From the NCBI GenBank assembly GCA_022509165.1, contig JAFLTT010000004.1, positions 145,623 through 209,622 of the forward strand: DNA of 64,000 bases. The letters run 5' to 3'. The notes below the pieces were generated by a model. It made no database searches, had not been told where the DNA came from, and saw only the letters and a list, made by a program, of their open reading frames with translations. Made by a program: the position numbers and the translations under genes. Positions 1 to 64,000 of this stretch are shown here, one piece after another. Positions within the stretch are counted from its first letter, which is position 1, and each line of letters starts with the position of its first letter. The stretch comes from Muribaculaceae bacterium (lineage in GTDB: Bacteria; Bacteroidota; Bacteroidia; Bacteroidales; Muribaculaceae).

Positions 1-742
1 CCTCTGTGAGAGTAGCGATGTTGTCTTCACCGGGCTGCTGGCCTGGGAAGTTCCAGTCGTATTCACCGATGATGTTCACATAGTACTTTGAGTAGTCGGG
101 ACCTTCGGGTTTGGGATCAGTGCCGGGTTGGTCGCTACCGTCCTGGCTGGAAATTTCACCGTTGGGAAGGTAGGTGGCACCGATCACCATATTTGAGAGG
201 TTGTCAGTTTGTCTTTTTTTGTCACCCTCAGCAAAAAGGAAGTTCTTAATCTGTGGAGTTGTGGATGAAGTAGTAGTTAATACCCATTGATAAGTATCAG
301 AACTTCCGGGAACCTTAGTCATTTCGGTACCTGGCCATCCAGCAGTATAAGAGGGGTCCCAAGTATGTACATAAACCTTCTCCCAACCCTCTGTGTTTTT
401 GAAATAACACATGGTATAGGTATTGGTTTTTGCATTTACCGGGCCATTCATGTCATAGGTGGCACCATCAACAAATTCAAGGTCATTAGTTTTTTGACCC
501 TTGTCATTGTTGTTAAAGATGATTTGGGTGGGAGTGCCTGTGCCGGTGTAAGAATAAAGACCGGTAGTCGCATTTTTGGTCATCAATTTACCGGGCCAGG
601 TGCCTCCGGTATAATTTTCGGCACTATCCCAGGCCCAGACTGCGACTTGGTCCCAGCCGTCAGGGTTCGTGAAATAGACCGTCCAGGCATGAGCCGAGAT
701 AATCCCGAAGCACGCCAGGAAGGTGAGTAGAAATTTTTTCAT
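1..742 (-). CDS. Secreted starch-binding-module (CBM26-like) protein, C-terminus outside window
   Basis: An open frame runs from an ATG at 742 off the left edge (247 codons visible). Residues 1-19 are a signal peptide ending in ISAHA, with no lipobox. Two tandem modules of about 90 residues follow, each opening with an aromatic strand (WTVYFTNPDGW; the second begins near CYFKNTEGW) and carrying a WPG turn (TGGTWPGKLMTK, TAGWPGTEMTK). This matches starch-binding module 26-type domains. A linker rich in D, P and G then leads to a third domain cut by the edge. A role in extracellular glycan binding is inferred; any catalytic domain would lie outside the window. It is separated from the fructokinase by a terminator and has its own -7 box, so it is probably not part of the fructan operon. 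Confidence 0.75.
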   Translation of the reverse strand, partial: MKKFLLTFLACFGIISAHAWTVYFTNPDGWDQVAVWAWDSAENYTGGTWPGKLMTKNATTGLYSYTGTGTPTQIIFNNNDKGQKTNDLEFVDGATYDMNGPVNAKTNTYTMCYFKNTEGWEKVYVHTWDPSYTAGWPGTEMTKVPGSSDTYQWVLTTTSSTTPQIKNFLFAEGDKKRQTDNLSNMVIGATYLPNGEISSQDGSDQPGTDPKPEGPDYSKYYVNIIGEYDWNFPGQQPGEDNIATLTE

Positions 743-817
743 GAAAAATTGATATTAGGTTAATTAAAAATTGTGTTGTGTCGGAGAAAAAAGCAATGTC
801 GGCGTCACACCGACTGG

Positions 818-825
818 CAAAATTA
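818..825 (-). promoter_or_regulatory. Candidate -7 box for the starch-binding-module gene
   Basis: TAATTTTG on the minus strand matches the Bacteroidetes TAnnTTTG -7 consensus and lies 76 bases before the ATG at 742. No clear TTTG sits at the -33 distance, so support is modest. Confidence 0.4.
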
Positions 826-882
826 CATATAAATTGGGGTTTAGGCGGTGAGCAGAAGTATGTTTCGCAACATATTGCGACA

Positions 883-915
883 AAAAAGAACCCTGCAGGG
901 AAAATGCTGCAGGGT
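883..915 (-). terminator. Rho-independent terminator after the fructokinase
   Basis: The perfect 9-bp arms ACCCTGCAG and CTGCAGGGT (890-898, 907-915) enclose an 8-base loop. On the minus strand they are followed by CTTTTTTG. It lies 90 bases beyond the fructokinase stop and would end the GH32-permease-kinase transcript. Confidence 0.8.
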
Positions 916-1005
916 GTCAATACATGAGATAAAAGCTTGCTAATTAGGACTTGATTAGATTAAAAGGCTTTATAGTTTGTGAGATGGACAGGACCATCTG
1001 AAATA

Positions 1006-1887
1006 TCATTCGGTGATAGACTTCGGAAGCACAGGCATGGCGCCTTTCTGGGTGCAAACGAAAGCAGATGTCTCCACAGCCTTATGGTGAGCCTCAGATA
1101 CTGTAAGACCCTTAAGGATGCTGGCAATGAAAGCGGCAGTGAAGGAATCGCCGGCGCCAACGGTGTCTTCCACTTGTACCTTGGGAGTTGGGAGGAATGA
1201 CACGTTGCCGGGAGTGAACACATAGCTGCCATTGATACCACAGGTGAGGATAAGCATCTTCAGATTATATTTGCCCAGAAGAATCCAGCACTTGTCCTGA
1301 AGGTCTATGCCGGGATATCCAAACATACGGCTCACAAGAACCAATTCTTCGTCATTGATTTTGAGTATATTACACTTCTTCATGGAATTGCAGAGGATTT
1401 CCTTGGTAAAGAAGCCCTGACGCAGATTTACGTCAAACACTATCAGGGTGTCGTCGTTTTTGGGCATGGCATCCAGGAAATCGTTGATGGTGTCGCGACT
1501 TACCACATTACGCTGAGCCAGAGAACCGAAGCAGAAAGCACGGGTGTTTTTGGCCAGTTCCTCAAGATTGTCGGTGAAGGGGATATTGTCCCATGCCACA
1601 TTCTCCTTGATGTCGTATTGCGGGATACCGGCCTGGTCTATTTCCACCTGCACTGTGCCGGTGGGATAGGGCACTTCAGCGAGACTGAAATTGAGGCCTT
1701 TGGAGGTGAAGTTCTCGATTATTTCCTTACCGAGAGGGTCGTCACCTACAGCACTTACGGCGCAAGAGGGAAGGCCGAACTGAGATACATGGTAAGCGAA
1801 GTTGGCCGGTGCACCACCGATTTTCTTTCCTTCCGGGAGGACATCCCAAAGGGCTTCGCCCATTCCTACTACATATTTTTTATCCAT
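1006..1887 (-). CDS. Fructokinase (PfkB/ribokinase family)
   Basis: This 293-residue cytoplasmic sugar kinase would phosphorylate fructose released from fructans. The N-terminal GEALWD and the GGAPANFAYHVSQFG segment are the PfkB substrate-binding signature of fructokinases. DTVGAGDSFTAAF near residue 245 is the C-terminal signature with the anion hole and catalytic Asp. Length is normal for the family. It is the last gene of a minus-strand group (GH32, sugar permease, kinase) and is followed by a strong terminator. Order and content match B. thetaiotaomicron BT1757-BT1759. Fructose specificity rests on this context and the GGAPANFA motif; other PfkB sugars cannot be excluded from sequence alone. 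Confidence 0.88.
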   Translation of the reverse strand: MDKKYVVGMGEALWDVLPEGKKIGGAPANFAYHVSQFGLPSCAVSAVGDDPLGKEIIENFTSKGLNFSLAEVPYPTGTVQVEIDQAGIPQYDIKENVAWDNIPFTDNLEELAKNTRAFCFGSLAQRNVVSRDTINDFLDAMPKNDDTLIVFDVNLRQGFFTKEILCNSMKKCNILKINDEELVLVSRMFGYPGIDLQDKCWILLGKYNLKMLILTCGINGSYVFTPGNVSFLPTPKVQVEDTVGAGDSFTAAFIASILKGLTVSEAHHKAVETSAFVCTQKGAMPVLPKSITE

Positions 1888-1981
1888 GGGGAGTCGAGTA
1901 TTTTTATCTTGTTAATTTTAGATTCTAATTTTTTTGCAGGCACCACTTTACCCGGAGGGAGCGGTGCCCTTTTATATCGGA

Positions 1982-3184
1982 TTAAGCTGCGGGTTTACGG
2001 ATACGTGTTGTGAAGAACAACAGATAGAGCACACCTACACTGATAACTGCGATAGCACCCCCGATGCCTCCGAAGAGATCGTAGGCATAGCCCATAACTC
2101 CTGAGAAAGCTGCACCACCTACCAGACCCATGATCATAAGGCCGGAAACTTCATTTCTTTCTGTGGGTTTAGACTCGATAGCCTGAGAGAATACGATGGC
2201 AAAGATGTTGGAGTTGCCAAAGCCTACCAGAGCTATACCGGTATAAATAGCGCCTACTGAAGTGCAGGTGAAGAAGATAACCATTGCAGCAATCATCATA
2301 GCCACGCTGATGAGGAAGAATAATTTCTGCGACATAAGACGGAGCAGGAAGGTGCCGATGAAAGTGCCGGAGAGACGGAATATGAAGTAAAGTGTGGTGG
2401 TGAATACTACTACCTCCTCCATCGGAGCAAGGTTGAGAGCATCCATAAGGATCTTCTTACCATAAGTGTTTACACCCACGTCAATACCTACATGGCAGAA
2501 AATGCCGATGAAGCACAGGAATACAAATGGGCTGCCGAGAAGCTTGATACATTCAATGATGCCGGAAGCCTTATCGGGTTTCTCCTCTTTGATAGGAGTG
2601 GCAGCGAGCACGGCGATCGACAGGAAGCTGATGATAGCATAGATTGCCATGAAACCTTTCCAACCGTGGCCGAAAGTGGGGATCATTTCATTTGCACCCC
2701 AGGCTACCATAAGGGGAGTCATGGCTGATGCGATAGCCTTGATAAACTGACCGAAGGTAAGAGTAGATGCCAGTTTGTCGTTAGAAATCAAGTTACTAAC
2801 CAACGGGTTGAGTGAAGTCTGCATGATTGCATTACCGATACCCAGAAGGCAGAAACCGATAATGATAAGTGCGAGACTATTTCCACAGATAGGAATTATA
2901 AGGGCAAGAGTGGTGACGATGAGCGACACAAGCACTGTCTTTTTACGCCCGATTTTATTCATGAGGATTCCGGTGGGCACCGAAATCACGAAAAACCAGA
3001 AGAAAACGATAGAGGGGAGCCAACCGGCAAGGCTTTCGCTCATGCCGAAGTCATTTTGCACATAGTCTTTAGCAGTGCCGATAAGGTCAACGAAACCCAT
3101 CGCGAAGAAGCAGAGCATCACGGGGACTATCTGCATCAAAGATGATTTCTTGTCCATAGGTATAGATTTGAGAGTAGCGTCCAT
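1982..3184 (-). CDS. Sugar permease, MFS superfamily (FHS/FucP-like, probable fructose importer)
   Basis: This 400-residue inner-membrane protein has about 12 hydrophobic segments. The loop after the second segment reads MNKIGRKKTVLV, the MFS signature between TM2 and TM3, and the early QNDFG...SLAGWLPS region resembles the fucose-glucose-galactose-H+ symporter family. The start at 3184 is an ATG preceded by TTAAGG; a second ATG lies eight codons in. It sits between the secreted GH32 gene and the fructokinase, as BT1758 does, so proton-coupled fructose uptake is the likely role. The 161-base gap upstream is filled by a degenerate repeat. Confidence 0.85.
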   Translation of the reverse strand: MDATLKSIPMDKKSSLMQIVPVMLCFFAMGFVDLIGTAKDYVQNDFGMSESLAGWLPSIVFFWFFVISVPTGILMNKIGRKKTVLVSLIVTTLALIIPICGNSLALIIIGFCLLGIGNAIMQTSLNPLVSNLISNDKLASTLTFGQFIKAIASAMTPLMVAWGANEMIPTFGHGWKGFMAIYAIISFLSIAVLAATPIKEEKPDKASGIIECIKLLGSPFVFLCFIGIFCHVGIDVGVNTYGKKILMDALNLAPMEEVVVFTTTLYFIFRLSGTFIGTFLLRLMSQKLFFLISVAMMIAAMVIFFTCTSVGAIYTGIALVGFGNSNIFAIVFSQAIESKPTERNEVSGLMIMGLVGGAAFSGVMGYAYDLFGGIGGAIAVISVGVLYLLFFTTRIRKPAA

Positions 3185-3199
3185 GCCTTAAGTATTAAA

Positions 3200-3357
3200 C
3201 ATTAAATTTTTTAAACAATAAACAGTGAACAATAAACAATAAGTAGATTACTAATATCCTGCGGTAAACGAATTACGATTAACCATAAACGAGTTAGTAT
3301 TATCCTGCGGTAAACGAATTACGATTAACGAAGAACGTTTTTCGATTAACGTAAATC
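3200..3357. repeat. Degenerate heptamer/AATAAAC repeat block
   Basis: The gap between the GH32 stop and the permease start is low-complexity sequence. It has runs of AATAAACA-type units (about 3215-3243), then two copies of a unit containing TATCCTGCGGTAAACGAA followed by TTACGATTAAC (about 3256 and 3300), ending in ACG-rich degenerate copies. The GH32 stop codon lies inside the block. The same unit order recurs at 10917-11066. Confidence 0.75.
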
Positions 3358-5190
3358 TATGGAGTAGATTTTTAGGTCTACGAGATGGGCATTGCCATTT
3401 TTCGACTGTACGGAGAGATTGGTGTAAGGATTATTCGGGAACACCAGGTTGGTCATTACAAATTGCCCATTGTTGCCAAAGAGTTCAATGCTTGAGCGGT
3501 CGATAAATATTCTCAGGCTAATCTTGCCATCTTTCTCGAAAGTGGGTGAAGTGGTGATAGCCGGGAATTTGTCGCTGAAGTCTACTACACCGCTCTCACG
3601 ACGGTCGAACGACATGGTATGATTTTTAGCATCGTATTTCATCACTACCTTTTCGCCCTCGGCATTGTCGATAGTCAAGGTGAGGAGGTCGGCATCTGAA
3701 GCCTCGAAGGTGAGGTCGATTTCAGCCATTCCGTCGGCCGGCAACTTATAGTGCAACTCTTTTTGACCTATATTTTTGTCGGAAGCTTGAGCCACCACCT
3801 TTCCGCGGAGTTTTTCTAATTCGGGAGAGGGCACGGATGCCACACGGAGTTCGCCGTCAGCGTCTACGAAGAGTTCCATCTCACGAGGTAAAGTATTAGC
3901 GCTGCGGAACTGGGTAGTAGGTACATCAGCGGCATACTGCCAGTTGCTCATCCAGCCGATTGTGGCGCGGCGATTGTCGGGGGCATCGCTCCAGCTCACC
4001 AAAGCATAATTGTCTTTACCATAGTCGAGCCATTTTGTAGGCACTGTGCCGTCGGGATTTGTATCGGAAGTGAAAGTCTTTCCATCAAAGTCGCCGATAA
4101 AGTATTGGATAGAGCTACCGCCGAAGGGTCCACCGGGGTTGATGTTGCAGATAAGTACCCATTTCTTGTCATTTGTGCCCGGTACTACGAGTTCAAAGAG
4201 GTCGGGACATTCCCACACACCTTCCTGAGCTCCGAGACCTTTTCCGAAAGTGCCTGAAAGAGTCCAGTTGATAAGGTCGGGAGAAGTGAAGAAGAGGTTT
4301 TCTTTCTCGAGCGCATGAGCCAGCACAAGGTTCCACTCTCCGGTTTTCTCATTCCAGAACATATTGGGGTCACGTGCCTCTGATTCAAGAGTGATGATAG
4401 GATTTCCGGGATAAACTTCGAAAGTCTGGCCATTGTCGTTGCTGTGAGCGAGGCTCTGCATCTGTGAAGTTCCGGCTGATGTATAAAGAGCGATTATGGC
4501 ATCTTCACCGAAACCGGCGGTATTATTATGATCGATCACCGCGCTACCGCTGAAGATGGCTCCGAGGCCATCGGGGCGTAAAACGTCGGGTTGATGCTCC
4601 CAGTTGATGAAGTCGGTAGAAGTGGAGTGTCCCCAGGTCATGTTCTGCCATTTGCTTCCGTAAGGATTCTTCTGGTAATAGAGGTGCCATACGCCATCCT
4701 TATAGAACATGCCGTTAGGGTCGTTCATCCATCCGTAGAGGGGAGTGTGATGGTAAGCGGGACGCCATTTAACCTCAGTGTTGGTAGTATCGAAAGTATC
4801 TGTGAGAATCATACCATCCCAGCATACATCGTCTTTAGCATCACGCACAGTGTTGCGGGTTTGGTTGGTGACGATGTCGAACATCACGTTTTTACCTTTG
4901 AAACGGCTCAGGTCGTAAGGCACCGAATAGTCGGTCTTGGTGCGAGCGAGCCTTACATATATGGTTTCTTCGATCTTCCCGTCTACGAGAACGTTGATGC
5001 GGGCATCGTCTTCATAAATTTCCTGTACCGGGAAAAGGATGAAATTTTCATCACCGGTGACTTTCACAAGCGTGTTTGTGGGGCCGAGGTGGCTAACCTC
5101 CACTCCGTCGGCCGCCACTGCAACGCCCGGCATGAAGAATCCGCTTATCAACAACGCGGGAATAAGAAATTTTTGTCTGTTATTTTTCAT
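3346..5190 (-). CDS. Secreted GH32 fructan hydrolase with N-terminal DUF4980-type domain
   Basis: The 614-residue product is read from the ATG at 5190, because the signal peptide (NNRQKFLIPALLISGFFMPGVA) begins there; a frame-extending start at 5226 lies within the promoter. There is no lipobox, so it is probably periplasmic. Residues 30-130 form a beta domain of the kind found before GH32 modules in Bacteroidetes. The catalytic set is complete: WMNDPNG (nucleophile D157), RDP (D274) and WECPDLF (acid/base E327). The C-terminal beta-sandwich includes the FIDRSSIELFGNNGQF segment. It would cleave fructose from levan or inulin oligomers. It is the first gene of the operon with the permease and kinase, behind a candidate HTCS operator. 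Confidence 0.92.
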   Translation of the reverse strand: MKNNRQKFLIPALLISGFFMPGVAVAADGVEVSHLGPTNTLVKVTGDENFILFPVQEIYEDDARINVLVDGKIEETIYVRLARTKTDYSVPYDLSRFKGKNVMFDIVTNQTRNTVRDAKDDVCWDGMILTDTFDTTNTEVKWRPAYHHTPLYGWMNDPNGMFYKDGVWHLYYQKNPYGSKWQNMTWGHSTSTDFINWEHQPDVLRPDGLGAIFSGSAVIDHNNTAGFGEDAIIALYTSAGTSQMQSLAHSNDNGQTFEVYPGNPIITLESEARDPNMFWNEKTGEWNLVLAHALEKENLFFTSPDLINWTLSGTFGKGLGAQEGVWECPDLFELVVPGTNDKKWVLICNINPGGPFGGSSIQYFIGDFDGKTFTSDTNPDGTVPTKWLDYGKDNYALVSWSDAPDNRRATIGWMSNWQYAADVPTTQFRSANTLPREMELFVDADGELRVASVPSPELEKLRGKVVAQASDKNIGQKELHYKLPADGMAEIDLTFEASDADLLTLTIDNAEGEKVVMKYDAKNHTMSFDRRESGVVDFSDKFPAITTSPTFEKDGKISLRIFIDRSSIELFGNNGQFVMTNLVFPNNPYTNLSVQSKNGNAHLVDLKIYSIDLR

Positions 5191-5223
5191 ATTTGTGAAA
5201 TGTAGTTTTCCGATTTTGCAGTG

Positions 5224-5287
5224 CAAATATAATATAATAAGAATGGGGCTGCATATAACAAATGTGACTTATGATATCACAAATGTT
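5224..5287 (-). promoter_or_regulatory. Promoter and dyad operator of the GH32-permease-fructokinase operon
   Basis: Read on the minus strand, an inverted repeat with arms AACATTTGTGA (5277-5287) and TCACATTTGTT (5257-5267) and a 9-base spacer is followed 25 bases later by the -7 box TATATTTG (5224-5231). No TTTG occurs at -33, as expected of an activator-dependent promoter. The predicted start of transcription is about 30 bases before the ATG at 5190. The same arms and the same 25-base distance recur before susC1. Confidence 0.65.
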
Positions 5288-5335
5288 GGGATGCATCAAA
5301 TGTAGTGGCAAATGCAAATTTTATTATATTAAGTA

Positions 5336-5703
5336 AGAGCCCGTTCCCTAATTTATGTTAAAATTTAGGGCACATATCTCGGAGGGATTTTTAGGTTGGA
5401 TTGAAGGAGCAATGGGGTGCCATTGTGACTGAAAGCCAACATAAAAAGCACCCGAGAGATGTGGGGCAAAACTAATTTTAAAACAATTCATTTTATTTTT
5501 TCAATAGAAATTATCAACATTTATTACCAACCAGACAAGGCTCATGAGTCAGTTATGTTAAATTACCTTTGTCCGATGGTCTGCCACGCATCTTTGTCCG
5601 CTTGCGTCGGTCACAATGGAACCGCATTGCTCCCTCGCTGTGCGAACAAATCTGCATGACATCCCATCGCCTAAATTTTAACATAAATTGGGGAACGGGC
5701 TCT
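5336..5703 (+). mobile_element. MITE-like non-coding element, copy 1 (368 bp)
   Basis: The ends are inverted repeats starting AGAGCCCGTTCCC that match at 33 of 34 positions. The two halves also pair further in: GGAGCAATG...CATTGTGAC on the left recurs inverted on the right, so the element is a long imperfect palindrome around an AT-rich centre. TA dinucleotides flank both ends, which fits a TA target duplication. No credible reading frame lies inside. A second copy, inverted in the window, is at 33299-33667. It sits in the 608-base gap between the divergent GH32 operon and the HTCS gene. Confidence 0.8.
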
Positions 5704-5709
5704 TAATCC

Positions 5710-5741
5710 ATTGTGAGAAAGAGAGTTTTTATATAAATTTG
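5710..5741 (+). promoter_or_regulatory. Promoter of the HTCS gene
   Basis: The -7 box TAAATTTG (5734-5741) is preceded by ATTG (5710-5713) at a 20-base spacing, close to the Bacteroidetes TTTG/TAnnTTTG promoter. It lies just outside the MITE-like element and 57 bases before the ATG. Confidence 0.55.
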
Positions 5742-5798
5742 TAAGGTCACAACCATGAACTATTAAAATAAAGAGTTCCATATCCTGATACCTACCTA

Positions 5799-8516
5799 AT
5801 GAAACAACTTTTAAGCTACCTGACGGCTTTCATTTTCCTTTTGATTCTTGCCGGATGCCATGAAAAGAAAACCTATAAGATAGGCATATCTCAATGCAGC
5901 AGCGACGACTGGCGTGAAAAAATGAATGAAGAAGTGATGCGGGAGGCCATGCTTCACGACGATGTGCTCGTGGAAATCCGGTCGGCCCACGACGATAGCC
6001 AGGACCAGATGCAAGATATCGACTATTTTTTAGAAAATGGATTTGATATCATCTTAGTGGCCCCCAACGAAGCAAATGCACTGACTCCAAAAGTGAAAAG
6101 TGTGTATGAAAAGGGAGTGCCGGTAGTGATATTCGACCGTAATATCAACGACAGTTCCTATACCCAGCGCATAGGTGTGAACAATATAGGGCTCGGTGCC
6201 CAGGCAGCAGAATATGCAGCCTCGATTCTCCACGACAGTATCTATGCTCTGGAGATTTTCGGTCTGAAAGGTTCATCACCGGCCGAAGAACGCAGCCAAG
6301 GGTTTAGAAAGGCTCTTAGTGAAAAACGTGGAAGGGTTTTGGCTACTGCTATGGGCAACTGGCGTGAAACACTGGCTGAGTATGTGGCCGATTCCTTGCT
6401 CCGTCTATATCCCAAAACCAATGTAATTTTCGCTCACAATGACCGTATGGCTATCGGAGCATCCAAAGCCGCTGCATCTCTTGGACGCGATGATATCAGA
6501 ATCATAGGTGTGGATGCAGCTCCTCACATAGGTATAAAGGCAGTGAGTGACGGGGTGATCACCGCTACATTCCTCTATCCCACGGAGGGTCACCGGATAC
6601 TCCGCGAAGCGATCAATATCGTGAAAGGGGGTGATTTTAATAGAGAGATAGTCTTGCCCACCACTTCAGCGGTAGATTCCACCAATGCCGACATCTTGCT
6701 ACTGCAGAATGAGAATATAGAGGAGGATACAAAGAAAGTGCTGGCACTGAAGGAACAACTCGACGACTATGTAAGCCTGCACAGTGCCCAGACAGCTCTT
6801 GTATATGCAATCATAGCGATACTGCTGCTCCTTTTCGGGGTACTTTTCCTGGTACTCCGCACATTCTGGAGCCATAAACGTCACAGGGCCGCTTTGCTTT
6901 GGAAAAATAAACAACTCGAAGAGGAGAGGGACAAACAGAAGGAACTAAACGAAAGACTGGAACTGGCCACGAAGTCGAAGCTTGTATTTTTCACCAATGT
7001 GAGCCACGACCTCCGCACCCCTCTTACATTGATATCGGAACCGGTGTCACAACTCAACGGAGCCCAAAATCTTAATGACCAGCAGAAGACTCTGGTGAGG
7101 ATTGCCGACAAGAATATCAAGATTCTGCAAAGGCTGATCAACCAGATACTGGACTTTAGAAAATTTGAGATCGGAAAACTTAAATTACACCTTAAGGAGA
7201 TTGATTTCAGCAAGGTAGTGGCCGATTGGCTCGAGTCGTTTCACGCCATGGCAAAGAAACGTGACATCAAACTGGTGCTTAATGCTCCGGAAGAGCCGGT
7301 GATCCTTGCCATAGATGTGGAAAAGATGGAGAGAGTCTTCTTCAATCTTATCTCCAATGCTATGAAATATAGCCCCGACAACAGTACGATAACAGTAAGT
7401 TATGAGGTGAAGGAGAATAACTTAGTGCTGAAAGTGGCCGACACCGGAGAGGGCATATCGAAAGAGGACCTTCCCAATATATTCGACAGATTCTTCCAGG
7501 TAGACAGAGTGAGACCTACAGGAAGCGGTATAGGTCTTTCTCTCACCAAGGCGTTGATAGAACTTCATGGAGGTTCTATTTCGGTGGAAAGCGAACTGAA
7601 GAAAGGCTCCACTTTCACTGTCACACTTCCTGTGGTGCATGTGGCTGAGGAAGCTGAGGATGTCGACAAGACAATCACCTCTGAAGATGTGAAAGCGGAA
7701 TTGGACAATGTGGAGACTGACAAGACGTTTACCGACGACAAACCATTGTTGCTTGTGATCGATGATAACCGCGACATCCGGGACATGGTGACGGAATTAA
7801 TGAAGGAAGACTACAATGTGATATCGGCACCAAACGGTCAGGAGGGAATCAGGAAGGCCACGAAATATGTGCCTGACCTGGTGATATGCGATGTAATGAT
7901 GCCGGAGATGGATGGCATGGAGTGTTGCTCACGGATAAAATCGGAGACCATAACCTCACACATTCCTGTATTGATGCTCACAGCCTGCAGTTTGGATGAA
8001 CAGAGGGTTCAGGGATTTGAAAGCGGAGCCGACGGATACCTCTCCAAACCATTCTCCACATCCGTGTTGAAGGCTCAGGCTTCATCTTTGATTGCTAACA
8101 GGAAAAGAATCAAGAATGTGATGCAGAGTGGGGTGCCTTCATTAACCTCGGAGAAGAAAGAGGAAGGCAAACCGATATCCAAGTCAACGGATATAGACAA
8201 TGATTTCTACAACCGGTTCATTACTCTGTTTGAGGAAAAGATGAGTAACCCCGACCTCAATGTAGAGGCCATGGCATCCGACCTTGGTTTCGAGCGTACG
8301 CAGCTTTATAGAAAAATCAAGGCTATAACCAATTATTCTCCTGTGGAACTGATGCGCAACCTCCGACTCAAGAAGGCGAGGAGGCTTTTGAAGACCACCG
8401 ACAAGACTATAAGCGAAATCTGTTATGATGTAGGTTTCTCTACTCCGGCCTATTTCACCAAATGCTACCGTGAGCAATTTGGTGAGACACCGTCAGAGAC
8501 CCGCAACAATGCATGA
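5799..8516 (+). CDS. Hybrid two-component regulator (HTCS) with periplasmic sugar-binding sensor, BT1754-like
   Basis: This 905-residue inner-membrane regulator carries sensor, kinase, receiver and DNA-binding domains in one chain. Residues 1-20 are a signal segment ending in LAGC. Residues 25-300 resemble a periplasmic ribose-binding-type sensor (IGISQCSSDDWREKMNEE, VPVVIFDRNIND, IGVDAAPHIG). One membrane segment spans about 331-355. The HisKA H-box is VSHDLRTPL (H403), with N and G boxes near 515-600 (NLISNAMKYS, DTGEGIS). The receiver phosphoacceptor is D698 in VICDVMMPEMDG. An AraC-type HTH fills about 800-905. The periplasmic-binding-protein sensor, unlike the usual beta-propeller sensor, is the BT1754 architecture, which binds fructose. 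It likely activates the flanking fructan operons. Its 3' end overlaps the convergent MATE gene. Confidence 0.93.
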   Translation: MKQLLSYLTAFIFLLILAGCHEKKTYKIGISQCSSDDWREKMNEEVMREAMLHDDVLVEIRSAHDDSQDQMQDIDYFLENGFDIILVAPNEANALTPKVKSVYEKGVPVVIFDRNINDSSYTQRIGVNNIGLGAQAAEYAASILHDSIYALEIFGLKGSSPAEERSQGFRKALSEKRGRVLATAMGNWRETLAEYVADSLLRLYPKTNVIFAHNDRMAIGASKAAASLGRDDIRIIGVDAAPHIGIKAVSDGVITATFLYPTEGHRILREAINIVKGGDFNREIVLPTTSAVDSTNADILLLQNENIEEDTKKVLALKEQLDDYVSLHSAQTALVYAIIAILLLLFGVLFLVLRTFWSHKRHRAALLWKNKQLEEERDKQKELNERLELATKSKLVFFTNVSHDLRTPLTLISEPVSQLNGAQNLNDQQKTLVRIADKNIKILQRLINQILDFRKFEIGKLKLHLKEIDFSKVVADWLESFHAMAKKRDIKLVLNAPEEPVILAIDVEKMERVFFNLISNAMKYSPDNSTITVSYEVKENNLVLKVADTGEGISKEDLPNIFDRFFQVDRVRPTGSGIGLSLTKALIELHGGSISVESELKKGSTFTVTLPVVHVAEEAEDVDKTITSEDVKAELDNVETDKTFTDDKPLLLVIDDNRDIRDMVTELMKEDYNVISAPNGQEGIRKATKYVPDLVICDVMMPEMDGMECCSRIKSETITSHIPVLMLTACSLDEQRVQGFESGADGYLSKPFSTSVLKAQASSLIANRKRIKNVMQSGVPSLTSEKKEEGKPISKSTDIDNDFYNRFITLFEEKMSNPDLNVEAMASDLGFERTQLYRKIKAITNYSPVELMRNLRLKKARRLLKTTDKTISEICYDVGFSTPAYFTKCYREQFGETPSETRNNA

Positions 8517-9814
8517 GGCCAAGCCCATGCCAGATACACTCCACGCAGCAAAAGATAGGATAGGAAAGCAGTCCAGATTATGTAGTTGCCGGTTTCGAGG
8601 GAGAGACCTCCTCCGTCAAAATAATTGAAAAAGAGGATGCCGAAGAATATCAGGGCGCTGATGAAGGTTGAAAACATCATTCGAAAAGTGTCGGTGATGC
8701 CGATATAGAAACCGTCATATATAAAAGTCCAGCAGGATACAATGGGAATGAGGCTAATCCAGATTGTGAGTGAACCTACACCTTCCCTCACGTTGAGGCT
8801 TTCAGCGAGAAGAGAGGTGAAGAGGTCGAGGCCGAAGAAATAAAGAAGAGAGAAGGTGATTCCGGTTCCCAGTGTCCATTTCAGTAAACGTGAAGTGTAC
8901 TGTTTCAACATAGGGAAATCTCTTTCCCCGGCTTTCAGGCCTACCATTGCCTCGGCGCTGTAGGCAAATCCGTCCATAAAGAAAGAGAAGAACTGGAAAA
9001 ACTGCATTACAATCACATTCACTGCCAGAGTGAGGGTGCTGATCCGAGCTCCGAAGGCCGTAACCCCCATAGTGACACAGATAATTAAAAGGGAGCGGAG
9101 AAACAGGTTGCCGTTTACGGAAAAATATCTCAACCATTCCCCCTGTATGAGGTTGCGGAAGCTGCACCGTATGATTTTGCCCCGCAGAAACCAAAGCACA
9201 CATACCAGTGCAATTACCAGTCCGGACCAATTGGATATCAGAGTCCCCATCGCCACCCCGTTGAATCCTGAGTTAAAGCCATACACAAGCAGACAACTTG
9301 AGCCAATGTTTATGACGTTGGTGAGAATGGCTATCAGCATGGGATAATAAGTATTTTGCATGCCGACAAACCATCCGCTCACAGCAATAATGGCGAGAAG
9401 GGCCGGGGCACCCCATATTCTGATTGTGAAATAATCGAGTACGTTTTGCTTGATTTCCTCACCTGAGCCCGCAATCCACCAAAGGACGTTGAAGACAGGC
9501 CTCTGAAATATTATCAACAGGAAGCCGGCACTTCCGGCAATCAGTAGGCTACGGTAAAATACTTTTGAAATATCAAGCATTGAGCCGGCTCCCAGAGCAT
9601 TGGCAGTGAGTCCCGTAGTGCCACCACGCAAGAAACCGAAAATCCAGAATACCACATTAAGCATAACCGATCCCACCGCTATGGCGGAAAGAAAGAGTTC
9701 TGAACCCAGGTGGCCGGAAATGGCAGTATCACATATTCCCAACAGAGGTATGGTGATATTGCTTACCACTGTTGGAATACTGAGTCTTACAATTTCCCGA
9801 TTTATCCGGTCCAT
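8465..9814 (-). CDS. MATE-family multidrug/cation efflux protein (DinF-like)
   Basis: The product is 449 residues from the ATG at 9814; a TTG two codons upstream is a less likely start. The opening REIVRLSIPTVVSNITIPLLGICDTAISGHLG is the MATE/DinF N-terminus, and about 12 hydrophobic segments follow. The basic tail ends in SPNCSR. It is convergent with the HTCS gene, and their coding regions overlap by 52 bases. A MATE protein is not an expected part of a fructan locus, so it is probably a resident gene that the locus surrounds. Substrate is unknown. Confidence 0.88.
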   Translation of the reverse strand: MDRINREIVRLSIPTVVSNITIPLLGICDTAISGHLGSELFLSAIAVGSVMLNVVFWIFGFLRGGTTGLTANALGAGSMLDISKVFYRSLLIAGSAGFLLIIFQRPVFNVLWWIAGSGEEIKQNVLDYFTIRIWGAPALLAIIAVSGWFVGMQNTYYPMLIAILTNVINIGSSCLLVYGFNSGFNGVAMGTLISNWSGLVIALVCVLWFLRGKIIRCSFRNLIQGEWLRYFSVNGNLFLRSLLIICVTMGVTAFGARISTLTLAVNVIVMQFFQFFSFFMDGFAYSAEAMVGLKAGERDFPMLKQYTSRLLKWTLGTGITFSLLYFFGLDLFTSLLAESLNVREGVGSLTIWISLIPIVSCWTFIYDGFYIGITDTFRMMFSTFISALIFFGILFFNYFDGGGLSLETGNYIIWTAFLSYLLLRGVYLAWAWPHALLRVSDGVSPNCSR

Positions 9815-9911
9815 ATGCAAAAATAGTATTTTTTTGCGTATCGTGATTTTTGAAAAGCCTATTGCTGATGAGGTGAAATTTTAAGGCTCGTTCCCCAATC
9901 AAGATTAAGGC

Positions 9912-9943
9912 AGAGAGAAAGGGAGCGGTGACAAGCCGCTCCC
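9912..9943 (-). terminator. Likely terminator after the small secreted protein gene
   Basis: The 8-bp stem GGGAGCGG/CCGCTCCC (9921-9928, 9936-9943) has a 7-base loop and on the minus strand is followed by TTTCTCTCT. It lies 32 bases past the stop at 9975. The U-tract is imperfect. Confidence 0.5.
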
Positions 9944-9974
9944 TAACCCTTGATGTTGCGATAAAATATCCCTA

Positions 9975-10904
9975 CTATTTCACAACCTTCTTTATCCCAT
10001 TCTGTCCTTTAAGGATATAAATACCCCTTGACAGGCCATCAAGGGCTTTTTCTGCAGTTACATTAGAGATCACTACCCTTCCTTGGATATCGATCACGTC
10101 AACAATATCTGAGGTGGCAAAAATACTTTCCACGGCTCCTGTATCACCACTGCCGCTGTCGGCCGGATTAACGTTGGTGAGTACCACAGAAGTAATATTG
10201 AAAGGATTTCCTTCCTCTTTGTTACCTTGTATCATAAGTTGGTTCACGTCAGCCAGCATGGTGGGGAGGTCTACATTCTGCAGGTCGACAAGAGCGTATG
10301 AATTAGTCTTTACGATCTGATCGTTATTTGCCACTACAGTTTCCGGATCCCATTTTGTGAGCACCTTCATAAAATACTGGTCATACTCTCCATTATCGTC
10401 AGAGATATTGATTACCAAGTATTTCTGGCCATCATAGGCGTTGAAAGCGCTCTTAAAGATTTCGAGTGTTTTCCATTCGTCTACCCAGAAATATCCACCC
10501 CAGATTGCATCCTGCGGCATCTGGAATCCATCGTTGCAGATGGATACTTCACTTACTGTGAAGTTGGCGCCACAGAGTTCAAGACCTGTGGATTGAAGTG
10601 CAGCTTTGCCGGCTTCAGTAATATAGCATCTGAGATCGGGCATACCTTCGCCCAGCCAGGTGAATACACTGCCGGGGAGCCATGTACCGTCAGATTTAAG
10701 TTCGATTACATCAGTGGTATTGGAGAAAGTGATGTAGATATAATCACCGGTTTCCACTTCAGTAAACTTTTCGGCGGGAATCATAAGGGTATTGTCCCAT
10801 GATACGTTGAAATTTCCTGTAAACAGGGAAGCCACTACATCTTGTGCGAATAATGAAGCACTACCCAAAATAGCGGCACAAAGTGAAAGTAAAGGTTTTT
10901 TCAT
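9975..10904 (-). CDS. Secreted repeat protein with type IX-like C-terminal sorting module
   Basis: I do not recognise a named family. The start at 10904 (309 residues) is chosen because the signal peptide KKPLLSLCAAILGSASLFA begins there. Two modules of about 120 residues share an alternating pattern: LFTGNFNVSWDNTLMIP with GDYIYITFSN, then IWGGYFWVDEWKTLEIF with GQKYLVINISDD. Both suggest beta-sandwich glycan-binding folds. The last 60 residues (VESIFA...DVIDIQGRVV...LSRGIYILKG...KKVVK) are a typical type A C-terminal sorting module. It lies between the MATE gene and the susC1 operon and has a terminator on each side, so it is a separate transcript. A fructan-binding accessory role is a guess from location. 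Confidence 0.7.
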   Translation of the reverse strand: MKKPLLSLCAAILGSASLFAQDVVASLFTGNFNVSWDNTLMIPAEKFTEVETGDYIYITFSNTTDVIELKSDGTWLPGSVFTWLGEGMPDLRCYITEAGKAALQSTGLELCGANFTVSEVSICNDGFQMPQDAIWGGYFWVDEWKTLEIFKSAFNAYDGQKYLVINISDDNGEYDQYFMKVLTKWDPETVVANNDQIVKTNSYALVDLQNVDLPTMLADVNQLMIQGNKEEGNPFNITSVVLTNVNPADSGSGDTGAVESIFATSDIVDVIDIQGRVVISNVTAEKALDGLSRGIYILKGQNGIKKVVK

Positions 10905-10916
10905 TTTAATTAGATT

Positions 10917-11066
10917 TAAAAAACAATAAACAATGAACAATAAACAATAAGTAGAATGCTATAATACAGCGAATTACGAATTACGAATCGCGAATCACGA
11001 ATTACGAAAAACGCTAAACATAGTATTATCCTGCGATAAACGATAAACGATTAACGATAAACGTTT
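10917..11066. repeat. Degenerate heptamer/AATAAAC repeat block, second copy
   Basis: It begins with AACAATAAACAATGAACA-type units, continues through ATTACGA/ATCGCGA heptamers, then TAGTATTATCCTGCGATAAA and further TAAACGA units. The order of units is the same as at 3200-3357. It fills the gap from just before the ATG at 10904 to the terminator after the upstream GH32 gene. Confidence 0.75.
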
Positions 11067-11067
11067 T

Positions 11068-11099
11068 TGAAAACATGCAGGGTTCACACCCTGCATGTT
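11068..11099 (-). terminator. Terminator of the susC1 operon
   Basis: The perfect 12-bp arms AACATGCAGGGT/ACCCTGCATGTT (11072-11083, 11088-11099) enclose a 4-base loop, followed on the minus strand by a short TTTTC tract. It lies 13 bases past the GH32 stop at 11112. Confidence 0.65.
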
Positions 11100-11111
11100 C
11101 TCAAAAATGGA

Positions 11112-12641
11112 TTATTTCTTGCTTACAGTGAGATTGGAGATACGGATATCGCCACCGTAAGAGTTTATGCTCCAACTGTTTCTTGCGCTATTGTATATGC
11201 GGGTAGTCTGAGCCACATTATCATTGATGTACATAGTCACCACAGAGTTGTCGATAGTGATGGTTACATTGTATACACCATCGGCAGGAGCTGCGAAATT
11301 ATATCCATCGTTGTCAGGTATGAAACCACGGCCGCCCTCTTCCTCGAAATTGATTTTACGACGAGTCTCTGATTCCGGATTCACAATCAAAGAATAATAT
11401 GTGTCGGAGTCATCTCCACGTCCGAAGGAAACACCAAACTTATCCCAAGGGTTGGAAGTAGTGACAGTGAAGGAGATTCTGTTTTCTACACCGAGGCGCG
11501 GCATGAGTTTGTAGGCTTCGCCATTAAGAGCGAAATCAGCGTAAGCGGTACCGTTACCGAACTTTGAAGCAATACCCGGCACTTCACCCAGTGAGAGAGT
11601 TCCGTCTGCGTGCTGGATGAGTTTATGCATCACGAGGTTGCCGGCCCATCCATAAGCATTGGTATTGATGTTGCCCGGACGGTTTGCACACCATCCCCAT
11701 ACATAGCGGTCGGTACCGTTGGAAGCAGTCTTGGCAGCATAAAGGCCTCTTGAATCCAGGAAACCCTCATGGTCATCTGGCCAGATGCCGGCGTCATCCT
11801 TGGTGCAGGCTTTAAGGTCGTCGAGAGTGCGACCCTTGAAGTATTGTACCTTTCTGAGAGCATTGTGCATCTCAGAATAGATAAGGTACCACCAGTCGCC
11901 CATCTTGAAGATATCGGGGCACTCATAGAAACGGTCCCACATCATTGTCATGAATACACCTTCAGAATTCCAGTTGTGAAGGTCGGTAGAAGTATACTCT
12001 GCAAGCACACCTTTACCATTCTGCTTGGTGGATACCAGCATGTGGAATTTGTTGTCGTCTCCTTTGAATACTATAGGATCGCGGAAATCTACATCTGAGT
12101 ATTCGCCGCTACCGGTGAGAAGAAGATTGCGGTCTTTTTCCCAGTTGCGGAAGTCGGAAGAAGTGGCAAGCATCACTGCCTCGTTGAGACCGCCTGTGAT
12201 GGCAGGACGGTAAGAGTGTCCGGTGTAGAATGTGTAGTACACCCCGTCGTGATAGATTGTAGAGCCTGTGCCCGGAGCCATATCCATTTCAGAAGAGCTT
12301 CCTGTAGGTATCAGTTCGCCTAAAGAAGTGTAGGAAGAACCATCTTTAGTGCTCAGACCCCAGATAGGGTGGTGGCAGAAAATATCATTGTTGGGATACT
12401 CCTGGAGGTAAAGAATCTTGAAATCCTGAGCCACCGGATCGTAGAAAGGCATCGGGTCGCCTACGGTGCCTACAGTGGGCTTGAAATAGATATCCTGCTT
12501 GGCTTCATCCGGTGACGCAAGGAAAGTAGTGGTATTATCAAAGTCTTTGTTGGTGATGACCGGCTCATCGTTGCTGCAGGCTCCCAAAGAGAGGGAGGCT
12601 GCACCCAACAAAAGCATATTAAATATCATATTATATTTCAT
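11112..12641 (-). CDS. Surface GH32-family lipoprotein (endo-fructanase candidate)
   Basis: This 509-residue protein has a lipoprotein signal (LLLGAASLSLGACSNDE, lipidated Cys22), with acidic residues just after the Cys as in surface-exposed Bacteroidetes lipoproteins. The five-bladed propeller motifs are present but divergent: GDPMPFYD (nucleophile D62) replaces WMNDPNG, RDP is at 187-189, and YECPDIF holds acid/base E240. A C-terminal beta-sandwich follows (DNSVVTMYINDN). It is the last gene of the susC1 operon, the place of the BT1760 surface endo-levanase. Endo-cleavage of levan or inulin before import is inferred. The altered first motif could mean a different linkage or mainly binding. 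Confidence 0.82.
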   Translation of the reverse strand: MKYNMIFNMLLLGAASLSLGACSNDEPVITNKDFDNTTTFLASPDEAKQDIYFKPTVGTVGDPMPFYDPVAQDFKILYLQEYPNNDIFCHHPIWGLSTKDGSSYTSLGELIPTGSSSEMDMAPGTGSTIYHDGVYYTFYTGHSYRPAITGGLNEAVMLATSSDFRNWEKDRNLLLTGSGEYSDVDFRDPIVFKGDDNKFHMLVSTKQNGKGVLAEYTSTDLHNWNSEGVFMTMMWDRFYECPDIFKMGDWWYLIYSEMHNALRKVQYFKGRTLDDLKACTKDDAGIWPDDHEGFLDSRGLYAAKTASNGTDRYVWGWCANRPGNINTNAYGWAGNLVMHKLIQHADGTLSLGEVPGIASKFGNGTAYADFALNGEAYKLMPRLGVENRISFTVTTSNPWDKFGVSFGRGDDSDTYYSLIVNPESETRRKINFEEEGGRGFIPDNDGYNFAAPADGVYNVTITIDNSVVTMYINDNVAQTTRIYNSARNSWSINSYGGDIRISNLTVSKK

Positions 12642-12662
12642 AGGATTAAAATTTAGGGGGGA

Positions 12663-14027
12663 TTACTGGCAAAGATAGTTGATTGCGTTTCTTGTCAGAT
12701 TTATCATATTGCTCTGATAAGGATTCTCAGCGTGGTTGGGATCGAACCATTCGAAAGCGGGTGAACCGATAACGATAACGCGTCCCGACATGAAACCTTT
12801 GAGAGCTTCTCTGGGTTCAAACTCAGCGATAGTGACGCAGTTGGGATCATAATCATGGCTTGAAGCCAGAGCTGTAGCACCTGTGCGTTCTTCCCATCCT
12901 GTCATTCCTCCGTATGGCTCCCAGTCTACAAACCATTGCAGAGTACGGTTGGATGAAGCGTTTCCGGTAGCCTTGAGAAGGATACGATTGTCAGCATCAG
13001 TTTCGATACCATCGTAGAGAGGATGTCCTTCATGTCCCGTGATTGTAAATCCTAAGTCATGATCGAGGTCTTCGAAACCTTCACCGCCGAACGGGTTGTT
13101 GGGACCTTGTTGGTCGAGAGTAATACGCCAAACGTCGTTGATATATCTTGCACCGTCGCGAGTGGCAAGGATAGCTCCACCGCGCAGCCAGTAACCGTTG
13201 ACTAAGTCGCGTGAATCCCACATAAAGCTTGGCCAGTCGAGGAAATCAAGGTGACACCAGATCATCTTATAGTCGTCGAGTTTTGCTTTGTTGTCGATCA
13301 GATCCTGGAAGGAAATGAGCACTGTGTTCGGCACATTTTCCATCATCCAGGTATAAGCAGCTTTTGCTTCATCACCGAGAGCATCGTAAGAATTGGTGTT
13401 GGCCACAAATGCTTTAGGCGACTGATCCATGTCATCCTGCACTACATAAGCTGTATAGACTATTTTGGCAGACTTATGGGTGGCAGTGAATTCCACCGGA
13501 TTGCTGAAGTCAAGCATAGAGCCGGATGCCGGAGTAACTTCTGTGTCTTCATTTACCGTGAAGGTAACGAGCATTGACTCGATATTAGCGGTATAGGGCA
13601 CATATACACGTATGCTTCTGTCGTCGTTGTTGATTGTGCCGGAATACAGACCGTCAAGTTCGAATGAAAGGAACTCTACCTGATCATGGATAGTGGTAAG
13701 AGTATAGTCGGTGTGCACATCGCCATTCTTCACATGGATGTTGCGAGGCACAAGACCATTGAAAGTTTCGCCTACATTGAGGTCGCTCACAGCACCTGCG
13801 CTCAGTTTCATAGCATCCACCTTAAGGGCTGAGAGGTCGGTCTCCACCGGTAATTCCACCTTGACAGTGTGCGCGTATTTGTCGATAAGACCTTCTATCC
13901 CGTTGATGGTGATAGACTCGATTACAGTGTCGCCGTCAAGATTCAGATGAGTCGAGTCATCTTTACATGAAGCCATCACCCCGGTGAGAAGAAGGCTCAT
14001 GAATATATATTTTATATTAGTTTTCAT
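12663..14027 (-). CDS. Surface glycan-binding lipoprotein, DUF4960 type (BT1761-like)
   Basis: The product is 454 residues with lipoprotein signal LLLTGVMASCKDD. Residues 25-200 are two beta domains of the DUF5018 kind (VIESITINGIEG, VEFLSFELDGLYSGTI). The C-terminal half, from about 205, is an alpha/beta domain ending in GRVIVIGSPAFEW...NLTRNAINYLCQ, typical of DUF4960 proteins found beside SusD in fructan loci. It has no enzyme motif I can identify. It lies 20 bases after susD1 and 21 before the GH32 lipoprotein. The probable role is capture of levan or inulin at the cell surface. Confidence 0.82.
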   Translation of the reverse strand: MKTNIKYIFMSLLLTGVMASCKDDSTHLNLDGDTVIESITINGIEGLIDKYAHTVKVELPVETDLSALKVDAMKLSAGAVSDLNVGETFNGLVPRNIHVKNGDVHTDYTLTTIHDQVEFLSFELDGLYSGTINNDDRSIRVYVPYTANIESMLVTFTVNEDTEVTPASGSMLDFSNPVEFTATHKSAKIVYTAYVVQDDMDQSPKAFVANTNSYDALGDEAKAAYTWMMENVPNTVLISFQDLIDNKAKLDDYKMIWCHLDFLDWPSFMWDSRDLVNGYWLRGGAILATRDGARYINDVWRITLDQQGPNNPFGGEGFEDLDHDLGFTITGHEGHPLYDGIETDADNRILLKATGNASSNRTLQWFVDWEPYGGMTGWEERTGATALASSHDYDPNCVTIAEFEPREALKGFMSGRVIVIGSPAFEWFDPNHAENPYQSNMINLTRNAINYLCQ

Positions 14028-14047
14028 TTTTAGCGATGATTAAACGA

Positions 14048-15784
14048 TTACCAGTTGCCGATATTCTGTACGTAGTTGCCATTTGAGGCGCTGATCTGAG
14101 AGAAAGGAATAGGGAGGTATTCATTCTTGTCGGCAGTGAAAGAAGCAGCCGAGTAGATAGGACAATCGTCAGTTTCCTCCACATAGTATTTGTTGAGCAC
14201 CTGTGCTGCTTCACCCCATCTCACGAGATCGAAGAAACGCTGACTTTCCATAGCCATTTCAAGACGACGCTCGAATTTCACCATTTTCAGGAGGTCCATG
14301 GCTGAGTAGCCGCCCGGCTGATAGGTTTTCACTTTCATTCTTACGCCATATTCTCTTTCATAGTCGGAAATCATAGCAAGGCTCTGATTGGCACGGGTTC
14401 TGAGAGAGTTGATTATCTCCAGTACTTCGGGAAGGTTTTGACCGAGTTGGGCCAGAGCTTCAGCACGCATGAGCATGATGTCGGCATATCGGAGCACAAT
14501 AAGATTCATCGGATTGCCCCACCAGAGACCGCCACGGATATTGTATTCGGTATCCGGGTCTACATTTTGCTTGAGAGTAATGTAGTAACCGTAGGTACCG
14601 TTGCTACGGCTCCAGGTAGCGGTGTGGTCAATGATGTAATTCTTGTTGAACATATACGGAGTGCCGGGCATACCTACAGTGAGGAAGAGGCGCGGGTCGG
14701 CATAGTCGTTGGCCATGTCATAGTCTTTAGAATTGAAGTCATCCAGATACGGCAGGCCGTTTTCATCAGTCTTGAAAGCATTCACCAGATTCTGGGTCGG
14801 CTTGTAGAAGTCGCAGCCACCATCAGTGACACCGGGGATAGCCGGGAGGATAAGACCGTAAGACCAGTTGCAGTTGCCTTCAGGAGTTCCATCATTGAAA
14901 GAGTATTGCATTGCCCAGATAGATTCCGGACCGTTTTCATATTGAGGTTCAGGACGGAAATTGTTGTGAAGATCTGTGTCGAGATGAAATCCGGCTGCAG
15001 TATATATTGTCGGGTCAGAATATTTCACCACCATATTCAGGTCTTCCTGGTTGATTGAAGTCACCTGATGTGACTCGGGGTTGTCCTGACGGTAAGCCTT
15101 ATAAAGATAAGTCTTGGCAAGGTAAGCGGCCGCAGCAGCCTGTGAAGGGCGACCTACAGAAGCCTGTTTTACAGGAAGATTGTTGTAGGCAAATTCGAAA
15201 TCATCGATGATTAGTTGCCAGCCTTCATCATTAGTATAAGTGTTGTTCTTAAGGTTGTTGTAACCATCCTGCGAGAGGTTTTCGTCGATGATGAAAGGGA
15301 TGTTCTTGTAAAGACGCTTCAGGAGGAAATGTCCGTGAGCACGGAGGAATCTCATTTCAGCCTTACGGGTTTCAAGTAGAGGATAAGATGATGCATCCAT
15401 CATATCGAGCACCTGCAGTGCAGTGTTGGCACGGGAGATACAGTTGTAAAGACGCTGCCACATGTCAGAGATGTTCCAGGCCTCGGTCTGTATGCCCTGA
15501 GAAATTTCAAGGTTGTGGAATACACCACCGTCGTCGGGGCCGCTTCCACCCTTGTAAGCATCGTCTGACCTTACATCATAGTTCCACATCGAGAAGGAAG
15601 AGTTGATATCCTCAGAAGTGATCCAGATGGCGTAAGCCGAGATGATGAGGTTGTCGATATAGGCGGGGTTGAGCACCTGCTCCTCGTCGAGCACACCCTG
15701 AGGTTTCTGCTCATCAAGAAAGTCGTTGCAGCTTGTTGCCATGAGCAAGGAAAGAAGAGCTGCGGCGTATATTTTTGCTTTCAT
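14048..15784 (-). CDS. SusD/RagB family outer-membrane lipoprotein (susD1)
   Basis: The product is 578 residues with lipoprotein signal LLSLLMATSCNDFLDEQKP; the Cys-N-D-F-L-D start is typical of SusD. The FLRAHGHFLLKRLYKNIPF helix near residue 150 and the C-terminal NEYLPIPFSQISASNG segment are SusD family marks. It would form the lid of the susC1 channel and bind fructan oligosaccharides. Twenty bases separate it from susC1 and from the downstream binding protein, so all are one transcript. Confidence 0.93.
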   Translation of the reverse strand: MKAKIYAAALLSLLMATSCNDFLDEQKPQGVLDEEQVLNPAYIDNLIISAYAIWITSEDINSSFSMWNYDVRSDDAYKGGSGPDDGGVFHNLEISQGIQTEAWNISDMWQRLYNCISRANTALQVLDMMDASSYPLLETRKAEMRFLRAHGHFLLKRLYKNIPFIIDENLSQDGYNNLKNNTYTNDEGWQLIIDDFEFAYNNLPVKQASVGRPSQAAAAAYLAKTYLYKAYRQDNPESHQVTSINQEDLNMVVKYSDPTIYTAAGFHLDTDLHNNFRPEPQYENGPESIWAMQYSFNDGTPEGNCNWSYGLILPAIPGVTDGGCDFYKPTQNLVNAFKTDENGLPYLDDFNSKDYDMANDYADPRLFLTVGMPGTPYMFNKNYIIDHTATWSRSNGTYGYYITLKQNVDPDTEYNIRGGLWWGNPMNLIVLRYADIMLMRAEALAQLGQNLPEVLEIINSLRTRANQSLAMISDYEREYGVRMKVKTYQPGGYSAMDLLKMVKFERRLEMAMESQRFFDLVRWGEAAQVLNKYYVEETDDCPIYSAASFTADKNEYLPIPFSQISASNGNYVQNIGNW

Positions 15785-15804
15785 TATATTCTCTGTGTTT
15801 TAAA

Positions 15805-18800
15805 TTAGAATGTAAGATTAAGACCAAAGGTGAGATTGGTTGAAATCGGGTAACCGAAGTTGGGGTTCTCCGGGTCGAGTCCGGTGAAGCTCTTACTGTG
15901 GATAGTAAGAAGGTTCTGGGCGCTCACATAGAATCTGAGTCTTGAGATTCTGATTTTTTCAGTGAGTTTTGAAGGAAGCACGTAACCAAACTGGATGTTG
16001 CGGAGTTTCAGGAACGAACCGTTTTCCACAAAGTAAGTAGACATAGCGTGTTCGTGGTTTGTGTCGCTGTTTGAGAGAGCCGGGATTGTAGAATTAGGAT
16101 TCTGCGGAGTCCAGGCATCGAGCACACGGTTACCTTTATTGAAACCACCCACGGTTGTTGCACTCCATAAGTCGGTGTTGCTCTTCATATCAAGCACGAG
16201 CGCGTCGTTGCCTTGAGAACCTTGCCAGAACATTGTGAAGTCGAAGTCACGATACTGGAGGTAAACGTTGAGACCATAGGTGAAATCGGGTGTCGGGTCG
16301 TAGATCCATGTACGGTCTTTCTCATTGATGATACCGTTGCCGTCAAGGTCTCTCCAGCGGATACGGCCTACGCCTGCACCTTCCTGGATAGCATGGTTGT
16401 TGACTTCATCCTGCGACTTGAAGATACCGTCGGCTACATAACCTGCCTGTGAGTAAATCGGGTGACCGATTACGCTGAACTGGCCGTCGCCACCAAATTG
16501 TCCTGTAGCTGCCACTGTAGCCGGCATATAGGTGATTTTGTTGCGGTAGGATGAGATATTACCTGTCACTTCATAAGTGAATCCGTAGGAAGTGGTGTTG
16601 CGGAATCCGAGTGTAAGCTCGAGACCTTTGTTTTCCACGTCGCCGGCGTTGATCCATTGAGATGAACCTTCACCCATTGCAGCGATACCTACCATATTCA
16701 CGAGGATATCTGAGGTCTTCTTGTAGTAGATATCGAAGTTACCGAAGAGTCGTGAATTCAGGAATGAGAAGTCAAGACCGAGGTTATACTGAGTAGTAGT
16801 TTCCCATTTGATGTCGGGGTTACCGATTTGCTGACGCTTGAAGCCGGAAGGCAGGAGCGAACCACCGTTGGTACCGTCGATATCATAGGAAGTTCCGTAA
16901 GTCTGACCACCGCTCGAGAAGTTACCGTAATTAGGCACGAAGATATAGTAGCGTGCAAGGTTGTTGATTTCCTGGTTACCGGTCTGACCCCATGAAGCAC
17001 GGAGCTTAAGATCTGAAATCCAGGTGATGTCGTGCATGAATTTCTCCTGGTTGATACGCCATCCTAAAGAAACTGAAGGGAAGGTAGCCCAACGGTTGTT
17101 AGGACCGAAACGTGAAGAACCGTCATAACGTAGAGTAAGTCCGAGGAGATATCTTGAATCATAAGAATAATTTATCTTAGCGAAGAAAGAAGCGAGAGAG
17201 TATCCTTCACCTCTACCTGTTACCAGTGAGGAACCGACGCCGGCATCCGGCCACATATAGTCGGGGTTGAGGATTGCGAAGTCTTCTTTGTAGCCTGAGA
17301 ACCAGTCAGTGTTTTCGCGGATAAGCTCCATACCGGCCAGTGCATCGATGTGGTTTCTCTTTTCATAACCGAATTCTACGTTATAGTTGGCCACAAGGTT
17401 CCACATCCATTTTGTCCAGTGCTCCTGAATCATAGTCACCGCATTAATGGTGGCTCCGTTTTCAGATTCGGGGAGACGGAAGTTTCTTTGCTGTTTCTGA
17501 GAGTAGTCGAGACCGAAAGTGGTGCGGATATTCAGGCCTGTGAAAGGTACCACGTTAATATAAGCGTCACCAAACATTCTCCAGAATTTGTATCTGTTGT
17601 TCTTGTTACGGTAGAGCTGAGCCACCGGGTTTTGGTGAGTCTGGTCATAGCCTTCGGGTGCGCCTGCGAATTCACCGAGAGAATCGTAAACCGGTACAGT
17701 AGGATAGAATTCCAATGCACTTCTGAGGAAATCGCCCGGAGAAGCCACTTCGTCGGTGTGGTTTACAGTAAAGTGTTCGCCGATTGTGAGCACCTTGTTG
17801 AAGGGTTTGTATTCAGTATTAATACGTGCTGAGAATCTTTCAAAATCAGTGTCTTTGATCACACCGAGATTTTTGTAGTAACCCAGTGAGAAGTATGAGC
17901 TTATCTTATCGGTACTTCCGCTCACTGAGAAGTTATAGTTCTGAACAAAACCTGTGCGTGTTGTTTCATCTACCCAGTCAGTGTCGCCTGCCTGGAGGGT
18001 CTGAGCCTGGTCGAGATATTTTTTCATCCCCACAGAATAAAGTACCGGATAACCGGAAGCGTCATAACCCCAATTATAGCTGAATCCGCGAGAGTTGTTG
18101 TTGGGATCGTTGCCGTCGTTTACAGCAGCCTGCCACAAAGCGCGGCCGTATTGTTCAGAGTTAAGCACCTTAAGTCTGTGGTTGTAGAATTCTGCAGCTA
18201 CAGAAGCGTCGAGAGTCACCTTCAGGTCGTTACCTTTCTTGGTGGTGATGATGATTACACCGTTGGCTGCTCGTGAACCATAGATAGAAGCCGAAGCGGC
18301 GTCTTTAAGAATCTGCATAGATTCGATGTCGCCCGGATTGAGTTCGTGAAGTCCGCTCTTGGTAGGAACACCGTCGATCACGTAGAGAGGGTCGTTGTTG
18401 TTGAGAGTACCGACACCACGTATTCTCACGGTGGCTGAACCGCTGGGGTTACCGTCGGCAGAGATGTTCATACCCGGTACACGTCCCTGGAGGGCCTTCA
18501 TTGGGTTGTTTTCGTTTTGCTTTGCAAGATCTGAAGCGCTTACAGTAGAGATGGCGCCGGTTACGTCAGCTTTCTTCTGAGTAGAGTAACCTACTACCAC
18601 CACTTCATCGAGCACTTCGGAGTTTTCAGAAAGCTTTATGTCCATTTGCGGCATGGCTACGCCTTCAAAATCTTGGTAACCTACATAGGAAACCCTGATT
18701 TTTGTACCGGATGGAACACTAAGCTCGAAATTACCGTCGATATCGGTTGCTGTGCCTTTCTTGGTTTCAAGCGACATTACTGTCGCTCCTATTAAAGGTT

Positions 18801-18906
18801 CGCCGTCTTGTGCGGATATGACCGTGCCTTGGACGAGGATGTCTTCTGCTTTAATTGTCAAAGTTGCCATTAGGAGAACCAAGGAACTTAATAAAAACTT
18901 TTTCAT
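15805..18906 (-). CDS. SusC/RagA TonB-dependent outer-membrane transporter (susC1)
   Basis: This 1033-residue protein has a signal peptide (KKFLLSSLVLLMATLTIKA), a carboxypeptidase-like regulatory domain (VQGTVISAQDGEPLIGATV) at about 25-95, a TonB box region LDEVVVVGYSTQKKADVTGA at about 100, a plug with DPLYVIDGVPT and LKDAASASIYGSRAANGVI, and a 22-strand-type barrel ending in LTFGLNLTF. It is first in the four-gene fructan operon with susD1, a binding lipoprotein and a GH32 lipoprotein. Substrate assignment to fructan rests on these neighbours and the HTCS. It shares the plug motifs with susC2 but differs clearly in the barrel. Confidence 0.95.
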   Translation of the reverse strand: MKKFLLSSLVLLMATLTIKAEDILVQGTVISAQDGEPLIGATVMSLETKKGTATDIDGNFELSVPSGTKIRVSYVGYQDFEGVAMPQMDIKLSENSEVLDEVVVVGYSTQKKADVTGAISTVSASDLAKQNENNPMKALQGRVPGMNISADGNPSGSATVRIRGVGTLNNNDPLYVIDGVPTKSGLHELNPGDIESMQILKDAASASIYGSRAANGVIIITTKKGNDLKVTLDASVAAEFYNHRLKVLNSEQYGRALWQAAVNDGNDPNNNSRGFSYNWGYDASGYPVLYSVGMKKYLDQAQTLQAGDTDWVDETTRTGFVQNYNFSVSGSTDKISSYFSLGYYKNLGVIKDTDFERFSARINTEYKPFNKVLTIGEHFTVNHTDEVASPGDFLRSALEFYPTVPVYDSLGEFAGAPEGYDQTHQNPVAQLYRNKNNRYKFWRMFGDAYINVVPFTGLNIRTTFGLDYSQKQQRNFRLPESENGATINAVTMIQEHWTKWMWNLVANYNVEFGYEKRNHIDALAGMELIRENTDWFSGYKEDFAILNPDYMWPDAGVGSSLVTGRGEGYSLASFFAKINYSYDSRYLLGLTLRYDGSSRFGPNNRWATFPSVSLGWRINQEKFMHDITWISDLKLRASWGQTGNQEINNLARYYIFVPNYGNFSSGGQTYGTSYDIDGTNGGSLLPSGFKRQQIGNPDIKWETTTQYNLGLDFSFLNSRLFGNFDIYYKKTSDILVNMVGIAAMGEGSSQWINAGDVENKGLELTLGFRNTTSYGFTYEVTGNISSYRNKITYMPATVAATGQFGGDGQFSVIGHPIYSQAGYVADGIFKSQDEVNNHAIQEGAGVGRIRWRDLDGNGIINEKDRTWIYDPTPDFTYGLNVYLQYRDFDFTMFWQGSQGNDALVLDMKSNTDLWSATTVGGFNKGNRVLDAWTPQNPNSTIPALSNSDTNHEHAMSTYFVENGSFLKLRNIQFGYVLPSKLTEKIRISRLRFYVSAQNLLTIHSKSFTGLDPENPNFGYPISTNLTFGLNLTF

Positions 18907-18944
18907 GTAAGGATGTTAGGATTGGTAAATTGATAATTTGGCCG

Positions 18945-19045
18945 CAAAATTATATTATGTATAGAGGGGTAATCTACAACAATTGTGGATTAAATTATAA
19001 ATTTTGCGATATGCAACAAGTGTGATACGGAATACAACATTTGTT
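18945..19045 (-). promoter_or_regulatory. Promoter and operators of the susC1 operon
   Basis: Read on the minus strand, a dyad with arms AACAAATGTTG (19035-19045) and TCACACTTGTT (19015-19025), spacer 9, lies upstream. A further half-site CCACAATTGTT (18978-18988) is followed 25 bases later by the -7 box TAATTTTG (18945-18952). No TTTG sits at -33. Arm sequence, spacer and the 25-base distance match those before the GH32 operon. Confidence 0.65.
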
Positions 19046-19704
19046 GGTCGTGCAGGGAAAAACCGTTGATGTTGTCTGCAAAAAAATTCTTGGGTGTGTT
19101 TTGGTAAGGATTAGGATTAGAGGAGAGCATAAAATAATAATGAATATTTTTAGGTTAGAACCAACTTATAAACAAGCCTTTGAAATTTTTATTGTTAGAC
19201 TTTTTAAAGAGGGAATAGGAATTATATAATATTAAGATTGATTGAGATTTAGAGTCAATTTTATTCAAATTTTAACAAGTAGAAAAATGCCTCTCGGAGG
19301 TCCTTTTTAAGCCGAGAAAATTGATAAATTGGCTTGTGTATTTTACAATCTGCCGGCATAATGAAATAGTGAGTGGCAAAATTCCAAACCCCGGTTTCTA
19401 ATGATTAAAAAATGAGGGGATAATCTTTAAAATTTTGACCTACAAAATGACGTGAAAACTCATGTCAACTTGGCACAAGAATGTCGCCTATGGCGAATGA
19501 ACAGTAGCCCTATCGGATATTTGTAGTCTTTTCAAAAAGCACTTGGTTTAAGCAATGGGAATTCAAAGACAAAAAATATTTATGGTATTTTAAGTAAAAT
19601 ATGCTTTAAAACATAAAAATCCGGGTGAAAATGGGTGAAGGATTGTTAAAAACGTTGCAATTTCTATTAAAATTGATGAAAGGATAATTTATTATAGTCT
19701 CTTC
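19046..19704. other. AT-rich intergenic stretch between divergent susC genes
   Basis: There is no credible gene. One 62-codon open frame exists at 19041-19229, but it lacks a recognisable motif and overlaps the operator. I see only AT-rich sequence and a short TCGCC/GGCGA palindrome near 19484. A long untranslated leader or small RNA could hide here, but nothing in the sequence demonstrates one. Confidence 0.4.
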
Positions 19705-19746
19705 AACAAATGTGATAACTCTAATAATTAATAGGATATAATTTCG
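19705..19746 (+). promoter_or_regulatory. Candidate promoter and operator half-site of the susC2 operon
   Basis: AACAAATGTGA (19705-19715) is identical to the GH32 operator arm but in the opposite orientation relative to transcription. The near-consensus -7 box TAATTTCG (19739-19746) follows after 23 bases. I find no partner arm at the 9-base spacing, so this is a half-site only. Confidence 0.5.
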
Positions 19747-19780
19747 CGCCAAGAAATTTTTTTAACCAAAAAATTATAAC

Positions 19781-22700
19781 ATGAAAAAAGTAATCTTAGG
19801 CGCAACGATGGCCATACTCACAGGTTTGGCCGCGCAAGCTCAGGATATCACGGTGCAGGGTACTGTGGTGTCGAGAGCAGACGACGAACCCCTCATCGGG
19901 GCTACCATCATGTGTAATGAAACACATAAGGGCACAGCCACGGATATCGACGGACAGTTCACCATTATGGTGCCGGAGGGTTCCTCTCTTACAATCACCT
20001 ACATCGGTTACCAGCCGAAGACTTTGCCGGCTGAACCCAAAATGATGATCTATCTGGATGAAGACTCCGCTATTCTCGACGAAGTGGTGGTGATCGGTTA
20101 CCAGACAATCCGTAAAGCCGACCTTACCGGTGCTGTATCCGTGATGGATATGAAAGAACCTTTGAGCCAGAACACAGGTAACGTGCTGAACTCAATGGCC
20201 GGTAAACTTCCGGGTGTAAACATCGTACCGGATTCCAAACCGGGTGGTGGCGGTTCGATCCGCGTGCGCGGTATGTCAACAGCCAACTCCAGCAACGATC
20301 CTCTCTACATTGTCGACGGTGTTGCCACTTCAGAAGGTCTGAACGGTATCAACCCGAGTGATATTGAAAGCCTGCAGGTTCTTAAGGATGCTGCCTCGGC
20401 TTCTATCTACGGTTCACGTGCAGCCAATGGTGTAGTGATCATCACTACCAAGCATGGTAAGGGCGACAGAATCAATGTAAGCCTTAACTATTCTATAAGT
20501 GCACAGACCATCGCCAAGAGATATAAAATGCTCGACACAGAAGGATGGGGTCAGGCTTGGTGGATCGCACAGAGCAATGCCGGCCTTACACCTCCGGGCA
20601 ATCCCAAAATCGAGAATATCTATGGCAACGGCACTACTCCTCAATTGCAGAAATATCTCAACGGTGATCCAAATTTCCCGGTGGCAAACACCGACTGGCA
20701 GGATGAACTCTATCACACAGCCTGGACCAACAATCTTACAGCCACAATCACCAATAACTCAGAAAAGAGTTCAGTGCTATTCTCACTCAACTATATCAAT
20801 CAGGACGGTAACATCAAAGATACTTACTACCGCAGATATTCAGCCCGTGTGAATTCAAGGTTTGATTTCAACAAGTATATCACCGTTGGTGAAAACTTGA
20901 TGGTGTCTTACTGGAAAGACAGGGCACCGGGCGTAGGTGGCGACCGTGGTGCAGCAGTACTCGCTCTGGAAATGCTTCCCGCCATGCCGGTTAAGGGCCT
21001 CAACGGTGAATGGGCCAACCCGATGACACTTCTTGGAGTAGACTATGCCAACCCGATGTGGGCTCTCTATAACGACAGAGATGACAATACTACATCATGG
21101 CGTATTTTCGGTAATGCCTTCCTGGAAGTGAAACCTATTGAAGGTCTTACCTTGAAATCCAATATCGGTATCGAACATATCCAGTTCCTGGCAAGAGACC
21201 TCAGCCGCACAATGAACGAGAACGATAAGACTTACGCTTCAAATTCTTACGGACAAGGTGACACCTGGACATGGACTAACACAGCAGCATATAATAATGT
21301 ATTTAAAGATGTGCACCATGTATCAGCCCTCTTAGGTGTAGAAGCAATTCAATACACCAACAAGACTTTGGATGCCACCCGTCAGGGATATGTATCACAG
21401 GATGAGCAGTTCATGCAGGTAGGAGCAGGTACAACTGTATGGGGAGCAGGTGGCGGCAAGAGCGCCTGGAGCGTGTTCTCAGTATTCGGTAAGGTAGACT
21501 ACAATTACGACGACCGTTATCTTGCATCATTCACCATCCGTCATGACGAAAACTCACGTTTCGCTAAAAACCACCGCGGCGGTACATTCCCTGCATTCTC
21601 ACTGGCTTGGCGTCCGTCGGCTGAACCTTGGTTCCCGAAGAATGATGTACTTGCAGATTTCAAAGTAAGGTATTCATGGGGACAGAACGGTAACGCAAAT
21701 ATCCGCGACCTCTATCCTGTATACACTACTTATAACTACGGACGCGCCAACGGCGCATACGATATGGAAGGTACCGGCAACGGTTCCACATCAGGTATCA
21801 CAAGAGCCTACACCGGAAATCCTGACCTTACATGGGAAACAACTACTCAGAATAATATCGGTGTTGACCTTTCATTCCTTGGCGGTTCAATCAACCTGAG
21901 CGGTGATTTCTATATCAAGAAGACCAAAGATATGCTCACCATGCCTCCGGTGCTGAATGTAGCCGGTGAAAATGCAGGCGTCTGGATGAATACCGGTGCC
22001 ATGAAGAATATCGGATGGGAAGTAAGCCTGGGTTACACCTCACCTTATTACGGCGACTTCACATGGAGCGGCAACATCAACATTTCTCAATACAAGAACA
22101 AACTTGAATACCTCAACAGCAGCGACAACTTCCTTGGCGGAGACTATCGTCTGATCCCGGGCCAACCGATGGGTGTATACTGGGGCTATGTATGCGACGG
22201 TATCTTCCAGAATGAGGCTGAAGTGGCCAACCACGCCACTCAGACAGGTGCAGCACCCGGACGTCTTATGTATCGTGACCTCAATGGAGACGGTGTGATA
22301 AATGACGACGACCGCTGTATCATCGGTAATCCTAACCCCGACCTGTCACTCGGTCTTAATCTTGCATTCAAATACAAAGGTTTCACCCTTGATATGTTCT
22401 TTGCCGGCGACTTCGGTCAGGATATCTATAACGGCATGAAGAGAATTCTCTATTTAATGAGTTCTAACCTGAACGTGGTGAACAGAGCCAGCGACATCGT
22501 GGAAAAAGCATGGACTCCCAACAATCCATCAGCCACTATACCGGCGCTAACTACTATGGATACCAACAACGAGCAGAGATTCTCATCATGGTATATCGAA
22601 AACGGCAGCTACATGAAGATGAAATACCTGAAACTTTCCTATTCACTTCCCGAGAAATGTCTTGAGAAATGGGCAAAGAGTCTGGATGTATTCTTCCAGG

Positions 22701-22837
22701 TAGAAAATGTGTTCACAATGACCAAATATAAAGGATTAGATCCCGAAATCATCCCCGGTGACTGGAGTCAGTTGTACGATACCGGTGCATATCCTCGTCC
22801 CCGTTCATTCTCTATGGGTGTAAATGTAACCTTCTAA
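19781..22837 (+). CDS. SusC/RagA TonB-dependent outer-membrane transporter (susC2)
   Basis: This 1018-residue protein has a signal peptide ending in GLAAQAQ, a carboxypeptidase-like domain (VQGTVVSRADDEPLIGATI), a TonB box region LDEVVVIGYQTIRKADLTGA, plug motifs DPLYIVDGVAT and LKDAASASIYGSRAANGVV, and a barrel ending SFSMGVNVTF. It starts the second four-gene uptake operon, divergent from susC1, with an ATG preceded by a long A/T-rich leader. Fructan is inferred from the downstream DUF4960-type and GH32 genes. Having two SusCD systems suggests two fructan linkages or chain lengths. Confidence 0.95.
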   Translation: MKKVILGATMAILTGLAAQAQDITVQGTVVSRADDEPLIGATIMCNETHKGTATDIDGQFTIMVPEGSSLTITYIGYQPKTLPAEPKMMIYLDEDSAILDEVVVIGYQTIRKADLTGAVSVMDMKEPLSQNTGNVLNSMAGKLPGVNIVPDSKPGGGGSIRVRGMSTANSSNDPLYIVDGVATSEGLNGINPSDIESLQVLKDAASASIYGSRAANGVVIITTKHGKGDRINVSLNYSISAQTIAKRYKMLDTEGWGQAWWIAQSNAGLTPPGNPKIENIYGNGTTPQLQKYLNGDPNFPVANTDWQDELYHTAWTNNLTATITNNSEKSSVLFSLNYINQDGNIKDTYYRRYSARVNSRFDFNKYITVGENLMVSYWKDRAPGVGGDRGAAVLALEMLPAMPVKGLNGEWANPMTLLGVDYANPMWALYNDRDDNTTSWRIFGNAFLEVKPIEGLTLKSNIGIEHIQFLARDLSRTMNENDKTYASNSYGQGDTWTWTNTAAYNNVFKDVHHVSALLGVEAIQYTNKTLDATRQGYVSQDEQFMQVGAGTTVWGAGGGKSAWSVFSVFGKVDYNYDDRYLASFTIRHDENSRFAKNHRGGTFPAFSLAWRPSAEPWFPKNDVLADFKVRYSWGQNGNANIRDLYPVYTTYNYGRANGAYDMEGTGNGSTSGITRAYTGNPDLTWETTTQNNIGVDLSFLGGSINLSGDFYIKKTKDMLTMPPVLNVAGENAGVWMNTGAMKNIGWEVSLGYTSPYYGDFTWSGNINISQYKNKLEYLNSSDNFLGGDYRLIPGQPMGVYWGYVCDGIFQNEAEVANHATQTGAAPGRLMYRDLNGDGVINDDDRCIIGNPNPDLSLGLNLAFKYKGFTLDMFFAGDFGQDIYNGMKRILYLMSSNLNVVNRASDIVEKAWTPNNPSATIPALTTMDTNNEQRFSSWYIENGSYMKMKYLKLSYSLPEKCLEKWAKSLDVFFQVENVFTMTKYKGLDPEIIPGDWSQLYDTGAYPRPRSFSMGVNVTF

Positions 22838-22863
22838 TCTTTCACCACCTAAAACTGATAAAA

Positions 22864-24633
22864 ATGAAATTCAATAAAAATATCATTATAAAGTCATTCG
22901 GTGCTGCAGCCATCGTAATGACGGGACTGGGAGCAGTGTCGTGTGGCGATATGCTCGACCTAAAGCCCCAGGGAGTGCTTTTTGCCGACCAGATAGGTGA
23001 AGACCAGGCTATAGAGCTGATGACAGCTGCTTATGCTTGCCTTGTCAACAACCTTGATCCGGGTAACAATGACCAGTCGTTTAACGGTCCTATCAACAAC
23101 TGGGTAATCGACCTTCGTTCCGATGATGCCCTCAAGGGGGGACCGGATGCAGGTAACCAGGGTCACATGCTTCAGCTTGAAATAGGCAATATCCAGAGCG
23201 ATAATGGTTCCATCAATCAGAAATGGGCCAACGATTATTTCTCTGTGGCACGTTGCAACACCGCTATCCAGACTCTTCTTTCTTCCGACGGTATCGCTCC
23301 TGAAGTGAGAAATGCATATGTAGCCGAAATGAAGGTGCTCAGGGCTTATTTCTATTTCGACATCCTTCGACTTTTCAAGAAGTTCCCTTATATAGATGAG
23401 ACAATGGATGCTTCTACAGTGCCGGCCGGCAACAAAACACGTCAGGAAGTGGCCGAACTCATCAAGGAAGATCTCCGCAACGGCTATGAACTTTTACCTG
23501 CAACACAGGAACTGGTGGGTCGTTTCAACAAATATGTGGCAGCCGCTCTTCTGGCAAGGGTTGACCTATTCACCGCCACACCTGAATTCACTACCAATCC
23601 CCAGGCCGCATGGGCAGAGGCAGAAAAATATTGTGACTATGTTATCACCAGTGGCCAATATGACCTTTATGATCATTTCCAGGATATCTCCAATCCGCAG
23701 ATGAACAACGGTGTGGAATCAGTGATGGCTATACAGTTCTCATCAGCCAACGAAGGCCAGATGTATGACTTCAACAACTGTCTTAATTGTACAGTATCTG
23801 TAGGTAATGTGTATGGTAACGGCGACGACTTCTATCTTGGCTCACAAGATCTGGCCAATGCTTTCCGTACTAATGAAAACGGACTTCCGTATCTCGACGG
23901 CTATACCGGCAACGATATCGTGAACAGAGTGGATGAAGAGGGTCTGAATGATCCCAATGTCTACAAAGGTAATGTAGACCCACGTCTTGACCTTACCATG
24001 GGACGTATCGGTGTTTACTGGCGTTCAAATCTCGGAGTGCCTGCCCAGACTTACATGTACACTCAGGGATGGTGCCGTAACTATGACCTGTTCGGACAAT
24101 TCTCAGGCAAGAAGCCTTATCCTGCTCCTTATGATCCTGCAGTGACAATCGGTATCGTGCCTTGGGGTGCTTCTACTCTCAACTTCATGATAATCCGCTA
24201 CGCCGACGTACTCCTGATGAAGGCTGAGGCTATGATCGAGCAGAACAATCCTGATTATCAAACAGCCATCTCCTATATCAACCAGGTGCGTCGCAGAGCA
24301 CAGATGTCTTTTGACATGAACTATGAAGGTCCCACCGACCTTAATCCGAATGTGGTGAACTATAAGGTAGAGGAATATCCTCTCACAGGTTGGAATCAGG
24401 AAAACGCACGCCAGGCAGTAAGATATGAGCGTCGCCTTGAGTTCGCTTTGGAGGGTCTTCGCTGGTTCGACCTCCTTCGTTGGGGTGTAGCACAGGAAGT
24501 GATGACTAAATACTATCAGTATGAGTCACAGTTCCAGGAATACTACAACAGTGCTTCCTTGAACCCCAATGATTATTACTTCCCTATTCCATTGAATCAG
24601 GTAGACACATCCAATGGTCTTTACAGCAACTAA
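22864..24633 (+). CDS. SusD/RagB family outer-membrane lipoprotein (susD2)
   Basis: The product is 589 residues. The signal with lipidation Cys lies at about residue 27 (GLGAVSCGDMLDLKPQG). The MKVLRAYFYFDILRLFKKFPY helix and the C-terminal NDYYFPIPLNQVDTSNG are SusD hallmarks. ALLARVDLFTATPEF and YADVLLMKAEAMIEQ are the TPR-like helices. It begins 26 bases after susC2 and is the matching lid lipoprotein. Confidence 0.93.
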   Translation: MKFNKNIIIKSFGAAAIVMTGLGAVSCGDMLDLKPQGVLFADQIGEDQAIELMTAAYACLVNNLDPGNNDQSFNGPINNWVIDLRSDDALKGGPDAGNQGHMLQLEIGNIQSDNGSINQKWANDYFSVARCNTAIQTLLSSDGIAPEVRNAYVAEMKVLRAYFYFDILRLFKKFPYIDETMDASTVPAGNKTRQEVAELIKEDLRNGYELLPATQELVGRFNKYVAAALLARVDLFTATPEFTTNPQAAWAEAEKYCDYVITSGQYDLYDHFQDISNPQMNNGVESVMAIQFSSANEGQMYDFNNCLNCTVSVGNVYGNGDDFYLGSQDLANAFRTNENGLPYLDGYTGNDIVNRVDEEGLNDPNVYKGNVDPRLDLTMGRIGVYWRSNLGVPAQTYMYTQGWCRNYDLFGQFSGKKPYPAPYDPAVTIGIVPWGASTLNFMIIRYADVLLMKAEAMIEQNNPDYQTAISYINQVRRRAQMSFDMNYEGPTDLNPNVVNYKVEEYPLTGWNQENARQAVRYERRLEFALEGLRWFDLLRWGVAQEVMTKYYQYESQFQEYYNSASLNPNDYYFPIPLNQVDTSNGLYSN

Positions 24634-24654
24634 TAATCTAAAAAACTCGGAAAA

Positions 24655-26145
24655 ATGAAAAAAATAATGAAATATAGTCTGTCGTTGATAGCCATGGCTA
24701 TGGCAGGCATTATGGGCTCTTGCTCAGATTTCAAGCCGGAGACCCCGGAGCTTCCCGACCTTCCTACCGTGACCGACCTGAAGGCTACAGTGGCCAACCG
24801 TGTGGTTACCGTGTCGTGGAACCTTCCCAGCACTTCTCTTAAGATAGAGGGTGTGAACGTGATTCTCAACAACAACCAGACTTTCTCAGAGGGTGGCCCT
24901 ATCAACAGCATGCAGTTTAAAGGTCAGCCGATGCAGGAAGAGAATATGTATACCGTAAAGATACGCTACGAAGGTGGGTATGTATCCCCGGGTCAGTCGG
25001 TAGTGGCAGCGGTTCCTTATGAAGAACTTGCCGATCTTACATCATTTGAGGTGACCGGACTGGATGGCAGAAGTGTGACTTTCTCATGGACTTTGCCCAA
25101 TGCAGCAGGCATCACCGGTGTGATGGTGGGTATAGACGGCGAAGATGGCGGCCAGGTATTTGATGTGACCACCAATCCCAATGGCGGAACTGTGAATGGA
25201 CAGAAGACTGGTGTAGACCTTAAATTCCGTGCAAAAGTTGTGTATGATGAAGCATATTATTCACAGGGTGTGGTAGTGAACACAGCCCTTCCTGAAATGG
25301 AAGTGAAAGCAGGTTTCCTCGTTCTTGGTGCTGATCCTTCAGAGCTTGAAGACGATGATGAACTTGCAGCAGCCGAATGGTTCTATGAAAATTATGTTGA
25401 GAAAGGCAAAGGTGAGTTTATACCGGTGGCTGATCTTCCCAATATCAATTTCGATGAGTTCGGAATGATATGGATCTATCAGGATAAGATCGGTCAAAAT
25501 CCGGGATGGGAAAATCTTCCTGCTGATCTTATAAGCACCGCTACACTCGACGCTCTGAAAGCTTACGGACAAAACGGTGGTAACCTCTTCCTTGCCAAGA
25601 TGGCTACCCAGCTCACTGTACCTTTGGAAATAGTTCCGAGTGATATGGGTCCAAATATCTTCTCCAACGGTGAAGGCGGTATGGGTGACGATGTATGGAC
25701 AATCAATCCGTTCCTCGGCTGGGACTTCCGTCCGGGCGGAGCTGATCCAGGTAAACAAGATTACTATGACAGGTCGACACATGCCATCTATGCCGGTCTT
25801 GAATTCAGCGACCCCAACGGATGGGATATTCTCGGTCTGCCTATCGAGGGTCCGGGATGGCGTGAAGACCATAACTGTATGTGGGATTGCAACACATGGG
25901 GTAACGGTGTTTACAATAACTCGGTAAGGAATTTCGAGGCTCTGACCAACTCTATGGTATTGGCAACCTGGTCGCATGTAAGAGACCATTGCGTAGCAGC
26001 TATCGTAGACTTCAATCCTAACGCTACACACGGTCGCGTATTAGTGATAGGAAGCAATGCTTACGAATTCGAACAGCAGGGTGGCAATGTTTATCAGGAC
26101 AATGTGAATAAACTCACTGAAAACATAATTAATTACCTGTTGTAA
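24655..26145 (+). CDS. Surface glycan-binding lipoprotein, DUF4960 type, with fibronectin-like N-terminus
   Basis: The product is 496 residues with lipoprotein signal MAMAGIMGSCSDFKPE. Residues 35-215 hold two fibronectin III-like beta modules (TVTDLKATVANRVVTVSWNL; LTSFEVTGLDGRSVTFSWTL). The C-terminal part from about 220 is an alpha/beta domain ending GRVLVIGSNAYEFEQQGG...LTENIINYLL, clearly related to the end of the binding protein in the susC1 operon. No enzyme motif is seen. It lies 21 bases after susD2. The role is surface capture of the polysaccharide for the second transporter. Confidence 0.82.
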   Translation: MKKIMKYSLSLIAMAMAGIMGSCSDFKPETPELPDLPTVTDLKATVANRVVTVSWNLPSTSLKIEGVNVILNNNQTFSEGGPINSMQFKGQPMQEENMYTVKIRYEGGYVSPGQSVVAAVPYEELADLTSFEVTGLDGRSVTFSWTLPNAAGITGVMVGIDGEDGGQVFDVTTNPNGGTVNGQKTGVDLKFRAKVVYDEAYYSQGVVVNTALPEMEVKAGFLVLGADPSELEDDDELAAAEWFYENYVEKGKGEFIPVADLPNINFDEFGMIWIYQDKIGQNPGWENLPADLISTATLDALKAYGQNGGNLFLAKMATQLTVPLEIVPSDMGPNIFSNGEGGMGDDVWTINPFLGWDFRPGGADPGKQDYYDRSTHAIYAGLEFSDPNGWDILGLPIEGPGWREDHNCMWDCNTWGNGVYNNSVRNFEALTNSMVLATWSHVRDHCVAAIVDFNPNATHGRVLVIGSNAYEFEQQGGNVYQDNVNKLTENIINYLL

Positions 26146-26155
26146 ACGTTAATAC

Positions 26156-26185
26156 ACCATAGGGGCGATTGCTCGCTCCTATGGT
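26156..26185 (+). other. Intercistronic hairpin before the LamG/GH32 gene
   Basis: Arms ACCATAGGGGCGA and TCGCTCCTATGGT pair over 13 positions with one G-T pair and a 4-base loop, in the 63-base gap between two co-directional genes. No U-tract follows, so it is more likely to set mRNA stability or relative expression than to terminate. Confidence 0.5.
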
Positions 26186-26208
26186 CCTAAAATCCTGAAA
26201 AAGCAATC

Positions 26209-28581
26209 ATGAAAAAATCTTTACCCATTTTGGCATCATTATTGATCGCCACTCCGGTTACATTCGCAGCTGATATCGTCGCCAATATTCCGATGGAGAC
26301 TGATGGAACCGGAAAAATCAAATCAACCGACATTACAGTAAAGGGACGTCATACAGATGAAAATGTGGCCGGCGCCGTAGGAGATGCTCTGCGTCTTGAT
26401 GGTTACTCCACCTATGCCGAAGGGAGTATCGCAGATTTCACTCCCGCCGGAGCCTCATCCTTCTCTATATGGGTGGCTCCCGAGACTTATCCTATCGTGC
26501 AACACGATGTGGCTACAAATGAGAAAATACTCATAGCTGGAACTCTCGATGCCGCAGCAAAGAAGGGCTGGGGATTCACACTCGACAAGACCGGGAAATA
26601 TGCTTTCGAATATTATGCAGGAGGCGTAGCGGGACAAGTGCAGGCCTCAGATCTTCTGCCATGCTATGAATGGAGCTTCCTGGTGGCTGTGAACGATCCC
26701 TCTACATCTTCTATAGTTCTTTATAGAAACGGTGAACAGGTAGGCCGCGCCAACAGTCTTGGAAAGATAGGCAATGACTCAGCCGTGCTTACCATTGGTA
26801 TGAACAAAGGTGCCAGTTCACTCCTTTACAGTGAAAAAGCCTTCAACGGCCTTATCGACGATATCACTATATATGACGGAGCATTGACCGGCAATGAACT
26901 GGCCGCAACTCCTCAGAATGAAGCCGACCTCTCGATACCGGCTTCAAGATTTGAAACAGACCTTCTGCGTCCTAAGTATCATGGAATGCCGGGTGCAAAC
27001 TGGACAAATGAAAGCCATGGAATGACTTATTCAGATGGAAAGTATCATGTATACTTCCAAAAGAATGCAAATGGACCATATATGAGCCGTCTGCATTGGG
27101 GTCATATCTCGAGTGAGAATCTATATGACTGGACTGAAGAAAAGATAGCCATCGCCCCGGGTGAAGATTACGACATTAAGGGATGCTGGAGCGGCTGTGT
27201 ATTTACCGACAGTCAGATAACCGGTGATTTACCTAATATTCTTTATACCGGAGTAGATTATGCAAAGGCTTATATAGTACAAGCGCAACCTACCGATGAA
27301 ACATTGATTGACTGGGAGAAAAAAGGCAAAGTCATAGACGGTCGCCCCAATGGCCTGTCGGATGATTTCCGCGACCCTTATTTCTTCCGTAGCGGCAACA
27401 ATGCTTACATAATTGTGGGTACAGCGAAGGATGGAGTTGGAGCAGTGACTCTTCATAAATATACTCCCCTCACCAAGCGCTGGAGCAACGACGGTAAGAT
27501 TTTCTTTGCGGGTAAATCGGCTTCCGCACATGGCACTTTCTGGGAAATGCCGAATGTCACCCAGATGGAAAATGGCAAATGGCTCTTTACCTGCACACCA
27601 CAGGGCACCAACACCGGTGTTCACACTCTCTATTGGGTAGGTGATATAGCATCTGACGGAACTTTCGTGCCTGACACTGAAGATCCTTTAAGCCTGGAAC
27701 TGATAAGCCAGCAGGGTTACGGGCTTTTGTCGCCAACAATCTACCAGAAAGATGGAAAGACACTGATGCTCGGTATCGTGCCTGACAAACTTGCTACCAT
27801 CGACAACTGTAACCTGGGCTGGGCCCATACTTACTCTTTCCCTCGCGAGATCTCTCTTGATGAAAACGGGACATTGGTGCAGAAACCATTTTCAGGCCTG
27901 ACCGGACTCCGCTCAGACAATAAATTTGAGGCATCGAATTTTACTCTTGACGGTGTAAAAGCAATCGAAGGAGTAAAAGGTCGTCAGGTAGAAGTAAGAG
28001 GTGTGTTTACCGTAGGGAATGTGCCTTTCGGTATGAATCTGTTTAAAAACAGTAAGGGAGAGGCTTCCATTACTTATAATCCGGCTTCCAATAGACTTGA
28101 GGTGGATTTCACAGATCTTAACCGCATGGTGAATGACAACAATATTTATAACGGAAGATATACTTGCACTCTTCCTGTATCGCCGGAACCTGGCAGCGAC
28201 TTTGTCCTGGATGTATTTGCCGACGGGTCTGTACTTGATATCTTTGTAAATGATAAGTGGGCTACTTCGATGAGAGTTTATCCCACCGATAAAGATGCTG
28301 ATAATATCGAGGTATTTTCAGACGGCGGCAATGTAAATGTCAAGAATCTGTCGGCATGGGTGCTCCAAAGCACTTGGGAACCGGGAAGCGGTGAAACTAC
28401 TGACCCCAGCGATCCGGGTTCAGGCGGAATAGAGGAAATCATCGATACCTTGCCGGAATATGTGAATGTATACAATCTGAATGGCGTACTTGTAAAGAGA
28501 AATATCAAATCATCCGATATTCTGACTTCTCTGCCGAATGGAATTTATGTGATCAATTCCAAGAAGATAGCCATTCCGTAA
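26209..28581 (+). CDS. Secreted LamG + GH32 protein with variant catalytic motifs and C-terminal sorting module
   Basis: This 790-residue protein has a signal peptide ending VTFAADI with no lipobox. Residues 22-240 form a LamG-like concanavalin fold (FNGLIDDITIYDGAL). Residues 250-570 form a GH32 propeller, and a beta-sandwich follows (DVFADGSVLDIFVNDKW). The nucleophile motif reads WTNESHG, with Glu268 where WMNDPNG has Asp. RDP is intact (388-390) and the acid/base motif is WEMPNV (E446) instead of WECPDL. A DPSDPGSGG linker leads to a C-terminal sorting-type module (VNVYNLNGVLVKRNI...LPNGIYVI). It is last in the susC2 operon. It may be an exo-fructosidase with altered activity or a binding protein. 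Confidence 0.85.
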   Translation: MKKSLPILASLLIATPVTFAADIVANIPMETDGTGKIKSTDITVKGRHTDENVAGAVGDALRLDGYSTYAEGSIADFTPAGASSFSIWVAPETYPIVQHDVATNEKILIAGTLDAAAKKGWGFTLDKTGKYAFEYYAGGVAGQVQASDLLPCYEWSFLVAVNDPSTSSIVLYRNGEQVGRANSLGKIGNDSAVLTIGMNKGASSLLYSEKAFNGLIDDITIYDGALTGNELAATPQNEADLSIPASRFETDLLRPKYHGMPGANWTNESHGMTYSDGKYHVYFQKNANGPYMSRLHWGHISSENLYDWTEEKIAIAPGEDYDIKGCWSGCVFTDSQITGDLPNILYTGVDYAKAYIVQAQPTDETLIDWEKKGKVIDGRPNGLSDDFRDPYFFRSGNNAYIIVGTAKDGVGAVTLHKYTPLTKRWSNDGKIFFAGKSASAHGTFWEMPNVTQMENGKWLFTCTPQGTNTGVHTLYWVGDIASDGTFVPDTEDPLSLELISQQGYGLLSPTIYQKDGKTLMLGIVPDKLATIDNCNLGWAHTYSFPREISLDENGTLVQKPFSGLTGLRSDNKFEASNFTLDGVKAIEGVKGRQVEVRGVFTVGNVPFGMNLFKNSKGEASITYNPASNRLEVDFTDLNRMVNDNNIYNGRYTCTLPVSPEPGSDFVLDVFADGSVLDIFVNDKWATSMRVYPTDKDADNIEVFSDGGNVNVKNLSAWVLQSTWEPGSGETTDPSDPGSGGIEEIIDTLPEYVNVYNLNGVLVKRNIKSSDILTSLPNGIYVINSKKIAIP

Positions 28582-28630
28582 AATAGAAAGATTATTAAAT
28601 CGGGGTAAGTCCCCGGAGAGTTAAATACAC

Positions 28631-28671
28631 TGCAGGCTGTTGAATATTCAATTCAGCAGCCTGCAATTTTT
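28631..28671 (+). terminator. Terminator of the susC2 operon
   Basis: Arms TGCAGGCTGTTGAAT (28631-28645) and ATTCAGCAGCCTGCA (28651-28665) pair fully with one G-T, loop of 5, then TTTTT at 28667-28671. Confidence 0.85.
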
Positions 28672-28688
28672 AAGGGTCTATATAAGTT

Positions 28689-29660
28689 TCAGAAGGAAGA
28701 ACGGAGTCGTACTTCTGTATCGGTTACTTCCAGTTCTACTTTGGCCCCGATAGTAAGCGGAAGATTAAGGTCGGTGTGCCCGACAGGGAAATTATACACA
28801 ATAGGTATGGAAGATGTAGTGATAGTATGGCTCACAAAATCGAAGAGCATCTCTTCCATTGTGTCGAAATTTCTATCAGATTTATATTCTGTGAACTGAC
28901 CGAAAATGATTCCTTTTACCCTTGGGAGGGATCCGTTGATAATCATTCGCCACAGCATACGGTTAACCTTATATATCGGCTCGGCAATATCTTCAAAGAA
29001 TAGAATAACACCCTCTTTATTATTGTCATTTCCGGAGTCAAGGATATCTATGGGGGTACCTGCGAGATCGGTGAGCACTGCCATGTTGCCACCTTTCAGA
29101 ATTCCGGAGGTCTTACCCGGGTTATTATATTTATGAGAGGGAAGGGTGTAATCAAACCTACCTCCGTTCCCAAGCATTTTGAATAGCGCTAAAGTGCATG
29201 GATCATCAGCAGGTTGTGTGGCAAGGTGTTTGGCCATTGGTGCATGGAGAGATGCTACACCGGAGGAATAGAATAAGGCATGAAGGGCCGAGATATCAGA
29301 AAAACCTATCAGCCATTTTGGATTCTTAGATATCAGGCTACAGGGTAAATTGGGGATAAGCTGGCAACATCCATATCCCCCTCGGGTACATAAAATCGCT
29401 TTGTAATCCTGATTATCTAAAGCCTCCACGATATCCATGAGTCTCTCTGCCTTTGAGGCTGCGAAAGAACCGCTGACATGGCCCAGGGCATAAGGCATCA
29501 GTTCGGGCTCGTATCCAAATTCCATGATACGTTGCATGGCTCCGTAGACATATTCGGCCTTCACCTCAGATGCCGGAGAAATGAGAGCAATGCGGTCGCC
29601 CTTATTAAGAGGTTCCGGATATATTATCGGTTGAGTCAAGAAAGAAGATTGACAATCCAT
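28689..29660 (-). CDS. ldcA: LD-carboxypeptidase (peptidase family S66)
   Basis: This 323-residue enzyme would remove the terminal D-alanine from muropeptides in peptidoglycan recycling. GDRIALISPASEV near residue 20 and ILCTRGGYGCCQLIP near 90 are family motifs. The catalytic triad can be placed at Ser in IGFSDISALH, Glu in ILFFEDIAEP and His in FPVGHTDLNLPLTIG. No signal peptide is seen, so it is cytoplasmic as usual. It ends just beyond the susC2-operon terminator (convergent). Confidence 0.88.
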   Translation of the reverse strand: MDCQSSFLTQPIIYPEPLNKGDRIALISPASEVKAEYVYGAMQRIMEFGYEPELMPYALGHVSGSFAASKAERLMDIVEALDNQDYKAILCTRGGYGCCQLIPNLPCSLISKNPKWLIGFSDISALHALFYSSGVASLHAPMAKHLATQPADDPCTLALFKMLGNGGRFDYTLPSHKYNNPGKTSGILKGGNMAVLTDLAGTPIDILDSGNDNNKEGVILFFEDIAEPIYKVNRMLWRMIINGSLPRVKGIIFGQFTEYKSDRNFDTMEEMLFDFVSHTITTSSIPIVYNFPVGHTDLNLPLTIGAKVELEVTDTEVRLRSSF

Positions 29661-29689
29661 GAGTGATGTTTTGACAGATACCCTTATTT

Positions 29690-30478
29690 TTATGCAACCT
29701 GTACCGGTATGCCGGTGGCATTCTCTATTTTCTCACCGATTTTCTCCAGCTCTTCCTTACTTACTTTCACCAGTTTCTCCTCCGGAGTGGAACGGTCGAG
29801 ACTGTAAATCATGATTTCCCGGGGTTTTATCTCCTTATATGCCTTTATCAAAGCATCTATCTCCTGAGGTGTAGTATTGTCGATAGGCTTACCGTCATGT
29901 TCGCCACGAAGGAACATGGTCTGGATAATGCCTGAACCGGCAAATTGCTTAAGTCCTTCTACCACCTTATCAACTGTGAAGGAGGGGGAAGTTGGTCGAT
30001 CGATAATCTGCATGGTTTCTTCCACAGCTGAGTCAAGCTTCAGGATATTATTGTCGACCTCTTTCAATGCATTGGCTACAGCGGGAGTGAAAATCTTTGT
30101 GGAATTAGTAAGTACGGATACTTTGGCATTCGGGTAGAATTCATTGCGCAACGCCAGCACATCCTCTATTATTCCCGGGAAGTCGGGATGAAGGGTAGGT
30201 TCGCCGTTACCGGAGAAAGTTATTACGTCAAGAGGTTCTCCTTTTTCTTTCATCCCGATAAGTTTGGAACGCAACTGTTCCTTTACCTTTTCGCGAAGTG
30301 GCAGACCGGAAGAGCCTTTGCCTTGCGAATTATAGCCCGCTTCACAATATAGGCAATCGAATGAACATACCTTACCGTCGTTGGGGCTCAGGTTGATTCC
30401 AAGTGACACACCCAGTCTACGGCTATGTATAGGGCCGAATATAGTGCTGTGAAATAAGACTTTCTGATTTTTACCCAT
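29690..30478 (-). CDS. Radical SAM protein (COG0731-like)
   Basis: The product is 262 residues. The cluster motif CSFDCLYCEAG (C-x3-C-x2-C) near residue 38 binds a 4Fe-4S cluster and SAM. IHSRRLGVSLGINLSP before it and VITFSGNGEPTLHPDF after it match the COG0731 group related to wyosine-type tRNA enzymes. The true substrate in bacteria is not established, so I do not assign one. It is the same strand as and close behind the LD-carboxypeptidase gene's upstream side (29-base gap), so cotranscription is possible. Confidence 0.82.
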   Translation of the reverse strand: MGKNQKVLFHSTIFGPIHSRRLGVSLGINLSPNDGKVCSFDCLYCEAGYNSQGKGSSGLPLREKVKEQLRSKLIGMKEKGEPLDVITFSGNGEPTLHPDFPGIIEDVLALRNEFYPNAKVSVLTNSTKIFTPAVANALKEVDNNILKLDSAVEETMQIIDRPTSPSFTVDKVVEGLKQFAGSGIIQTMFLRGEHDGKPIDNTTPQEIDALIKAYKEIKPREIMIYSLDRSTPEEKLVKVSKEELEKIGEKIENATGIPVQVA

Positions 30479-30532
30479 ATTCCCGAATATTTACTTAACC
30501 GGAGCGAATTTAATGGAAAAAAGATTATTGCC

Positions 30533-30567
30533 CAAAAAAGAGGCGTGATTCCAAACGAACCACGCCT
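30533..30567 (-). terminator. Terminator of the 2-oxoacid oxidoreductase operon
   Basis: Read on the minus strand, AGGCGTGGTT pairs with AATCACGCCT (10 bp, one G-T) around a 7-base loop, followed by CTTTTTTGG. It starts 22 bases past the gamma-subunit stop. Confidence 0.85.
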
Positions 30568-30589
30568 TGTTTCAAAGCTTGCAGAAAGA

Positions 30590-31138
30590 TTAGTTTTCAG
30601 GATTCACAAGGCTCCTGCCTTTCTTGATTGCATTGATATTCATAGGTATCATGTGGTGATAACGCTCGGGGAGTGATTTTGCGAGTCCTAACTCCACATG
30701 CTCCTGCTGCAGTTCATAAGGCATAGCCTTAATCAATGCACCCATCACTACCATGTTGTAAGCCTTGGGATTACCGAATTCCATAGTTGCAGAGATAGCA
30801 TCGATAGGATATATGGTGATGTCGGTGCGTGTGGGAGGCTTATGTATACCATTTGTATCATAAATCAGGATACCTCCAGGCTTAACTTTCGGGGCAAATT
30901 TGTCAAGGCTTTGCTGATTGAGTGCAATCACTATGTCGTAAGCATCCAGCACAGGTGATGATATTTTCTCATCCGAGAGTATCACAGTGACATTGGCTGT
31001 GCCGCCACGCTGTTCCGGACCATAAGCCGGAAACCATGTAACTTCTTTATTGTCCATCAAGCCCGAGTAAGCCAGAATCTTGCCCATAGACAAAACACCC
31101 TGACCGCCGAAGCCTGCTATAATAATTTCTTCCTTCAT
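30590..31138 (-). CDS. 2-oxoacid:ferredoxin oxidoreductase, gamma subunit
   Basis: This 182-residue protein opens with EEIIIAGFGGQGVLSMGKILAYSG, the signature of the gamma (KorC/VorC) subunit; TWFPAYGPEQRGGTANVTV is also typical. It would complete a four-subunit complex that converts a 2-oxoacid and CoA to acyl-CoA with reduction of ferredoxin. It starts 2 bases after the beta subunit gene ends and is the last gene of the operon before a terminator. Confidence 0.92.
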   Translation of the reverse strand: MKEEIIIAGFGGQGVLSMGKILAYSGLMDNKEVTWFPAYGPEQRGGTANVTVILSDEKISSPVLDAYDIVIALNQQSLDKFAPKVKPGGILIYDTNGIHKPPTRTDITIYPIDAISATMEFGNPKAYNMVVMGALIKAMPYELQQEHVELGLAKSLPERYHHMIPMNINAIKKGRSLVNPEN

Positions 31139-31140
31139 GA

Positions 31141-31902
31141 TTATTCGTTTTTAAGGTCGCCCAGAGGGTATTTCGGGAACATATTATCCACCATCCAGTT
31201 GTTGGCTTGTTCGGGGGTCATTTTCCATCCGGAGTTGCAAGTAGAAACTATTTCCACTACAGAGGTACCCTTCTTATCGAGGGAATTTTGGAAAGCCTTT
31301 TTCAAGGCAGCCTTAGCTTTTCTCACAGCAGCGGGGGTATGCACTGCCTGACGTGTGACATAGCATGTGCCGTCGAGGAGTTTCATCAGCTCAGTGATCT
31401 CCAGAGGATGTCCGTTGAGGTCTACGCGTCTGCCGTAAGGAGTGGTGGAGGTCTTTTGACCCAGCAGCGTTGTCGGAGCCATCTGCCCGCCGGTCATACC
31501 ATAAATAGCGTTGTTGATAAAAATCATCACAATGTTTTCGCCTCTGTTTGCTGCATGGATACTTTCAGCAGTTCCAATAGCGGCCATATCTCCGTCACCT
31601 TGATAAGTGAAGACCGTATTGTCGGGCCATAGACGTTTGATGCCGGTAGCCACTGCGGGTGCACGGCCATGGGCAGCTTCCACCCAGTCTACGTCGATAT
31701 AGTTATATGCGAATACTGCACAACCCACCGGAGAGACACCTACCGTAGTTTCTGTAAGACCCATTTCATGTATCACCTCAGCCACGAGTTTATGCACCAC
31801 GCCATGGCTGCATCCCGGACAATAATGCATATCAGTTTCATCCAGAAGCACCGGTGAACTGTATACCTTGTTTTCTTCTCTAATTATTTCCTTGATTTCC
31901 AT
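31141..31902 (-). CDS. 2-oxoacid:ferredoxin oxidoreductase, beta (thiamine diphosphate) subunit
   Basis: The product is 253 residues. HYCPGCSHGVVHKL near residue 27 and the diphosphate-binding TYQGDGDMAAIGTAE...NIVMIFINNAIYGMTGGQ segment (GDG...NN) are the thiamine diphosphate motif. ATGIKRLWPDN is typical of the KorB group. The operon order ferredoxin-alpha-beta-gamma fits the branched-chain or 2-oxoglutarate type; the substrate cannot be told from sequence alone. Confidence 0.92.
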   Translation of the reverse strand: MEIKEIIREENKVYSSPVLLDETDMHYCPGCSHGVVHKLVAEVIHEMGLTETTVGVSPVGCAVFAYNYIDVDWVEAAHGRAPAVATGIKRLWPDNTVFTYQGDGDMAAIGTAESIHAANRGENIVMIFINNAIYGMTGGQMAPTTLLGQKTSTTPYGRRVDLNGHPLEITELMKLLDGTCYVTRQAVHTPAAVRKAKAALKKAFQNSLDKKGTSVVEIVSTCNSGWKMTPEQANNWMVDNMFPKYPLGDLKNE

Positions 31903-31909
31903 GGCTGAA

Positions 31910-33001
31910 TCATTTTTCCGGGTTAATTAATTTCTGTTCCAGAGCCTGCACTATCTCTGTGGGACTTGGTATGATACCTCCAAGGCGACCGAAATGTTTT
32001 ACCGGCAGACTGTCGTGGACAGAAAGACGTACATCTTCAATCATTTGTCCGGCATTGAGTTCTACCACCAGCACACCCTTCTTATCCTTTGCTGCCTTTT
32101 CAAGAGCATCGATGGGATAGGGCCAGAGAGTTATGGGGCGGAATATGCCTACCTTAATGCCTTTCTCTTCGGCTATTTCCTTGGCCTTCTCGCAAATTCG
32201 GGCTACGGAACCGAAGGATACTATCAGATAATCGGCATTATCCACATCTTTTTCCTCCCATCTGGGTTCATTCTTTTCTATTTCACGGTACACGGCCTGC
32301 AGACGGTGATTGTTGACTTCCATCCTGGCGGGGTCCATCTCAAGCGATGTCACCACATTTCTTTTTCTGAGGCCCGTACGCCCTGTGGCTGCCCAGGGAC
32401 ATTGAGCCTTCACCTCTTCATCAGTGCGACGCGGCCTTTGCTCCGGAAGCACTACCTTTTCCATCATCTGACCCACGATACCGTCGGCAAGAATCATAGT
32501 GGGAGTGAGGTATTTGAAAGAAAGGTCGAAACCTAAGGTTACAAAATCCACCATTTCCTGTACAGAAGATGGAGCGAGCACTATCAGGTGATAGTCGCCG
32601 TGACCGCCTCCTTTTGTGGCCTGGAAATAATCGGCCTGCGAAGGCTGGATGGTACCAAGTCCGGGTCCTCCGCGCATTACGTTGAGTATTAAAGCCGGCA
32701 ATTGAGCTGCCGCTATATAAGATATACCTTCCTGCTTGAGGCTTATTCCCGGAGAGGAGGAGGATGTCATCACTGCTTTACCGGTAGCGGCACCACCATA
32801 TACCATGTTGATTGCAGCCACCTCCGATTCAGCCTGAAGCACAACCATGCCGGTTGTCTCCCATGGCATTTCAGCCTGAAGGGTCTCAAGCACTTCACTC
32901 TGTGGGGTGATAGGATATCCGAAATATCCGTCGCAGCCATATCGGATGGCTGCTAAAGCCACAGCTTCATTTCCCTTCATTAATTTTACTTCCCCTTTCA
33001 T
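31910..33001 (-). CDS. vorB: 2-oxoacid:ferredoxin oxidoreductase, alpha subunit (VorB/KorA family)
   Basis: The product is 363 residues. LMKGNEAVALAAIRYGCDGYFGYPITPQSEV is the N-terminal pyruvate:ferredoxin oxidoreductase domain, and MTSSSSPGISLKQEGISY a conserved loop. The C-terminal transketolase-like part includes YLIVSFGSVARICEKA and VEVELNAGQM-like sequence (VLVVELNAGQM). Proteins of this type in Bacteroides are usually named VorB (3-methyl-2-oxobutanoate), although 2-oxoglutarate is also proposed. It lies 48 bases after the ferredoxin gene and 7 before the beta gene. Confidence 0.9.
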   Translation of the reverse strand: MKGEVKLMKGNEAVALAAIRYGCDGYFGYPITPQSEVLETLQAEMPWETTGMVVLQAESEVAAINMVYGGAATGKAVMTSSSSPGISLKQEGISYIAAAQLPALILNVMRGGPGLGTIQPSQADYFQATKGGGHGDYHLIVLAPSSVQEMVDFVTLGFDLSFKYLTPTMILADGIVGQMMEKVVLPEQRPRRTDEEVKAQCPWAATGRTGLRKRNVVTSLEMDPARMEVNNHRLQAVYREIEKNEPRWEEKDVDNADYLIVSFGSVARICEKAKEIAEEKGIKVGIFRPITLWPYPIDALEKAAKDKKGVLVVELNAGQMIEDVRLSVHDSLPVKHFGRLGGIIPSPTEIVQALEQKLINPEK

Positions 33002-33049
33002 AAAATAGGTGTCTTAAATAGTATTGATTAAGGAAAAATAATTCAGGTA

Positions 33050-33283
33050 TTATTCGTCTACTTTAACTCTGAAGACCTCAATACATGCATCGGGACACAC
33101 CCAAGCACATGAAGTGCATCCCGTACAGTTATCAGGTTGCTTCATATAGGCGAAATGATACCCCCTGTCGTTAACTTCATGAGGTTGCAATGCCAGGGTA
33201 TCGGTAGGACAAGCCACCACGCAAAGATTGCAACCCTTGCAACGGGCAATATTGACCGTTACGGCGCCTTTTACTTTAGCCAT
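33050..33283 (-). CDS. 2x[4Fe-4S] ferredoxin subunit of the 2-oxoacid oxidoreductase
   Basis: This 77-residue protein has two full cluster motifs, CKGCNLCVVACP and CTGCTSCAWVCP. It is the delta subunit or electron acceptor of the complex encoded downstream. The MITE-like element begins 15 bases before its ATG, so the native upstream region has been displaced or replaced. Confidence 0.9.
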   Translation of the reverse strand: MAKVKGAVTVNIARCKGCNLCVVACPTDTLALQPHEVNDRGYHFAYMKQPDNCTGCTSCAWVCPDACIEVFRVKVDE

Positions 33284-33298
33284 TATTTATGTTTTTAA

Positions 33299-33667
33299 AG
33301 AGCCCGTTCCCCAATTTATGTTAGAATTTAGGCGATGGGATGTCATGCAGATTTGTTCGCGCAGCGAGGGAGCAATGGGGTTCCATTGTGACCGACGCAA
33401 GCGGACAAAGATGCGTGGCAGACCATCGGACAAAAGTAATATAACATAACTGACTCACGAGCCTTGTTTATCTGTTAATCAATGTTGATAATTTCTATTG
33501 AAATATTATAATTAATTGTTTTTTAAATTAGTTTTGCCTCACATCTCTCGGGTGCTTTTTATGTTGGTTTTCAGTCACAATGGAACCCCATTGCTCCTTC
33601 AATCCAACCTAAAAATCCCTCCGAGATATGTGCCCTAAATTTTAACCTAAATTGGGGAACGGGCTCT
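33299..33667 (-). mobile_element. MITE-like non-coding element, copy 2 (369 bp)
   Basis: This is the inverted counterpart of 5336-5703, with the same AGAGCCCGTTCCCC ends and the same internal palindromic segments. The two copies can be followed base by base along their length with scattered substitutions. The left flank is AA and the right flank TA, so a target duplication is not clear here. Its right end encodes the last residues and stop of the sirtuin, and its left end abuts the ferredoxin gene. Confidence 0.8.
33431..33438 (-). promoter_or_regulatory. Possible outward -7 box inside MITE copy 2
   Basis: TACTTTTG on the minus strand matches TAnnTTTG and points to the ferredoxin gene. Copy 1 has TACCTTTG at the matching place. 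No -33 TTTG is visible, so activity is uncertain. Confidence 0.3.
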
Positions 33668-34357
33668 TAGAATATCTTCCAGAATTTTCATGCCCTCGGT
33701 AGCCTTTGCCTTGATTACGTGCACCTGGGGCGATAGGATAGTGATATCGGCAGGATTCGGATCGATATAATAAATCGGAATCCCGGGTCTCACATAATGT
33801 AGAAGCCCGGCTGCCGGATATACATTAAGTGACGTGCCTATTACAACAAAGATATCGGCATCATGCACCCATTCGGCAGCCAGTTCCATATTTGGCACCG
33901 GCTCCTGGAAGAATACGATATGGGGCCTCATGTAATCACCGTTTTTACCTTTAGTTTCAGGGCACGATTCAAGATGCTCCATGTCCAGACTTTCGACATA
34001 GTCGGGTCGTGACACCGAACGAAGTTTCATCAGTTCGCCGTGAAGGTGCAGAATCTTGGAAGAGCCGGCACGCTCATGCAGGTCGTCTACATTCTGGGTG
34101 ATCACATATACATCGAAATCTTCCTCCAGTTCGGCAAGTATTTTGTGGGCAGCATTGGGCTGTTTGTCCACCAGATCTTTTCTGCGGGCATTATAGAACT
34201 CATGTACAAGTCTGGGATTTTTGCGGAAACCGTCGGCAGAGCAAACTTCCATCACAGGATAGTTTTCCCATAAGCCGCCGGCATCCCGGAAGGTAGATAT
34301 GCCGCTTTCGGCACTAATGCCTGCCCCGGAAGATATTACGAGTCTGGGTTTATTCAT
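33647..34357 (-). CDS. Sirtuin-type NAD-dependent protein deacylase without zinc cysteines
   Basis: The product is 236 residues from the ATG at 34357, whose next residues NKPRLVISSGAGISAESG form the usual N-terminus; a frame extension to 34405 lacks family sequence. NAD-binding motifs are GAGISAESGISTFRD and TQNVDDLHERAG, and catalytic His is in LHLHGEL. The zinc ribbon's four Cys are absent: the segment between LHGEL and RPHIVFFQEPVP has a single Cys, as in a class of Bacteroidetes sirtuins. The final residues (about RARSPI) and the TAG stop come from the end of the adjacent mobile element. Confidence 0.85.
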   Translation of the reverse strand: MNKPRLVISSGAGISAESGISTFRDAGGLWENYPVMEVCSADGFRKNPRLVHEFYNARRKDLVDKQPNAAHKILAELEEDFDVYVITQNVDDLHERAGSSKILHLHGELMKLRSVSRPDYVESLDMEHLESCPETKGKNGDYMRPHIVFFQEPVPNMELAAEWVHDADIFVVIGTSLNVYPAAGLLHYVRPGIPIYYIDPNPADITILSPQVHVIKAKATEGMKILEDILRARSPI

Positions 34358-34462
34358 GGTATTACTTTTTTGCGAATATAAAGAAAAATCCAATATTTCC
34401 AACAATAGTGCACGTTAAACGTAAACTGTGCATACGAAGATGAGAAAAAATTGTCAGGAATG

Positions 34463-34494
34463 TTTGGGATAAATATCTGGGTGTAATAATTTTG
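34463..34494 (+). promoter_or_regulatory. Promoter of the RND efflux operon
   Basis: TTTG (34463-34466), 20 bases, then TAATTTTG (34487-34494): a full-consensus Bacteroidetes promoter. Transcription should start near 34501, which excludes the in-frame ATG at 34492 and supports the ATG at 34516 for the first gene. Confidence 0.75.
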
Positions 34495-34515
34495 CATTAC
34501 CCAATCTCTAAGAAC

Positions 34516-35574
34516 ATGAAACGAGAGATATTTTTAAAATATCCATGGGCCATATTGCTTTTGACCTTAATAATCGGAGGCTCATGCGGAAAAAAGAAAG
34601 AGGTGATAACGGTGGCACCTCCCGTTAAAGTAACAGTAATAGAGGTAAAAGATACCTCTACATCAATGGGTCGGGAATATTCAGGTACAGTATCTTCTTC
34701 AATGTCGACCGATGTAAGTTTTTCGGTACCCGGTACGGTGACAGCACTCTATGCAAAGGAAGGGCAAAAGGTAACAAAGGGTCAATTGCTCGGCAAAGTA
34801 AGAAGCGGAGAATATGAAAATGCTTACAACATTGCCCAGGCTCAATTGGCAGAGGCACAAGACGGTTACCTGCGTTTGAAGAAGCTGCATGACGCAAATG
34901 CTCTTCCCGATGTGAAATGGGTGGATATACAACAGAAACTGAAGCAGGCAGAAAATATGGCGGAAATGGCGAAAAGAAGCCTTGAAGATGCCAACCTCCA
35001 TTCACCAATGACCGGTACTGTGACAAAAAAATATGCCGATGTAGGGCAGAATGTTGTTCCCGTTGAGCCTATTTATGAGATTATTTCTTTAGATAACCTT
35101 TCGATAGATTTTTCAATACCGGAAAACGAAATAGCTTCATTCCATACAGGTCAAAAAGCAAGTATAGATATAGAATCAGCAGGGATATCAGCCTTAGAGG
35201 GAAAGGTGACAGAGAAGACCGTGAGTGCCGACCCTCTTACACGAGGATTTACTGTAAAGGTATCTTTGCCTAATACTGATGGTAAGATATTGCCTGGAAT
35301 GACCGGCAATGTAAGGTTTGAAAAAGAGGAGAGCGAGGCAAGTTCGGCTTCCGGAACTATGCTTCCTTCACAAGCTGTGCTGCTTAATAATGACAACCGT
35401 CTTTTCGTGTGGGTGGTAAATGACAGTGTGGCGGAACGAAGATTTGTCACAGCAGATGAGATGGTGGCAAATGGAATTCTGGTGAAAACCGGTCTGCAAC
35501 CCGGCGACAGAGTAATAGTGGAAGGGATGCAGAAAGTAGGTACAGGCTCTAAGGTGACGGCAGTGACCAAATAG
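34516..35574 (+). CDS. RND efflux periplasmic adaptor (membrane fusion) lipoprotein
   Basis: The product is 352 residues from the ATG at 34516; an ATG at 34492 lies inside the -7 box. The lipoprotein signal is ILLLTLIIGGSCGKKKE. The barrel-sandwich hybrid halves are VSFSVPGTVTALYAKEGQKVTKGQLL and LHSPMTGTVTKKYADVGQNV, separated by a short helical hairpin. It would link the inner-membrane pump to the outer-membrane channel encoded next. No regulator gene is adjacent. Confidence 0.9.
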   Translation: MKREIFLKYPWAILLLTLIIGGSCGKKKEVITVAPPVKVTVIEVKDTSTSMGREYSGTVSSSMSTDVSFSVPGTVTALYAKEGQKVTKGQLLGKVRSGEYENAYNIAQAQLAEAQDGYLRLKKLHDANALPDVKWVDIQQKLKQAENMAEMAKRSLEDANLHSPMTGTVTKKYADVGQNVVPVEPIYEIISLDNLSIDFSIPENEIASFHTGQKASIDIESAGISALEGKVTEKTVSADPLTRGFTVKVSLPNTDGKILPGMTGNVRFEKEESEASSASGTMLPSQAVLLNNDNRLFVWVVNDSVAERRFVTADEMVANGILVKTGLQPGDRVIVEGMQKVGTGSKVTAVTK

Positions 35575-35582
35575 TTTCCCCG

Positions 35583-38500
35583 ATGATGGAAGAAGATTCA
35601 AGAAAGCCTAATCCCATCGTAGTGATGGGCATGAAATACAGCAAGGAGATAATATTCATACTCTCTTTGCTTATGGCATTCGGTATATTCGCCCTTGAGG
35701 TGATGAACAAGCAGGAATTCCCTGCGTTCACCATCCGGGAAGGAGTGGTGGCGGCAGTGTATCCCGGTGCATCTGTGGAGCAGATAGAAAACGAGGTACT
35801 TCCCACTCTTGAAGATTATATTTTTTCATTTAAAGAGGTAAATAAAAAGAAGACCCATTCTCAGGTCACAGCCGGGATGGCTATCATCTTTATAGAACTG
35901 GATGACAATAGCCGCAACACGGATAGTTTCTGGAATGAATTTAAGATCGGCATGGAGCAGGAGAAGATGAAACTGCCTGCCGGAGTACTGGCAGTGGAGA
36001 CACTCAGCAGTTTCGGCGACACTTCCTCGCTTCTCATCACAATGCAGAGTTCCGATAAGACTTACCGGGAACTTAGTGAATACATGGATGCCCTGCAAGA
36101 TGCCATAAGGCCGGTGGAAAGTGTAGGGTCTATGAGCGTTTACGGTAAGCAACAGGAGCAGATAAGCGTGTATTTAGACCCCCAGAAACTAAAACATTAT
36201 GCCTTGCGTGAAGAATCCCTTGCCGCCACGCTTTTAGCCCAAGGGTTCAAAACCACAGGAGGGGCTTTAAAACAGCAAGACTATTCACGCCCGATATATG
36301 TGGCTCGTGATGCAAATTCGGTGTACGAAATAGGCAATACAATAGTGCTCAGTACTCCCGAAGGCTCAATCGTAAGGCTAAAAGATGTGGCTGAGATAAA
36401 ACGTGAATATCCCGATCCCGAAAGTTATATCACCAATAATTTTGAAAAATGCATTCTGCTCAGCATCAGCATGAAGGAGGGATACAATGTGGTGGAAATG
36501 GGCAAGCAGGTGCAGAAACGTATAGATGAATTCAAAAAGACGCTGCCCGAATCGGTGACACTATTCAATATTACCGACCAACCGGTGGTAGTGAACAGCA
36601 GTGTGAATTATTTTCTTGTGGAGTTGCTGATTGCAGTAATTGCGGTGCTTGTAGTGATACTTATACTTCTGCCATTAAAAGTGGCAATTATTGCAGCCAT
36701 GACCATACCGATTTCTATATTCATTTCTATTGGATTGTTTTATGCTTTTGGAATAGAACTCAATACTGTGACTCTGGCATGTCTCATTCTGTCGCTCGGT
36801 ATGATTGTAGACAACTCGGTGGTAATAATTGATGATTATGTGGAGCTGATATCGGAGGGAGTAGACCATTACACAGCAACACTCAGAGCGGGCACGGAAT
36901 TTTTCAAGGCCATCTTCTCGGCTACCATGGCCATATCCATTACATTCTTCCCCTTTCTCTTCACCGTGAAAGGAATGTTCAGAGACTTCATCACCGATTT
37001 CCCTTGGGGTCTTACAATCATTCTCTTTGTTTCACTGGTGATTGCTGAACTCCTTGTGCCATACCTTCAATATAAACTTATAAAGAAACCGATTTACAAA
37101 CTCCAGGAAGAAGCCCTGAAATCCGGGAAAAAGAAATTCACTATCTTCTCTGTGATGCAGAAAGGTTACGACAAGATAATCACCTGGTGTTTCAATTGGC
37201 AAAAAACCACAATTGTGATTGGAGTGCTCTGTATTCTTGGAGGTCTTTGGCTGTTTGTATCTACACCGCTTCAACTGATGCCTATTGCGGAAAGAAACCA
37301 ATTTGCAGTGGAGATATTCATGCCGGCAGGCACCACAGTGGAGAGAACCACAGAAGTGGCTGACTCTTTAGAACGGATACTTTCGGCAGACCCGAGGGTC
37401 GTGTCGATCGCATCATTTCACGGGATGTCGTCGCCAAGATTCCAGACCACTTACGCACCCCAGGTGGGAGGCCCGGATTATGCTCAGTTTATTGTGAATA
37501 CAAAGAGCAATCAGGCCACAGTGGATGTGCTAAATGACTATACGGAGAAATATCAGGGTTATTTCCCTGACGCACTGATAAGGTTCAAACAGCTTAGCTA
37601 TTCTATTGCAGATCATCCGGTAGCAATCCGTTTTTCCGGATCCGACAGAAGTGTGCTTCACTCTTTAAGTGACACAGTGATGCAGATAGCAGCCCGCGTA
37701 CCGGGGCTACGTAACATCCATACCTCTCTCAACGGGAGCCAGGCAGTAGCATTTATTGATCCGGAAAAGACTCAGGCAGGACGTCTTGGTATCAATAGTC
37801 TTCTTCTGGAAGCCACGCTTGCTTCTCGATATAGTCCCGGAGTGCCGGTGGCTACGGTATGGAACGGCAATTATGGAATGCCTGTGGTGCTCAAGACAGC
37901 CAATTCCAATTCCGGCACTCCTGCCGAACTCCTTGACGAACCGATACCGGCAAATCTGGTGGGAACAGTGCCATTAAGTCAGGTAGCCACACTTTCTCCC
38001 CAATGGCACTATGGCAAACTTGAGAGATACAACGGTGTACCTACCGTGCAGGTGATAGCCGAACTTCAGAGGAATCTTAATGCCGTGGACCGTACCACTG
38101 CTCTTATAGACAGTATAAAGCATCATGTAGTTATCCCAGAAGGAGTGGAGATGAACGTGGGCGGTGAGTACGACAATAATATGAGCACATTGCCCGAAAT
38201 TCTTTTAGGGCTCGCCATTTCCATTGTGATTATTTTCTTTATAATCCTCCTTCATTATGCCCAGGTGAACACTTCGGTAGTGCTCTTGTTTTCACTTTTG
38301 CTGGCTGTGCCGGGAGCGGGTATTGGATTGAGAATCCAACCATGCGCACTTTCCCTTACCTGTGTTCTCGGCCTGATTTCTCTTATGGGAATTCTGGTAA
38401 GAAATGCAATCGTATTGATAGACTATGCCGAAGAATTGCGAAATCAAGGCCAGAATGTAAAGGATGCTGTGTATAATGCATCGATGAGGAGGATGAGACC

Positions 38501-38720
38501 TATTTTCCTTACTTCAGCAGCAGCCACTATGGGTGTATTGCCGATGATAATAGGCGACAATGCCTTGTGGAAACCTATGGGAGTGGTGATTTTCTGGGGT
38601 ACACCCATCACCATGATATTTATACTTACCGTGATACCGGTTGCCTATTGCATGGTGAGGAATCATGGAGCTGCGGCTGATGAACCGCTAAAGCAACCGC
38701 TGGAGACGCACCTGGCTTAG
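35583..38720 (+). CDS. RND efflux permease (AcrB/HAE-type)
   Basis: The product is 1045 residues. TM1 follows MGMKYSKEIIFILSLLMAFGIFALEVMNKQEFP. Large periplasmic loops lie at about 40-330 and 560-865. TM4 carries GMIVDNSVVIIDDY, where AcrB has the proton-relay pair Asp-Asp; the second Asp is Asn here. TM10 reads GILVRNAIVLIDYA, with Arg at the AcrB Lys940 position. These changes occur in many non-AcrB RND pumps but suggest a different relay. It starts 8 bases after the adaptor. Substrate is unknown. Confidence 0.9.
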   Translation: MMEEDSRKPNPIVVMGMKYSKEIIFILSLLMAFGIFALEVMNKQEFPAFTIREGVVAAVYPGASVEQIENEVLPTLEDYIFSFKEVNKKKTHSQVTAGMAIIFIELDDNSRNTDSFWNEFKIGMEQEKMKLPAGVLAVETLSSFGDTSSLLITMQSSDKTYRELSEYMDALQDAIRPVESVGSMSVYGKQQEQISVYLDPQKLKHYALREESLAATLLAQGFKTTGGALKQQDYSRPIYVARDANSVYEIGNTIVLSTPEGSIVRLKDVAEIKREYPDPESYITNNFEKCILLSISMKEGYNVVEMGKQVQKRIDEFKKTLPESVTLFNITDQPVVVNSSVNYFLVELLIAVIAVLVVILILLPLKVAIIAAMTIPISIFISIGLFYAFGIELNTVTLACLILSLGMIVDNSVVIIDDYVELISEGVDHYTATLRAGTEFFKAIFSATMAISITFFPFLFTVKGMFRDFITDFPWGLTIILFVSLVIAELLVPYLQYKLIKKPIYKLQEEALKSGKKKFTIFSVMQKGYDKIITWCFNWQKTTIVIGVLCILGGLWLFVSTPLQLMPIAERNQFAVEIFMPAGTTVERTTEVADSLERILSADPRVVSIASFHGMSSPRFQTTYAPQVGGPDYAQFIVNTKSNQATVDVLNDYTEKYQGYFPDALIRFKQLSYSIADHPVAIRFSGSDRSVLHSLSDTVMQIAARVPGLRNIHTSLNGSQAVAFIDPEKTQAGRLGINSLLLEATLASRYSPGVPVATVWNGNYGMPVVLKTANSNSGTPAELLDEPIPANLVGTVPLSQVATLSPQWHYGKLERYNGVPTVQVIAELQRNLNAVDRTTALIDSIKHHVVIPEGVEMNVGGEYDNNMSTLPEILLGLAISIVIIFFIILLHYAQVNTSVVLLFSLLLAVPGAGIGLRIQPCALSLTCVLGLISLMGILVRNAIVLIDYAEELRNQGQNVKDAVYNASMRRMRPIFLTSAAATMGVLPMIIGDNALWKPMGVVIFWGTPITMIFILTVIPVAYCMVRNHGAAADEPLKQPLETHLA

Positions 38721-38756
38721 CCATACGTGCTTTCTGAAAAATAAGAATTGGATTAG

Positions 38757-40073
38757 ATGAAGAGGATTAAGATAATATTTTTGATTTCGATATTCATGGC
38801 TTTGCCTTGTCTGGCCGAAGCACAGGAATTGATGCCTGCTAATAAGTGTCAAAAGGATTCCACACTCACATTAGACCAATGCATCAGTATGGCTCTGGAA
38901 AACAACCGCAAGGCTGAAACGGCTAAAAATGAAGTGGAGATGGCTGTGAATCTGAAGAGGGAAGCTTTTACCAAATATTTTCCGGAAATAGCCGCGATGG
39001 GAATGGCTTTCTGGGCCAACCATGATATCTTACAATATAACATACTTGATATAATCGAACTTGGTATTATCAAGAAAGGGAAAGTGGCCGGCGTGCAGGC
39101 TTTACAGCCGATATTTACCGGAGGGCTTATAATCAATGGCAACAAACTGGCCGGTGTAGGAGAGGAAGTGGCCCGCCTGAGGAAGCAGCAAACCGACAAT
39201 GAACTCAGACTCACAACAGAAACTCTTTTCTGGAAACTTAATACCTTGAAATCAACCATGAAAGTACTTGACACGGCAGTGTCTTTTCTTGATACTTTGG
39301 AAAATCAGGTAAAGGCAGCAGTGGATGCAGGAGTAGTGACCCGAAACGACCTCCTGAAAGTACAGCTCAAAAGAAACGGCTATATGGCGGAAAAAGTCGA
39401 CCTCGAGAACGGTATCTCGTTGATGAAGATGCTTCTGGCGCAATATGTGGGACTGGGAGTGACCGACAAAATAGAGATAGTGGCCGAGATGCCCGATAAT
39501 GTGCCTCCGTTTCCTTACGATATTTATTCCCCTACGGAAAATGCCTTGCCTCTGACTGCCGATTATCAACTGCTGGAAAGAAACGTTGAAGCCAAAAAAC
39601 TGGAAAAAAGAATGGAGATTGGCAGCAATCTCCCTTCGGTAGCTTTCGGTGCCGGCTGGTATTATCATGACCTTTTAGAGCAGAACCATAATTTCGGAGC
39701 CCTACAATTGGCAGTGAATATACCGCTCAGCGGATGGTGGAGCGGTGCCTACGGTATAAAAAGAAAAGACCTGGCATTAAAAAACGCCCGTAATGAGCTT
39801 GAAGAACTCTCTGAAGAACTCCGGATAGATATGCAAGACAAATGGAACACACTTACAGCGGCCCACAGAAAAATGGAAATAGAAAAAATAGGGATAGAAC
39901 AGAGTGAGGAAAACCTGTATCTAAACCGAATGTATTATGAAGCGGGAATGTGTACCATGAGCGATCTCCTGGAAGCTGAGACGTCACGCAAGGAAGCCGA
40001 CGACCGTTTCGTGTCTGCCTATGGAAATTTCTGCACAGCCAAAGCAGCATACATGATAGCTACCGGCCGATGA
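38757..40073 (+). CDS. Outer-membrane efflux channel, TolC family
   Basis: The product is 438 residues with a signal peptide ending ALPCLAEAQ. The two repeats with long amphipathic helices are typical: LTLDQCISMALENNRKAETAKNEVEMA near residue 40 and ADYQLLERNVEAKKLEKRMEIGSNLPSVAFGAGWYY near 265. The C-terminal EAGMCTMSDLLEAETSRKEADDRFVSAYGNF is the family end motif. It is third in the tripartite efflux operon. Confidence 0.9.
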   Translation: MKRIKIIFLISIFMALPCLAEAQELMPANKCQKDSTLTLDQCISMALENNRKAETAKNEVEMAVNLKREAFTKYFPEIAAMGMAFWANHDILQYNILDIIELGIIKKGKVAGVQALQPIFTGGLIINGNKLAGVGEEVARLRKQQTDNELRLTTETLFWKLNTLKSTMKVLDTAVSFLDTLENQVKAAVDAGVVTRNDLLKVQLKRNGYMAEKVDLENGISLMKMLLAQYVGLGVTDKIEIVAEMPDNVPPFPYDIYSPTENALPLTADYQLLERNVEAKKLEKRMEIGSNLPSVAFGAGWYYHDLLEQNHNFGALQLAVNIPLSGWWSGAYGIKRKDLALKNARNELEELSEELRIDMQDKWNTLTAAHRKMEIEKIGIEQSEENLYLNRMYYEAGMCTMSDLLEAETSRKEADDRFVSAYGNFCTAKAAYMIATGR

Positions 40074-40221
40074 TTTTGCCAATTTTTAAAAATAAAGTGG
40101 CAAATTAAAAACTTTTGGTTAATTTTGTGAAGTTGGAGTTGAAAATACAAATTTAAGGATAAAGAATTCTTATCGGTAAACTCTGATATTCACCCTGAAA
40201 AAACTCTAAAACAAACATACA

Positions 40222-40488
40222 ATGGCTGACAACAACATTAACCAGGACCCGAATCAGGATCCGTTTGCACACCCCATTAAAAGAAACAACTGGTGGCTTT
40301 ACATATTCGGCGGTATGGTAATAGCCGGTATCATCATTTGGTTTTTCATTGACTGGAGTTACAAGAACCGTAACCGTGAACCGGAACCCGTACAGCAGGT
40401 AACAGAGACACCGGTACAAGAAGAGGTGCAACAGGAGACACTCCCCACCGTGACTGTTGAGGGAGAAGAAGGGGGCGACCAGAAATAA
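40222..40488 (+). CDS. Small single-pass membrane protein of unknown function
   Basis: This 88-residue protein is not recognised. It has a hydrophilic N-terminus (ADNNINQDPNQDPFAHP), one transmembrane helix at about 27-46 (WLYIFGGMVIAGIIIWFFI), then an acidic, Gln- and Glu-rich tail likely outside the membrane. The ATG follows an A-rich leader. A TAATTTTG -7 box lies at 40120-40127. It is separated from the efflux operon by 148 bases, so it is probably its own transcript. Confidence 0.65.
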   Translation: MADNNINQDPNQDPFAHPIKRNNWWLYIFGGMVIAGIIIWFFIDWSYKNRNREPEPVQQVTETPVQEEVQQETLPTVTVEGEEGGDQK

Positions 40489-40528
40489 AGAAGGGTAGCC
40501 TATCCTTTGGGCCAAAGGTAAAATAAGA

Positions 40529-40557
40529 CAGGGAGCCGATTAGAGAGCTCCCTGTTC
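40529..40557. terminator. Bidirectional-type hairpin between convergent genes
   Basis: ACAGGGAGC pairs with GCTCCCTGT around a 10-base loop and is followed on the plus strand by TCTATTAAT. It spans the stop codon of the minus-strand gene and would end the small membrane-protein transcript. The T-tract is weak. Confidence 0.45.
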
Positions 40558-41187
40558 TATTAATGTGGCTATACGGTCGATTATAGCATCTTCTTCGCTT
40601 TTGTCGGGTTTGAATCCGGCTTTCATGTTCATTCCGAAAAACCGTCCGAAGGTCTGCCAGAATCCGGCTCGAAAGGTTCCAAGAAAGGCTTTTACTATGC
40701 TATAAGAACTTTGATCAGTTTCTCGGTTGATAAGTTTAAGCAGAATTTTCCCTTGCCCTTTTGTCATGGTCTTAACCACGGGTTTATACTGATTGAATAT
40801 ATCTTTTTCAAGTTGTTTCAGATGTTGCTCCCTAAGTTTTTTGTCGGGAATTGTCTGGATATATTCATAAGTTTCGCAAAGAGTAGAGAAGGCAAGTTTT
40901 GCGTAGGGAAGAGTCTTTCTTACATCACGTACGGTTCGCCAATAGAATTCCTCTTGCTTTTTATTTTTGAATTTCAGGGGCGGATACACCACCACATCCT
41001 TAATTATTGTCATTCTGACGGTATCGCCGTATTCATCCACAAAACGATAGAACCCTGTATAGGCTTTTATCTTCACCTGGGGATTCTGTGGCAACGACGA
41101 CACATCTACCTTCTCAGCCCAGGCAATCTGCAGGCCGGTAGACACAATCATTATGATGATTGCAAATAGGCGTGAGAGGGATTTCAT
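40540..41187 (-). CDS. Secreted DUF4294 protein
   Basis: The product is 215 residues with a signal peptide ending STGLQIAWA. The core FYWRTVRDVRKTLPYAKLAFSTL and [27 protein letters not shown] segments are those of the Bacteroidetes DUF4294 family, whose function is unknown. It is convergent with the small membrane-protein gene and 70 bases downstream of the WbqC-like gene. Probably periplasmic. Confidence 0.8.
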   Translation of the reverse strand: MKSLSRLFAIIIMIVSTGLQIAWAEKVDVSSLPQNPQVKIKAYTGFYRFVDEYGDTVRMTIIKDVVVYPPLKFKNKKQEEFYWRTVRDVRKTLPYAKLAFSTLCETYEYIQTIPDKKLREQHLKQLEKDIFNQYKPVVKTMTKGQGKILLKLINRETDQSSYSIVKAFLGTFRAGFWQTFGRFFGMNMKAGFKPDKSEEDAIIDRIATLIEQGAL

Positions 41188-41257
41188 TTTCAGGTTAATC
41201 TTAGAAGTCCAAAATTAGTAAAGCGTAGGGTTTTTCCCTAATTCAGGCAGTATAAAT

Positions 41258-41839
41258 TTAAGGGCGAGCCAGGAGTCCGAGGAGTGTCTCGCGTCCGTAG
41301 GTGGCTAATGCCGGGAGAATTGAATGTTCAGGGATTATGCATTCTGCAATTTCCTCCCCCCGGGTTTTCAACACAGGGTTGCCGTAAAACTGATTTAACT
41401 CCTCGAAAGATATATCACCCAATAAAAACGAAAGCAAGGTCCGGAATATTGCCAGATTGAAATCTCTCAATGAAGAGAGGGAGGTATCGCGATATACTCT
41501 TGAAAGAGCCGGCTCTAAATTACGGTAAAAAGGAGCTCGCCCCATATTTGCCTCTATAGCCCCCAGATGTGTCTTTCGCCAGTTGCCATGTTCAGAAAGT
41601 TGCAGTCGGGATATTGACCCAAAATCCCGCAACTGTCTTCCTCCTCCTTTCACAGCAATCGGCAAGGTCACTATGGGTCCTCCAGAGGTAACTAAAGAGT
41701 ACCTTCCAAATTCTCGGGGGGATTCCACAGTCTCATTGGCCACCTCAAAGGCTTCAATAAGGCTGAATCCCTGAGAGCCGGAATGAAGAAAACGGGAAAA
41801 CCACCTGGCCGATGGCATCAAGGGAGGAAAGTCTACCAT
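41258..41839 (-). CDS. WbqC-family protein
   Basis: The product is 193 residues. LQLSEHGNWRKTHLGAIEANMGRAPFY is the conserved core of WbqC-like proteins, and IVTLPIAVKGGG matches the preceding strand. The start ATG overlaps the lepB stop (ATGGTAG, 7 bases), so translation is coupled. WbqC proteins have been tied to polysaccharide gene clusters, but in Bacteroidetes this gene commonly travels with lepB and dapB. The molecular role is not established. Confidence 0.8.
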   Translation of the reverse strand: MVDFPPLMPSARWFSRFLHSGSQGFSLIEAFEVANETVESPREFGRYSLVTSGGPIVTLPIAVKGGGRQLRDFGSISRLQLSEHGNWRKTHLGAIEANMGRAPFYRNLEPALSRVYRDTSLSSLRDFNLAIFRTLLSFLLGDISFEELNQFYGNPVLKTRGEEIAECIIPEHSILPALATYGRETLLGLLARP

Positions 41840-43326
41840 TTCCCTGAATCCGGATTTGCTGATTTAAGGATGCGTTCCCAGCGAATCTTCCCATCAAAAA
41901 GACTCTTGTCTTTATCAAAGGATGCAAAAACAAACATCGGAGTGCCCACTATATGGTCTTCAGGCACAAAACCCCAGTAACGAGAGTCGGCGCTACGATC
42001 GCGGTTGTCACCCATCATCCAATAGTAGTCGAGTTTGAAAGTATAATAATCTGTCGGGTTTCCGTTGATATAGATTTTACCGTCTTTCACCTCTAAGTCA
42101 TTGCCTTCATACACTTTTATCACGCGTTCGTATATGGGAAGGTTGTCGAGTGTGAGATGCAGGGTAGATCCACGCTTGGGAATCCAGAATTCTCCCATAA
42201 ATGGTCGGCTCCATCCGTAAGGATTGTCAAGTGGGAATATACCGGCAGATAGATCAAACATTCCGGTCTGATGTTCTGAAAGCACAGCTCCTATAACTTC
42301 AGGCCATTTTTCTACTTTCGATTTCATCTCATAAGTGAGAGGCACGTTATAATAATATGTACCGGTACTTTCGTTGTAACCCATTCCGGCTGAATAATCA
42401 TCTTTGCTTACACCTATCTCTTCCCATCTGATTTCCGGGATATTGGCTTTCACAGGTATAATGTAATTATACTGGATATTAGTGGGCTCTGCTATTGGTT
42501 GTCCATTTATAAAAACTGAATCGTTTCGTATCATGAGGCGTTCACCCGGGAGTCCGATAGCTCTTTTCACATAGTTCTCTCTTCGGTCGACCGGACGGTA
42601 TACAATCTCCCCGAAAATTTCAGGATTAGCCTCCATATAGGCTTTTGGATCAGTGATGCCGTTGTTCCTGAGGTCGTGAGAAATCTGATAGTAATCAGGG
42701 TTTTGAATCTTCAAGGCTACGGTATCTCCCTGAGGATAGTTGAAAACCACTATATCACCACGCTTAATGCTTCGTATGCCCGGAAGACGATGATATGGCA
42801 GTTGCGGATTCTCGATATAACTCTTGGTGTTGATTATGGGAAGAGTATGCTGCTCAAGAGGGAAATGAAGGGGAGTCTGAGGTACTCGCGGTCCATACAG
42901 AGCCTTGTTTACCCAAAGATAATCTCCTACAAGAAGCGATTTCTCAAGGCTCGAAGAGGGAATCATATAGTTTTGTCCTATGAAGGCAAATATGATATAC
43001 ACCAGGATAAGGGCGTAGATGATAGCATCGACCCATCCCATCACCATTCTCGTTGTGCCTTTAGTATCTTTCCACCAGGTCCATGGAATATACGACGTGA
43101 TATAGATATCACATAGAAGGAGCCATATGAAAAGCAACCAAGGATTGCCCATCCATATTACCCACAGGAAAAAGATAAGCGATACGATACCGAATCGTAT
43201 CCAGCGTGTGGTCTTTACATTTGCTATCCTCTCTTTGAAGGAAAGATTTTTCTCTTTCCGGGAATCACGGTTGCTTGAAGATGAGGATGATTTATGAGGG
43301 AAAGAGTCTTTATTATTTGCCATCAT
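41833..43326 (-). CDS. lepB: Signal peptidase I
   Basis: The product is 497 residues, long for the family because of an N-terminal membrane region and an inserted periplasmic segment, as usual in Bacteroidales. Three hydrophobic segments lie at about 42-60, 62-80 and 100-118. The catalytic Ser is in IPSSSLEKSLLVGD (about S126), the catalytic Lys in NYVKRAIGLPGERL, and the MMGDNRDRSADSRYWGFVPEDHIVG box is conserved. It cleaves signal peptides of exported proteins. It lies between dapB and the WbqC-like gene. Confidence 0.93.
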   Translation of the reverse strand: MMANNKDSFPHKSSSSSSNRDSRKEKNLSFKERIANVKTTRWIRFGIVSLIFFLWVIWMGNPWLLFIWLLLCDIYITSYIPWTWWKDTKGTTRMVMGWVDAIIYALILVYIIFAFIGQNYMIPSSSLEKSLLVGDYLWVNKALYGPRVPQTPLHFPLEQHTLPIINTKSYIENPQLPYHRLPGIRSIKRGDIVVFNYPQGDTVALKIQNPDYYQISHDLRNNGITDPKAYMEANPEIFGEIVYRPVDRRENYVKRAIGLPGERLMIRNDSVFINGQPIAEPTNIQYNYIIPVKANIPEIRWEEIGVSKDDYSAGMGYNESTGTYYYNVPLTYEMKSKVEKWPEVIGAVLSEHQTGMFDLSAGIFPLDNPYGWSRPFMGEFWIPKRGSTLHLTLDNLPIYERVIKVYEGNDLEVKDGKIYINGNPTDYYTFKLDYYWMMGDNRDRSADSRYWGFVPEDHIVGTPMFVFASFDKDKSLFDGKIRWERILKSANPDSGKW

Positions 43327-43363
43327 TACATGGGTGCGAATCCCATCAGGGATTTATGACGAT

Positions 43364-44116
43364 TTATTCAAAAATACCTTTAGTGCCGGTGACATCGGAT
43401 AAGAAGTCACCGATAGAATAGAAACCTTTTTTGCCGGCAAGCCATTGAGCCGCGCTTACTGCCCCTCTGGCAAAGCCAAGACGGTTTTTTGCATCGTGAG
43501 TCATGATGATGGAATCACAGTCTGATTCCCACGACACAGTATGAATACCGGGCACCTCGCCTTCACGACGGTGATATACCGGCAGAAATCCGGGTTCTGC
43601 TTTTTCACCTAATTCCTTTTCAATCCATTGTTTCACTCGCGAGGAGATGGCTGTAAGTTGGTTTGCCAAAGTCACTGCGGTACCTGAAGGATGGTCGAGT
43701 TTATGTATGTGGTGAACTTCTGTGAGCGATGGGCTATAAGAATCAAAAGCATTCATTATGCCGGTGATGTAGCGGTTGAGGGCCATAAAAATATTCATAC
43801 CTATTGAAAAGTTGGAGGCATAGAGTATTGTTCCGGCTCCTTTCTCACACATGGCTTGAATCTCAGGCAGTGAATTATCCCATCCGGTAGTACCTACCAC
43901 TACAGGCACCTTGGCTGCAAAACAAGCCAGAATACCTTCGATGGCTGCCGACGGGATTGAAAACTGTATGGCCACATCAGATTTACGGAATTCTTCACTG
44001 GCAAATTTATCTGTATCGTCTACATCGATTATGCAACTGATTTCCAGGCCTCTGCTTTTAGCCACTTCCTCAATCAAATGGCCCATTCTTCCGTATCCGA
44101 TGATAGCAACTTTCAT
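43364..44116 (-). CDS. dapB: 4-hydroxy-tetrahydrodipicolinate reductase
   Basis: The product is 250 residues. KVAIIGYGRMGHLIE is the nucleotide-binding loop, VGTTGWD the second conserved strand, EVHHIHKLDHPSGTA the catalytic His/Lys region, and RLGFARGAVSAAQWLAGKKGFYSIGDFL the C-terminus. It makes tetrahydrodipicolinate in the lysine and diaminopimelate pathway. It is 37 bases upstream of lepB, likely the same operon. Confidence 0.93.
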   Translation of the reverse strand: MKVAIIGYGRMGHLIEEVAKSRGLEISCIIDVDDTDKFASEEFRKSDVAIQFSIPSAAIEGILACFAAKVPVVVGTTGWDNSLPEIQAMCEKGAGTILYASNFSIGMNIFMALNRYITGIMNAFDSYSPSLTEVHHIHKLDHPSGTAVTLANQLTAISSRVKQWIEKELGEKAEPGFLPVYHRREGEVPGIHTVSWESDCDSIIMTHDAKNRLGFARGAVSAAQWLAGKKGFYSIGDFLSDVTGTKGIFE

Positions 44117-44182
44117 AATTTTAGTTTTATTTAGTTTGTAATAATTTAACGTAGTGCAAGAGTGATTATTCTACTCATTATT

Positions 44183-45145
44183 CTACTCAAAGCCGAAGGC
44201 TACATTGTCGATGTATAAAGTCAGGCCTTCAGTACCCACAAAAGGAGTTCCACACGAGGATGAAAGCATCACGAGCACATGTGTGGGCACAGCATCTGCC
44301 GGAGCCCATTCCACTTCCTGTACGGGAACGAGTTTCCCTTTGGAATTTTTGGCATAATAAGCTTTTTCACCATTTAGGAGTCCCATCCACGGCTTATAGA
44401 AGGGTTGATTGGTTATGTCGCCGTAATGTATAGGGAGCACATGTTTCTCGGTCCAGGGAATGGATTTGGAATAACGTTCACGACCCGTACCTACCCTCTG
44501 AGCAAAGATATTCCCTTTTTCATCTTCCCATCTCTTTTGCAGAAGCACATAGACTTCAGCATTATCACGGCCCGGTAGAGTCTTTTTAGGAGAAAGGCCG
44601 GTGGATTTCACCTGTGTATTTACATTTGGCATATCTACCTGGAAATCATAGACAAGGGCAGCCGGCCGCTTTGTATAGGGTATACCCATCTCCATTTTTG
44701 AGAAAGGACCTTTGGGGGAAGTGATCGGTTCATAAACCTGACCCAGGAAAACTGTTCCGGCCACCATCACGTCCATGTTGACGAGACCAAGCACTTTAAC
44801 CTCTTCCATTTTGGCCTCTAACTTGGCACACCTGTTACCATTGTGTATAGCCGGGGTCACAGTGTTGGATGCCTTCACCACCCCTGCCACTTTGGCATAT
44901 ACATTGCTTGTAGCCCATGGAGAGCCTCCTTCATTAGTGTATGGAGTATTGCCTTCAGATTTGCCTTCAGGGGCAATTTCATATACAGTCTTATGCTTTC
45001 CTCCAATAAGTTTGGATTCCGTTATGCCACGAGCTTTCCAGGTGGAGAAATCGCCGTATGGAATGGGCTCGAGGCGTAAAGCGTAAATTTGAGAGGAAAA
45101 TATTGAGATACTCAACAGGAGGAAAATTCCAAAGAGTTTGTTCAT
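44183..45145 (-). CDS. Secreted PCMD-domain protein
   Basis: The product is 320 residues with a signal peptide ending SSQIYALR. YGDFSTWKARGITES, GTVFLGQVYEP, PAALVYDFQVDMP and LTLYIDNVAFGFE mark the putative carbohydrate metabolism domain (PCMD), a jelly-roll module common in Bacteroidetes. Function is unproven; binding of a glycan is the usual guess. A 158-bp-type repeat lies just upstream of its start. Confidence 0.75.
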   Translation of the reverse strand: MNKLFGIFLLLSISIFSSQIYALRLEPIPYGDFSTWKARGITESKLIGGKHKTVYEIAPEGKSEGNTPYTNEGGSPWATSNVYAKVAGVVKASNTVTPAIHNGNRCAKLEAKMEEVKVLGLVNMDVMVAGTVFLGQVYEPITSPKGPFSKMEMGIPYTKRPAALVYDFQVDMPNVNTQVKSTGLSPKKTLPGRDNAEVYVLLQKRWEDEKGNIFAQRVGTGRERYSKSIPWTEKHVLPIHYGDITNQPFYKPWMGLLNGEKAYYAKNSKGKLVPVQEVEWAPADAVPTHVLVMLSSSCGTPFVGTEGLTLYIDNVAFGFE

Positions 45146-45177
45146 TTCAAAATACTTGATTGGATATTATTTTATTT

Positions 45178-45336
45178 GATTATCCTCATAAACATCCCCA
45201 TTAATAAATTGCCCTCAAACGTAGGGACGCACGGCTCGTGCGTCCGAAATAAAAGAGGGATAATTCTTTGATTATCAGAGGACGCAATGACCTTGTGTCC
45301 CTACATATGTCGTTTGGGATATTATTCGGGATAATC
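45178..45336 (+). repeat. 158-bp-type palindromic repeat, copy 1
   Basis: The ends are GATTATCC and GGGATAATC. Inside lie the self-complementary core GGGACGCACGGCTCGTGCG and a second stem formed by GGACGCAATGACC with TTGTGTCCC. It occupies most of the gap between the PCMD gene and tatD. Two more copies lie within 2 kb. Confidence 0.85.
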
Positions 45337-45344
45337 ATTTTATT

Positions 45345-45989
45345 TTAAATTCCACAGTTAATATTTGAGCCGAAAAGAAAGAAGGATGTGTTGTCTGCTA
45401 TGAGGTCGGTAATGTCGTGACCTATAACTGCCGAGAGATTTCCGATTATCTCCTCTATAGGCAGAGTAGATTCATCTGTTTCAGCCAATATCATGTTCCG
45501 GGGCACTGAGAGAAGGGTTTCCGGATTGAATTTTTCTCCAAAAGAGAGGTATATTCCGGCATCGGTGAGCATCTTGGCTACAGACGGCTTCCCTCTGAAT
45601 CCATGCACAAGCCATTTCTGTGTGGGATTAAGGTCCCTTTTCAGACCTACTATCACATCATGGGCTTTCACATCATGGATAATGAGGGGTTTCTTCAGCT
45701 CTTCGGAGAGGTCTATATGTCGTTTGAAGAGATTCATCTGTCGGAAAAGAGGTCCACCCTTCAATTTGTCGATGCCACATTCACCAATAGCCACCACATA
45801 TTCCTTCTCTGCCATTTTCTCAAGCTGCCTATATTCCTCCGGAGTTATATTTCTTACGGTTTCCCAAGGATGAATCCCCACGGAATAGTATTGCCCCGGG
45901 AAAGGTTCAAATCCCTGGATACTTTCTGCCACCACTGCACAAAGAGCAGGAGCCGGATGATGTGTATGTATGTCAAGGCACCGGATCAT
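45345..45989 (-). CDS. TatD-family metal-dependent hydrolase
   Basis: The product is 214 residues from the ATG at 45989, since CLDIHTHHP follows directly; a longer frame to 46037 adds non-family sequence. Metal-binding residues are in DIHTHH, the conserved VAIGECGID (Glu), PLIIHDVKA (His), WLVHGFRG (His) and LAETDES (Asp). It is shorter than E. coli TatD (about 260). It is likely a nuclease or hydrolase. It overlaps yidD by 17 bases. Confidence 0.85.
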
Positions 45990-46182
45990 AACCGCTTCCA
46001 CCCAAAGGATGGCATCTTGAAATTCGTTTAATAGCAAGCCAGGAGCCTTTTAATGCTCCATGTTTGCGTAAAGCCTCCACAGCATATGCGCTGCAGGTGG
46101 GAGTATATCTGCAGGCCGGTGGAAAATGCGGAGATATAGCGCTCTGATAAATCTTTATGAAGAAAATCAGGATCTTCGACAT
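45973..46182 (-). CDS. yidD: Membrane protein insertion efficiency factor YidD
   Basis: The product is 69 residues from the ATG at 46182. [31 protein letters not shown] and [14 protein letters not shown] are the YidD family motifs, with three conserved Cys. It acts at the inner face of the membrane with the YidC insertase. It lies between rnpA and tatD, the usual neighbour order. Confidence 0.92.
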
Positions 46183-46197
46183 GTAATTATTTTTTTG

Positions 46198-46355
46198 GAT
46201 TATCCTCATAAATACCCCATTAATAAAATTCCCTCAATTGTAGGGACGCACGGCTCGTGCGTCCGAAATAAAAGAGGTATAATTCTTTGATTATCAGAGG
46301 ACGCAATGACCTTGCGTCCCTACATTTGTCTTTTGGAATATTATTAGGGATAATC
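46198..46355 (+). repeat. 158-bp-type palindromic repeat, copy 2
   Basis: It has the same GATTATCC ends and the same central palindrome as the copy at 45178-45336, in the same orientation. It fills the gap between the rnpA stop and the yidD start, separating two genes that are normally adjacent. Confidence 0.85.
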
Positions 46356-46358
46356 ATA

Positions 46359-46811
46359 TTATTTTTCTTGAGAAGTTGTTCTGGCGTATAGTTTATCCAG
46401 AAGTTGTATCATTTTCTGTTCAATCATTGCGTAGGGAAGGTTCTTGTCGTGGACATATACCAGAGCCAGAGACAATGTGCCATGAGAGGTTTCAGTCTCT
46501 AATTCCTTTCTCAGTGGAATTCGGTGAAGACGATATGCCTCGCGTATCCGACGTCGCATCAACACTCGGTCTGTGGCCTTGTGGCGTTTTTTCTTGGGCA
46601 CCGTAACCATCATCTGGAGGCTTCCGATGTCTGCCGGCAACTTATTTCGGAAATTTGCTTCCAGTTCGGCCTGGCTCAATTTTCTCCAAGTCACCTTAAA
46701 AGGGAATTCGTAAAACGATTTCCCTAATCTGAAAAGACCTTCTACAAGGCTTCGGTGATGTAGCCTCTCAGCCTTCGGAAATCTATAGGATTCCTTTATT
46801 TCAGGTTGCAT
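46359..46811 (-). CDS. rnpA: Ribonuclease P protein component
   Basis: The product is 150 residues. KAERLHHRSLVEGLFRLGKSF at the N-terminus and VPKKKRHKATDRVLMRRRIREAYRLHR (the RNR-type RNA-binding helix) identify RnpA. It supports tRNA 5' maturation. It is slightly longer than E. coli RnpA. A TAAATTTG -7 box is just upstream at 46846-46853. Confidence 0.9.
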   Translation of the reverse strand: MQPEIKESYRFPKAERLHHRSLVEGLFRLGKSFYEFPFKVTWRKLSQAELEANFRNKLPADIGSLQMMVTVPKKKRHKATDRVLMRRRIREAYRLHRIPLRKELETETSHGTLSLALVYVHDKNLPYAMIEQKMIQLLDKLYARTTSQEK

Positions 46812-46845
46812 GAAAGGTGTCTTCTGTATAAGCGCAATAATATTG

Positions 46846-46853
46846 CAAATTTA
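46846..46853 (-). promoter_or_regulatory. -7 box upstream of rnpA
   Basis: TAAATTTG on the minus strand is a full TAnnTTTG match, 35 bases before the rnpA ATG. No -33 TTTG is seen at the expected spacing. Confidence 0.4.
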
Positions 46854-46929
46854 CTGATTTTTGACCACTAATCAGTCCTTCCGTTTAAACCTTAATAAAC
46901 ATGGCTCTTTTTTAAAGATATTTTTACAG

Positions 46930-47087
46930 GATTATCACGAATAATATCCCAAACGGCATATGTAGGGACGCAAGGTCATTGCGTCCTCTGATAATCAAAG
47001 AATTATCCCTCTTTTATTCCGGACGCACGAGCCGTGCGTCTCTACTTTTGAGGGCAATTTATTAATGGGGTATTTATGAGGATAATC
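46930..47087 (-). repeat. 158-bp-type palindromic repeat, copy 3 (inverted)
   Basis: It starts GATTATCACGAATAA and ends GAGGATAATC, which is the reverse of the copies at 45178 and 46198. The core palindrome and the GACGCAAGGTCATTGCGTCC stem are kept. It lies in the 453-base gap between divergent rnpA and the large secreted protein gene. Confidence 0.85.
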
Positions 47088-47207
47088 AAATATTTTTATC
47101 TTGAAGAGGGTAGATTAAATTTAGATTTTTTCAATATGTATAAAATAGCAATCAATTGATAATCAGGAATAAAGTGGTGGAAATTATCTATATTTTTACT
47201 TGATAAT

Positions 47208-47239
47208 ATTGATATCGGTATTTAAGATTTTTATTTTTG
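47208..47239 (+). promoter_or_regulatory. Promoter of the large secreted SGNH protein gene
   Basis: ATTG (47208-47211), 20 bases, then TATTTTTG (47232-47239), 25 bases before the ATG. This is close to the Bacteroidetes consensus. Confidence 0.55.
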
Positions 47240-47264
47240 TATTGCAGTAACAAAAAAATCATCT

Positions 47265-50200
47265 ATGAATATACGAAGACAACTTATGCTTGGGCTCTCG
47301 CTCCTTATGCTTGCAGGTATCAACTGCAATGCTCAGGCGTTGGGCCTCTCCTCAGCCAACAATTCTCTTTCCGAGAATTTTGACTCAATGTGGACCGGAA
47401 CGGAAGTAAGTCTCAACCTTCCGGAAGGATGGCGAATCGACCGCAATCTTAGTGTCCCCCGACAAGTGTGTGCGTGGGACAATGCTACCACCACGCTGAT
47501 GTATTCCGACAGTGAGAATCTGGCGAGCAATCAGAAAAACGGAACATATTGCTTCGGTGCAACTGCCGACAATTCCGACCGAGCCATCGGCGGACTTTCC
47601 ACCGGTTCGGTAGGTGGAAGCGAAGGAACCAGAGGTGTAAGCCTGATGACTAAAATCACCAATGAAGACCCGTCGCAGATTCTTACCAATCTTAAGCTTG
47701 ACTATAACATTGAGAAATACCGTAAAGGTAGCAATGGAGCAGGCTTTTCAGTGAGACTTTTCTCCTCTAAAGATGGAATAAAATGGCAAGAAGAAGAAGC
47801 TTTCATAGAAAGTTTTGAACCTGACAATGAAACATTAGGCGGATATCCTGTGCCACTGAGCACCAAGGAGGTGAAGGGTAACACCCTCCGCACCCACGTA
47901 TTACCCGGTGAGGATTTATATCTGGCCTGGAACATTTCAGTCACCAGTGGATCCACTTGCAGCAGTGCTCCGGGTTATGCAATCGATGATATTGTAATGA
48001 ACGGTGTCTTCGCAGATTCAGATCCGGATTGGGTGGAAGATGAAGAAGAGGATTATGACTTTGTTCCTTCAGGTATATATCTGAGAGGAGAAATCAACGA
48101 ATGGGGCGCTACAACGGAATGGGAATTCAGCAAAGTTTCCGATACTGAATATGCTCTTTACAACAAGACCATATCAGGCAGTTTCAAAGTAGCTGATGCC
48201 GGATGGAGCTCATCCTGTAACTATGGTTCCAACGGTGAGAACATAGTGATGGGAGTACCTTATAAACTTGCTAAGGGAATAGATACCAATATCTCTTGCG
48301 GTAACTTAACGTTCCCTTGTGAGAAAATAACCTTAACAATCGAAGATGGAGTAGGCACCCTCGAACTTCTTCCCAATACAAGCACCAAAGGCCTATCGGC
48401 TGTATATATGATAGGTGACTTCAACGGCTGGAACTATATGGGCACTACCGGAAAGCTTACTCTTGACACAGATGATAATCTCTTCAAGGGACAAGTGGCC
48501 CTCACAGCAGGTGACAATGGTATTTCGGAATGGCTTATATATCAAAGATTGGCAATGGCAGGAGTTTGGGGACTTGAAACAGATGCCACCGCTGCTTCAC
48601 TTCAGGGTAGGCTTATAGCAGGGGCCAATGGAAAGGTAGCCACAACTCCCGGAATGTATGATGTGACATTCAATCTCGCCACAGGTGAATATACACTCAC
48701 CGCTCTCCAATCTATTGCAGAATCTCTCACATTAAGTCCGGCAGCTGTCACCTTAGTGCCTCAGGTGCCCCAGACTGTAAAGGTTCTCTCACTCAACAAC
48801 AGTTTGATACATTACAATGATCAGGCAAAAGTATTCAATGAAATAGCAGCCTCTATGGGTAAGGATGCCAACTGGACCAAACATACCAATCTTGGCAAGA
48901 CCTTGCAATATCATTGGGAAGAGGGTGACGGTGTGACCGGTACCGGTGAGCCCGGTGCAAAGATGATGGTTCGTTCCGACGTATGGAGCCACATTATCCT
49001 TCAGGAACAGACTATCCTTCCACGTACAGATTTCGCCGGCTTCAGCAGTAGCGTAAAGAAGTGGGTAGAATATATTCGTGACAACTGTCCCAATCCGAAT
49101 GCTGTGATCATTCTGCCGCTCAACTGGGCTTTAGGTCAGGACTGGAGCAATTTCTCAGATTATAATAAAATTCTGGTTGACAACTATACCAAGGTAGCTC
49201 AGGATTTAGGTGTAGTAGTGTGTCCTGTGGGTCTGGCTTATCAGGCTAAGTATGATAAAGATGGAGGAGAGAATACTGAGGCTTCATGGTTCCTCCCGGG
49301 TGATGACCGTCATCCCACACTTAAGGCAACCTATTTGGCCGCTCTAATGGAATATGGAATAATCTATAATGAAGATCCCGCCACTGTTACTTATTATCCT
49401 ACCGGTATCACTGATGAAGACAAGGTAGGTGAGATGAGCGATGAGATTGCCGCAGAAATGAGGGAATATGCTTCAAATGCTCTGAAAGCCTATAAGAATG
49501 TAGTAGACAATCATTCCGGTACAGTGAATTTCAAGGCAGCTCTTTACGATCAGTATGGAATCGAAATTCCGGATCAGACTATAGAATGGAGTGTTACTCC
49601 CGCTACTGCTTCGTTGAGCAATGGTGTATTTTCCGCAACTGAACCCGGGGAATACACAGTAACTGCCAAGACAGGTAATTTTACTGCCACTTCAGTTGTA
49701 ACTGTGGGCCAAGCCGAGACTGTGATGCCTGAAATATCCTTCATCCTCCTCAACGAGGATAACCTCTCTTACACTCAGGATTTCGACTCTATGGGTACAG
49801 AGGAAGAGGCCACTATTCCGGAGGGCTGGAAAGCTGACGTACAACTCTCTCCGAGAACCTTGGGCAGCTATCAGAATGCCGGAGAGAAAACACTGAAGGC
49901 CGGTGGCGCAGACTTTGGAAGTAGCGCTAAAAACGGACTTTGGAATCTCGGTGATTCGTCTGATGCAACCGACAGAGCTTTGGGTGGCGTGACTACAGAC
50001 GTTGAAGGCGGTGCAAAATCTATCAATATCTATACCGCTATTAAGAATGATGGCAAGAAATATATATCAGCCCTCAACCTTGGATATGATATCGAGAAAT
50101 ATCGCGACGGTAGCAACCCGGCCGGTTTCACAGTGAAACTATATACCTCTTTAGACGGCAAGAACTGGGCAGAAGCCGGTGCAGACTTTACAACAGACTT

Positions 50201-50930
50201 TGAGCCGTCTGATAATACTATTGGTTCCAGTGAAGTGCCGATGGAGACACGCCATGTGGCCGGAGTTCTCAACAAGGAGATAGCACCGGGTGCAGAGCTC
50301 TATCTTGCCTGGAACATTTCAGCCACAAGCGGCACAAGCTGTATGTCGGCTCCGATACTTTCCATCGACAATGTTACCATCGATGCCGAGTTGCGTGCAG
50401 TGCCTGTATACGATTATTATATCTACATAGAAAATAATTCAGATTACGAAAGCTGCGGTCTGTATGCATGGGGTGATTCTGAATTATTCGGTGGTTGGCC
50501 CGGTCAGTTCCCGATTGATGAAGTGACAATACAAGACCATACTTTCCAGGTATTCGGCCATAACGCAGGATCAGGGAATTATCATCTGATTTTCAACAAC
50601 GGCAACAACGGAAAACAGTTTGCTGACTACGATATCACAGGAGGTCAAGATTATTATCTGACTACCAACCAGAGTGCTAATAAACTGGAAAAAGTGATTA
50701 TAACCAAAGTAGAAAGCATCATCGACTCAGAAGAATCTTCAATCATAGTAAAAGGGGATACTATAATTTGTGAAGATGCCGGAGAACTTACAGTTTACAA
50801 TCTTGGCGGGGCTATGATAGCCAGGAGTTATGGTAACACTCTTTCCATTTCACCGCTGATGCCGGGTATATATGTAGTTAAAGCCAAAAAGGAAAGTAAT
50901 ATCGAATCCAAAAAATTTGTGAAGAGATAA
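47265..50930 (+). CDS. Large secreted multidomain protein: duplicated beta modules, SGNH (DUF4886-like) domain, CBM26-like module, sorting module
   Basis: The product is 1221 residues. The signal peptide ends near NCNAQA. The order is: module A (about 35-255); two SusE/F-like modules (SGIYLRGEINEW, AVYMIGDFNGWNY; about 265-480); an SGNH hydrolase-like DUF4886 domain (about 503-720) with Ser in VLSLNNSLIHYND and the DDRHPT Asp-His pair; a bacterial Ig-like domain (about 745-820); a second copy of module A (about 830-1045, sharing YDIEKYRDGSNPAGFTVKLY); a CBM26-like module with GGWPGQFP (about 1046-1145); and a type A C-terminal sorting module. It is probably surface or secreted and acts on a glycan, perhaps as an esterase. 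The exact reaction is unknown. Confidence 0.8.
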   Translation: MNIRRQLMLGLSLLMLAGINCNAQALGLSSANNSLSENFDSMWTGTEVSLNLPEGWRIDRNLSVPRQVCAWDNATTTLMYSDSENLASNQKNGTYCFGATADNSDRAIGGLSTGSVGGSEGTRGVSLMTKITNEDPSQILTNLKLDYNIEKYRKGSNGAGFSVRLFSSKDGIKWQEEEAFIESFEPDNETLGGYPVPLSTKEVKGNTLRTHVLPGEDLYLAWNISVTSGSTCSSAPGYAIDDIVMNGVFADSDPDWVEDEEEDYDFVPSGIYLRGEINEWGATTEWEFSKVSDTEYALYNKTISGSFKVADAGWSSSCNYGSNGENIVMGVPYKLAKGIDTNISCGNLTFPCEKITLTIEDGVGTLELLPNTSTKGLSAVYMIGDFNGWNYMGTTGKLTLDTDDNLFKGQVALTAGDNGISEWLIYQRLAMAGVWGLETDATAASLQGRLIAGANGKVATTPGMYDVTFNLATGEYTLTALQSIAESLTLSPAAVTLVPQVPQTVKVLSLNNSLIHYNDQAKVFNEIAASMGKDANWTKHTNLGKTLQYHWEEGDGVTGTGEPGAKMMVRSDVWSHIILQEQTILPRTDFAGFSSSVKKWVEYIRDNCPNPNAVIILPLNWALGQDWSNFSDYNKILVDNYTKVAQDLGVVVCPVGLAYQAKYDKDGGENTEASWFLPGDDRHPTLKATYLAALMEYGIIYNEDPATVTYYPTGITDEDKVGEMSDEIAAEMREYASNALKAYKNVVDNHSGTVNFKAALYDQYGIEIPDQTIEWSVTPATASLSNGVFSATEPGEYTVTAKTGNFTATSVVTVGQAETVMPEISFILLNEDNLSYTQDFDSMGTEEEATIPEGWKADVQLSPRTLGSYQNAGEKTLKAGGADFGSSAKNGLWNLGDSSDATDRALGGVTTDVEGGAKSINIYTAIKNDGKKYISALNLGYDIEKYRDGSNPAGFTVKLYTSLDGKNWAEAGADFTTDFEPSDNTIGSSEVPMETRHVAGVLNKEIAPGAELYLAWNISATSGTSCMSAPILSIDNVTIDAELRAVPVYDYYIYIENNSDYESCGLYAWGDSELFGGWPGQFPIDEVTIQDHTFQVFGHNAGSGNYHLIFNNGNNGKQFADYDITGGQDYYLTTNQSANKLEKVIITKVESIIDSEESSIIVKGDTIICEDAGELTVYNLGGAMIARSYGNTLSISPLMPGIYVVKAKKESNIESKKFVKR

Positions 50931-50979
50931 GTTTCCCGCATTAGACTTAAATATTTCCCGAATTAAACTTAAATAGAAG

Positions 50980-51012
50980 GGGGGTGCTGTTCTAAACAGC
51001 ATCCCCTCTCTG
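50980..51012 (+). terminator. Terminator after the large secreted protein gene
   Basis: GGGGGTGCTGTT pairs with AACAGCATCCCC (one G-T, loop of 3), followed by TCTCTGTT. It is placed between convergent genes, 50 bases past the stop. Confidence 0.65.
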
Positions 51013-51028
51013 TTATGTGTCGCAATTA

Positions 51029-51520
51029 TCAGAAATTAGTAAAGGAAAAAGGCAGAAGAGATTTGATGGAAGGGAGGATATAAATTTTTTCTTTCCCATA
51101 CAGAATCACTTCGATGTCGCCATAAAGGTATTCATATTCCAAGAGAGCCTGACGGCATCCGCCACAAGGTGAAACTGGATTTTTCTGGAAACCCTCTTCC
51201 TGGTCTTTATCAATTCCCGGGTCGATCCATGCCGCTATTGCAAGTTTTCTGAAGGCAATACCTGGATTGGCTGACGAGGCATAGAAAGCAGCAGTGCGTT
51301 CTGCACATAGTCCGGATGGATATGCTGCATTTTCCTGATTGCTTCCCTCCACAATCTTACCATTGTCGAGCAAAATAGCGGCGCCAACCTGATATTTTGA
51401 AAAAGGAGCATATGCACGTCTGGTGGCTTCCTTTGCACATTCTACCAAGCGCCTGTCTAAATCGCTTAATTCATCATAGCTATACTCCTTTACCAGCGAT
51501 TTTATTTCAAATTCCTTCAT
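51029..51520 (-). CDS. cdd: Cytidine deaminase
   Basis: The product is 163 residues. The zinc site is CAERTA (Cys plus catalytic Glu) with PCGGCRQ (two Cys). YAPFSKYQVGAAILLDNGKIVEGSNQENAAYPSG is the substrate loop. It deaminates cytidine and deoxycytidine in pyrimidine salvage. Slightly longer than the usual 130-140-residue tetrameric form. Confidence 0.93.
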   Translation of the reverse strand: MKEFEIKSLVKEYSYDELSDLDRRLVECAKEATRRAYAPFSKYQVGAAILLDNGKIVEGSNQENAAYPSGLCAERTAAFYASSANPGIAFRKLAIAAWIDPGIDKDQEEGFQKNPVSPCGGCRQALLEYEYLYGDIEVILYGKEKIYILPSIKSLLPFSFTNF

Positions 51521-51585
51521 GGCTATTTATACTTTCTTTATCGGTATAGATCTTGTCTTTATCTCTCAGTGTGCTTTAATTGGGA

Positions 51586-52911
51586 TCAGTCCTTGGATTT
51601 ATCGCGCATAAAGATCTGGATAGGGGTTCCGTGGAAATCCCATTTCTCTCTGATTTTATTCTCCAGGAATCTTCTGTAAGGCTCTTTCACCCATTGGGGC
51701 AGATTGCAGAAAAAGACAAATGTAGGAATCACGGAATCTTTGAGCATCGTGACATATTTGATTTTCACAAACTTCCCTTTGTTGGATGGGGGAGGTGTCT
51801 GAGCAATCTGCTCAAGCATATAAGTATTGAGCTGTGATGTAGGGATTAACCTCTTACGATTGTTGAAAACTTCGATGGCAGTCTCAAGTACTTTGTATAT
51901 TCTTTGTTTTGTGAGCGCAGACGTGAAAAGGATAGGGAAGTCGGTGAAAGGAGCAAACCTTCCTCTTATCGCCTCTTCATATCTTTTTTGAGCCTGGAGA
52001 GAACGGTCTTCAATCAAATCCCATTTGTTCACGCATACTACCAGACCTTTCTTGTTTCGTTGAATCAGTGAGAAAATATTGGCATCCTGAGCCTCGATAC
52101 CACGGGTGGCATCGATCATGAGGATACACACATCACTTGCCTCAATAGCTCGTATAGAACGAATTACACTGTAGTATTCTATGTCCTCATTTACCTTATT
52201 TTTCTTGCGGATACCGGCTGTGTCAACAAGATAGAAATCGAATCCGAACTTGTTGTACCGATGATATATAGAGTCGCGTGTAGTTCCGGCTATGTCGGTA
52301 ACTATGTGACGTTCTTCACCGATAAATGCATTTATAAGAGAGGATTTTCCTGCATTCGGTCTACCTACAATTGCAAATTTTGCTATGTTGTCTTCAGGTC
52401 GGTCGTCAGCTTTGGGTTCAGGCATATCTGCTATGATTTTATCAAGCAGGTCGCCGGTTCCGCTACCGTTGGCTGAAGATACTTCCACCGGTTCTCCAAG
52501 GCCGAGTGAATAGAATTCCGGTATATTGAATCGGGCATCTCCTTTATCTTCCTTGTTTGCCACAAGTATAACAGGTTTTTTCGAACGCCTGAGTATCTGA
52601 GCTACTTTATCATCAAGGTCAGTGACACCATTGGAGGCATCTACTACAAATAAAATCACATCGGCTTCTTCTATAGCGATTTCTACCTGCTTGTTGATTT
52701 CAGATTCAAATACATCATCCGAATTAACAACCCAGCCTCCGGTATCTACTATAGAAAATTCCTGTCCACACCAGTCTACTTTGCCATATTGACGGTCGCG
52801 GGTGGTGCCGGCCGTATCATCCACTATGGCCTGGCGAGTTTGAGTAAGCCTATTAAAAAGTGTAGACTTTCCCACATTGGGACGTCCAACTATTGCTACA
52901 AGTCTTCCCAT
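51586..52911 (-). CDS. der: GTPase Der (EngA)
   Basis: The product is 441 residues. It has two GTPase domains in tandem: P-loops [14 protein letters not shown] (residue 8) and [14 protein letters not shown] (about 183), G3 DTGGW and DTAGI, G4 NKED and NKWD. A KH-like C-terminal domain follows. It acts in 50S ribosome assembly. It is downstream of era, with the gap filled by a heptamer repeat. Confidence 0.95.
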
Positions 52912-53036
52912 GATTCGTTTTTCGTAATTCGTGATTCGTAATCCGTAATCCGTAATTCGTTTATCGTAATCCGTTTATCGTTATTAATAAAACAACGAAT
53001 AACGAATAACGACTAACGAAAAACGATTAACGATTC
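52912..53036. repeat. Degenerate heptamer repeat filling the era-der gap
   Basis: The whole 125-base gap consists of ATTCGT/AATCCGT units at the left (TCGTAATTCGTGATTCGTAA) and AACGAAT/AACGACT units at the right, broken by a short AATAAAACA segment. It begins one base before the der ATG and ends at the era stop codon. Confidence 0.8.
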
Positions 53037-53963
53037 TTATTCCATATAACCGAAAGCTTTGAGTTTATTTTCACGGTTTCTCCAGTCTTTCTCCACTTTC
53101 ACAAAGATTTCCAGATATACACGTTTGCCAAAGAATCTTTCGATATCTTGTCTGGCTTCTATACCCACCTTCTTGATTTTGTCTCCTCCTTTACCTATGA
53201 TAATGCCTTTCTGTGTGTCTCTTTCCACATAGATAACGCTCATAATATGGATAGACCCTTCCTTTTCTTCAAATTTCTCTACCAGAACTTCAGCACTATA
53301 AGGAATCTCCTTATCGTAATTCAGCAGCAATTTCTCACGGATGATTTCTGTCACGAAGAAGCGTGCCGGTTTATCGGTAAGAGCATCTTTTCCGAAGAAC
53401 GGTGGAGAAACCGGCAGGAGTTCCACTATCCGTTTCTTAAGATTGTCTACATTGAAATTCTCAGTGGCGCTGATAGGGAAGATTTCTGCTTTCGGCAATC
53501 TCTGGTGCCAACGGTCTACCAGCTGCTGGAGTTCTTCTTGATTTTTCAGCAGGTCAATCTTATTGATCACCAAAAGCACCGGAATCTCTTCCTTGGCTAC
53601 TCTGTCGAGAAAGTCTTTGTTTTTCTCAGGGTCTTCCACTACATCTGTCACATAAAGCAGAATATCGGCATCAGTCAGGGCTCCTTCAGAAAAACCGAGC
53701 ATTGATTCCTGAAGTTTATATTTCGGTTTCAATACTCCCGGGGTGTCTGAAAAAACTATCTGGTAGTCGGGCGTGTTAACAATACCCATAATCCTATGTC
53801 TTGTAGTCTGTGCCTTTGAGGTTATGATGGAAATTCGCTCTCCTACCAGATCATTCATCAGCGTAGACTTGCCCACATTTGGATTTCCGACAATATTAAC
53901 AAAACCGGCCCTGTGTTCAGCCTTCGGTTGTTCAGTGGATAATATTTTAATTTCTTCTTCCAT
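53037..53963 (-). CDS. era: GTPase Era
   Basis: The product is 308 residues. It has the P-loop [15 protein letters not shown]2 region SKAQTTRHRIMGI, G3 DTPGV and G4 NKID. The C-terminal KH domain carries GIIIGKGGDKIKKVG. It binds 16S rRNA in 30S assembly. It is separated from der by repeat sequence only. Confidence 0.95.
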   Translation of the reverse strand: MEEEIKILSTEQPKAEHRAGFVNIVGNPNVGKSTLMNDLVGERISIITSKAQTTRHRIMGIVNTPDYQIVFSDTPGVLKPKYKLQESMLGFSEGALTDADILLYVTDVVEDPEKNKDFLDRVAKEEIPVLLVINKIDLLKNQEELQQLVDRWHQRLPKAEIFPISATENFNVDNLKKRIVELLPVSPPFFGKDALTDKPARFFVTEIIREKLLLNYDKEIPYSAEVLVEKFEEKEGSIHIMSVIYVERDTQKGIIIGKGGDKIKKVGIEARQDIERFFGKRVYLEIFVKVEKDWRNRENKLKAFGYME

Positions 53964-54054
53964 AACGTCGTTTTTATTATCAGGTTCCTAAAAACCGTGA
54001 TATATGGCTTGGAACCCTTTATATAATTGTAACGCTGGAAAGTGATGGTGGTTC

Positions 54055-54089
54055 ACAAAAAAGAGACAAAGCCGGGTGGCAATGTCTCT
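54055..54089 (-). terminator. Terminator after fabH
   Basis: Read on the minus strand, AGAGACA pairs with TGTCTCT, with an inner GCC/GGC pairing, followed by TTTTTG. It lies 22 bases past the fabH stop. Confidence 0.75.
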
Positions 54090-54110
54090 TATCTCTTCAA
54101 AAGTGAGTTT

Positions 54111-55223
54111 TTATACTTTCTCTGGATTCTTTTCCTCTTTCTCTTTCTCTTCTTTTTCTTTTTCCCGTTCCTTCTTTTCTTTTTCACGGCGTTTTTCTTC
54201 ATCACGGTCTCTCTTGAGTTGCTCTTTTGTGGGTTTTGTATCAAAAGCCCAGATCAGGTACATTGCTCCCCAGGTAAAACCTGCGCCAAATGCAGTGAGA
54301 AGGATCTTATCGCCTTTTTTGAGACGATATTTGAAATCGTCGAGACAAAGAGGGATAGTAGCAGCAGAAGTATTACCGTATTTTTCTATATCAATAAGAA
54401 CTTTACGGTCGTCGATTTTAGTTCTACCGGCTACAGCCTCAATTATTCTGAGGTTAGCCTGATGAGGCACGAGCCAATCCACTTCCTCTACCGTGAGGTT
54501 ATTGCGTTTCATCACAGAGAGTGTAGACTGGAGCATATCTCTTACAGCATGCTTATACACCACACGTCCTTCCTGATATACGTAATGTTCGCGTGCTGCC
54601 ACAGTTTCATGTGAAGTGGGCTTCACAGAGCCACCGGCTTTCATCACCAGGTGTGGAAGTCCGGAGCCGTCTACATGGAATTCACCGTCGATTATACCCA
54701 CAGGTTCCTCGGTCGGCTCAATCAGCACACAAGCGGCGGCATCCCCGAAGAGAGGGCAGGTGGCCCGGTCTTCGTAATCCACCATACTTGTCATTTTTTC
54801 AGCACATACCACAATTATCTTCTTGTAGAGACCGGCCTGAATATATGCTTTAGCCGACTGCACAGAAACTATGAAACCGGCGCAAGCCGCCTGGATGTCA
54901 TAGGCATAGCAGTTGGTGAGGCCACAATTATGTGCTATTATGGAAGCGGTGGAAGGGAATCGATAGTCGGGATTGGAGGTGCCGCAGATAAGCAATTCTA
55001 TATCTTCGGGGGCAGTACCGGTGTCGGCAAGGAGTTTTTCCACTGCTTTGGTTCCGAGGAAACTTGAACCCTTCCCGGGCTCTTTGAGCACACGTCTCTC
55101 TTTGATACCCACGCGGGTGGTGATCCACTCATCGTTGGTATCTACCATCTTCGACAGCATTTCGTTGTCTAAGATATCGTCGGGCACATAAGACGCGATG
55201 CCGCTTATCTTTGCATTAAGCAT
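54111..55223 (-). CDS. fabH: 3-oxoacyl-ACP synthase III with an extra charged C-terminal tail
   Basis: The product is 370 residues. The catalytic triad is Cys114 in QAACAGFIVS, His in WLVPHQANLRII and Asn in YGNTSAATIP. It starts fatty-acid synthesis by condensing acetyl-CoA with malonyl-ACP. The family is about 315-335 residues. Here residues 328-370 are an added tail made almost only of Lys, Glu, Arg and Asp (RREKEKKEREKEKEEKEKEE), probably a long charged helix. It is downstream of yceD-like and rpmF genes, a conserved lipid-ribosome cluster. Confidence 0.93.
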   Translation of the reverse strand: MLNAKISGIASYVPDDILDNEMLSKMVDTNDEWITTRVGIKERRVLKEPGKGSSFLGTKAVEKLLADTGTAPEDIELLICGTSNPDYRFPSTASIIAHNCGLTNCYAYDIQAACAGFIVSVQSAKAYIQAGLYKKIIVVCAEKMTSMVDYEDRATCPLFGDAAACVLIEPTEEPVGIIDGEFHVDGSGLPHLVMKAGGSVKPTSHETVAAREHYVYQEGRVVYKHAVRDMLQSTLSVMKRNNLTVEEVDWLVPHQANLRIIEAVAGRTKIDDRKVLIDIEKYGNTSAATIPLCLDDFKYRLKKGDKILLTAFGAGFTWGAMYLIWAFDTKPTKEQLKRDRDEEKRREKEKKEREKEKEEKEKEEKNPEKV

Positions 55224-55248
55224 GATTCCAAAAAGATTGCTTGAGAAA

Positions 55249-55431
55249 TTAAGCCTTTACTTTGTCGATAACCTGACGTCCACGGTAGTATCCGCATTCG
55301 CCGCAAATTGTATGCCATACATGCCAAGCACCGCAATTGGGGCAGATGGCAATGGTGGGGATAAGTGCCATATCGTGGGTACGACGTTTGGCGGTACGGG
55401 TATGTGATTGTCTTCGTTTAGGATGTGCCAT
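55249..55431 (-). CDS. rpmF: 50S ribosomal protein L32
   Basis: The product is 60 residues. MAHPKRRQSHTRTAKRRTHD is the L32 N-terminus. The zinc ribbon pairs are CPNCG and CGECGYYRG. It lies 25 bases before fabH. Confidence 0.96.
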   Translation of the reverse strand: MAHPKRRQSHTRTAKRRTHDMALIPTIAICPNCGAWHVWHTICGECGYYRGRQVIDKVKA

Positions 55432-55507
55432 AACTTGGAGTGATTTTAAATTGGTCAGCCCGACCTCACGGGCTTTCTATCTACTGTTAAATTTCTTTTC
55501 GTATTAG

Positions 55508-56041
55508 TTAATCTTCTTCAGGTGCTCCGTTCTCATATTCGGAGTCAACTTCATCGAGAGCATTTTCCACCTCTTCATCGCCGGTGTTATTGCTCCTGTT
55601 TTTATGTAGCGCTGCGAGCATTGCGCGGTTACATTTGCCCATAGGATGCACATGTCGCAACGGAATTGTGAGCACTATGGTATCGTAGAGCATATAGGCC
55701 ACATTCAGATAAGAATCAGAGTAGGGAATTACAAGGAGGTCGTCGCTCTCATCATTGTAACCCTCTCCGTATTTCACTGTGATGTGGTAGGTGGTATCTA
55801 CTTCATGATCTATGGGATCAAGGCACCGGTCGCAGGGTATTTTCAACATTCCCTTGCACACGAAGGTACAGTCGTAAGTTTCGTTCTTCTTCACCAGGTC
55901 CATGTGAACTTTCACATCAGAACTGATGATGTCGGGGTTCTCCATATTCTTGAAGAACTCTGTGCCACATTCAAACTCCTGTTCGAACTTTCCATCGCCG
56001 AGCGATGCCAATTGAATCTTATAAGGCGCAAATTTTCCCAC
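55508..56041 (-). CDS. YceD/DUF177-family protein, GTG start
   Basis: The product is 177 residues. GKFAPYKIQLASLGDG at the N-terminus and the CDRCLDPIDHEVDTTYHITVKYG core with a CxxC pair are those of DUF177 proteins, which precede rpmF in many bacteria and are linked to 23S rRNA or ribosome assembly. There is no ATG near the N-terminus. The GTG at 56041 is the best start, and it lies 21 bases past the tRNA gene end. The tail is acidic. Confidence 0.85.
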   Translation of the reverse strand: MGKFAPYKIQLASLGDGKFEQEFECGTEFFKNMENPDIISSDVKVHMDLVKKNETYDCTFVCKGMLKIPCDRCLDPIDHEVDTTYHITVKYGEGYNDESDDLLVIPYSDSYLNVAYMLYDTIVLTIPLRHVHPMGKCNRAMLAALHKNRSNNTGDEEVENALDEVDSEYENGAPEED

Positions 56042-56062
56042 TGTTGAGAATTTTTCCGTTAG

Positions 56063-56134
56063 TACCTCCGAGGAGAATCGAACTCCTATCTAAAGTTTAG
56101 GAAACTTCTATTCTATCCGTTGAACTACAGAGGC
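56063..56134 (-). tRNA. tRNA-Arg (anticodon CCT)
   Basis: The 72-base cloverleaf on the minus strand has acceptor GCCTCTG with CGGAGGT, D arm GTTC-AACGGAT-AGAAT, anticodon stem GAAGT/ACTTT around loop TTCCTAA (anticodon CCT), and T arm GGAGTTCGATTCTCC. The acceptor has two G-T pairs. CCA is not encoded. Confidence 0.92.
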
Positions 56135-56239
56135 TTTTGTCCACACATTCGCCACTCCTCACCGGCAAGGCGAAAGTCAGCGGTGCAAAATTATAGAAAA
56201 AAAAGATTTTATGCAAAAAAATTATATCCCCCTACCTCC

Positions 56240-57088
56240 TTATTTCCAGCGTTTATGGCTCCATAACCAATAGGCAGGCTTTTCCTGAATTGTTTTTTCA
56301 AACTCTTTCCAGAATTCCCGGGTATAAGGATATGGCACTTCCATATCGGCCGGGTGAAGGGGCTTCATGTTGATTTGATAATGTCCTCTTTTCACCGGTT
56401 TCATTTCCAGATAATAGAAGGTGGCCCCGGTCTTCATCCCGATTTCTTCCGAACCATATATAAATCCGGTAGGATGGTTCAGAAACATCAGCCAACTGTT
56501 GGCGTTAGGATGCCATGTCCACTGATCTGAAATAAAGCCGCATACCCATGGACTGTTCTTCTTGTTCAGAAGCACTCGGGCCGATTTCTTCATTTCCACG
56601 ATCTGGTTGCCCCAACGGCTCCTTAGTTTTATGAAAAGATTGTTCCAGACAGGATCGTTGAGTTGATGATAGATGGAGGCCATGAAGGTTCCGGGCAGAA
56701 AATACCTGCTTATTTCCTGTACCCATTCCCAGTTGCCGTAATGTCCCATAAACAACACTACATTCTTGCCCTCCTTAAGATCAAGGTTAACTATGTCGGC
56801 ACCGTTGACCTCAACTCTTTTCATTAATTGTTTGTCGCTGATGTTAAAAAGTTTGAGGGTTTCCACCATCTGATCACACAAGAAATGATAGAATTGCCTT
56901 TCTATTTTGCTTATCTCTTTTAGATTTTTCTCCGGAAAGGATGTAGTAAGATTATCTCTCACCACTTTGCGTCGGTATCCAAGAATCCGGTAGATTATAA
57001 AATAACCCAGGTCGGAAAATAAATACATTAACCAAAGGGGAGTGGCTGCTAAACCTTTCAGCAAGTAATAAAGAAATTTCTCCTTCAT
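56240..57088 (-). CDS. LpxL/HtrB-like lipid A acyltransferase family protein
   Basis: The product is 282 residues from the ATG at 57088. A longer frame to 57115 would overlap the upstream gene by 26 bases. An N-terminal membrane helix (YYLLKGLAATPLWLMYLFSDL) is followed by the catalytic HX4E motif in FMGHYGNWEW. It would add a secondary acyl chain to lipid A or act on another lipid. It begins one base after the upstream glycosyltransferase stop, so it is the last gene of the polysaccharide operon. Confidence 0.85.
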   Translation of the reverse strand: MKEKFLYYLLKGLAATPLWLMYLFSDLGYFIIYRILGYRRKVVRDNLTTSFPEKNLKEISKIERQFYHFLCDQMVETLKLFNISDKQLMKRVEVNGADIVNLDLKEGKNVVLFMGHYGNWEWVQEISRYFLPGTFMASIYHQLNDPVWNNLFIKLRSRWGNQIVEMKKSARVLLNKKNSPWVCGFISDQWTWHPNANSWLMFLNHPTGFIYGSEEIGMKTGATFYYLEMKPVKRGHYQINMKPLHPADMEVPYPYTREFWKEFEKTIQEKPAYWLWSHKRWK

Positions 57089-57089
57089 A

Positions 57090-58010
57090 TTAATTTTCTC
57101 CAGCCTTTTTGTCATTCACCACAACATCTGCCATCGACCCGGGAATTATCTGATTCACTGCATGTCTGCTGCCTTGGGGTTTGTAACTACATTTCTGAAA
57201 GAATGCTCCTTTTCTCATTTCTTCCTCAAGTGCGATGCTATAGGGCAGGTTGCCAATTTTGTGCCATAAGACATGTGTAGGATCCATCTCAATTTTTGGC
57301 ATTTTGGCAAATAGGTCTTTGGCCTCCTGATTGTAGGTGACAAGGAGCCGGAAGAGGAAATGTGCCAGGAAATAATCCACAGCTTTTTCCTCATTGAGCC
57401 AATATTCAAAAATGAGATCACGCCACATTTTCATGAGAGGATTGCCCTGTTTAGCGCGTATAAAACAGGTCTGGACAAACATGTGGGTGTAACTTCTTTT
57501 ATTGGGCACAAACATGAAAAAATCGCAATCCATTATCTTTTCAGGTACAGGGCCGGTAAGGAAATCGGTAGCATCAAACCAGCAACCTCCTTCTCGGGCA
57601 AGAAGATCGATTCTCACCACATCTGAAAAATTAGGTGCGATAATCTTTCCCTGTTGCCATTTTTGTATGATTGCATCCGGTATTTGAGTATGTTCCGCCA
57701 GATTTTGTGAGTCGAGCACTATAAAATTATCAGGATAAAATTTTCTAACACTGGCAAGACATTTTTTTATGAGGTCCGGAGCATTGTTCTCTCCCTGATA
57801 CCAAAGTGAGAACATCTTCTCGCTTTCCGGTGAAATTTCTTCCTGTGGAGGTGCCTGCAGTTGCTCTACAAAAGGGATATATTTCTTAAGTTTCCTCATT
57901 CTATGGGCCACCCTGGCGTTTTCACGCCTTATCCGCCTTGCATCTCTTGGATGCCATAGCGGATTGGAGAAGTGGGCTTCCCACATGTATCGTAAAGAGT
58001 CAAGATCCAT
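57090..58010 (-). CDS. Capsular polysaccharide synthesis glycosyltransferase (GT32-like)
   Basis: The product is 306 residues. FSLWYQGENNAPDLIKKCLASVRKFYPD and FSDVVRIDLLAREGGCWFDATDFLTGPVP fit the capsular polysaccharide synthesis / OCH1-like sugar transferase family. The DATD segment stands where the metal- and nucleotide-sugar-binding DXD is expected. The donor and acceptor are unknown. Eight bases separate it from the previous gene. Confidence 0.8.
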   Translation of the reverse strand: MDLDSLRYMWEAHFSNPLWHPRDARRIRRENARVAHRMRKLKKYIPFVEQLQAPPQEEISPESEKMFSLWYQGENNAPDLIKKCLASVRKFYPDNFIVLDSQNLAEHTQIPDAIIQKWQQGKIIAPNFSDVVRIDLLAREGGCWFDATDFLTGPVPEKIMDCDFFMFVPNKRSYTHMFVQTCFIRAKQGNPLMKMWRDLIFEYWLNEEKAVDYFLAHFLFRLLVTYNQEAKDLFAKMPKIEMDPTHVLWHKIGNLPYSIALEEEMRKGAFFQKCSYKPQGSRHAVNQIIPGSMADVVVNDKKAGEN

Positions 58011-58017
58011 TAATTCC

Positions 58018-58956
58018 TTATCCTTTTTTCATGTAACGGTACCACAGGTACTTTCGCATAAATTTATTTTTCATGGCAGAGGAAAAGCCATAACGATTGC
58101 TGTAGTCTTTAAACAGGGCAAATAGATCCGAATCGGGAATTGAGCGTAATTTTGCTCCCTTCTTCAGGAAGTCGAAAGCACATCTTGCTGTTGCCTCCTG
58201 CATTTCAGCTTCAGTCAATTGCGCGTCTCCGGCCAGGGCGGGAAGCATAAAGTGCCATTTCTCATTATGGAGCCTTAAAGTATCTTCATACCAGTTATGG
58301 TCGTATGAACCTTTCGAGAAATGCCAGAGATAGATTTCAGGATCTGTCCACACGAAGTTATGGAATCCATTATGATTTAAGGAGAGTGCGAAATCTATGT
58401 CGTAGCCATGAAATCCTGTTACCATTTTCTCATCAAATGGAATTTTCTCCCATACCTCTTTCCTTGTAAAGATGGTGAGTCCGTCGAGAGTCACTGTTTC
58501 TCTGAACTTTTCGCCTTGTCTATTTCCCTGGCGAAACATGATAAGTGGCGTTACATCATTTTCCCTTTTGTGTTTAGTATCGGTATTGATGTAGTTGGTG
58601 ATTTCACGTCCCCGGATGCTTGTCCATCCATGGAAAGAAGGAGCATCAAGACGGATGTCGGAACCTGCCATGCCGATGGCACCGGTATTTTTCTCCTTTA
58701 ATTTGGCTATAATCTTTGATCCCCAACCTCCGCACATCCATTTTACGTCTTCGTGGGTGAAGAGAAGGAAATCATATTTGGCTTTAGCCGCTCCTTCATT
58801 ATAGGCAGCCGTGATGGAAAGACCCCGGTGACGGTTGTCGATAATAATAAATTCTGTATCCACACCGCAAGTAGATAAGATATTACCTTGCAGATCTTTG
58901 GCCATTTCGGGATGAATACTGCATACGATAACGGATATGCCTTCCGATACACTCAT
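58018..58956 (-). CDS. Glycosyltransferase, GT2-like fold
   Basis: The product is 312 residues. ISVIVCSIHPEMAKDLQGNILST then FIIIDNRHRGLSITAAYNEGAAKAKYDFLLFTHEDVKW are the nucleotide-sugar-binding strands, with HEDV in place of DXD, as in the Glyco_tranf_2_5 group. GFHGYDIDFALSLNHNGF is the acceptor-side motif. It belongs to the minus-strand polysaccharide operon. Sugar specificity is unknown. Confidence 0.8.
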   Translation of the reverse strand: MSVSEGISVIVCSIHPEMAKDLQGNILSTCGVDTEFIIIDNRHRGLSITAAYNEGAAKAKYDFLLFTHEDVKWMCGGWGSKIIAKLKEKNTGAIGMAGSDIRLDAPSFHGWTSIRGREITNYINTDTKHKRENDVTPLIMFRQGNRQGEKFRETVTLDGLTIFTRKEVWEKIPFDEKMVTGFHGYDIDFALSLNHNGFHNFVWTDPEIYLWHFSKGSYDHNWYEDTLRLHNEKWHFMLPALAGDAQLTEAEMQEATARCAFDFLKKGAKLRSIPDSDLFALFKDYSNRYGFSSAMKNKFMRKYLWYRYMKKG

Positions 58957-58962
58957 CTTATT

Positions 58963-59838
58963 TTAATGTTTTGATTTGTATTTAAGATATTTCTTAATTC
59001 CCAGTATCCGTATAAATTTCTTACGTTCCGGGCCCTCCTTCTCACAACAGAAGATGAATTTCCCTACAGGTTCAAAAAATTTTGCCACCGCAATTCTCCG
59101 ACTGTCTTTTTTTGAATGCCACACAGGCACGTGCCGTAGGCCGCTATTGATGGCAAGATGTGAAAATATGCGTTCATAAAGATGAGCCTTATGAAAGAAT
59201 GTGCCGCTCTCAGGAACTTCACATTCAAATAGATGAGAGTCAATATCGGGACGTTGAAGCAAACTCAGTATGCTGCTCCTCATCATGAACATTGTGCCCA
59301 TACATGTATGAGGATCAAATTTCTCCCAACCGAGCCGGTCGAGTTCATTTTTCACTAATGATTCGTAATAATCTCTTTCCACATAAGTGAGCAGACTTGA
59401 TACCATTCCTACCGAGGGATCATTTTCAAAAAGTTTCAGCACATTGAGAAAATGTTGTTTGTTGTATAGCATCCCATCCACCAATACATTTCTCCAGTCA
59501 AATCCTCGCAGTTTTATGATGTTGCACCGGCAGGCCCCGATGCTCCGCTTGGTATGAAGCTTCATCACAAAATCATAGTCCTTGAGGTCGGTGTGCTGAA
59601 TAAGGTCTATGAAAGGCCAAATGTCATACCCGATATTGTCGGTTTTACGGAATACCACATCAGGTTTGAATTCGCGTAGTTTACGAGCGGATTCTTCATT
59701 CCATTCCGAGTATGTCACCACAAGAGTCCAAACCACACCGGAAATATTGCTCATCTTTTCGATGAAGTAATCTACCTGGTCATGGTAATATAGATGGAAA
59801 TGCGTGAGCAGCCTTTTCATATCTTCGGCTTGGTTCAT
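58963..59838 (-). CDS. RgpF-like (rhamnan synthesis F) glycosyltransferase, copy 2
   Basis: The product is 291 residues. LLTHFHLYYHDQVDYFIEKMSNI, PDVVFRKTDNIGYDIWPFIDLI and DYDFVMKLHTKRS match the RgpF family of rhamnan-type polysaccharide synthesis. It is a clear paralogue of the gene just upstream. Its ATG overlaps that gene's stop (ATGA), so translation is coupled. Confidence 0.8.
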   Translation of the reverse strand: MNQAEDMKRLLTHFHLYYHDQVDYFIEKMSNISGVVWTLVVTYSEWNEESARKLREFKPDVVFRKTDNIGYDIWPFIDLIQHTDLKDYDFVMKLHTKRSIGACRCNIIKLRGFDWRNVLVDGMLYNKQHFLNVLKLFENDPSVGMVSSLLTYVERDYYESLVKNELDRLGWEKFDPHTCMGTMFMMRSSILSLLQRPDIDSHLFECEVPESGTFFHKAHLYERIFSHLAINSGLRHVPVWHSKKDSRRIAVAKFFEPVGKFIFCCEKEGPERKKFIRILGIKKYLKYKSKH

Positions 59839-60734
59839 CCGTTGGGATATAGTTTTTCGAGGATTTTACGGTATTCGGGATATTTACCGGTCTTAGACTC
59901 ATAGACCTTGATTCCGAACACTCGGATATATTTTTTTGACTCGACGCCTCTACGTTCTATCAGAAGGAAAAACTGTGATATCTTTTCTCCCATCCTGGTG
60001 GCATGAATTTTATTTTTGAATTCTTTTTCAGGCAGTACGGGTAAATGCTTCAAACCATAATTGACGGGAAGACTGGAAAGGAGACGCTCATATATATGTG
60101 TCATGGAAATAACTATACCACTTTCGGGGGTCACATCCCGGAATTTGGCTTCATATACCATTTCTCCTTGCAAGGGTTTCAAAGCCTGTGCCCTCATGAG
60201 AAACATACTTCCCATAAAAGTATATTTGGCTCTTTTCTTAAGTCCGAGCAGGGATAGCTCTTTGCCCACATATTCATCAAACTTGTCTCGTCTGGTGTAA
60301 GTGAGAAGAGAAGATGCCATTCCGAGTTTTGGATTAGAGTCGAACTTGTCGATGAGCTTAGTGAAATGTTCCTTGTTTTCTAAAAGTGAATTCACCAAAG
60401 TCTCTCTCCACATAAATCCTTCCATGGGAACCACATTGATTTTTACAGGGGGAGTACTGCGTTTGGTGTGTAGTTTCATCACATATTCATAGTCATCGAG
60501 ATTGGTATCTCTTATTACCTCTATGAATGGCCATATATCATATCCAATATTTTTAGTGGCCCGGAGAATAACGTCAGGTTTAAATTTTTTCAGTTTCTCC
60601 TCAACATCATCGTTTTTTTGAGTGTACGTCACCACCAGGTCCCAGTCTGCCAGGGTGATATTTCCCATCTTTTCAATGAAGTAATCCACCTGGTCGTGAT
60701 AATAGAGGTGGAGGTGTACTAATAGTTTCTTCAT
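59835..60734 (-). CDS. RgpF-like (rhamnan synthesis F) glycosyltransferase, copy 1
   Basis: The product is 299 residues. LLVHLHLYYHDQVDYFIEKMGNI, PDVILRATKNIGYDIWPFIEVI and YEYVMKLHTKRST are nearly the same as in copy 2. The C-terminal halves diverge more, which suggests different acceptors. The ATG overlaps the stop of the upstream glycosyltransferase (ATGA). Confidence 0.8.
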   Translation of the reverse strand: MKKLLVHLHLYYHDQVDYFIEKMGNITLADWDLVVTYTQKNDDVEEKLKKFKPDVILRATKNIGYDIWPFIEVIRDTNLDDYEYVMKLHTKRSTPPVKINVVPMEGFMWRETLVNSLLENKEHFTKLIDKFDSNPKLGMASSLLTYTRRDKFDEYVGKELSLLGLKKRAKYTFMGSMFLMRAQALKPLQGEMVYEAKFRDVTPESGIVISMTHIYERLLSSLPVNYGLKHLPVLPEKEFKNKIHATRMGEKISQFFLLIERRGVESKKYIRVFGIKVYESKTGKYPEYRKILEKLYPNG

Positions 60735-61651
60735 TTCTTTAGTTTTAGAAGTATGGAATCGAAGAAGTAAGTGAATCTGAATTTTAAGGTTTTCCCCAGG
60801 GTGCGTTCATTTTTCGGGAAACTGAAATATGATTTAGAAGCTTTATGCCTGGCCTGAGGGCCTTGGCCATATTTTTCCAACAGGGGCAATTTCCAATCTA
60901 TAAAGAACCTTTGTTTATCTTTCTCATGCACCGAGAGAGTTTTCTCTTGCCGGCAGTATGAGTGTTCGGAAATGCGGTATCTGTAGAGTTCTTTATCTAT
61001 AAATTTTATATGATGCTTATTATGAAGTGTATAAGAAGTGAAAGGATGTTCCTCACACATTGGGTATCTTTCATCATACCCTCCGATTTCATCAAAGAGT
61101 TTCCGTGAAAAGAACAGACCCGGACCCGGCACGAAAAGAGACCATAAGTCTTCCATGTATTGTTGAGGTTGAGACAACCTTATTTTAGGGTAGAGGTTTT
61201 CTTCATACTGACTTTTCAGAATCGCACATTCTTGAGGATTCACACCAAACATTTCCAATTTTGCAAATGCGATATCAGCCTCCGGATGTTTATTCATGAA
61301 GTTCAGATATTCTTCTATAGCTTCCGGCTTTAGTTGGTCGTCACCTGCCAGCACTTTCAGCCACTTGCCGCTTGAGGCTTTCACGGCACGGTTGCAGTTG
61401 GGTGCTATTCCTCCGTTTTTTTGTGCCGTGATTACTTTCACGTCGGTAAACCTGTCTTTGTTCTTGTCAACCCATTCCCTCACAATCCGGACAGTGTCGT
61501 CTTTAGAAGCATCGTCACTTACTATCAGTTCGATGTTCTTATAAGTCTGGGCTTTTACACTTTCGAGGGCCTCCACTACCGTTTCGGCTGAATTATATGT
61601 AATCAGGAATACAGAGACCAGAGGCATTTCCATAATGGTTTCATTAGCCAT
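60731..61651 (-). CDS. Glycosyltransferase family 2
   Basis: The product is 306 residues. PLVSVFLITYNSAETVVEALESVKAQTYKNIELIVSDDASKDDT is the GT2 N-terminus with the nucleotide-binding DD. KVLAGDDQLKPEAIEEY holds the DXD-type motif. SLFVPGPGLFFSRKLFDEIGGYDERYPMCEE is the acceptor-side region. It has a 15-base gap to the aminotransferase gene upstream. Confidence 0.88.
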   Translation of the reverse strand: MANETIMEMPLVSVFLITYNSAETVVEALESVKAQTYKNIELIVSDDASKDDTVRIVREWVDKNKDRFTDVKVITAQKNGGIAPNCNRAVKASSGKWLKVLAGDDQLKPEAIEEYLNFMNKHPEADIAFAKLEMFGVNPQECAILKSQYEENLYPKIRLSQPQQYMEDLWSLFVPGPGLFFSRKLFDEIGGYDERYPMCEEHPFTSYTLHNKHHIKFIDKELYRYRISEHSYCRQEKTLSVHEKDKQRFFIDWKLPLLEKYGQGPQARHKASKSYFSFPKNERTLGKTLKFRFTYFFDSILLKLKK

Positions 61652-61666
61652 GATTAGACTTTAAAA

Positions 61667-62773
61667 TTATTTAACTTTAAAATCATTTATAAGACGGATC
61701 ACATCAGACACCTCTTCTTCTGTGAGAACGGGACTCATGGGGAGGCTTAACTCCTCGGCATGGATTTTCTCAGTGATAGGAAAGGATAGGTGGTTCATGT
61801 GGCTATAGCACTCCTGTTTATGGGGAGGTATAGGGTAATGGATATTGGTTTGGACTCCGTTATTGGTAAGATACTCTTGAAGTTGATTCCGGTATTTTGT
61901 CCTTATGGGGAAGATATGAAACACATGGGCATCACGGTCTTGTACTTCGGGAAGGGTTATAAGTGGATTTTTTATTTCTTTGAGATATTTTTCAGCCACT
62001 CTTTTTCGCTTTTCATTGTCTTCATCAAGATGACGTAATTTTACATCGAGCACAGCTGCCTGGATCTCATCAAGCCGGCTGTTTCGTCCTCGGTATTTGA
62101 AGACATATTTCTTTTGCGACCCATAATTTGCGAGTGAGCGGATCGTGTCGGCCAGCAGTTTATCATTTGTAGTGACCGCACCGGCATCACCGAGTGCCCC
62201 CAGATTTTTCCCGGGATAGAAACTATGGCCGGCAGCATCCCCTAAAGAGCCTGTGTGTCTGTCGCCATATTTGCAGCCGTGTGCCTGGGCATTGTCTTCG
62301 ATCAGTTTGAGATTATATTTGCGGCAGATGTCACCGATTTTTTCAGTATAAGCATTCTGACCATAAAGATGCACTATCATTATGGCCTTGGTCTTGGGTG
62401 TAATGGCCTCTTCAATCTTTTCAGGATCTATCTGATAGGTGCGGAGCGAAGGTTCTACCAGTACGGGCACGAGTCCATTGTCAGTAATTGCAAGGATAGA
62501 GGCAATATATGTGTTTGCAGGTACTATCACCTCATCCCCGGGAGCCATTACTCCGAGTTCGATATAGGCTCGGAGTATCCAATAAAGTGCATCCAGGCCG
62601 TTGCCGCAACCGATTGCATAGTCAGTGCCGATATAAGCAGCAAAATTCTTCTCGAATTTTTCATTCTCTTTGCCCTGAAGGTACCATCCGGAATTTACAA
62701 CACGGTTGACGGCTTCATTTATTTCAGTACCATGACTGGCTGTAACTTTTTCTAAATCAAGAAATTTTATCAT
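61667..62773 (-). CDS. DegT/DnrJ/EryC1 sugar aminotransferase (FdtB-like)
   Basis: The product is 368 residues. The PLP Lys is in [59 protein letters not shown] is the family N-terminal region. It would transfer an amino group from glutamate to a dTDP-3-keto-6-deoxyhexose. With the FdtA-like cupins and the hexapeptide acetyltransferase upstream, this gives a dTDP-Fuc3NAc or dTDP-Qui3NAc pathway. The C4 configuration cannot be told. Confidence 0.88.
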
Positions 62774-62800
62774 GTGTAAGAGATAAGCACTAAGGTAAAA

Positions 62801-63253
62801 CTAAATGTTTTTTACGAATCGGGCGGGATTGCCTAACCACAATTGGTTGGCCGGGATATTGCGTGTGACCACGCTGCCTGCTCCCACCATAGAGTTCTTA
62901 CCTATAGAGACTCCCGGTAAGATGGTGGAATTTGCACCTATGGAAGCACCCTCTTCCACCACTGTTTTCTTTAACTCCCAATCAGGATTTTTGGAACGAG
63001 GGAACTTATCGTTGGTGAATGTCACATTCGGACCGATGCATACATTATCTTTTATGGTGATTCCATCCCAGATCTGCACTCCCGATTTTATTGTGACATT
63101 ATTACCGATCACCACATCGTTTTCAATCAATACAAATGCACAAATATTACAGTTATCGCCGATTTGCGCATTCTCGAATACTACACAGAATTGCCATATA
63201 TTAGTACCGGCCCCTATTTTAGAGGCCTTTACATCAGCCAAGGGATGTATCAT
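62801..63253 (-). CDS. Hexapeptide-repeat N-acetyltransferase (FdtC/WxcM N-terminal-like)
   Basis: The product is 150 residues. It is built of left-handed beta-helix hexapeptides ([50 protein letters not shown]). [15 protein letters not shown] is the loop seen in the 3-amino-sugar N-acetyltransferases of this pathway. It likely acetylates dTDP-3-amino-3,6-dideoxyhexose. It overlaps the upstream cupin by 20 bases. Confidence 0.85.
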
Positions 63254-63677
63254 CTTTCTTTAATTCTAAGAAGTGGTGATAATTTCGGATGTAATCTTCG
63301 GGGTCGTAGGGAGCCGAGGCAAGAACGAGACAAACTGACCCAGAAGAGAAATCATCGAGGGTACGCCAGATACCCGGCACTACATAAAGTGCCTGGTAAG
63401 GACGGTTGAGCAGAAAAGTACGTTTAATGTTTCCGTCGTCTAAGGTCACGGAGAAGCTTCCGCTCGCTGCTACGATAAGTTGCCTGAGCTTTTTATGGGC
63501 ATGTTCACCGCGTGCTTCTCCTCCGGGTACATCGTAAAGGTAATAAGCCCGTTTAATGTCGAAAGGGATAGAATCACCGTTCTCAACCACGCTCAGGTTT
63601 CCTTTACGCTGACTGTGATGGCGACTTAATTCTATCACGCTGCAGTCGTATACGGTATTGGTATGAAATTCATTCAT
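63234..63677 (-). CDS. FdtA/QdtA-like dTDP-4-keto-6-deoxyglucose 3,4-ketoisomerase
   Basis: The product is 147 residues, a cupin. [37 protein letters not shown] has the conserved RGEHAHK active-site segment with two His. [30 protein letters not shown] follows as in FdtA and QdtA. It would move the keto group from C4 to C3 before amination. It overlaps both neighbours (8 and 20 bases). Confidence 0.87.
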
Positions 63678-64000
63678 GACTGAAGTAATTCAGATAATCC
63701 TTGAATTCCCGGATATAATCCTGGGGATTATAAGGCGAAGAAGCAAGTATGAAGGCCAAGGCATTCGTGGAGAAATTGTTCATTTCACGCCATGTCCCCT
63801 TAGGTACATAAAGGCCGTAATAAGAGCGGTTGAGTGAAAAGATTTTCTTTTCATTTCCTTGGTAGGTTATCACATCGAAACTTCCGGATAGAGCAATTAT
63901 CACTTCCTCATTCTCAAAGAAAGCATGGCCTCCCCGGGCTTCTCCTCCGGGAACATCGTAGATCCAGTATGCCCTTTTCAAAAGAAAGGGTAAATGTTGG
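63670..64000 (-). CDS. Second FdtA/QdtA-like cupin, 5' end outside window
   Basis: The frame is open to the right edge. Visible residues read QHLPFLLKRAYWIYDVPGG and on; the TTG at 63981 lies inside the conserved region and is not a true start. The fold region is complete (FSLNRSYYGLYVPKGTWREMNNFSTNALAFILAS), but the active-site segment is RGGHAFFENEEV, so the second His of HAHK is Phe. It may be a non-catalytic partner or a changed isomerase. Confidence 0.8.
   Translation of the reverse strand, partial: QHLPFLLKRAYWIYDVPGGEARGGHAFFENEEVIIALSGSFDVITYQGNEKKIFSLNRSYYGLYVPKGTWREMNNFSTNALAFILASSPYNPQDYIREFKDYLNYFSHE

What the first reader, a model, noticed from the sequence alone, without database searches (positions are those of the whole stretch)
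5224..19746. Shared dyad operator with fixed geometry in front of two fructan operons: candidate HTCS binding site
Minus-strand dyads have arms AACATTTGTGA and TCACATTTGTT at 5257-5287, and AACAAATGTTG and TCACACTTGTT at 19015-19045. Both have a 9-base spacer, so arm centres are 20 bases (two helical turns) apart. Near each promoter an arm (5257-5267; 18978-18988) stands exactly 25 bases from a perfect TAnnTTTG -7 box, and both promoters lack the -33 TTTG. This is what an activator that replaces -33 contact would need. The only transcription factor in the locus is the HTCS at 5799-8516.
Basis: partly seen in the sequence, partly recalled or inferred. Interest (0 to 1): 0.75.

Follow-up and report, generated by a model that had tools for sequence, protein, structure and literature searches.

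The report
Paired fructose-sensor operators in gut bacterium
The repeated DNA signal in front of these sugar-digestion genes is real, but it is not a simple mirror-image site: it is half of a larger control switch, made of two back-to-back tandem repeats set at fixed distances from the promoters, most likely the landing site of a fructose-sensing regulator and shared by many related gut bacteria.

Summary
The two sites exist as stated, and their exact pattern occurs nowhere else in the 2.59-Mb genome. The dyad reading is wrong: footprinting 24 loci gives an asymmetric half-site repeated DIRECTLY at 21 bp, the layout published for HTCS regulators. Most of these direct repeats stand in head-to-head pairs offset 36-37 bp (four half-sites, about 75 bp): 51 of 58 catabolic promoters. 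The window has three such operators: 5254-5328, 18975-19048, 19644-19717, before GH32-MFS-fructokinase, susCD1 and susCD2. The promoter geometry is right and general: a -7-type box 21-22 nt after the facing repeat in 50 of 51 paired catabolic promoters; none of these 50 has a -33 TTTG. At HTCS promoters the box lies about 12 bp closer (19 of 25). The likely binder is the BT1754-like HTCS, the only HTCS-sized HTH_18 frame found in the genome; binding is inferred. The direct repeat is a known kind. I found no description of the mirrored doubling and two promoter registers (searches).

The parts
5254..5291 (-).
   Evidence: 23.4 bits with a matrix trained without the window; own-genome model hit E=0.025
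5291..5328 (+). Operator 1, opposed direct repeat facing the HTCS side; offset 37
   Evidence: 28.2 bits; own-genome model hit E=0.016
5224..5231 (-). TATATTTG -7-type box, 22 nt after the facing repeat
18975..19012 (-). Operator 2, weak direct repeat facing susC1; contains the near arm 18978-18988
   Evidence: 11.9 bits, offset 36 to its partner; not among the model hits
19011..19048 (+).
   Evidence: 19.5 bits; own-genome model hit E=0.088
18945..18952 (-). TAATTTTG -7-type box, 22 nt after the facing repeat
19644..19681 (-). Operator 3, direct repeat facing away from susC2; best model hit in the genome
   Evidence: 33.1 bits; E=6.2e-4
19680..19717 (+). Operator 3, direct repeat facing susC2, offset 36
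   Evidence: 18.2 bits; model hit only E=3.6
19739..19746 (+). TAATTTCG, imperfect -7-type box 21 nt after the facing repeat
   Evidence: the one exception in 51 paired catabolic sides
5799..8516 (+). Hybrid two-component regulator, BT1754-like (Peripla_BP_4, HisKA, HATPase_c, Response_reg, HTH_18), proposed binder
1006..5190 (-). Operon 1: GH32 (3346-5190), MFS transporter (1982-3184), PfkB kinase (1006-1887)
   Evidence: Pfam
11112..18906 (-). Operon 2: susC1, susD1, DUF4960 protein, BT1760-like GH32
   Evidence: Pfam
19781..28581 (+). Operon 3: susC2, susD2, DUF4960 protein, Laminin_G_3-GH32
   Evidence: Pfam
5334..5705 (.). MITE-like element with 36-bp terminal inverted repeats between operator 1 and the HTCS gene

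Best explanation
Each fructan promoter carries a composite operator for the fructose-sensing HTCS: two 38-bp direct repeats (each two AraC-type half-sites, about TGCAACATTTtTtATA, 21 bp apart) set head to head with a 36-37-bp offset. Inferred mechanism: periplasmic fructose drives phosphorylation of the HTCS receiver and frees its DNA-binding domains. One HTCS dimer fills one direct repeat, so two dimers fill an operator. The repeat facing the promoter ends near -33 and replaces the missing -33 contact, activating transcription from the TAnnTTTG box 21-22 nt on. The opposed repeat, usually the better-scoring one at susC, helps load or stabilise the complex. On the HTCS side the same operator sits about 12 bp closer to the -7 box and overlaps the -33 region, which suggests basal or self-limiting expression of the regulator. 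Shown: architecture, conservation, spacing, rarity in the genome. Inferred: the binder, its stoichiometry, the direction of regulation.
For: Unconstrained 38-bp motif search in 24 upstream regions: 26.3 bits (40 restarts) against 13.3-13.9 in 8 shuffled sets (8 restarts each). Direct over inverted in 23 of 23 by matrix. Of 97 opposite-strand partners of 84 strong repeats in 35 loci, 71 lie at 36-37 bp among 241 offsets; in 43 distant loci one strong repeat and no partner. Pairs before 26 of 27 operon-1 GH32 genes and 25 of 31 susC genes; 56 pairs in 36 of 37 loci, 49 at offset 37 and 7 at 36. Box at 21/22 nt in 26 of 26 paired GH32 sides and 24 of 25 paired susC sides (susC sides were not used in training; boxes were not used in choosing sites); boxes at other offsets 7 of 3967 positions. 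Own genome: the four best model hits all lie in this locus (150 of 2204 first-look candidates scored). One HTCS-sized HTH_18 frame among 5. In print: HTCS motifs are direct repeats averaging 21 bp, with an HTCS_Fru regulon for BT1754 (PMC3878776, abstract and passages); HTCS DNA binding depends on phosphorylation (PMC11253607, abstract and passages).
Against: No binding or expression data for this organism. 7 of 58 catabolic promoters lack a pair above threshold: 3 susC pairs fall just short at offset 37 (23.8-25.9 bits), one scores 19.1, and 3 promoters (L007 susC1, L096 susC, L027 GH32) have a single facing repeat. L012 has two HTCS genes and no operator, though no GH32 or susC was detected in its 15 kb either. 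Outside the group only 3 distinct sites in 34 fetched (partly overlapping) loci show the pair, one marginal; L116 with a B. thetaiotaomicron-like gene order shows one repeat. The single-repeat model alone is not specific: 7 of 17 related genomes without the HTCS have an unpaired hit at E<=0.05. The susC1-facing repeat here is weak and the susC2 box imperfect; 6 of 25 HTCS sides, this window's included, lack the 8-10-nt box. The strongest published BT1754 ChIP-seq peak is the 3' region of the BT1754 gene (PMC3404733, passages), not plainly a promoter.
Confidence: 0.8

Rival explanations
1. One reading: one HTCS dimer on an 11-bp dyad with 9-bp spacer, shared by two promoters.
For: Arms are partly self-complementary (ACAnnTGT), so an inverted reading scores 9/11 and 8/11; by plain identity 3 of 23 relatives' sites look more inverted than direct.
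Against: Direct orientation preferred by matrix in 23 of 23 loci; the two 'dyads' stand in different positions relative to their promoters.
Confidence: 0.04
2. Only the promoter-facing direct repeat matters; the opposed repeat is a leftover from divergent promoters or serves the HTCS gene alone.
For: Facing repeat scores higher at GH32 promoters (35.1 v 21.0 bits mean; part of that is training bias). Three promoters of relatives and a locus with Bacteroides-like gene order show a single facing repeat.
Against: At susC operators the opposed repeat is kept and scores higher in 21 of 25. 30 of 33 sides with no identified gene have no box, the other 3 lying at contig ends, yet the register is fixed.
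Confidence: 0.3
3. Another regulator (a different AraC protein or a Crp-like global factor) binds the operator.
For: Four other HTH_18 matches in frames of 284-297 aa exist, one below the family cut-off. Unpaired model hits occur in 7 of 17 related genomes without the HTCS, one of them (G001, E 0.002) about 600 bp upstream of a glycogen debranching gene.
Against: Pairs at 36-37 bp were found in 14 of 24 genomes with the HTCS and 0 of 17 without (only loci returned for 30 of 51 hits examined; confounded by kinship). The published Crp-like palindrome TATGTTnTAnAACATA has a different shape. The four best own-genome hits are in the fructan locus.
Confidence: 0.12

Closest known systems
HTCS_Fru (BT1754) regulon of Bacteroides thetaiotaomicron, predicted in PMC3878776
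   Same: Direct repeat, about 21-bp period, fructan genes including inner-membrane transporter and kinase, PBP-type fructose sensor
   Different: Here mostly a head-to-head pair of direct repeats with a fixed 36-37-bp offset and two promoter registers. The passages I read give no such pairing ('divergent' and 'inverted repeat' occur 0 times in the main text); its motif letters are in a figure and supplements not open to me
AraC-family direct-repeat operators (general; PMC9723621 seen only in a search listing)
   Same: AraC-type DBD on direct repeats; proximal site overlapping the -35-type region (class II activation, recalled)
   Different: Membrane-tethered, pre-dimerised regulator; Bacteroidetes -33/-7 promoter; mirrored second repeat

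Membership tests
Hybrid two-component system (HTCS) | Periplasmic sensor, HisKA, HATPase, receiver and AraC-type HTH in one chain | tested here: met
   Pfam
Hybrid two-component system (HTCS) | S/CHIP motif in receiver alpha3-beta4 loop | tested here: met
   SHIP in the receiver sequence; motif definition from PMC11253607 passages. The D/K partner residues were not checked
BT1754-type fructose HTCS | PBP-type sensor like PDB 2x7x | tested here: met
   phmmer E 6.4e-74 over 306 residues; that 2x7x is the BT1754 sensor is recalled
BT1754-type fructose HTCS | Binds fructose | not testable with these tools
   none
HTCS operator (direct repeat, about 21 bp) | Two half-sites in the same orientation at 21 bp | tested here: met
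   weaker margin by plain identity
HTCS operator (direct repeat, about 21 bp) | Bound by the cognate HTCS | not testable with these tools
   none
HTCS_Fru motif of PMC3878776 | Same motif letters as published | not tested
   logo and site list are in figure/supplement, not available
Dyad (inverted-repeat) operator | Arms in inverted orientation | tested here: not met
   23 of 23 loci favour direct by matrix

The most novel reading that the evidence does not exclude
The fructose HTCS works as a dimer of dimers on a mirrored four-half-site operator. The opposed repeat is a loading site, and the same 75-bp module sets two outputs by distance alone: activation when the -7 box is 21-22 nt away, basal or repressed expression of the regulator when it is 9-10 nt away. 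A fourth operator before a glycogen debranching gene would tie fructose sensing to glycogen use.
Probability: 0.4. Interest if true: 0.65.

Novelty: new variant of a known kind. Interest (0 to 1): 0.5.

Why it matters
HTCS proteins are a main class of regulators of glycan use in gut Bacteroidetes, but how a membrane-held, already dimeric regulator engages promoters is little understood. A conserved operator with exact spacings in tens of genomes makes stoichiometry, class of activation and autoregulation directly testable. It also gives a sharp signature (pair at 36-37 bp plus box at 21-22 nt) for finding further regulon members, sharper than the single repeat, which alone also hits genomes without the HTCS.

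Tried and rejected
Dyad model: rejected. Scan of the exact ACANNTGT pattern in 33 relatives found one site only (3 with one mismatch), because relatives keep a looser T-rich half-site; de novo motif search was needed. A degenerate pattern with 3 mismatches in the own genome was no better than its reversed control (86 v 110 matches) and was dropped. L041 was left out of the training set because its site was cut by the chosen window; it was recovered later at offset 37. The group of near loci was fixed by HTCS identity before pairs were counted, except L034 (42%), which I added after its pair had shown; without it the count is 35 of 36 loci. L033 (45%) and L035 (38%) were in neither group and had no hit above 11 bits; L033 is among the 34 other loci, L035 is not. 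Hymenobacter, Flavobacterium and other distant loci (43) gave no pairs. A marine xylan paper (PMC12125979) proved in passages to concern a Vibrio XylR, not an HTCS. Of the weak own-genome hits, L087 and L088 have no strong pair; L089 and L090 were not tested for one, and four further hits were not fetched.

Full report
OBSERVATION. The arms, spacers and boxes named in the finding are in the sequence. The pattern ACANNTGT-N13-ACANNTGT occurs in the 2,588,025-base, 97%-complete genome at exactly those two places, with 0 matches for the reversed pattern. So the element is real and rare.

CONTEXT. The region is a fructan utilisation locus. Minus strand: PfkB kinase, MFS transporter, GH32. Plus strand: HTCS. 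Minus strand: susC1, susD1, DUF4960 protein, BT1760-like GH32. Plus strand: susC2, susD2, DUF4960 protein, Laminin_G_3-GH32. The HTCS sensor matches PDB 2x7x (E 6.4e-74; that this entry is the BT1754 sensor domain is recalled) and its receiver-DBD matches the HTCS structure 12aw. HTH_18 matches five places in the genome; one lies in a frame of HTCS size (914 aa), the others in frames of 284-297 aa, one of them below the family cut-off. The nearest named relatives are mostly Muribaculaceae; that the window is too is my inference. Some of their records carry other titles (Porphyromonadaceae, Bacteroides, Clostridiales, Staphylococcus bins), so I speak of a group defined by HTCS similarity.

FOOTPRINT. 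Upstream regions of the operon-1 GH32 gene in the window and 23 relatives were searched for one 38-bp motif with no symmetry imposed. The best motif holds 26.3 bits (40 restarts) against 13.3-13.9 for eight dinucleotide-shuffled sets (8 restarts each). Its consensus, ATnCAACATTTTTnATAnnnnATGCACnATTTTTTATA (22 sites without the window), is one half-site repeated in the same direction at 21 bp. Left-arm matrices score right arms at 12.4 bits direct (best of 3 shifts) and -0.1 bits for the best of 17 inverted registers, direct winning in 23 of 23. Plain identity agrees less sharply: 11.0 v 8.4 of 17, with 3 loci the other way and one tie. This is the layout reported for HTCS regulators: direct repeats averaging 21 bp, with a regulon HTCS_Fru for BT1754 (PMC3878776, abstract and passages only).

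PAIRING. A matrix trained without the window finds in it not two but six repeats, in three mirrored pairs: 5254-5291(-)/5291-5328(+), 18975-19012(-)/19011-19048(+), 19644-19681(-)/19680-19717(+). Around 84 repeats of at least 18 bits in 35 loci, 97 opposite-strand partners of at least 10 bits were found over 241 offsets; 71 lie at 36 or 37 bp, and 15 more at 16 or 58, which are one-half-site slips. In 43 distant loci there is one such repeat and no partner, and no pair sum of 26 bits or more at these offsets in 878 kb. Counting pairs of summed score at least 26 with neither below 3, 36 of 37 loci of the group have one or more (missing: L012; L034 was added to the group after its pair was seen): 56 pairs, 49 at offset 37 and 7 at 36. 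By promoter: 26 of 27 operon-1 GH32 genes and 25 of 31 susC genes have a pair in 420 bp upstream. Of the seven misses, four are sub-threshold pairs at offset 37 (19.1-25.9 bits) and three have a single facing repeat of 24.7-29.1 bits. In 33 relatives, pair sums of at least 34 occur 39 times at offset 37, 4 times at 36 and at most 3 times at any other offset from 20 to 55.

PROMOTER GEOMETRY. T[AT]nnTTTG starts 21 or 22 nt after the facing repeat in 26 of 26 paired GH32 sides (14 and 12) and in 24 of 25 paired susC sides (10 and 14), the susC sides being independent of training; the exception is susC2 of this window, TAATTTCG at 21. Boxes at other offsets: 7 in 3967 positions, three of these being boxes at 21 on sides cut by a contig end. 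A TTTG with a spacer of 17-23 nt is absent in 50 of 50. On HTCS sides the box starts at 8, 9 or 10 nt in 19 of 25 (1, 5, 13), the six others including this window; 17 of these 19 also lack the -33 TTTG. That places the operator over the -33 region of the HTCS promoter; the BT1754 promoter of B. thetaiotaomicron is reported as weak, constitutive and not fructose-responsive (PMC3404733, passages). Repression of the HTCS gene is my inference. That the Bacteroidetes promoter has -33 TTTG and -7 TAnnTTTG is recalled.

GENOME-WIDE. A sequence model of the 22 relatives' sites (R1; rough E-values) searched against the own genome gives 14 hits at E<=10 (150 of 2204 first-look candidates scored). The four best are one repeat each of operators 3, 1, 1 and 2 (E 6e-4, 0.016, 0.025, 0.088); the next is E 0.3. 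That fifth hit is of interest: it has a partner at offset 37 (23.3 and 11.3 bits) and TACCTTTG exactly 21 nt on, before a glycogen debranching enzyme gene, though it overlaps the end of the preceding frame. In relatives, a repeat of at least 15 bits turned away from this gene is seen in 7 of 22 own-genus genomes (own included) whose start could be placed, three of them with little upstream sequence; all 7 have the HTCS, and 0 of 3 without it show one. Only the own genome has both repeats. Against a simple link, G001, a genome of another family without the HTCS, has an unpaired hit about 600 bp before the same gene. It stays a lead. In 41 related genomes, a pair at 36-37 bp was found in 14 of 24 with an HTCS (own included) and 0 of 17 without; only loci returned for 30 of 51 hits were examined, and kinship confounds this. 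Unpaired hits at E<=0.05 occur in 7 of the 17 without, so the single repeat is not specific. These genomes may overlap in species with the loci.

BEYOND THE GROUP. In 34 other fetched loci of the order, some overlapping, pairs passed the threshold at 3 distinct sites (G292 seen twice as L098/L119, G109, and marginally G182), and some loci carry single repeats; L116, which continues an HTCS-PfkB-MFS-GH32-GH32-DUF4960-susD-susC order like that of BT1754-BT1763 (recalled), has one repeat facing susC. The pair is therefore largely a feature of this group as far as seen here.

MECHANISM. One HTCS dimer per direct repeat, as proposed in print for the direct repeat alone, means two dimers per operator; 36-37 bp is about 3.5 helical turns, so the two repeats would lie on opposite faces and could be filled together. 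The facing repeat ends near -33 and can replace that contact. Stoichiometry, cooperativity and the role of the opposed repeat are inference. Published ChIP-seq shows BT1754 at its own locus, most strongly at the 3' region of its gene (PMC3404733, passages), which neither proves nor excludes the model.

PRINT. Searches over the open-licence library listed no paper that I could see describing mirrored HTCS repeats; I read passages of five papers only (PMC3878776, PMC11253607, PMC3404733, PMC5061871, PMC12125979), and subscription papers and all supplements were outside my reach, so absence is not proven.

Noticed in passing
window 5334-5705: MITE-like element (36-bp terminal inverted repeats, 97% complementary) between operator 1 and the HTCS gene, so the gene starts 471 bp from the operator (30-132 bp in the other 24 scored HTCS sides). 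Near-full 94% copies at window about 33298-33669 and on contig 36; 31 matches in the genome including end fragments.
   Followed up: partly
window 5734-5741: TAAATTTG, a possible new -7 box for the HTCS gene downstream of the element, uncoupled from the operator.
   Followed up: no
L086 1498-1572 (G000:C34 about 24594-24668): Candidate fourth operator with pair offset 37 and TACCTTTG box at 21 nt before a glycogen debranching enzyme gene.
   Followed up: partly
L012: Two HTCS genes (62% and 48% identity) without any composite operator, GH32 or susC detected in the 15-kb locus.
   Followed up: no
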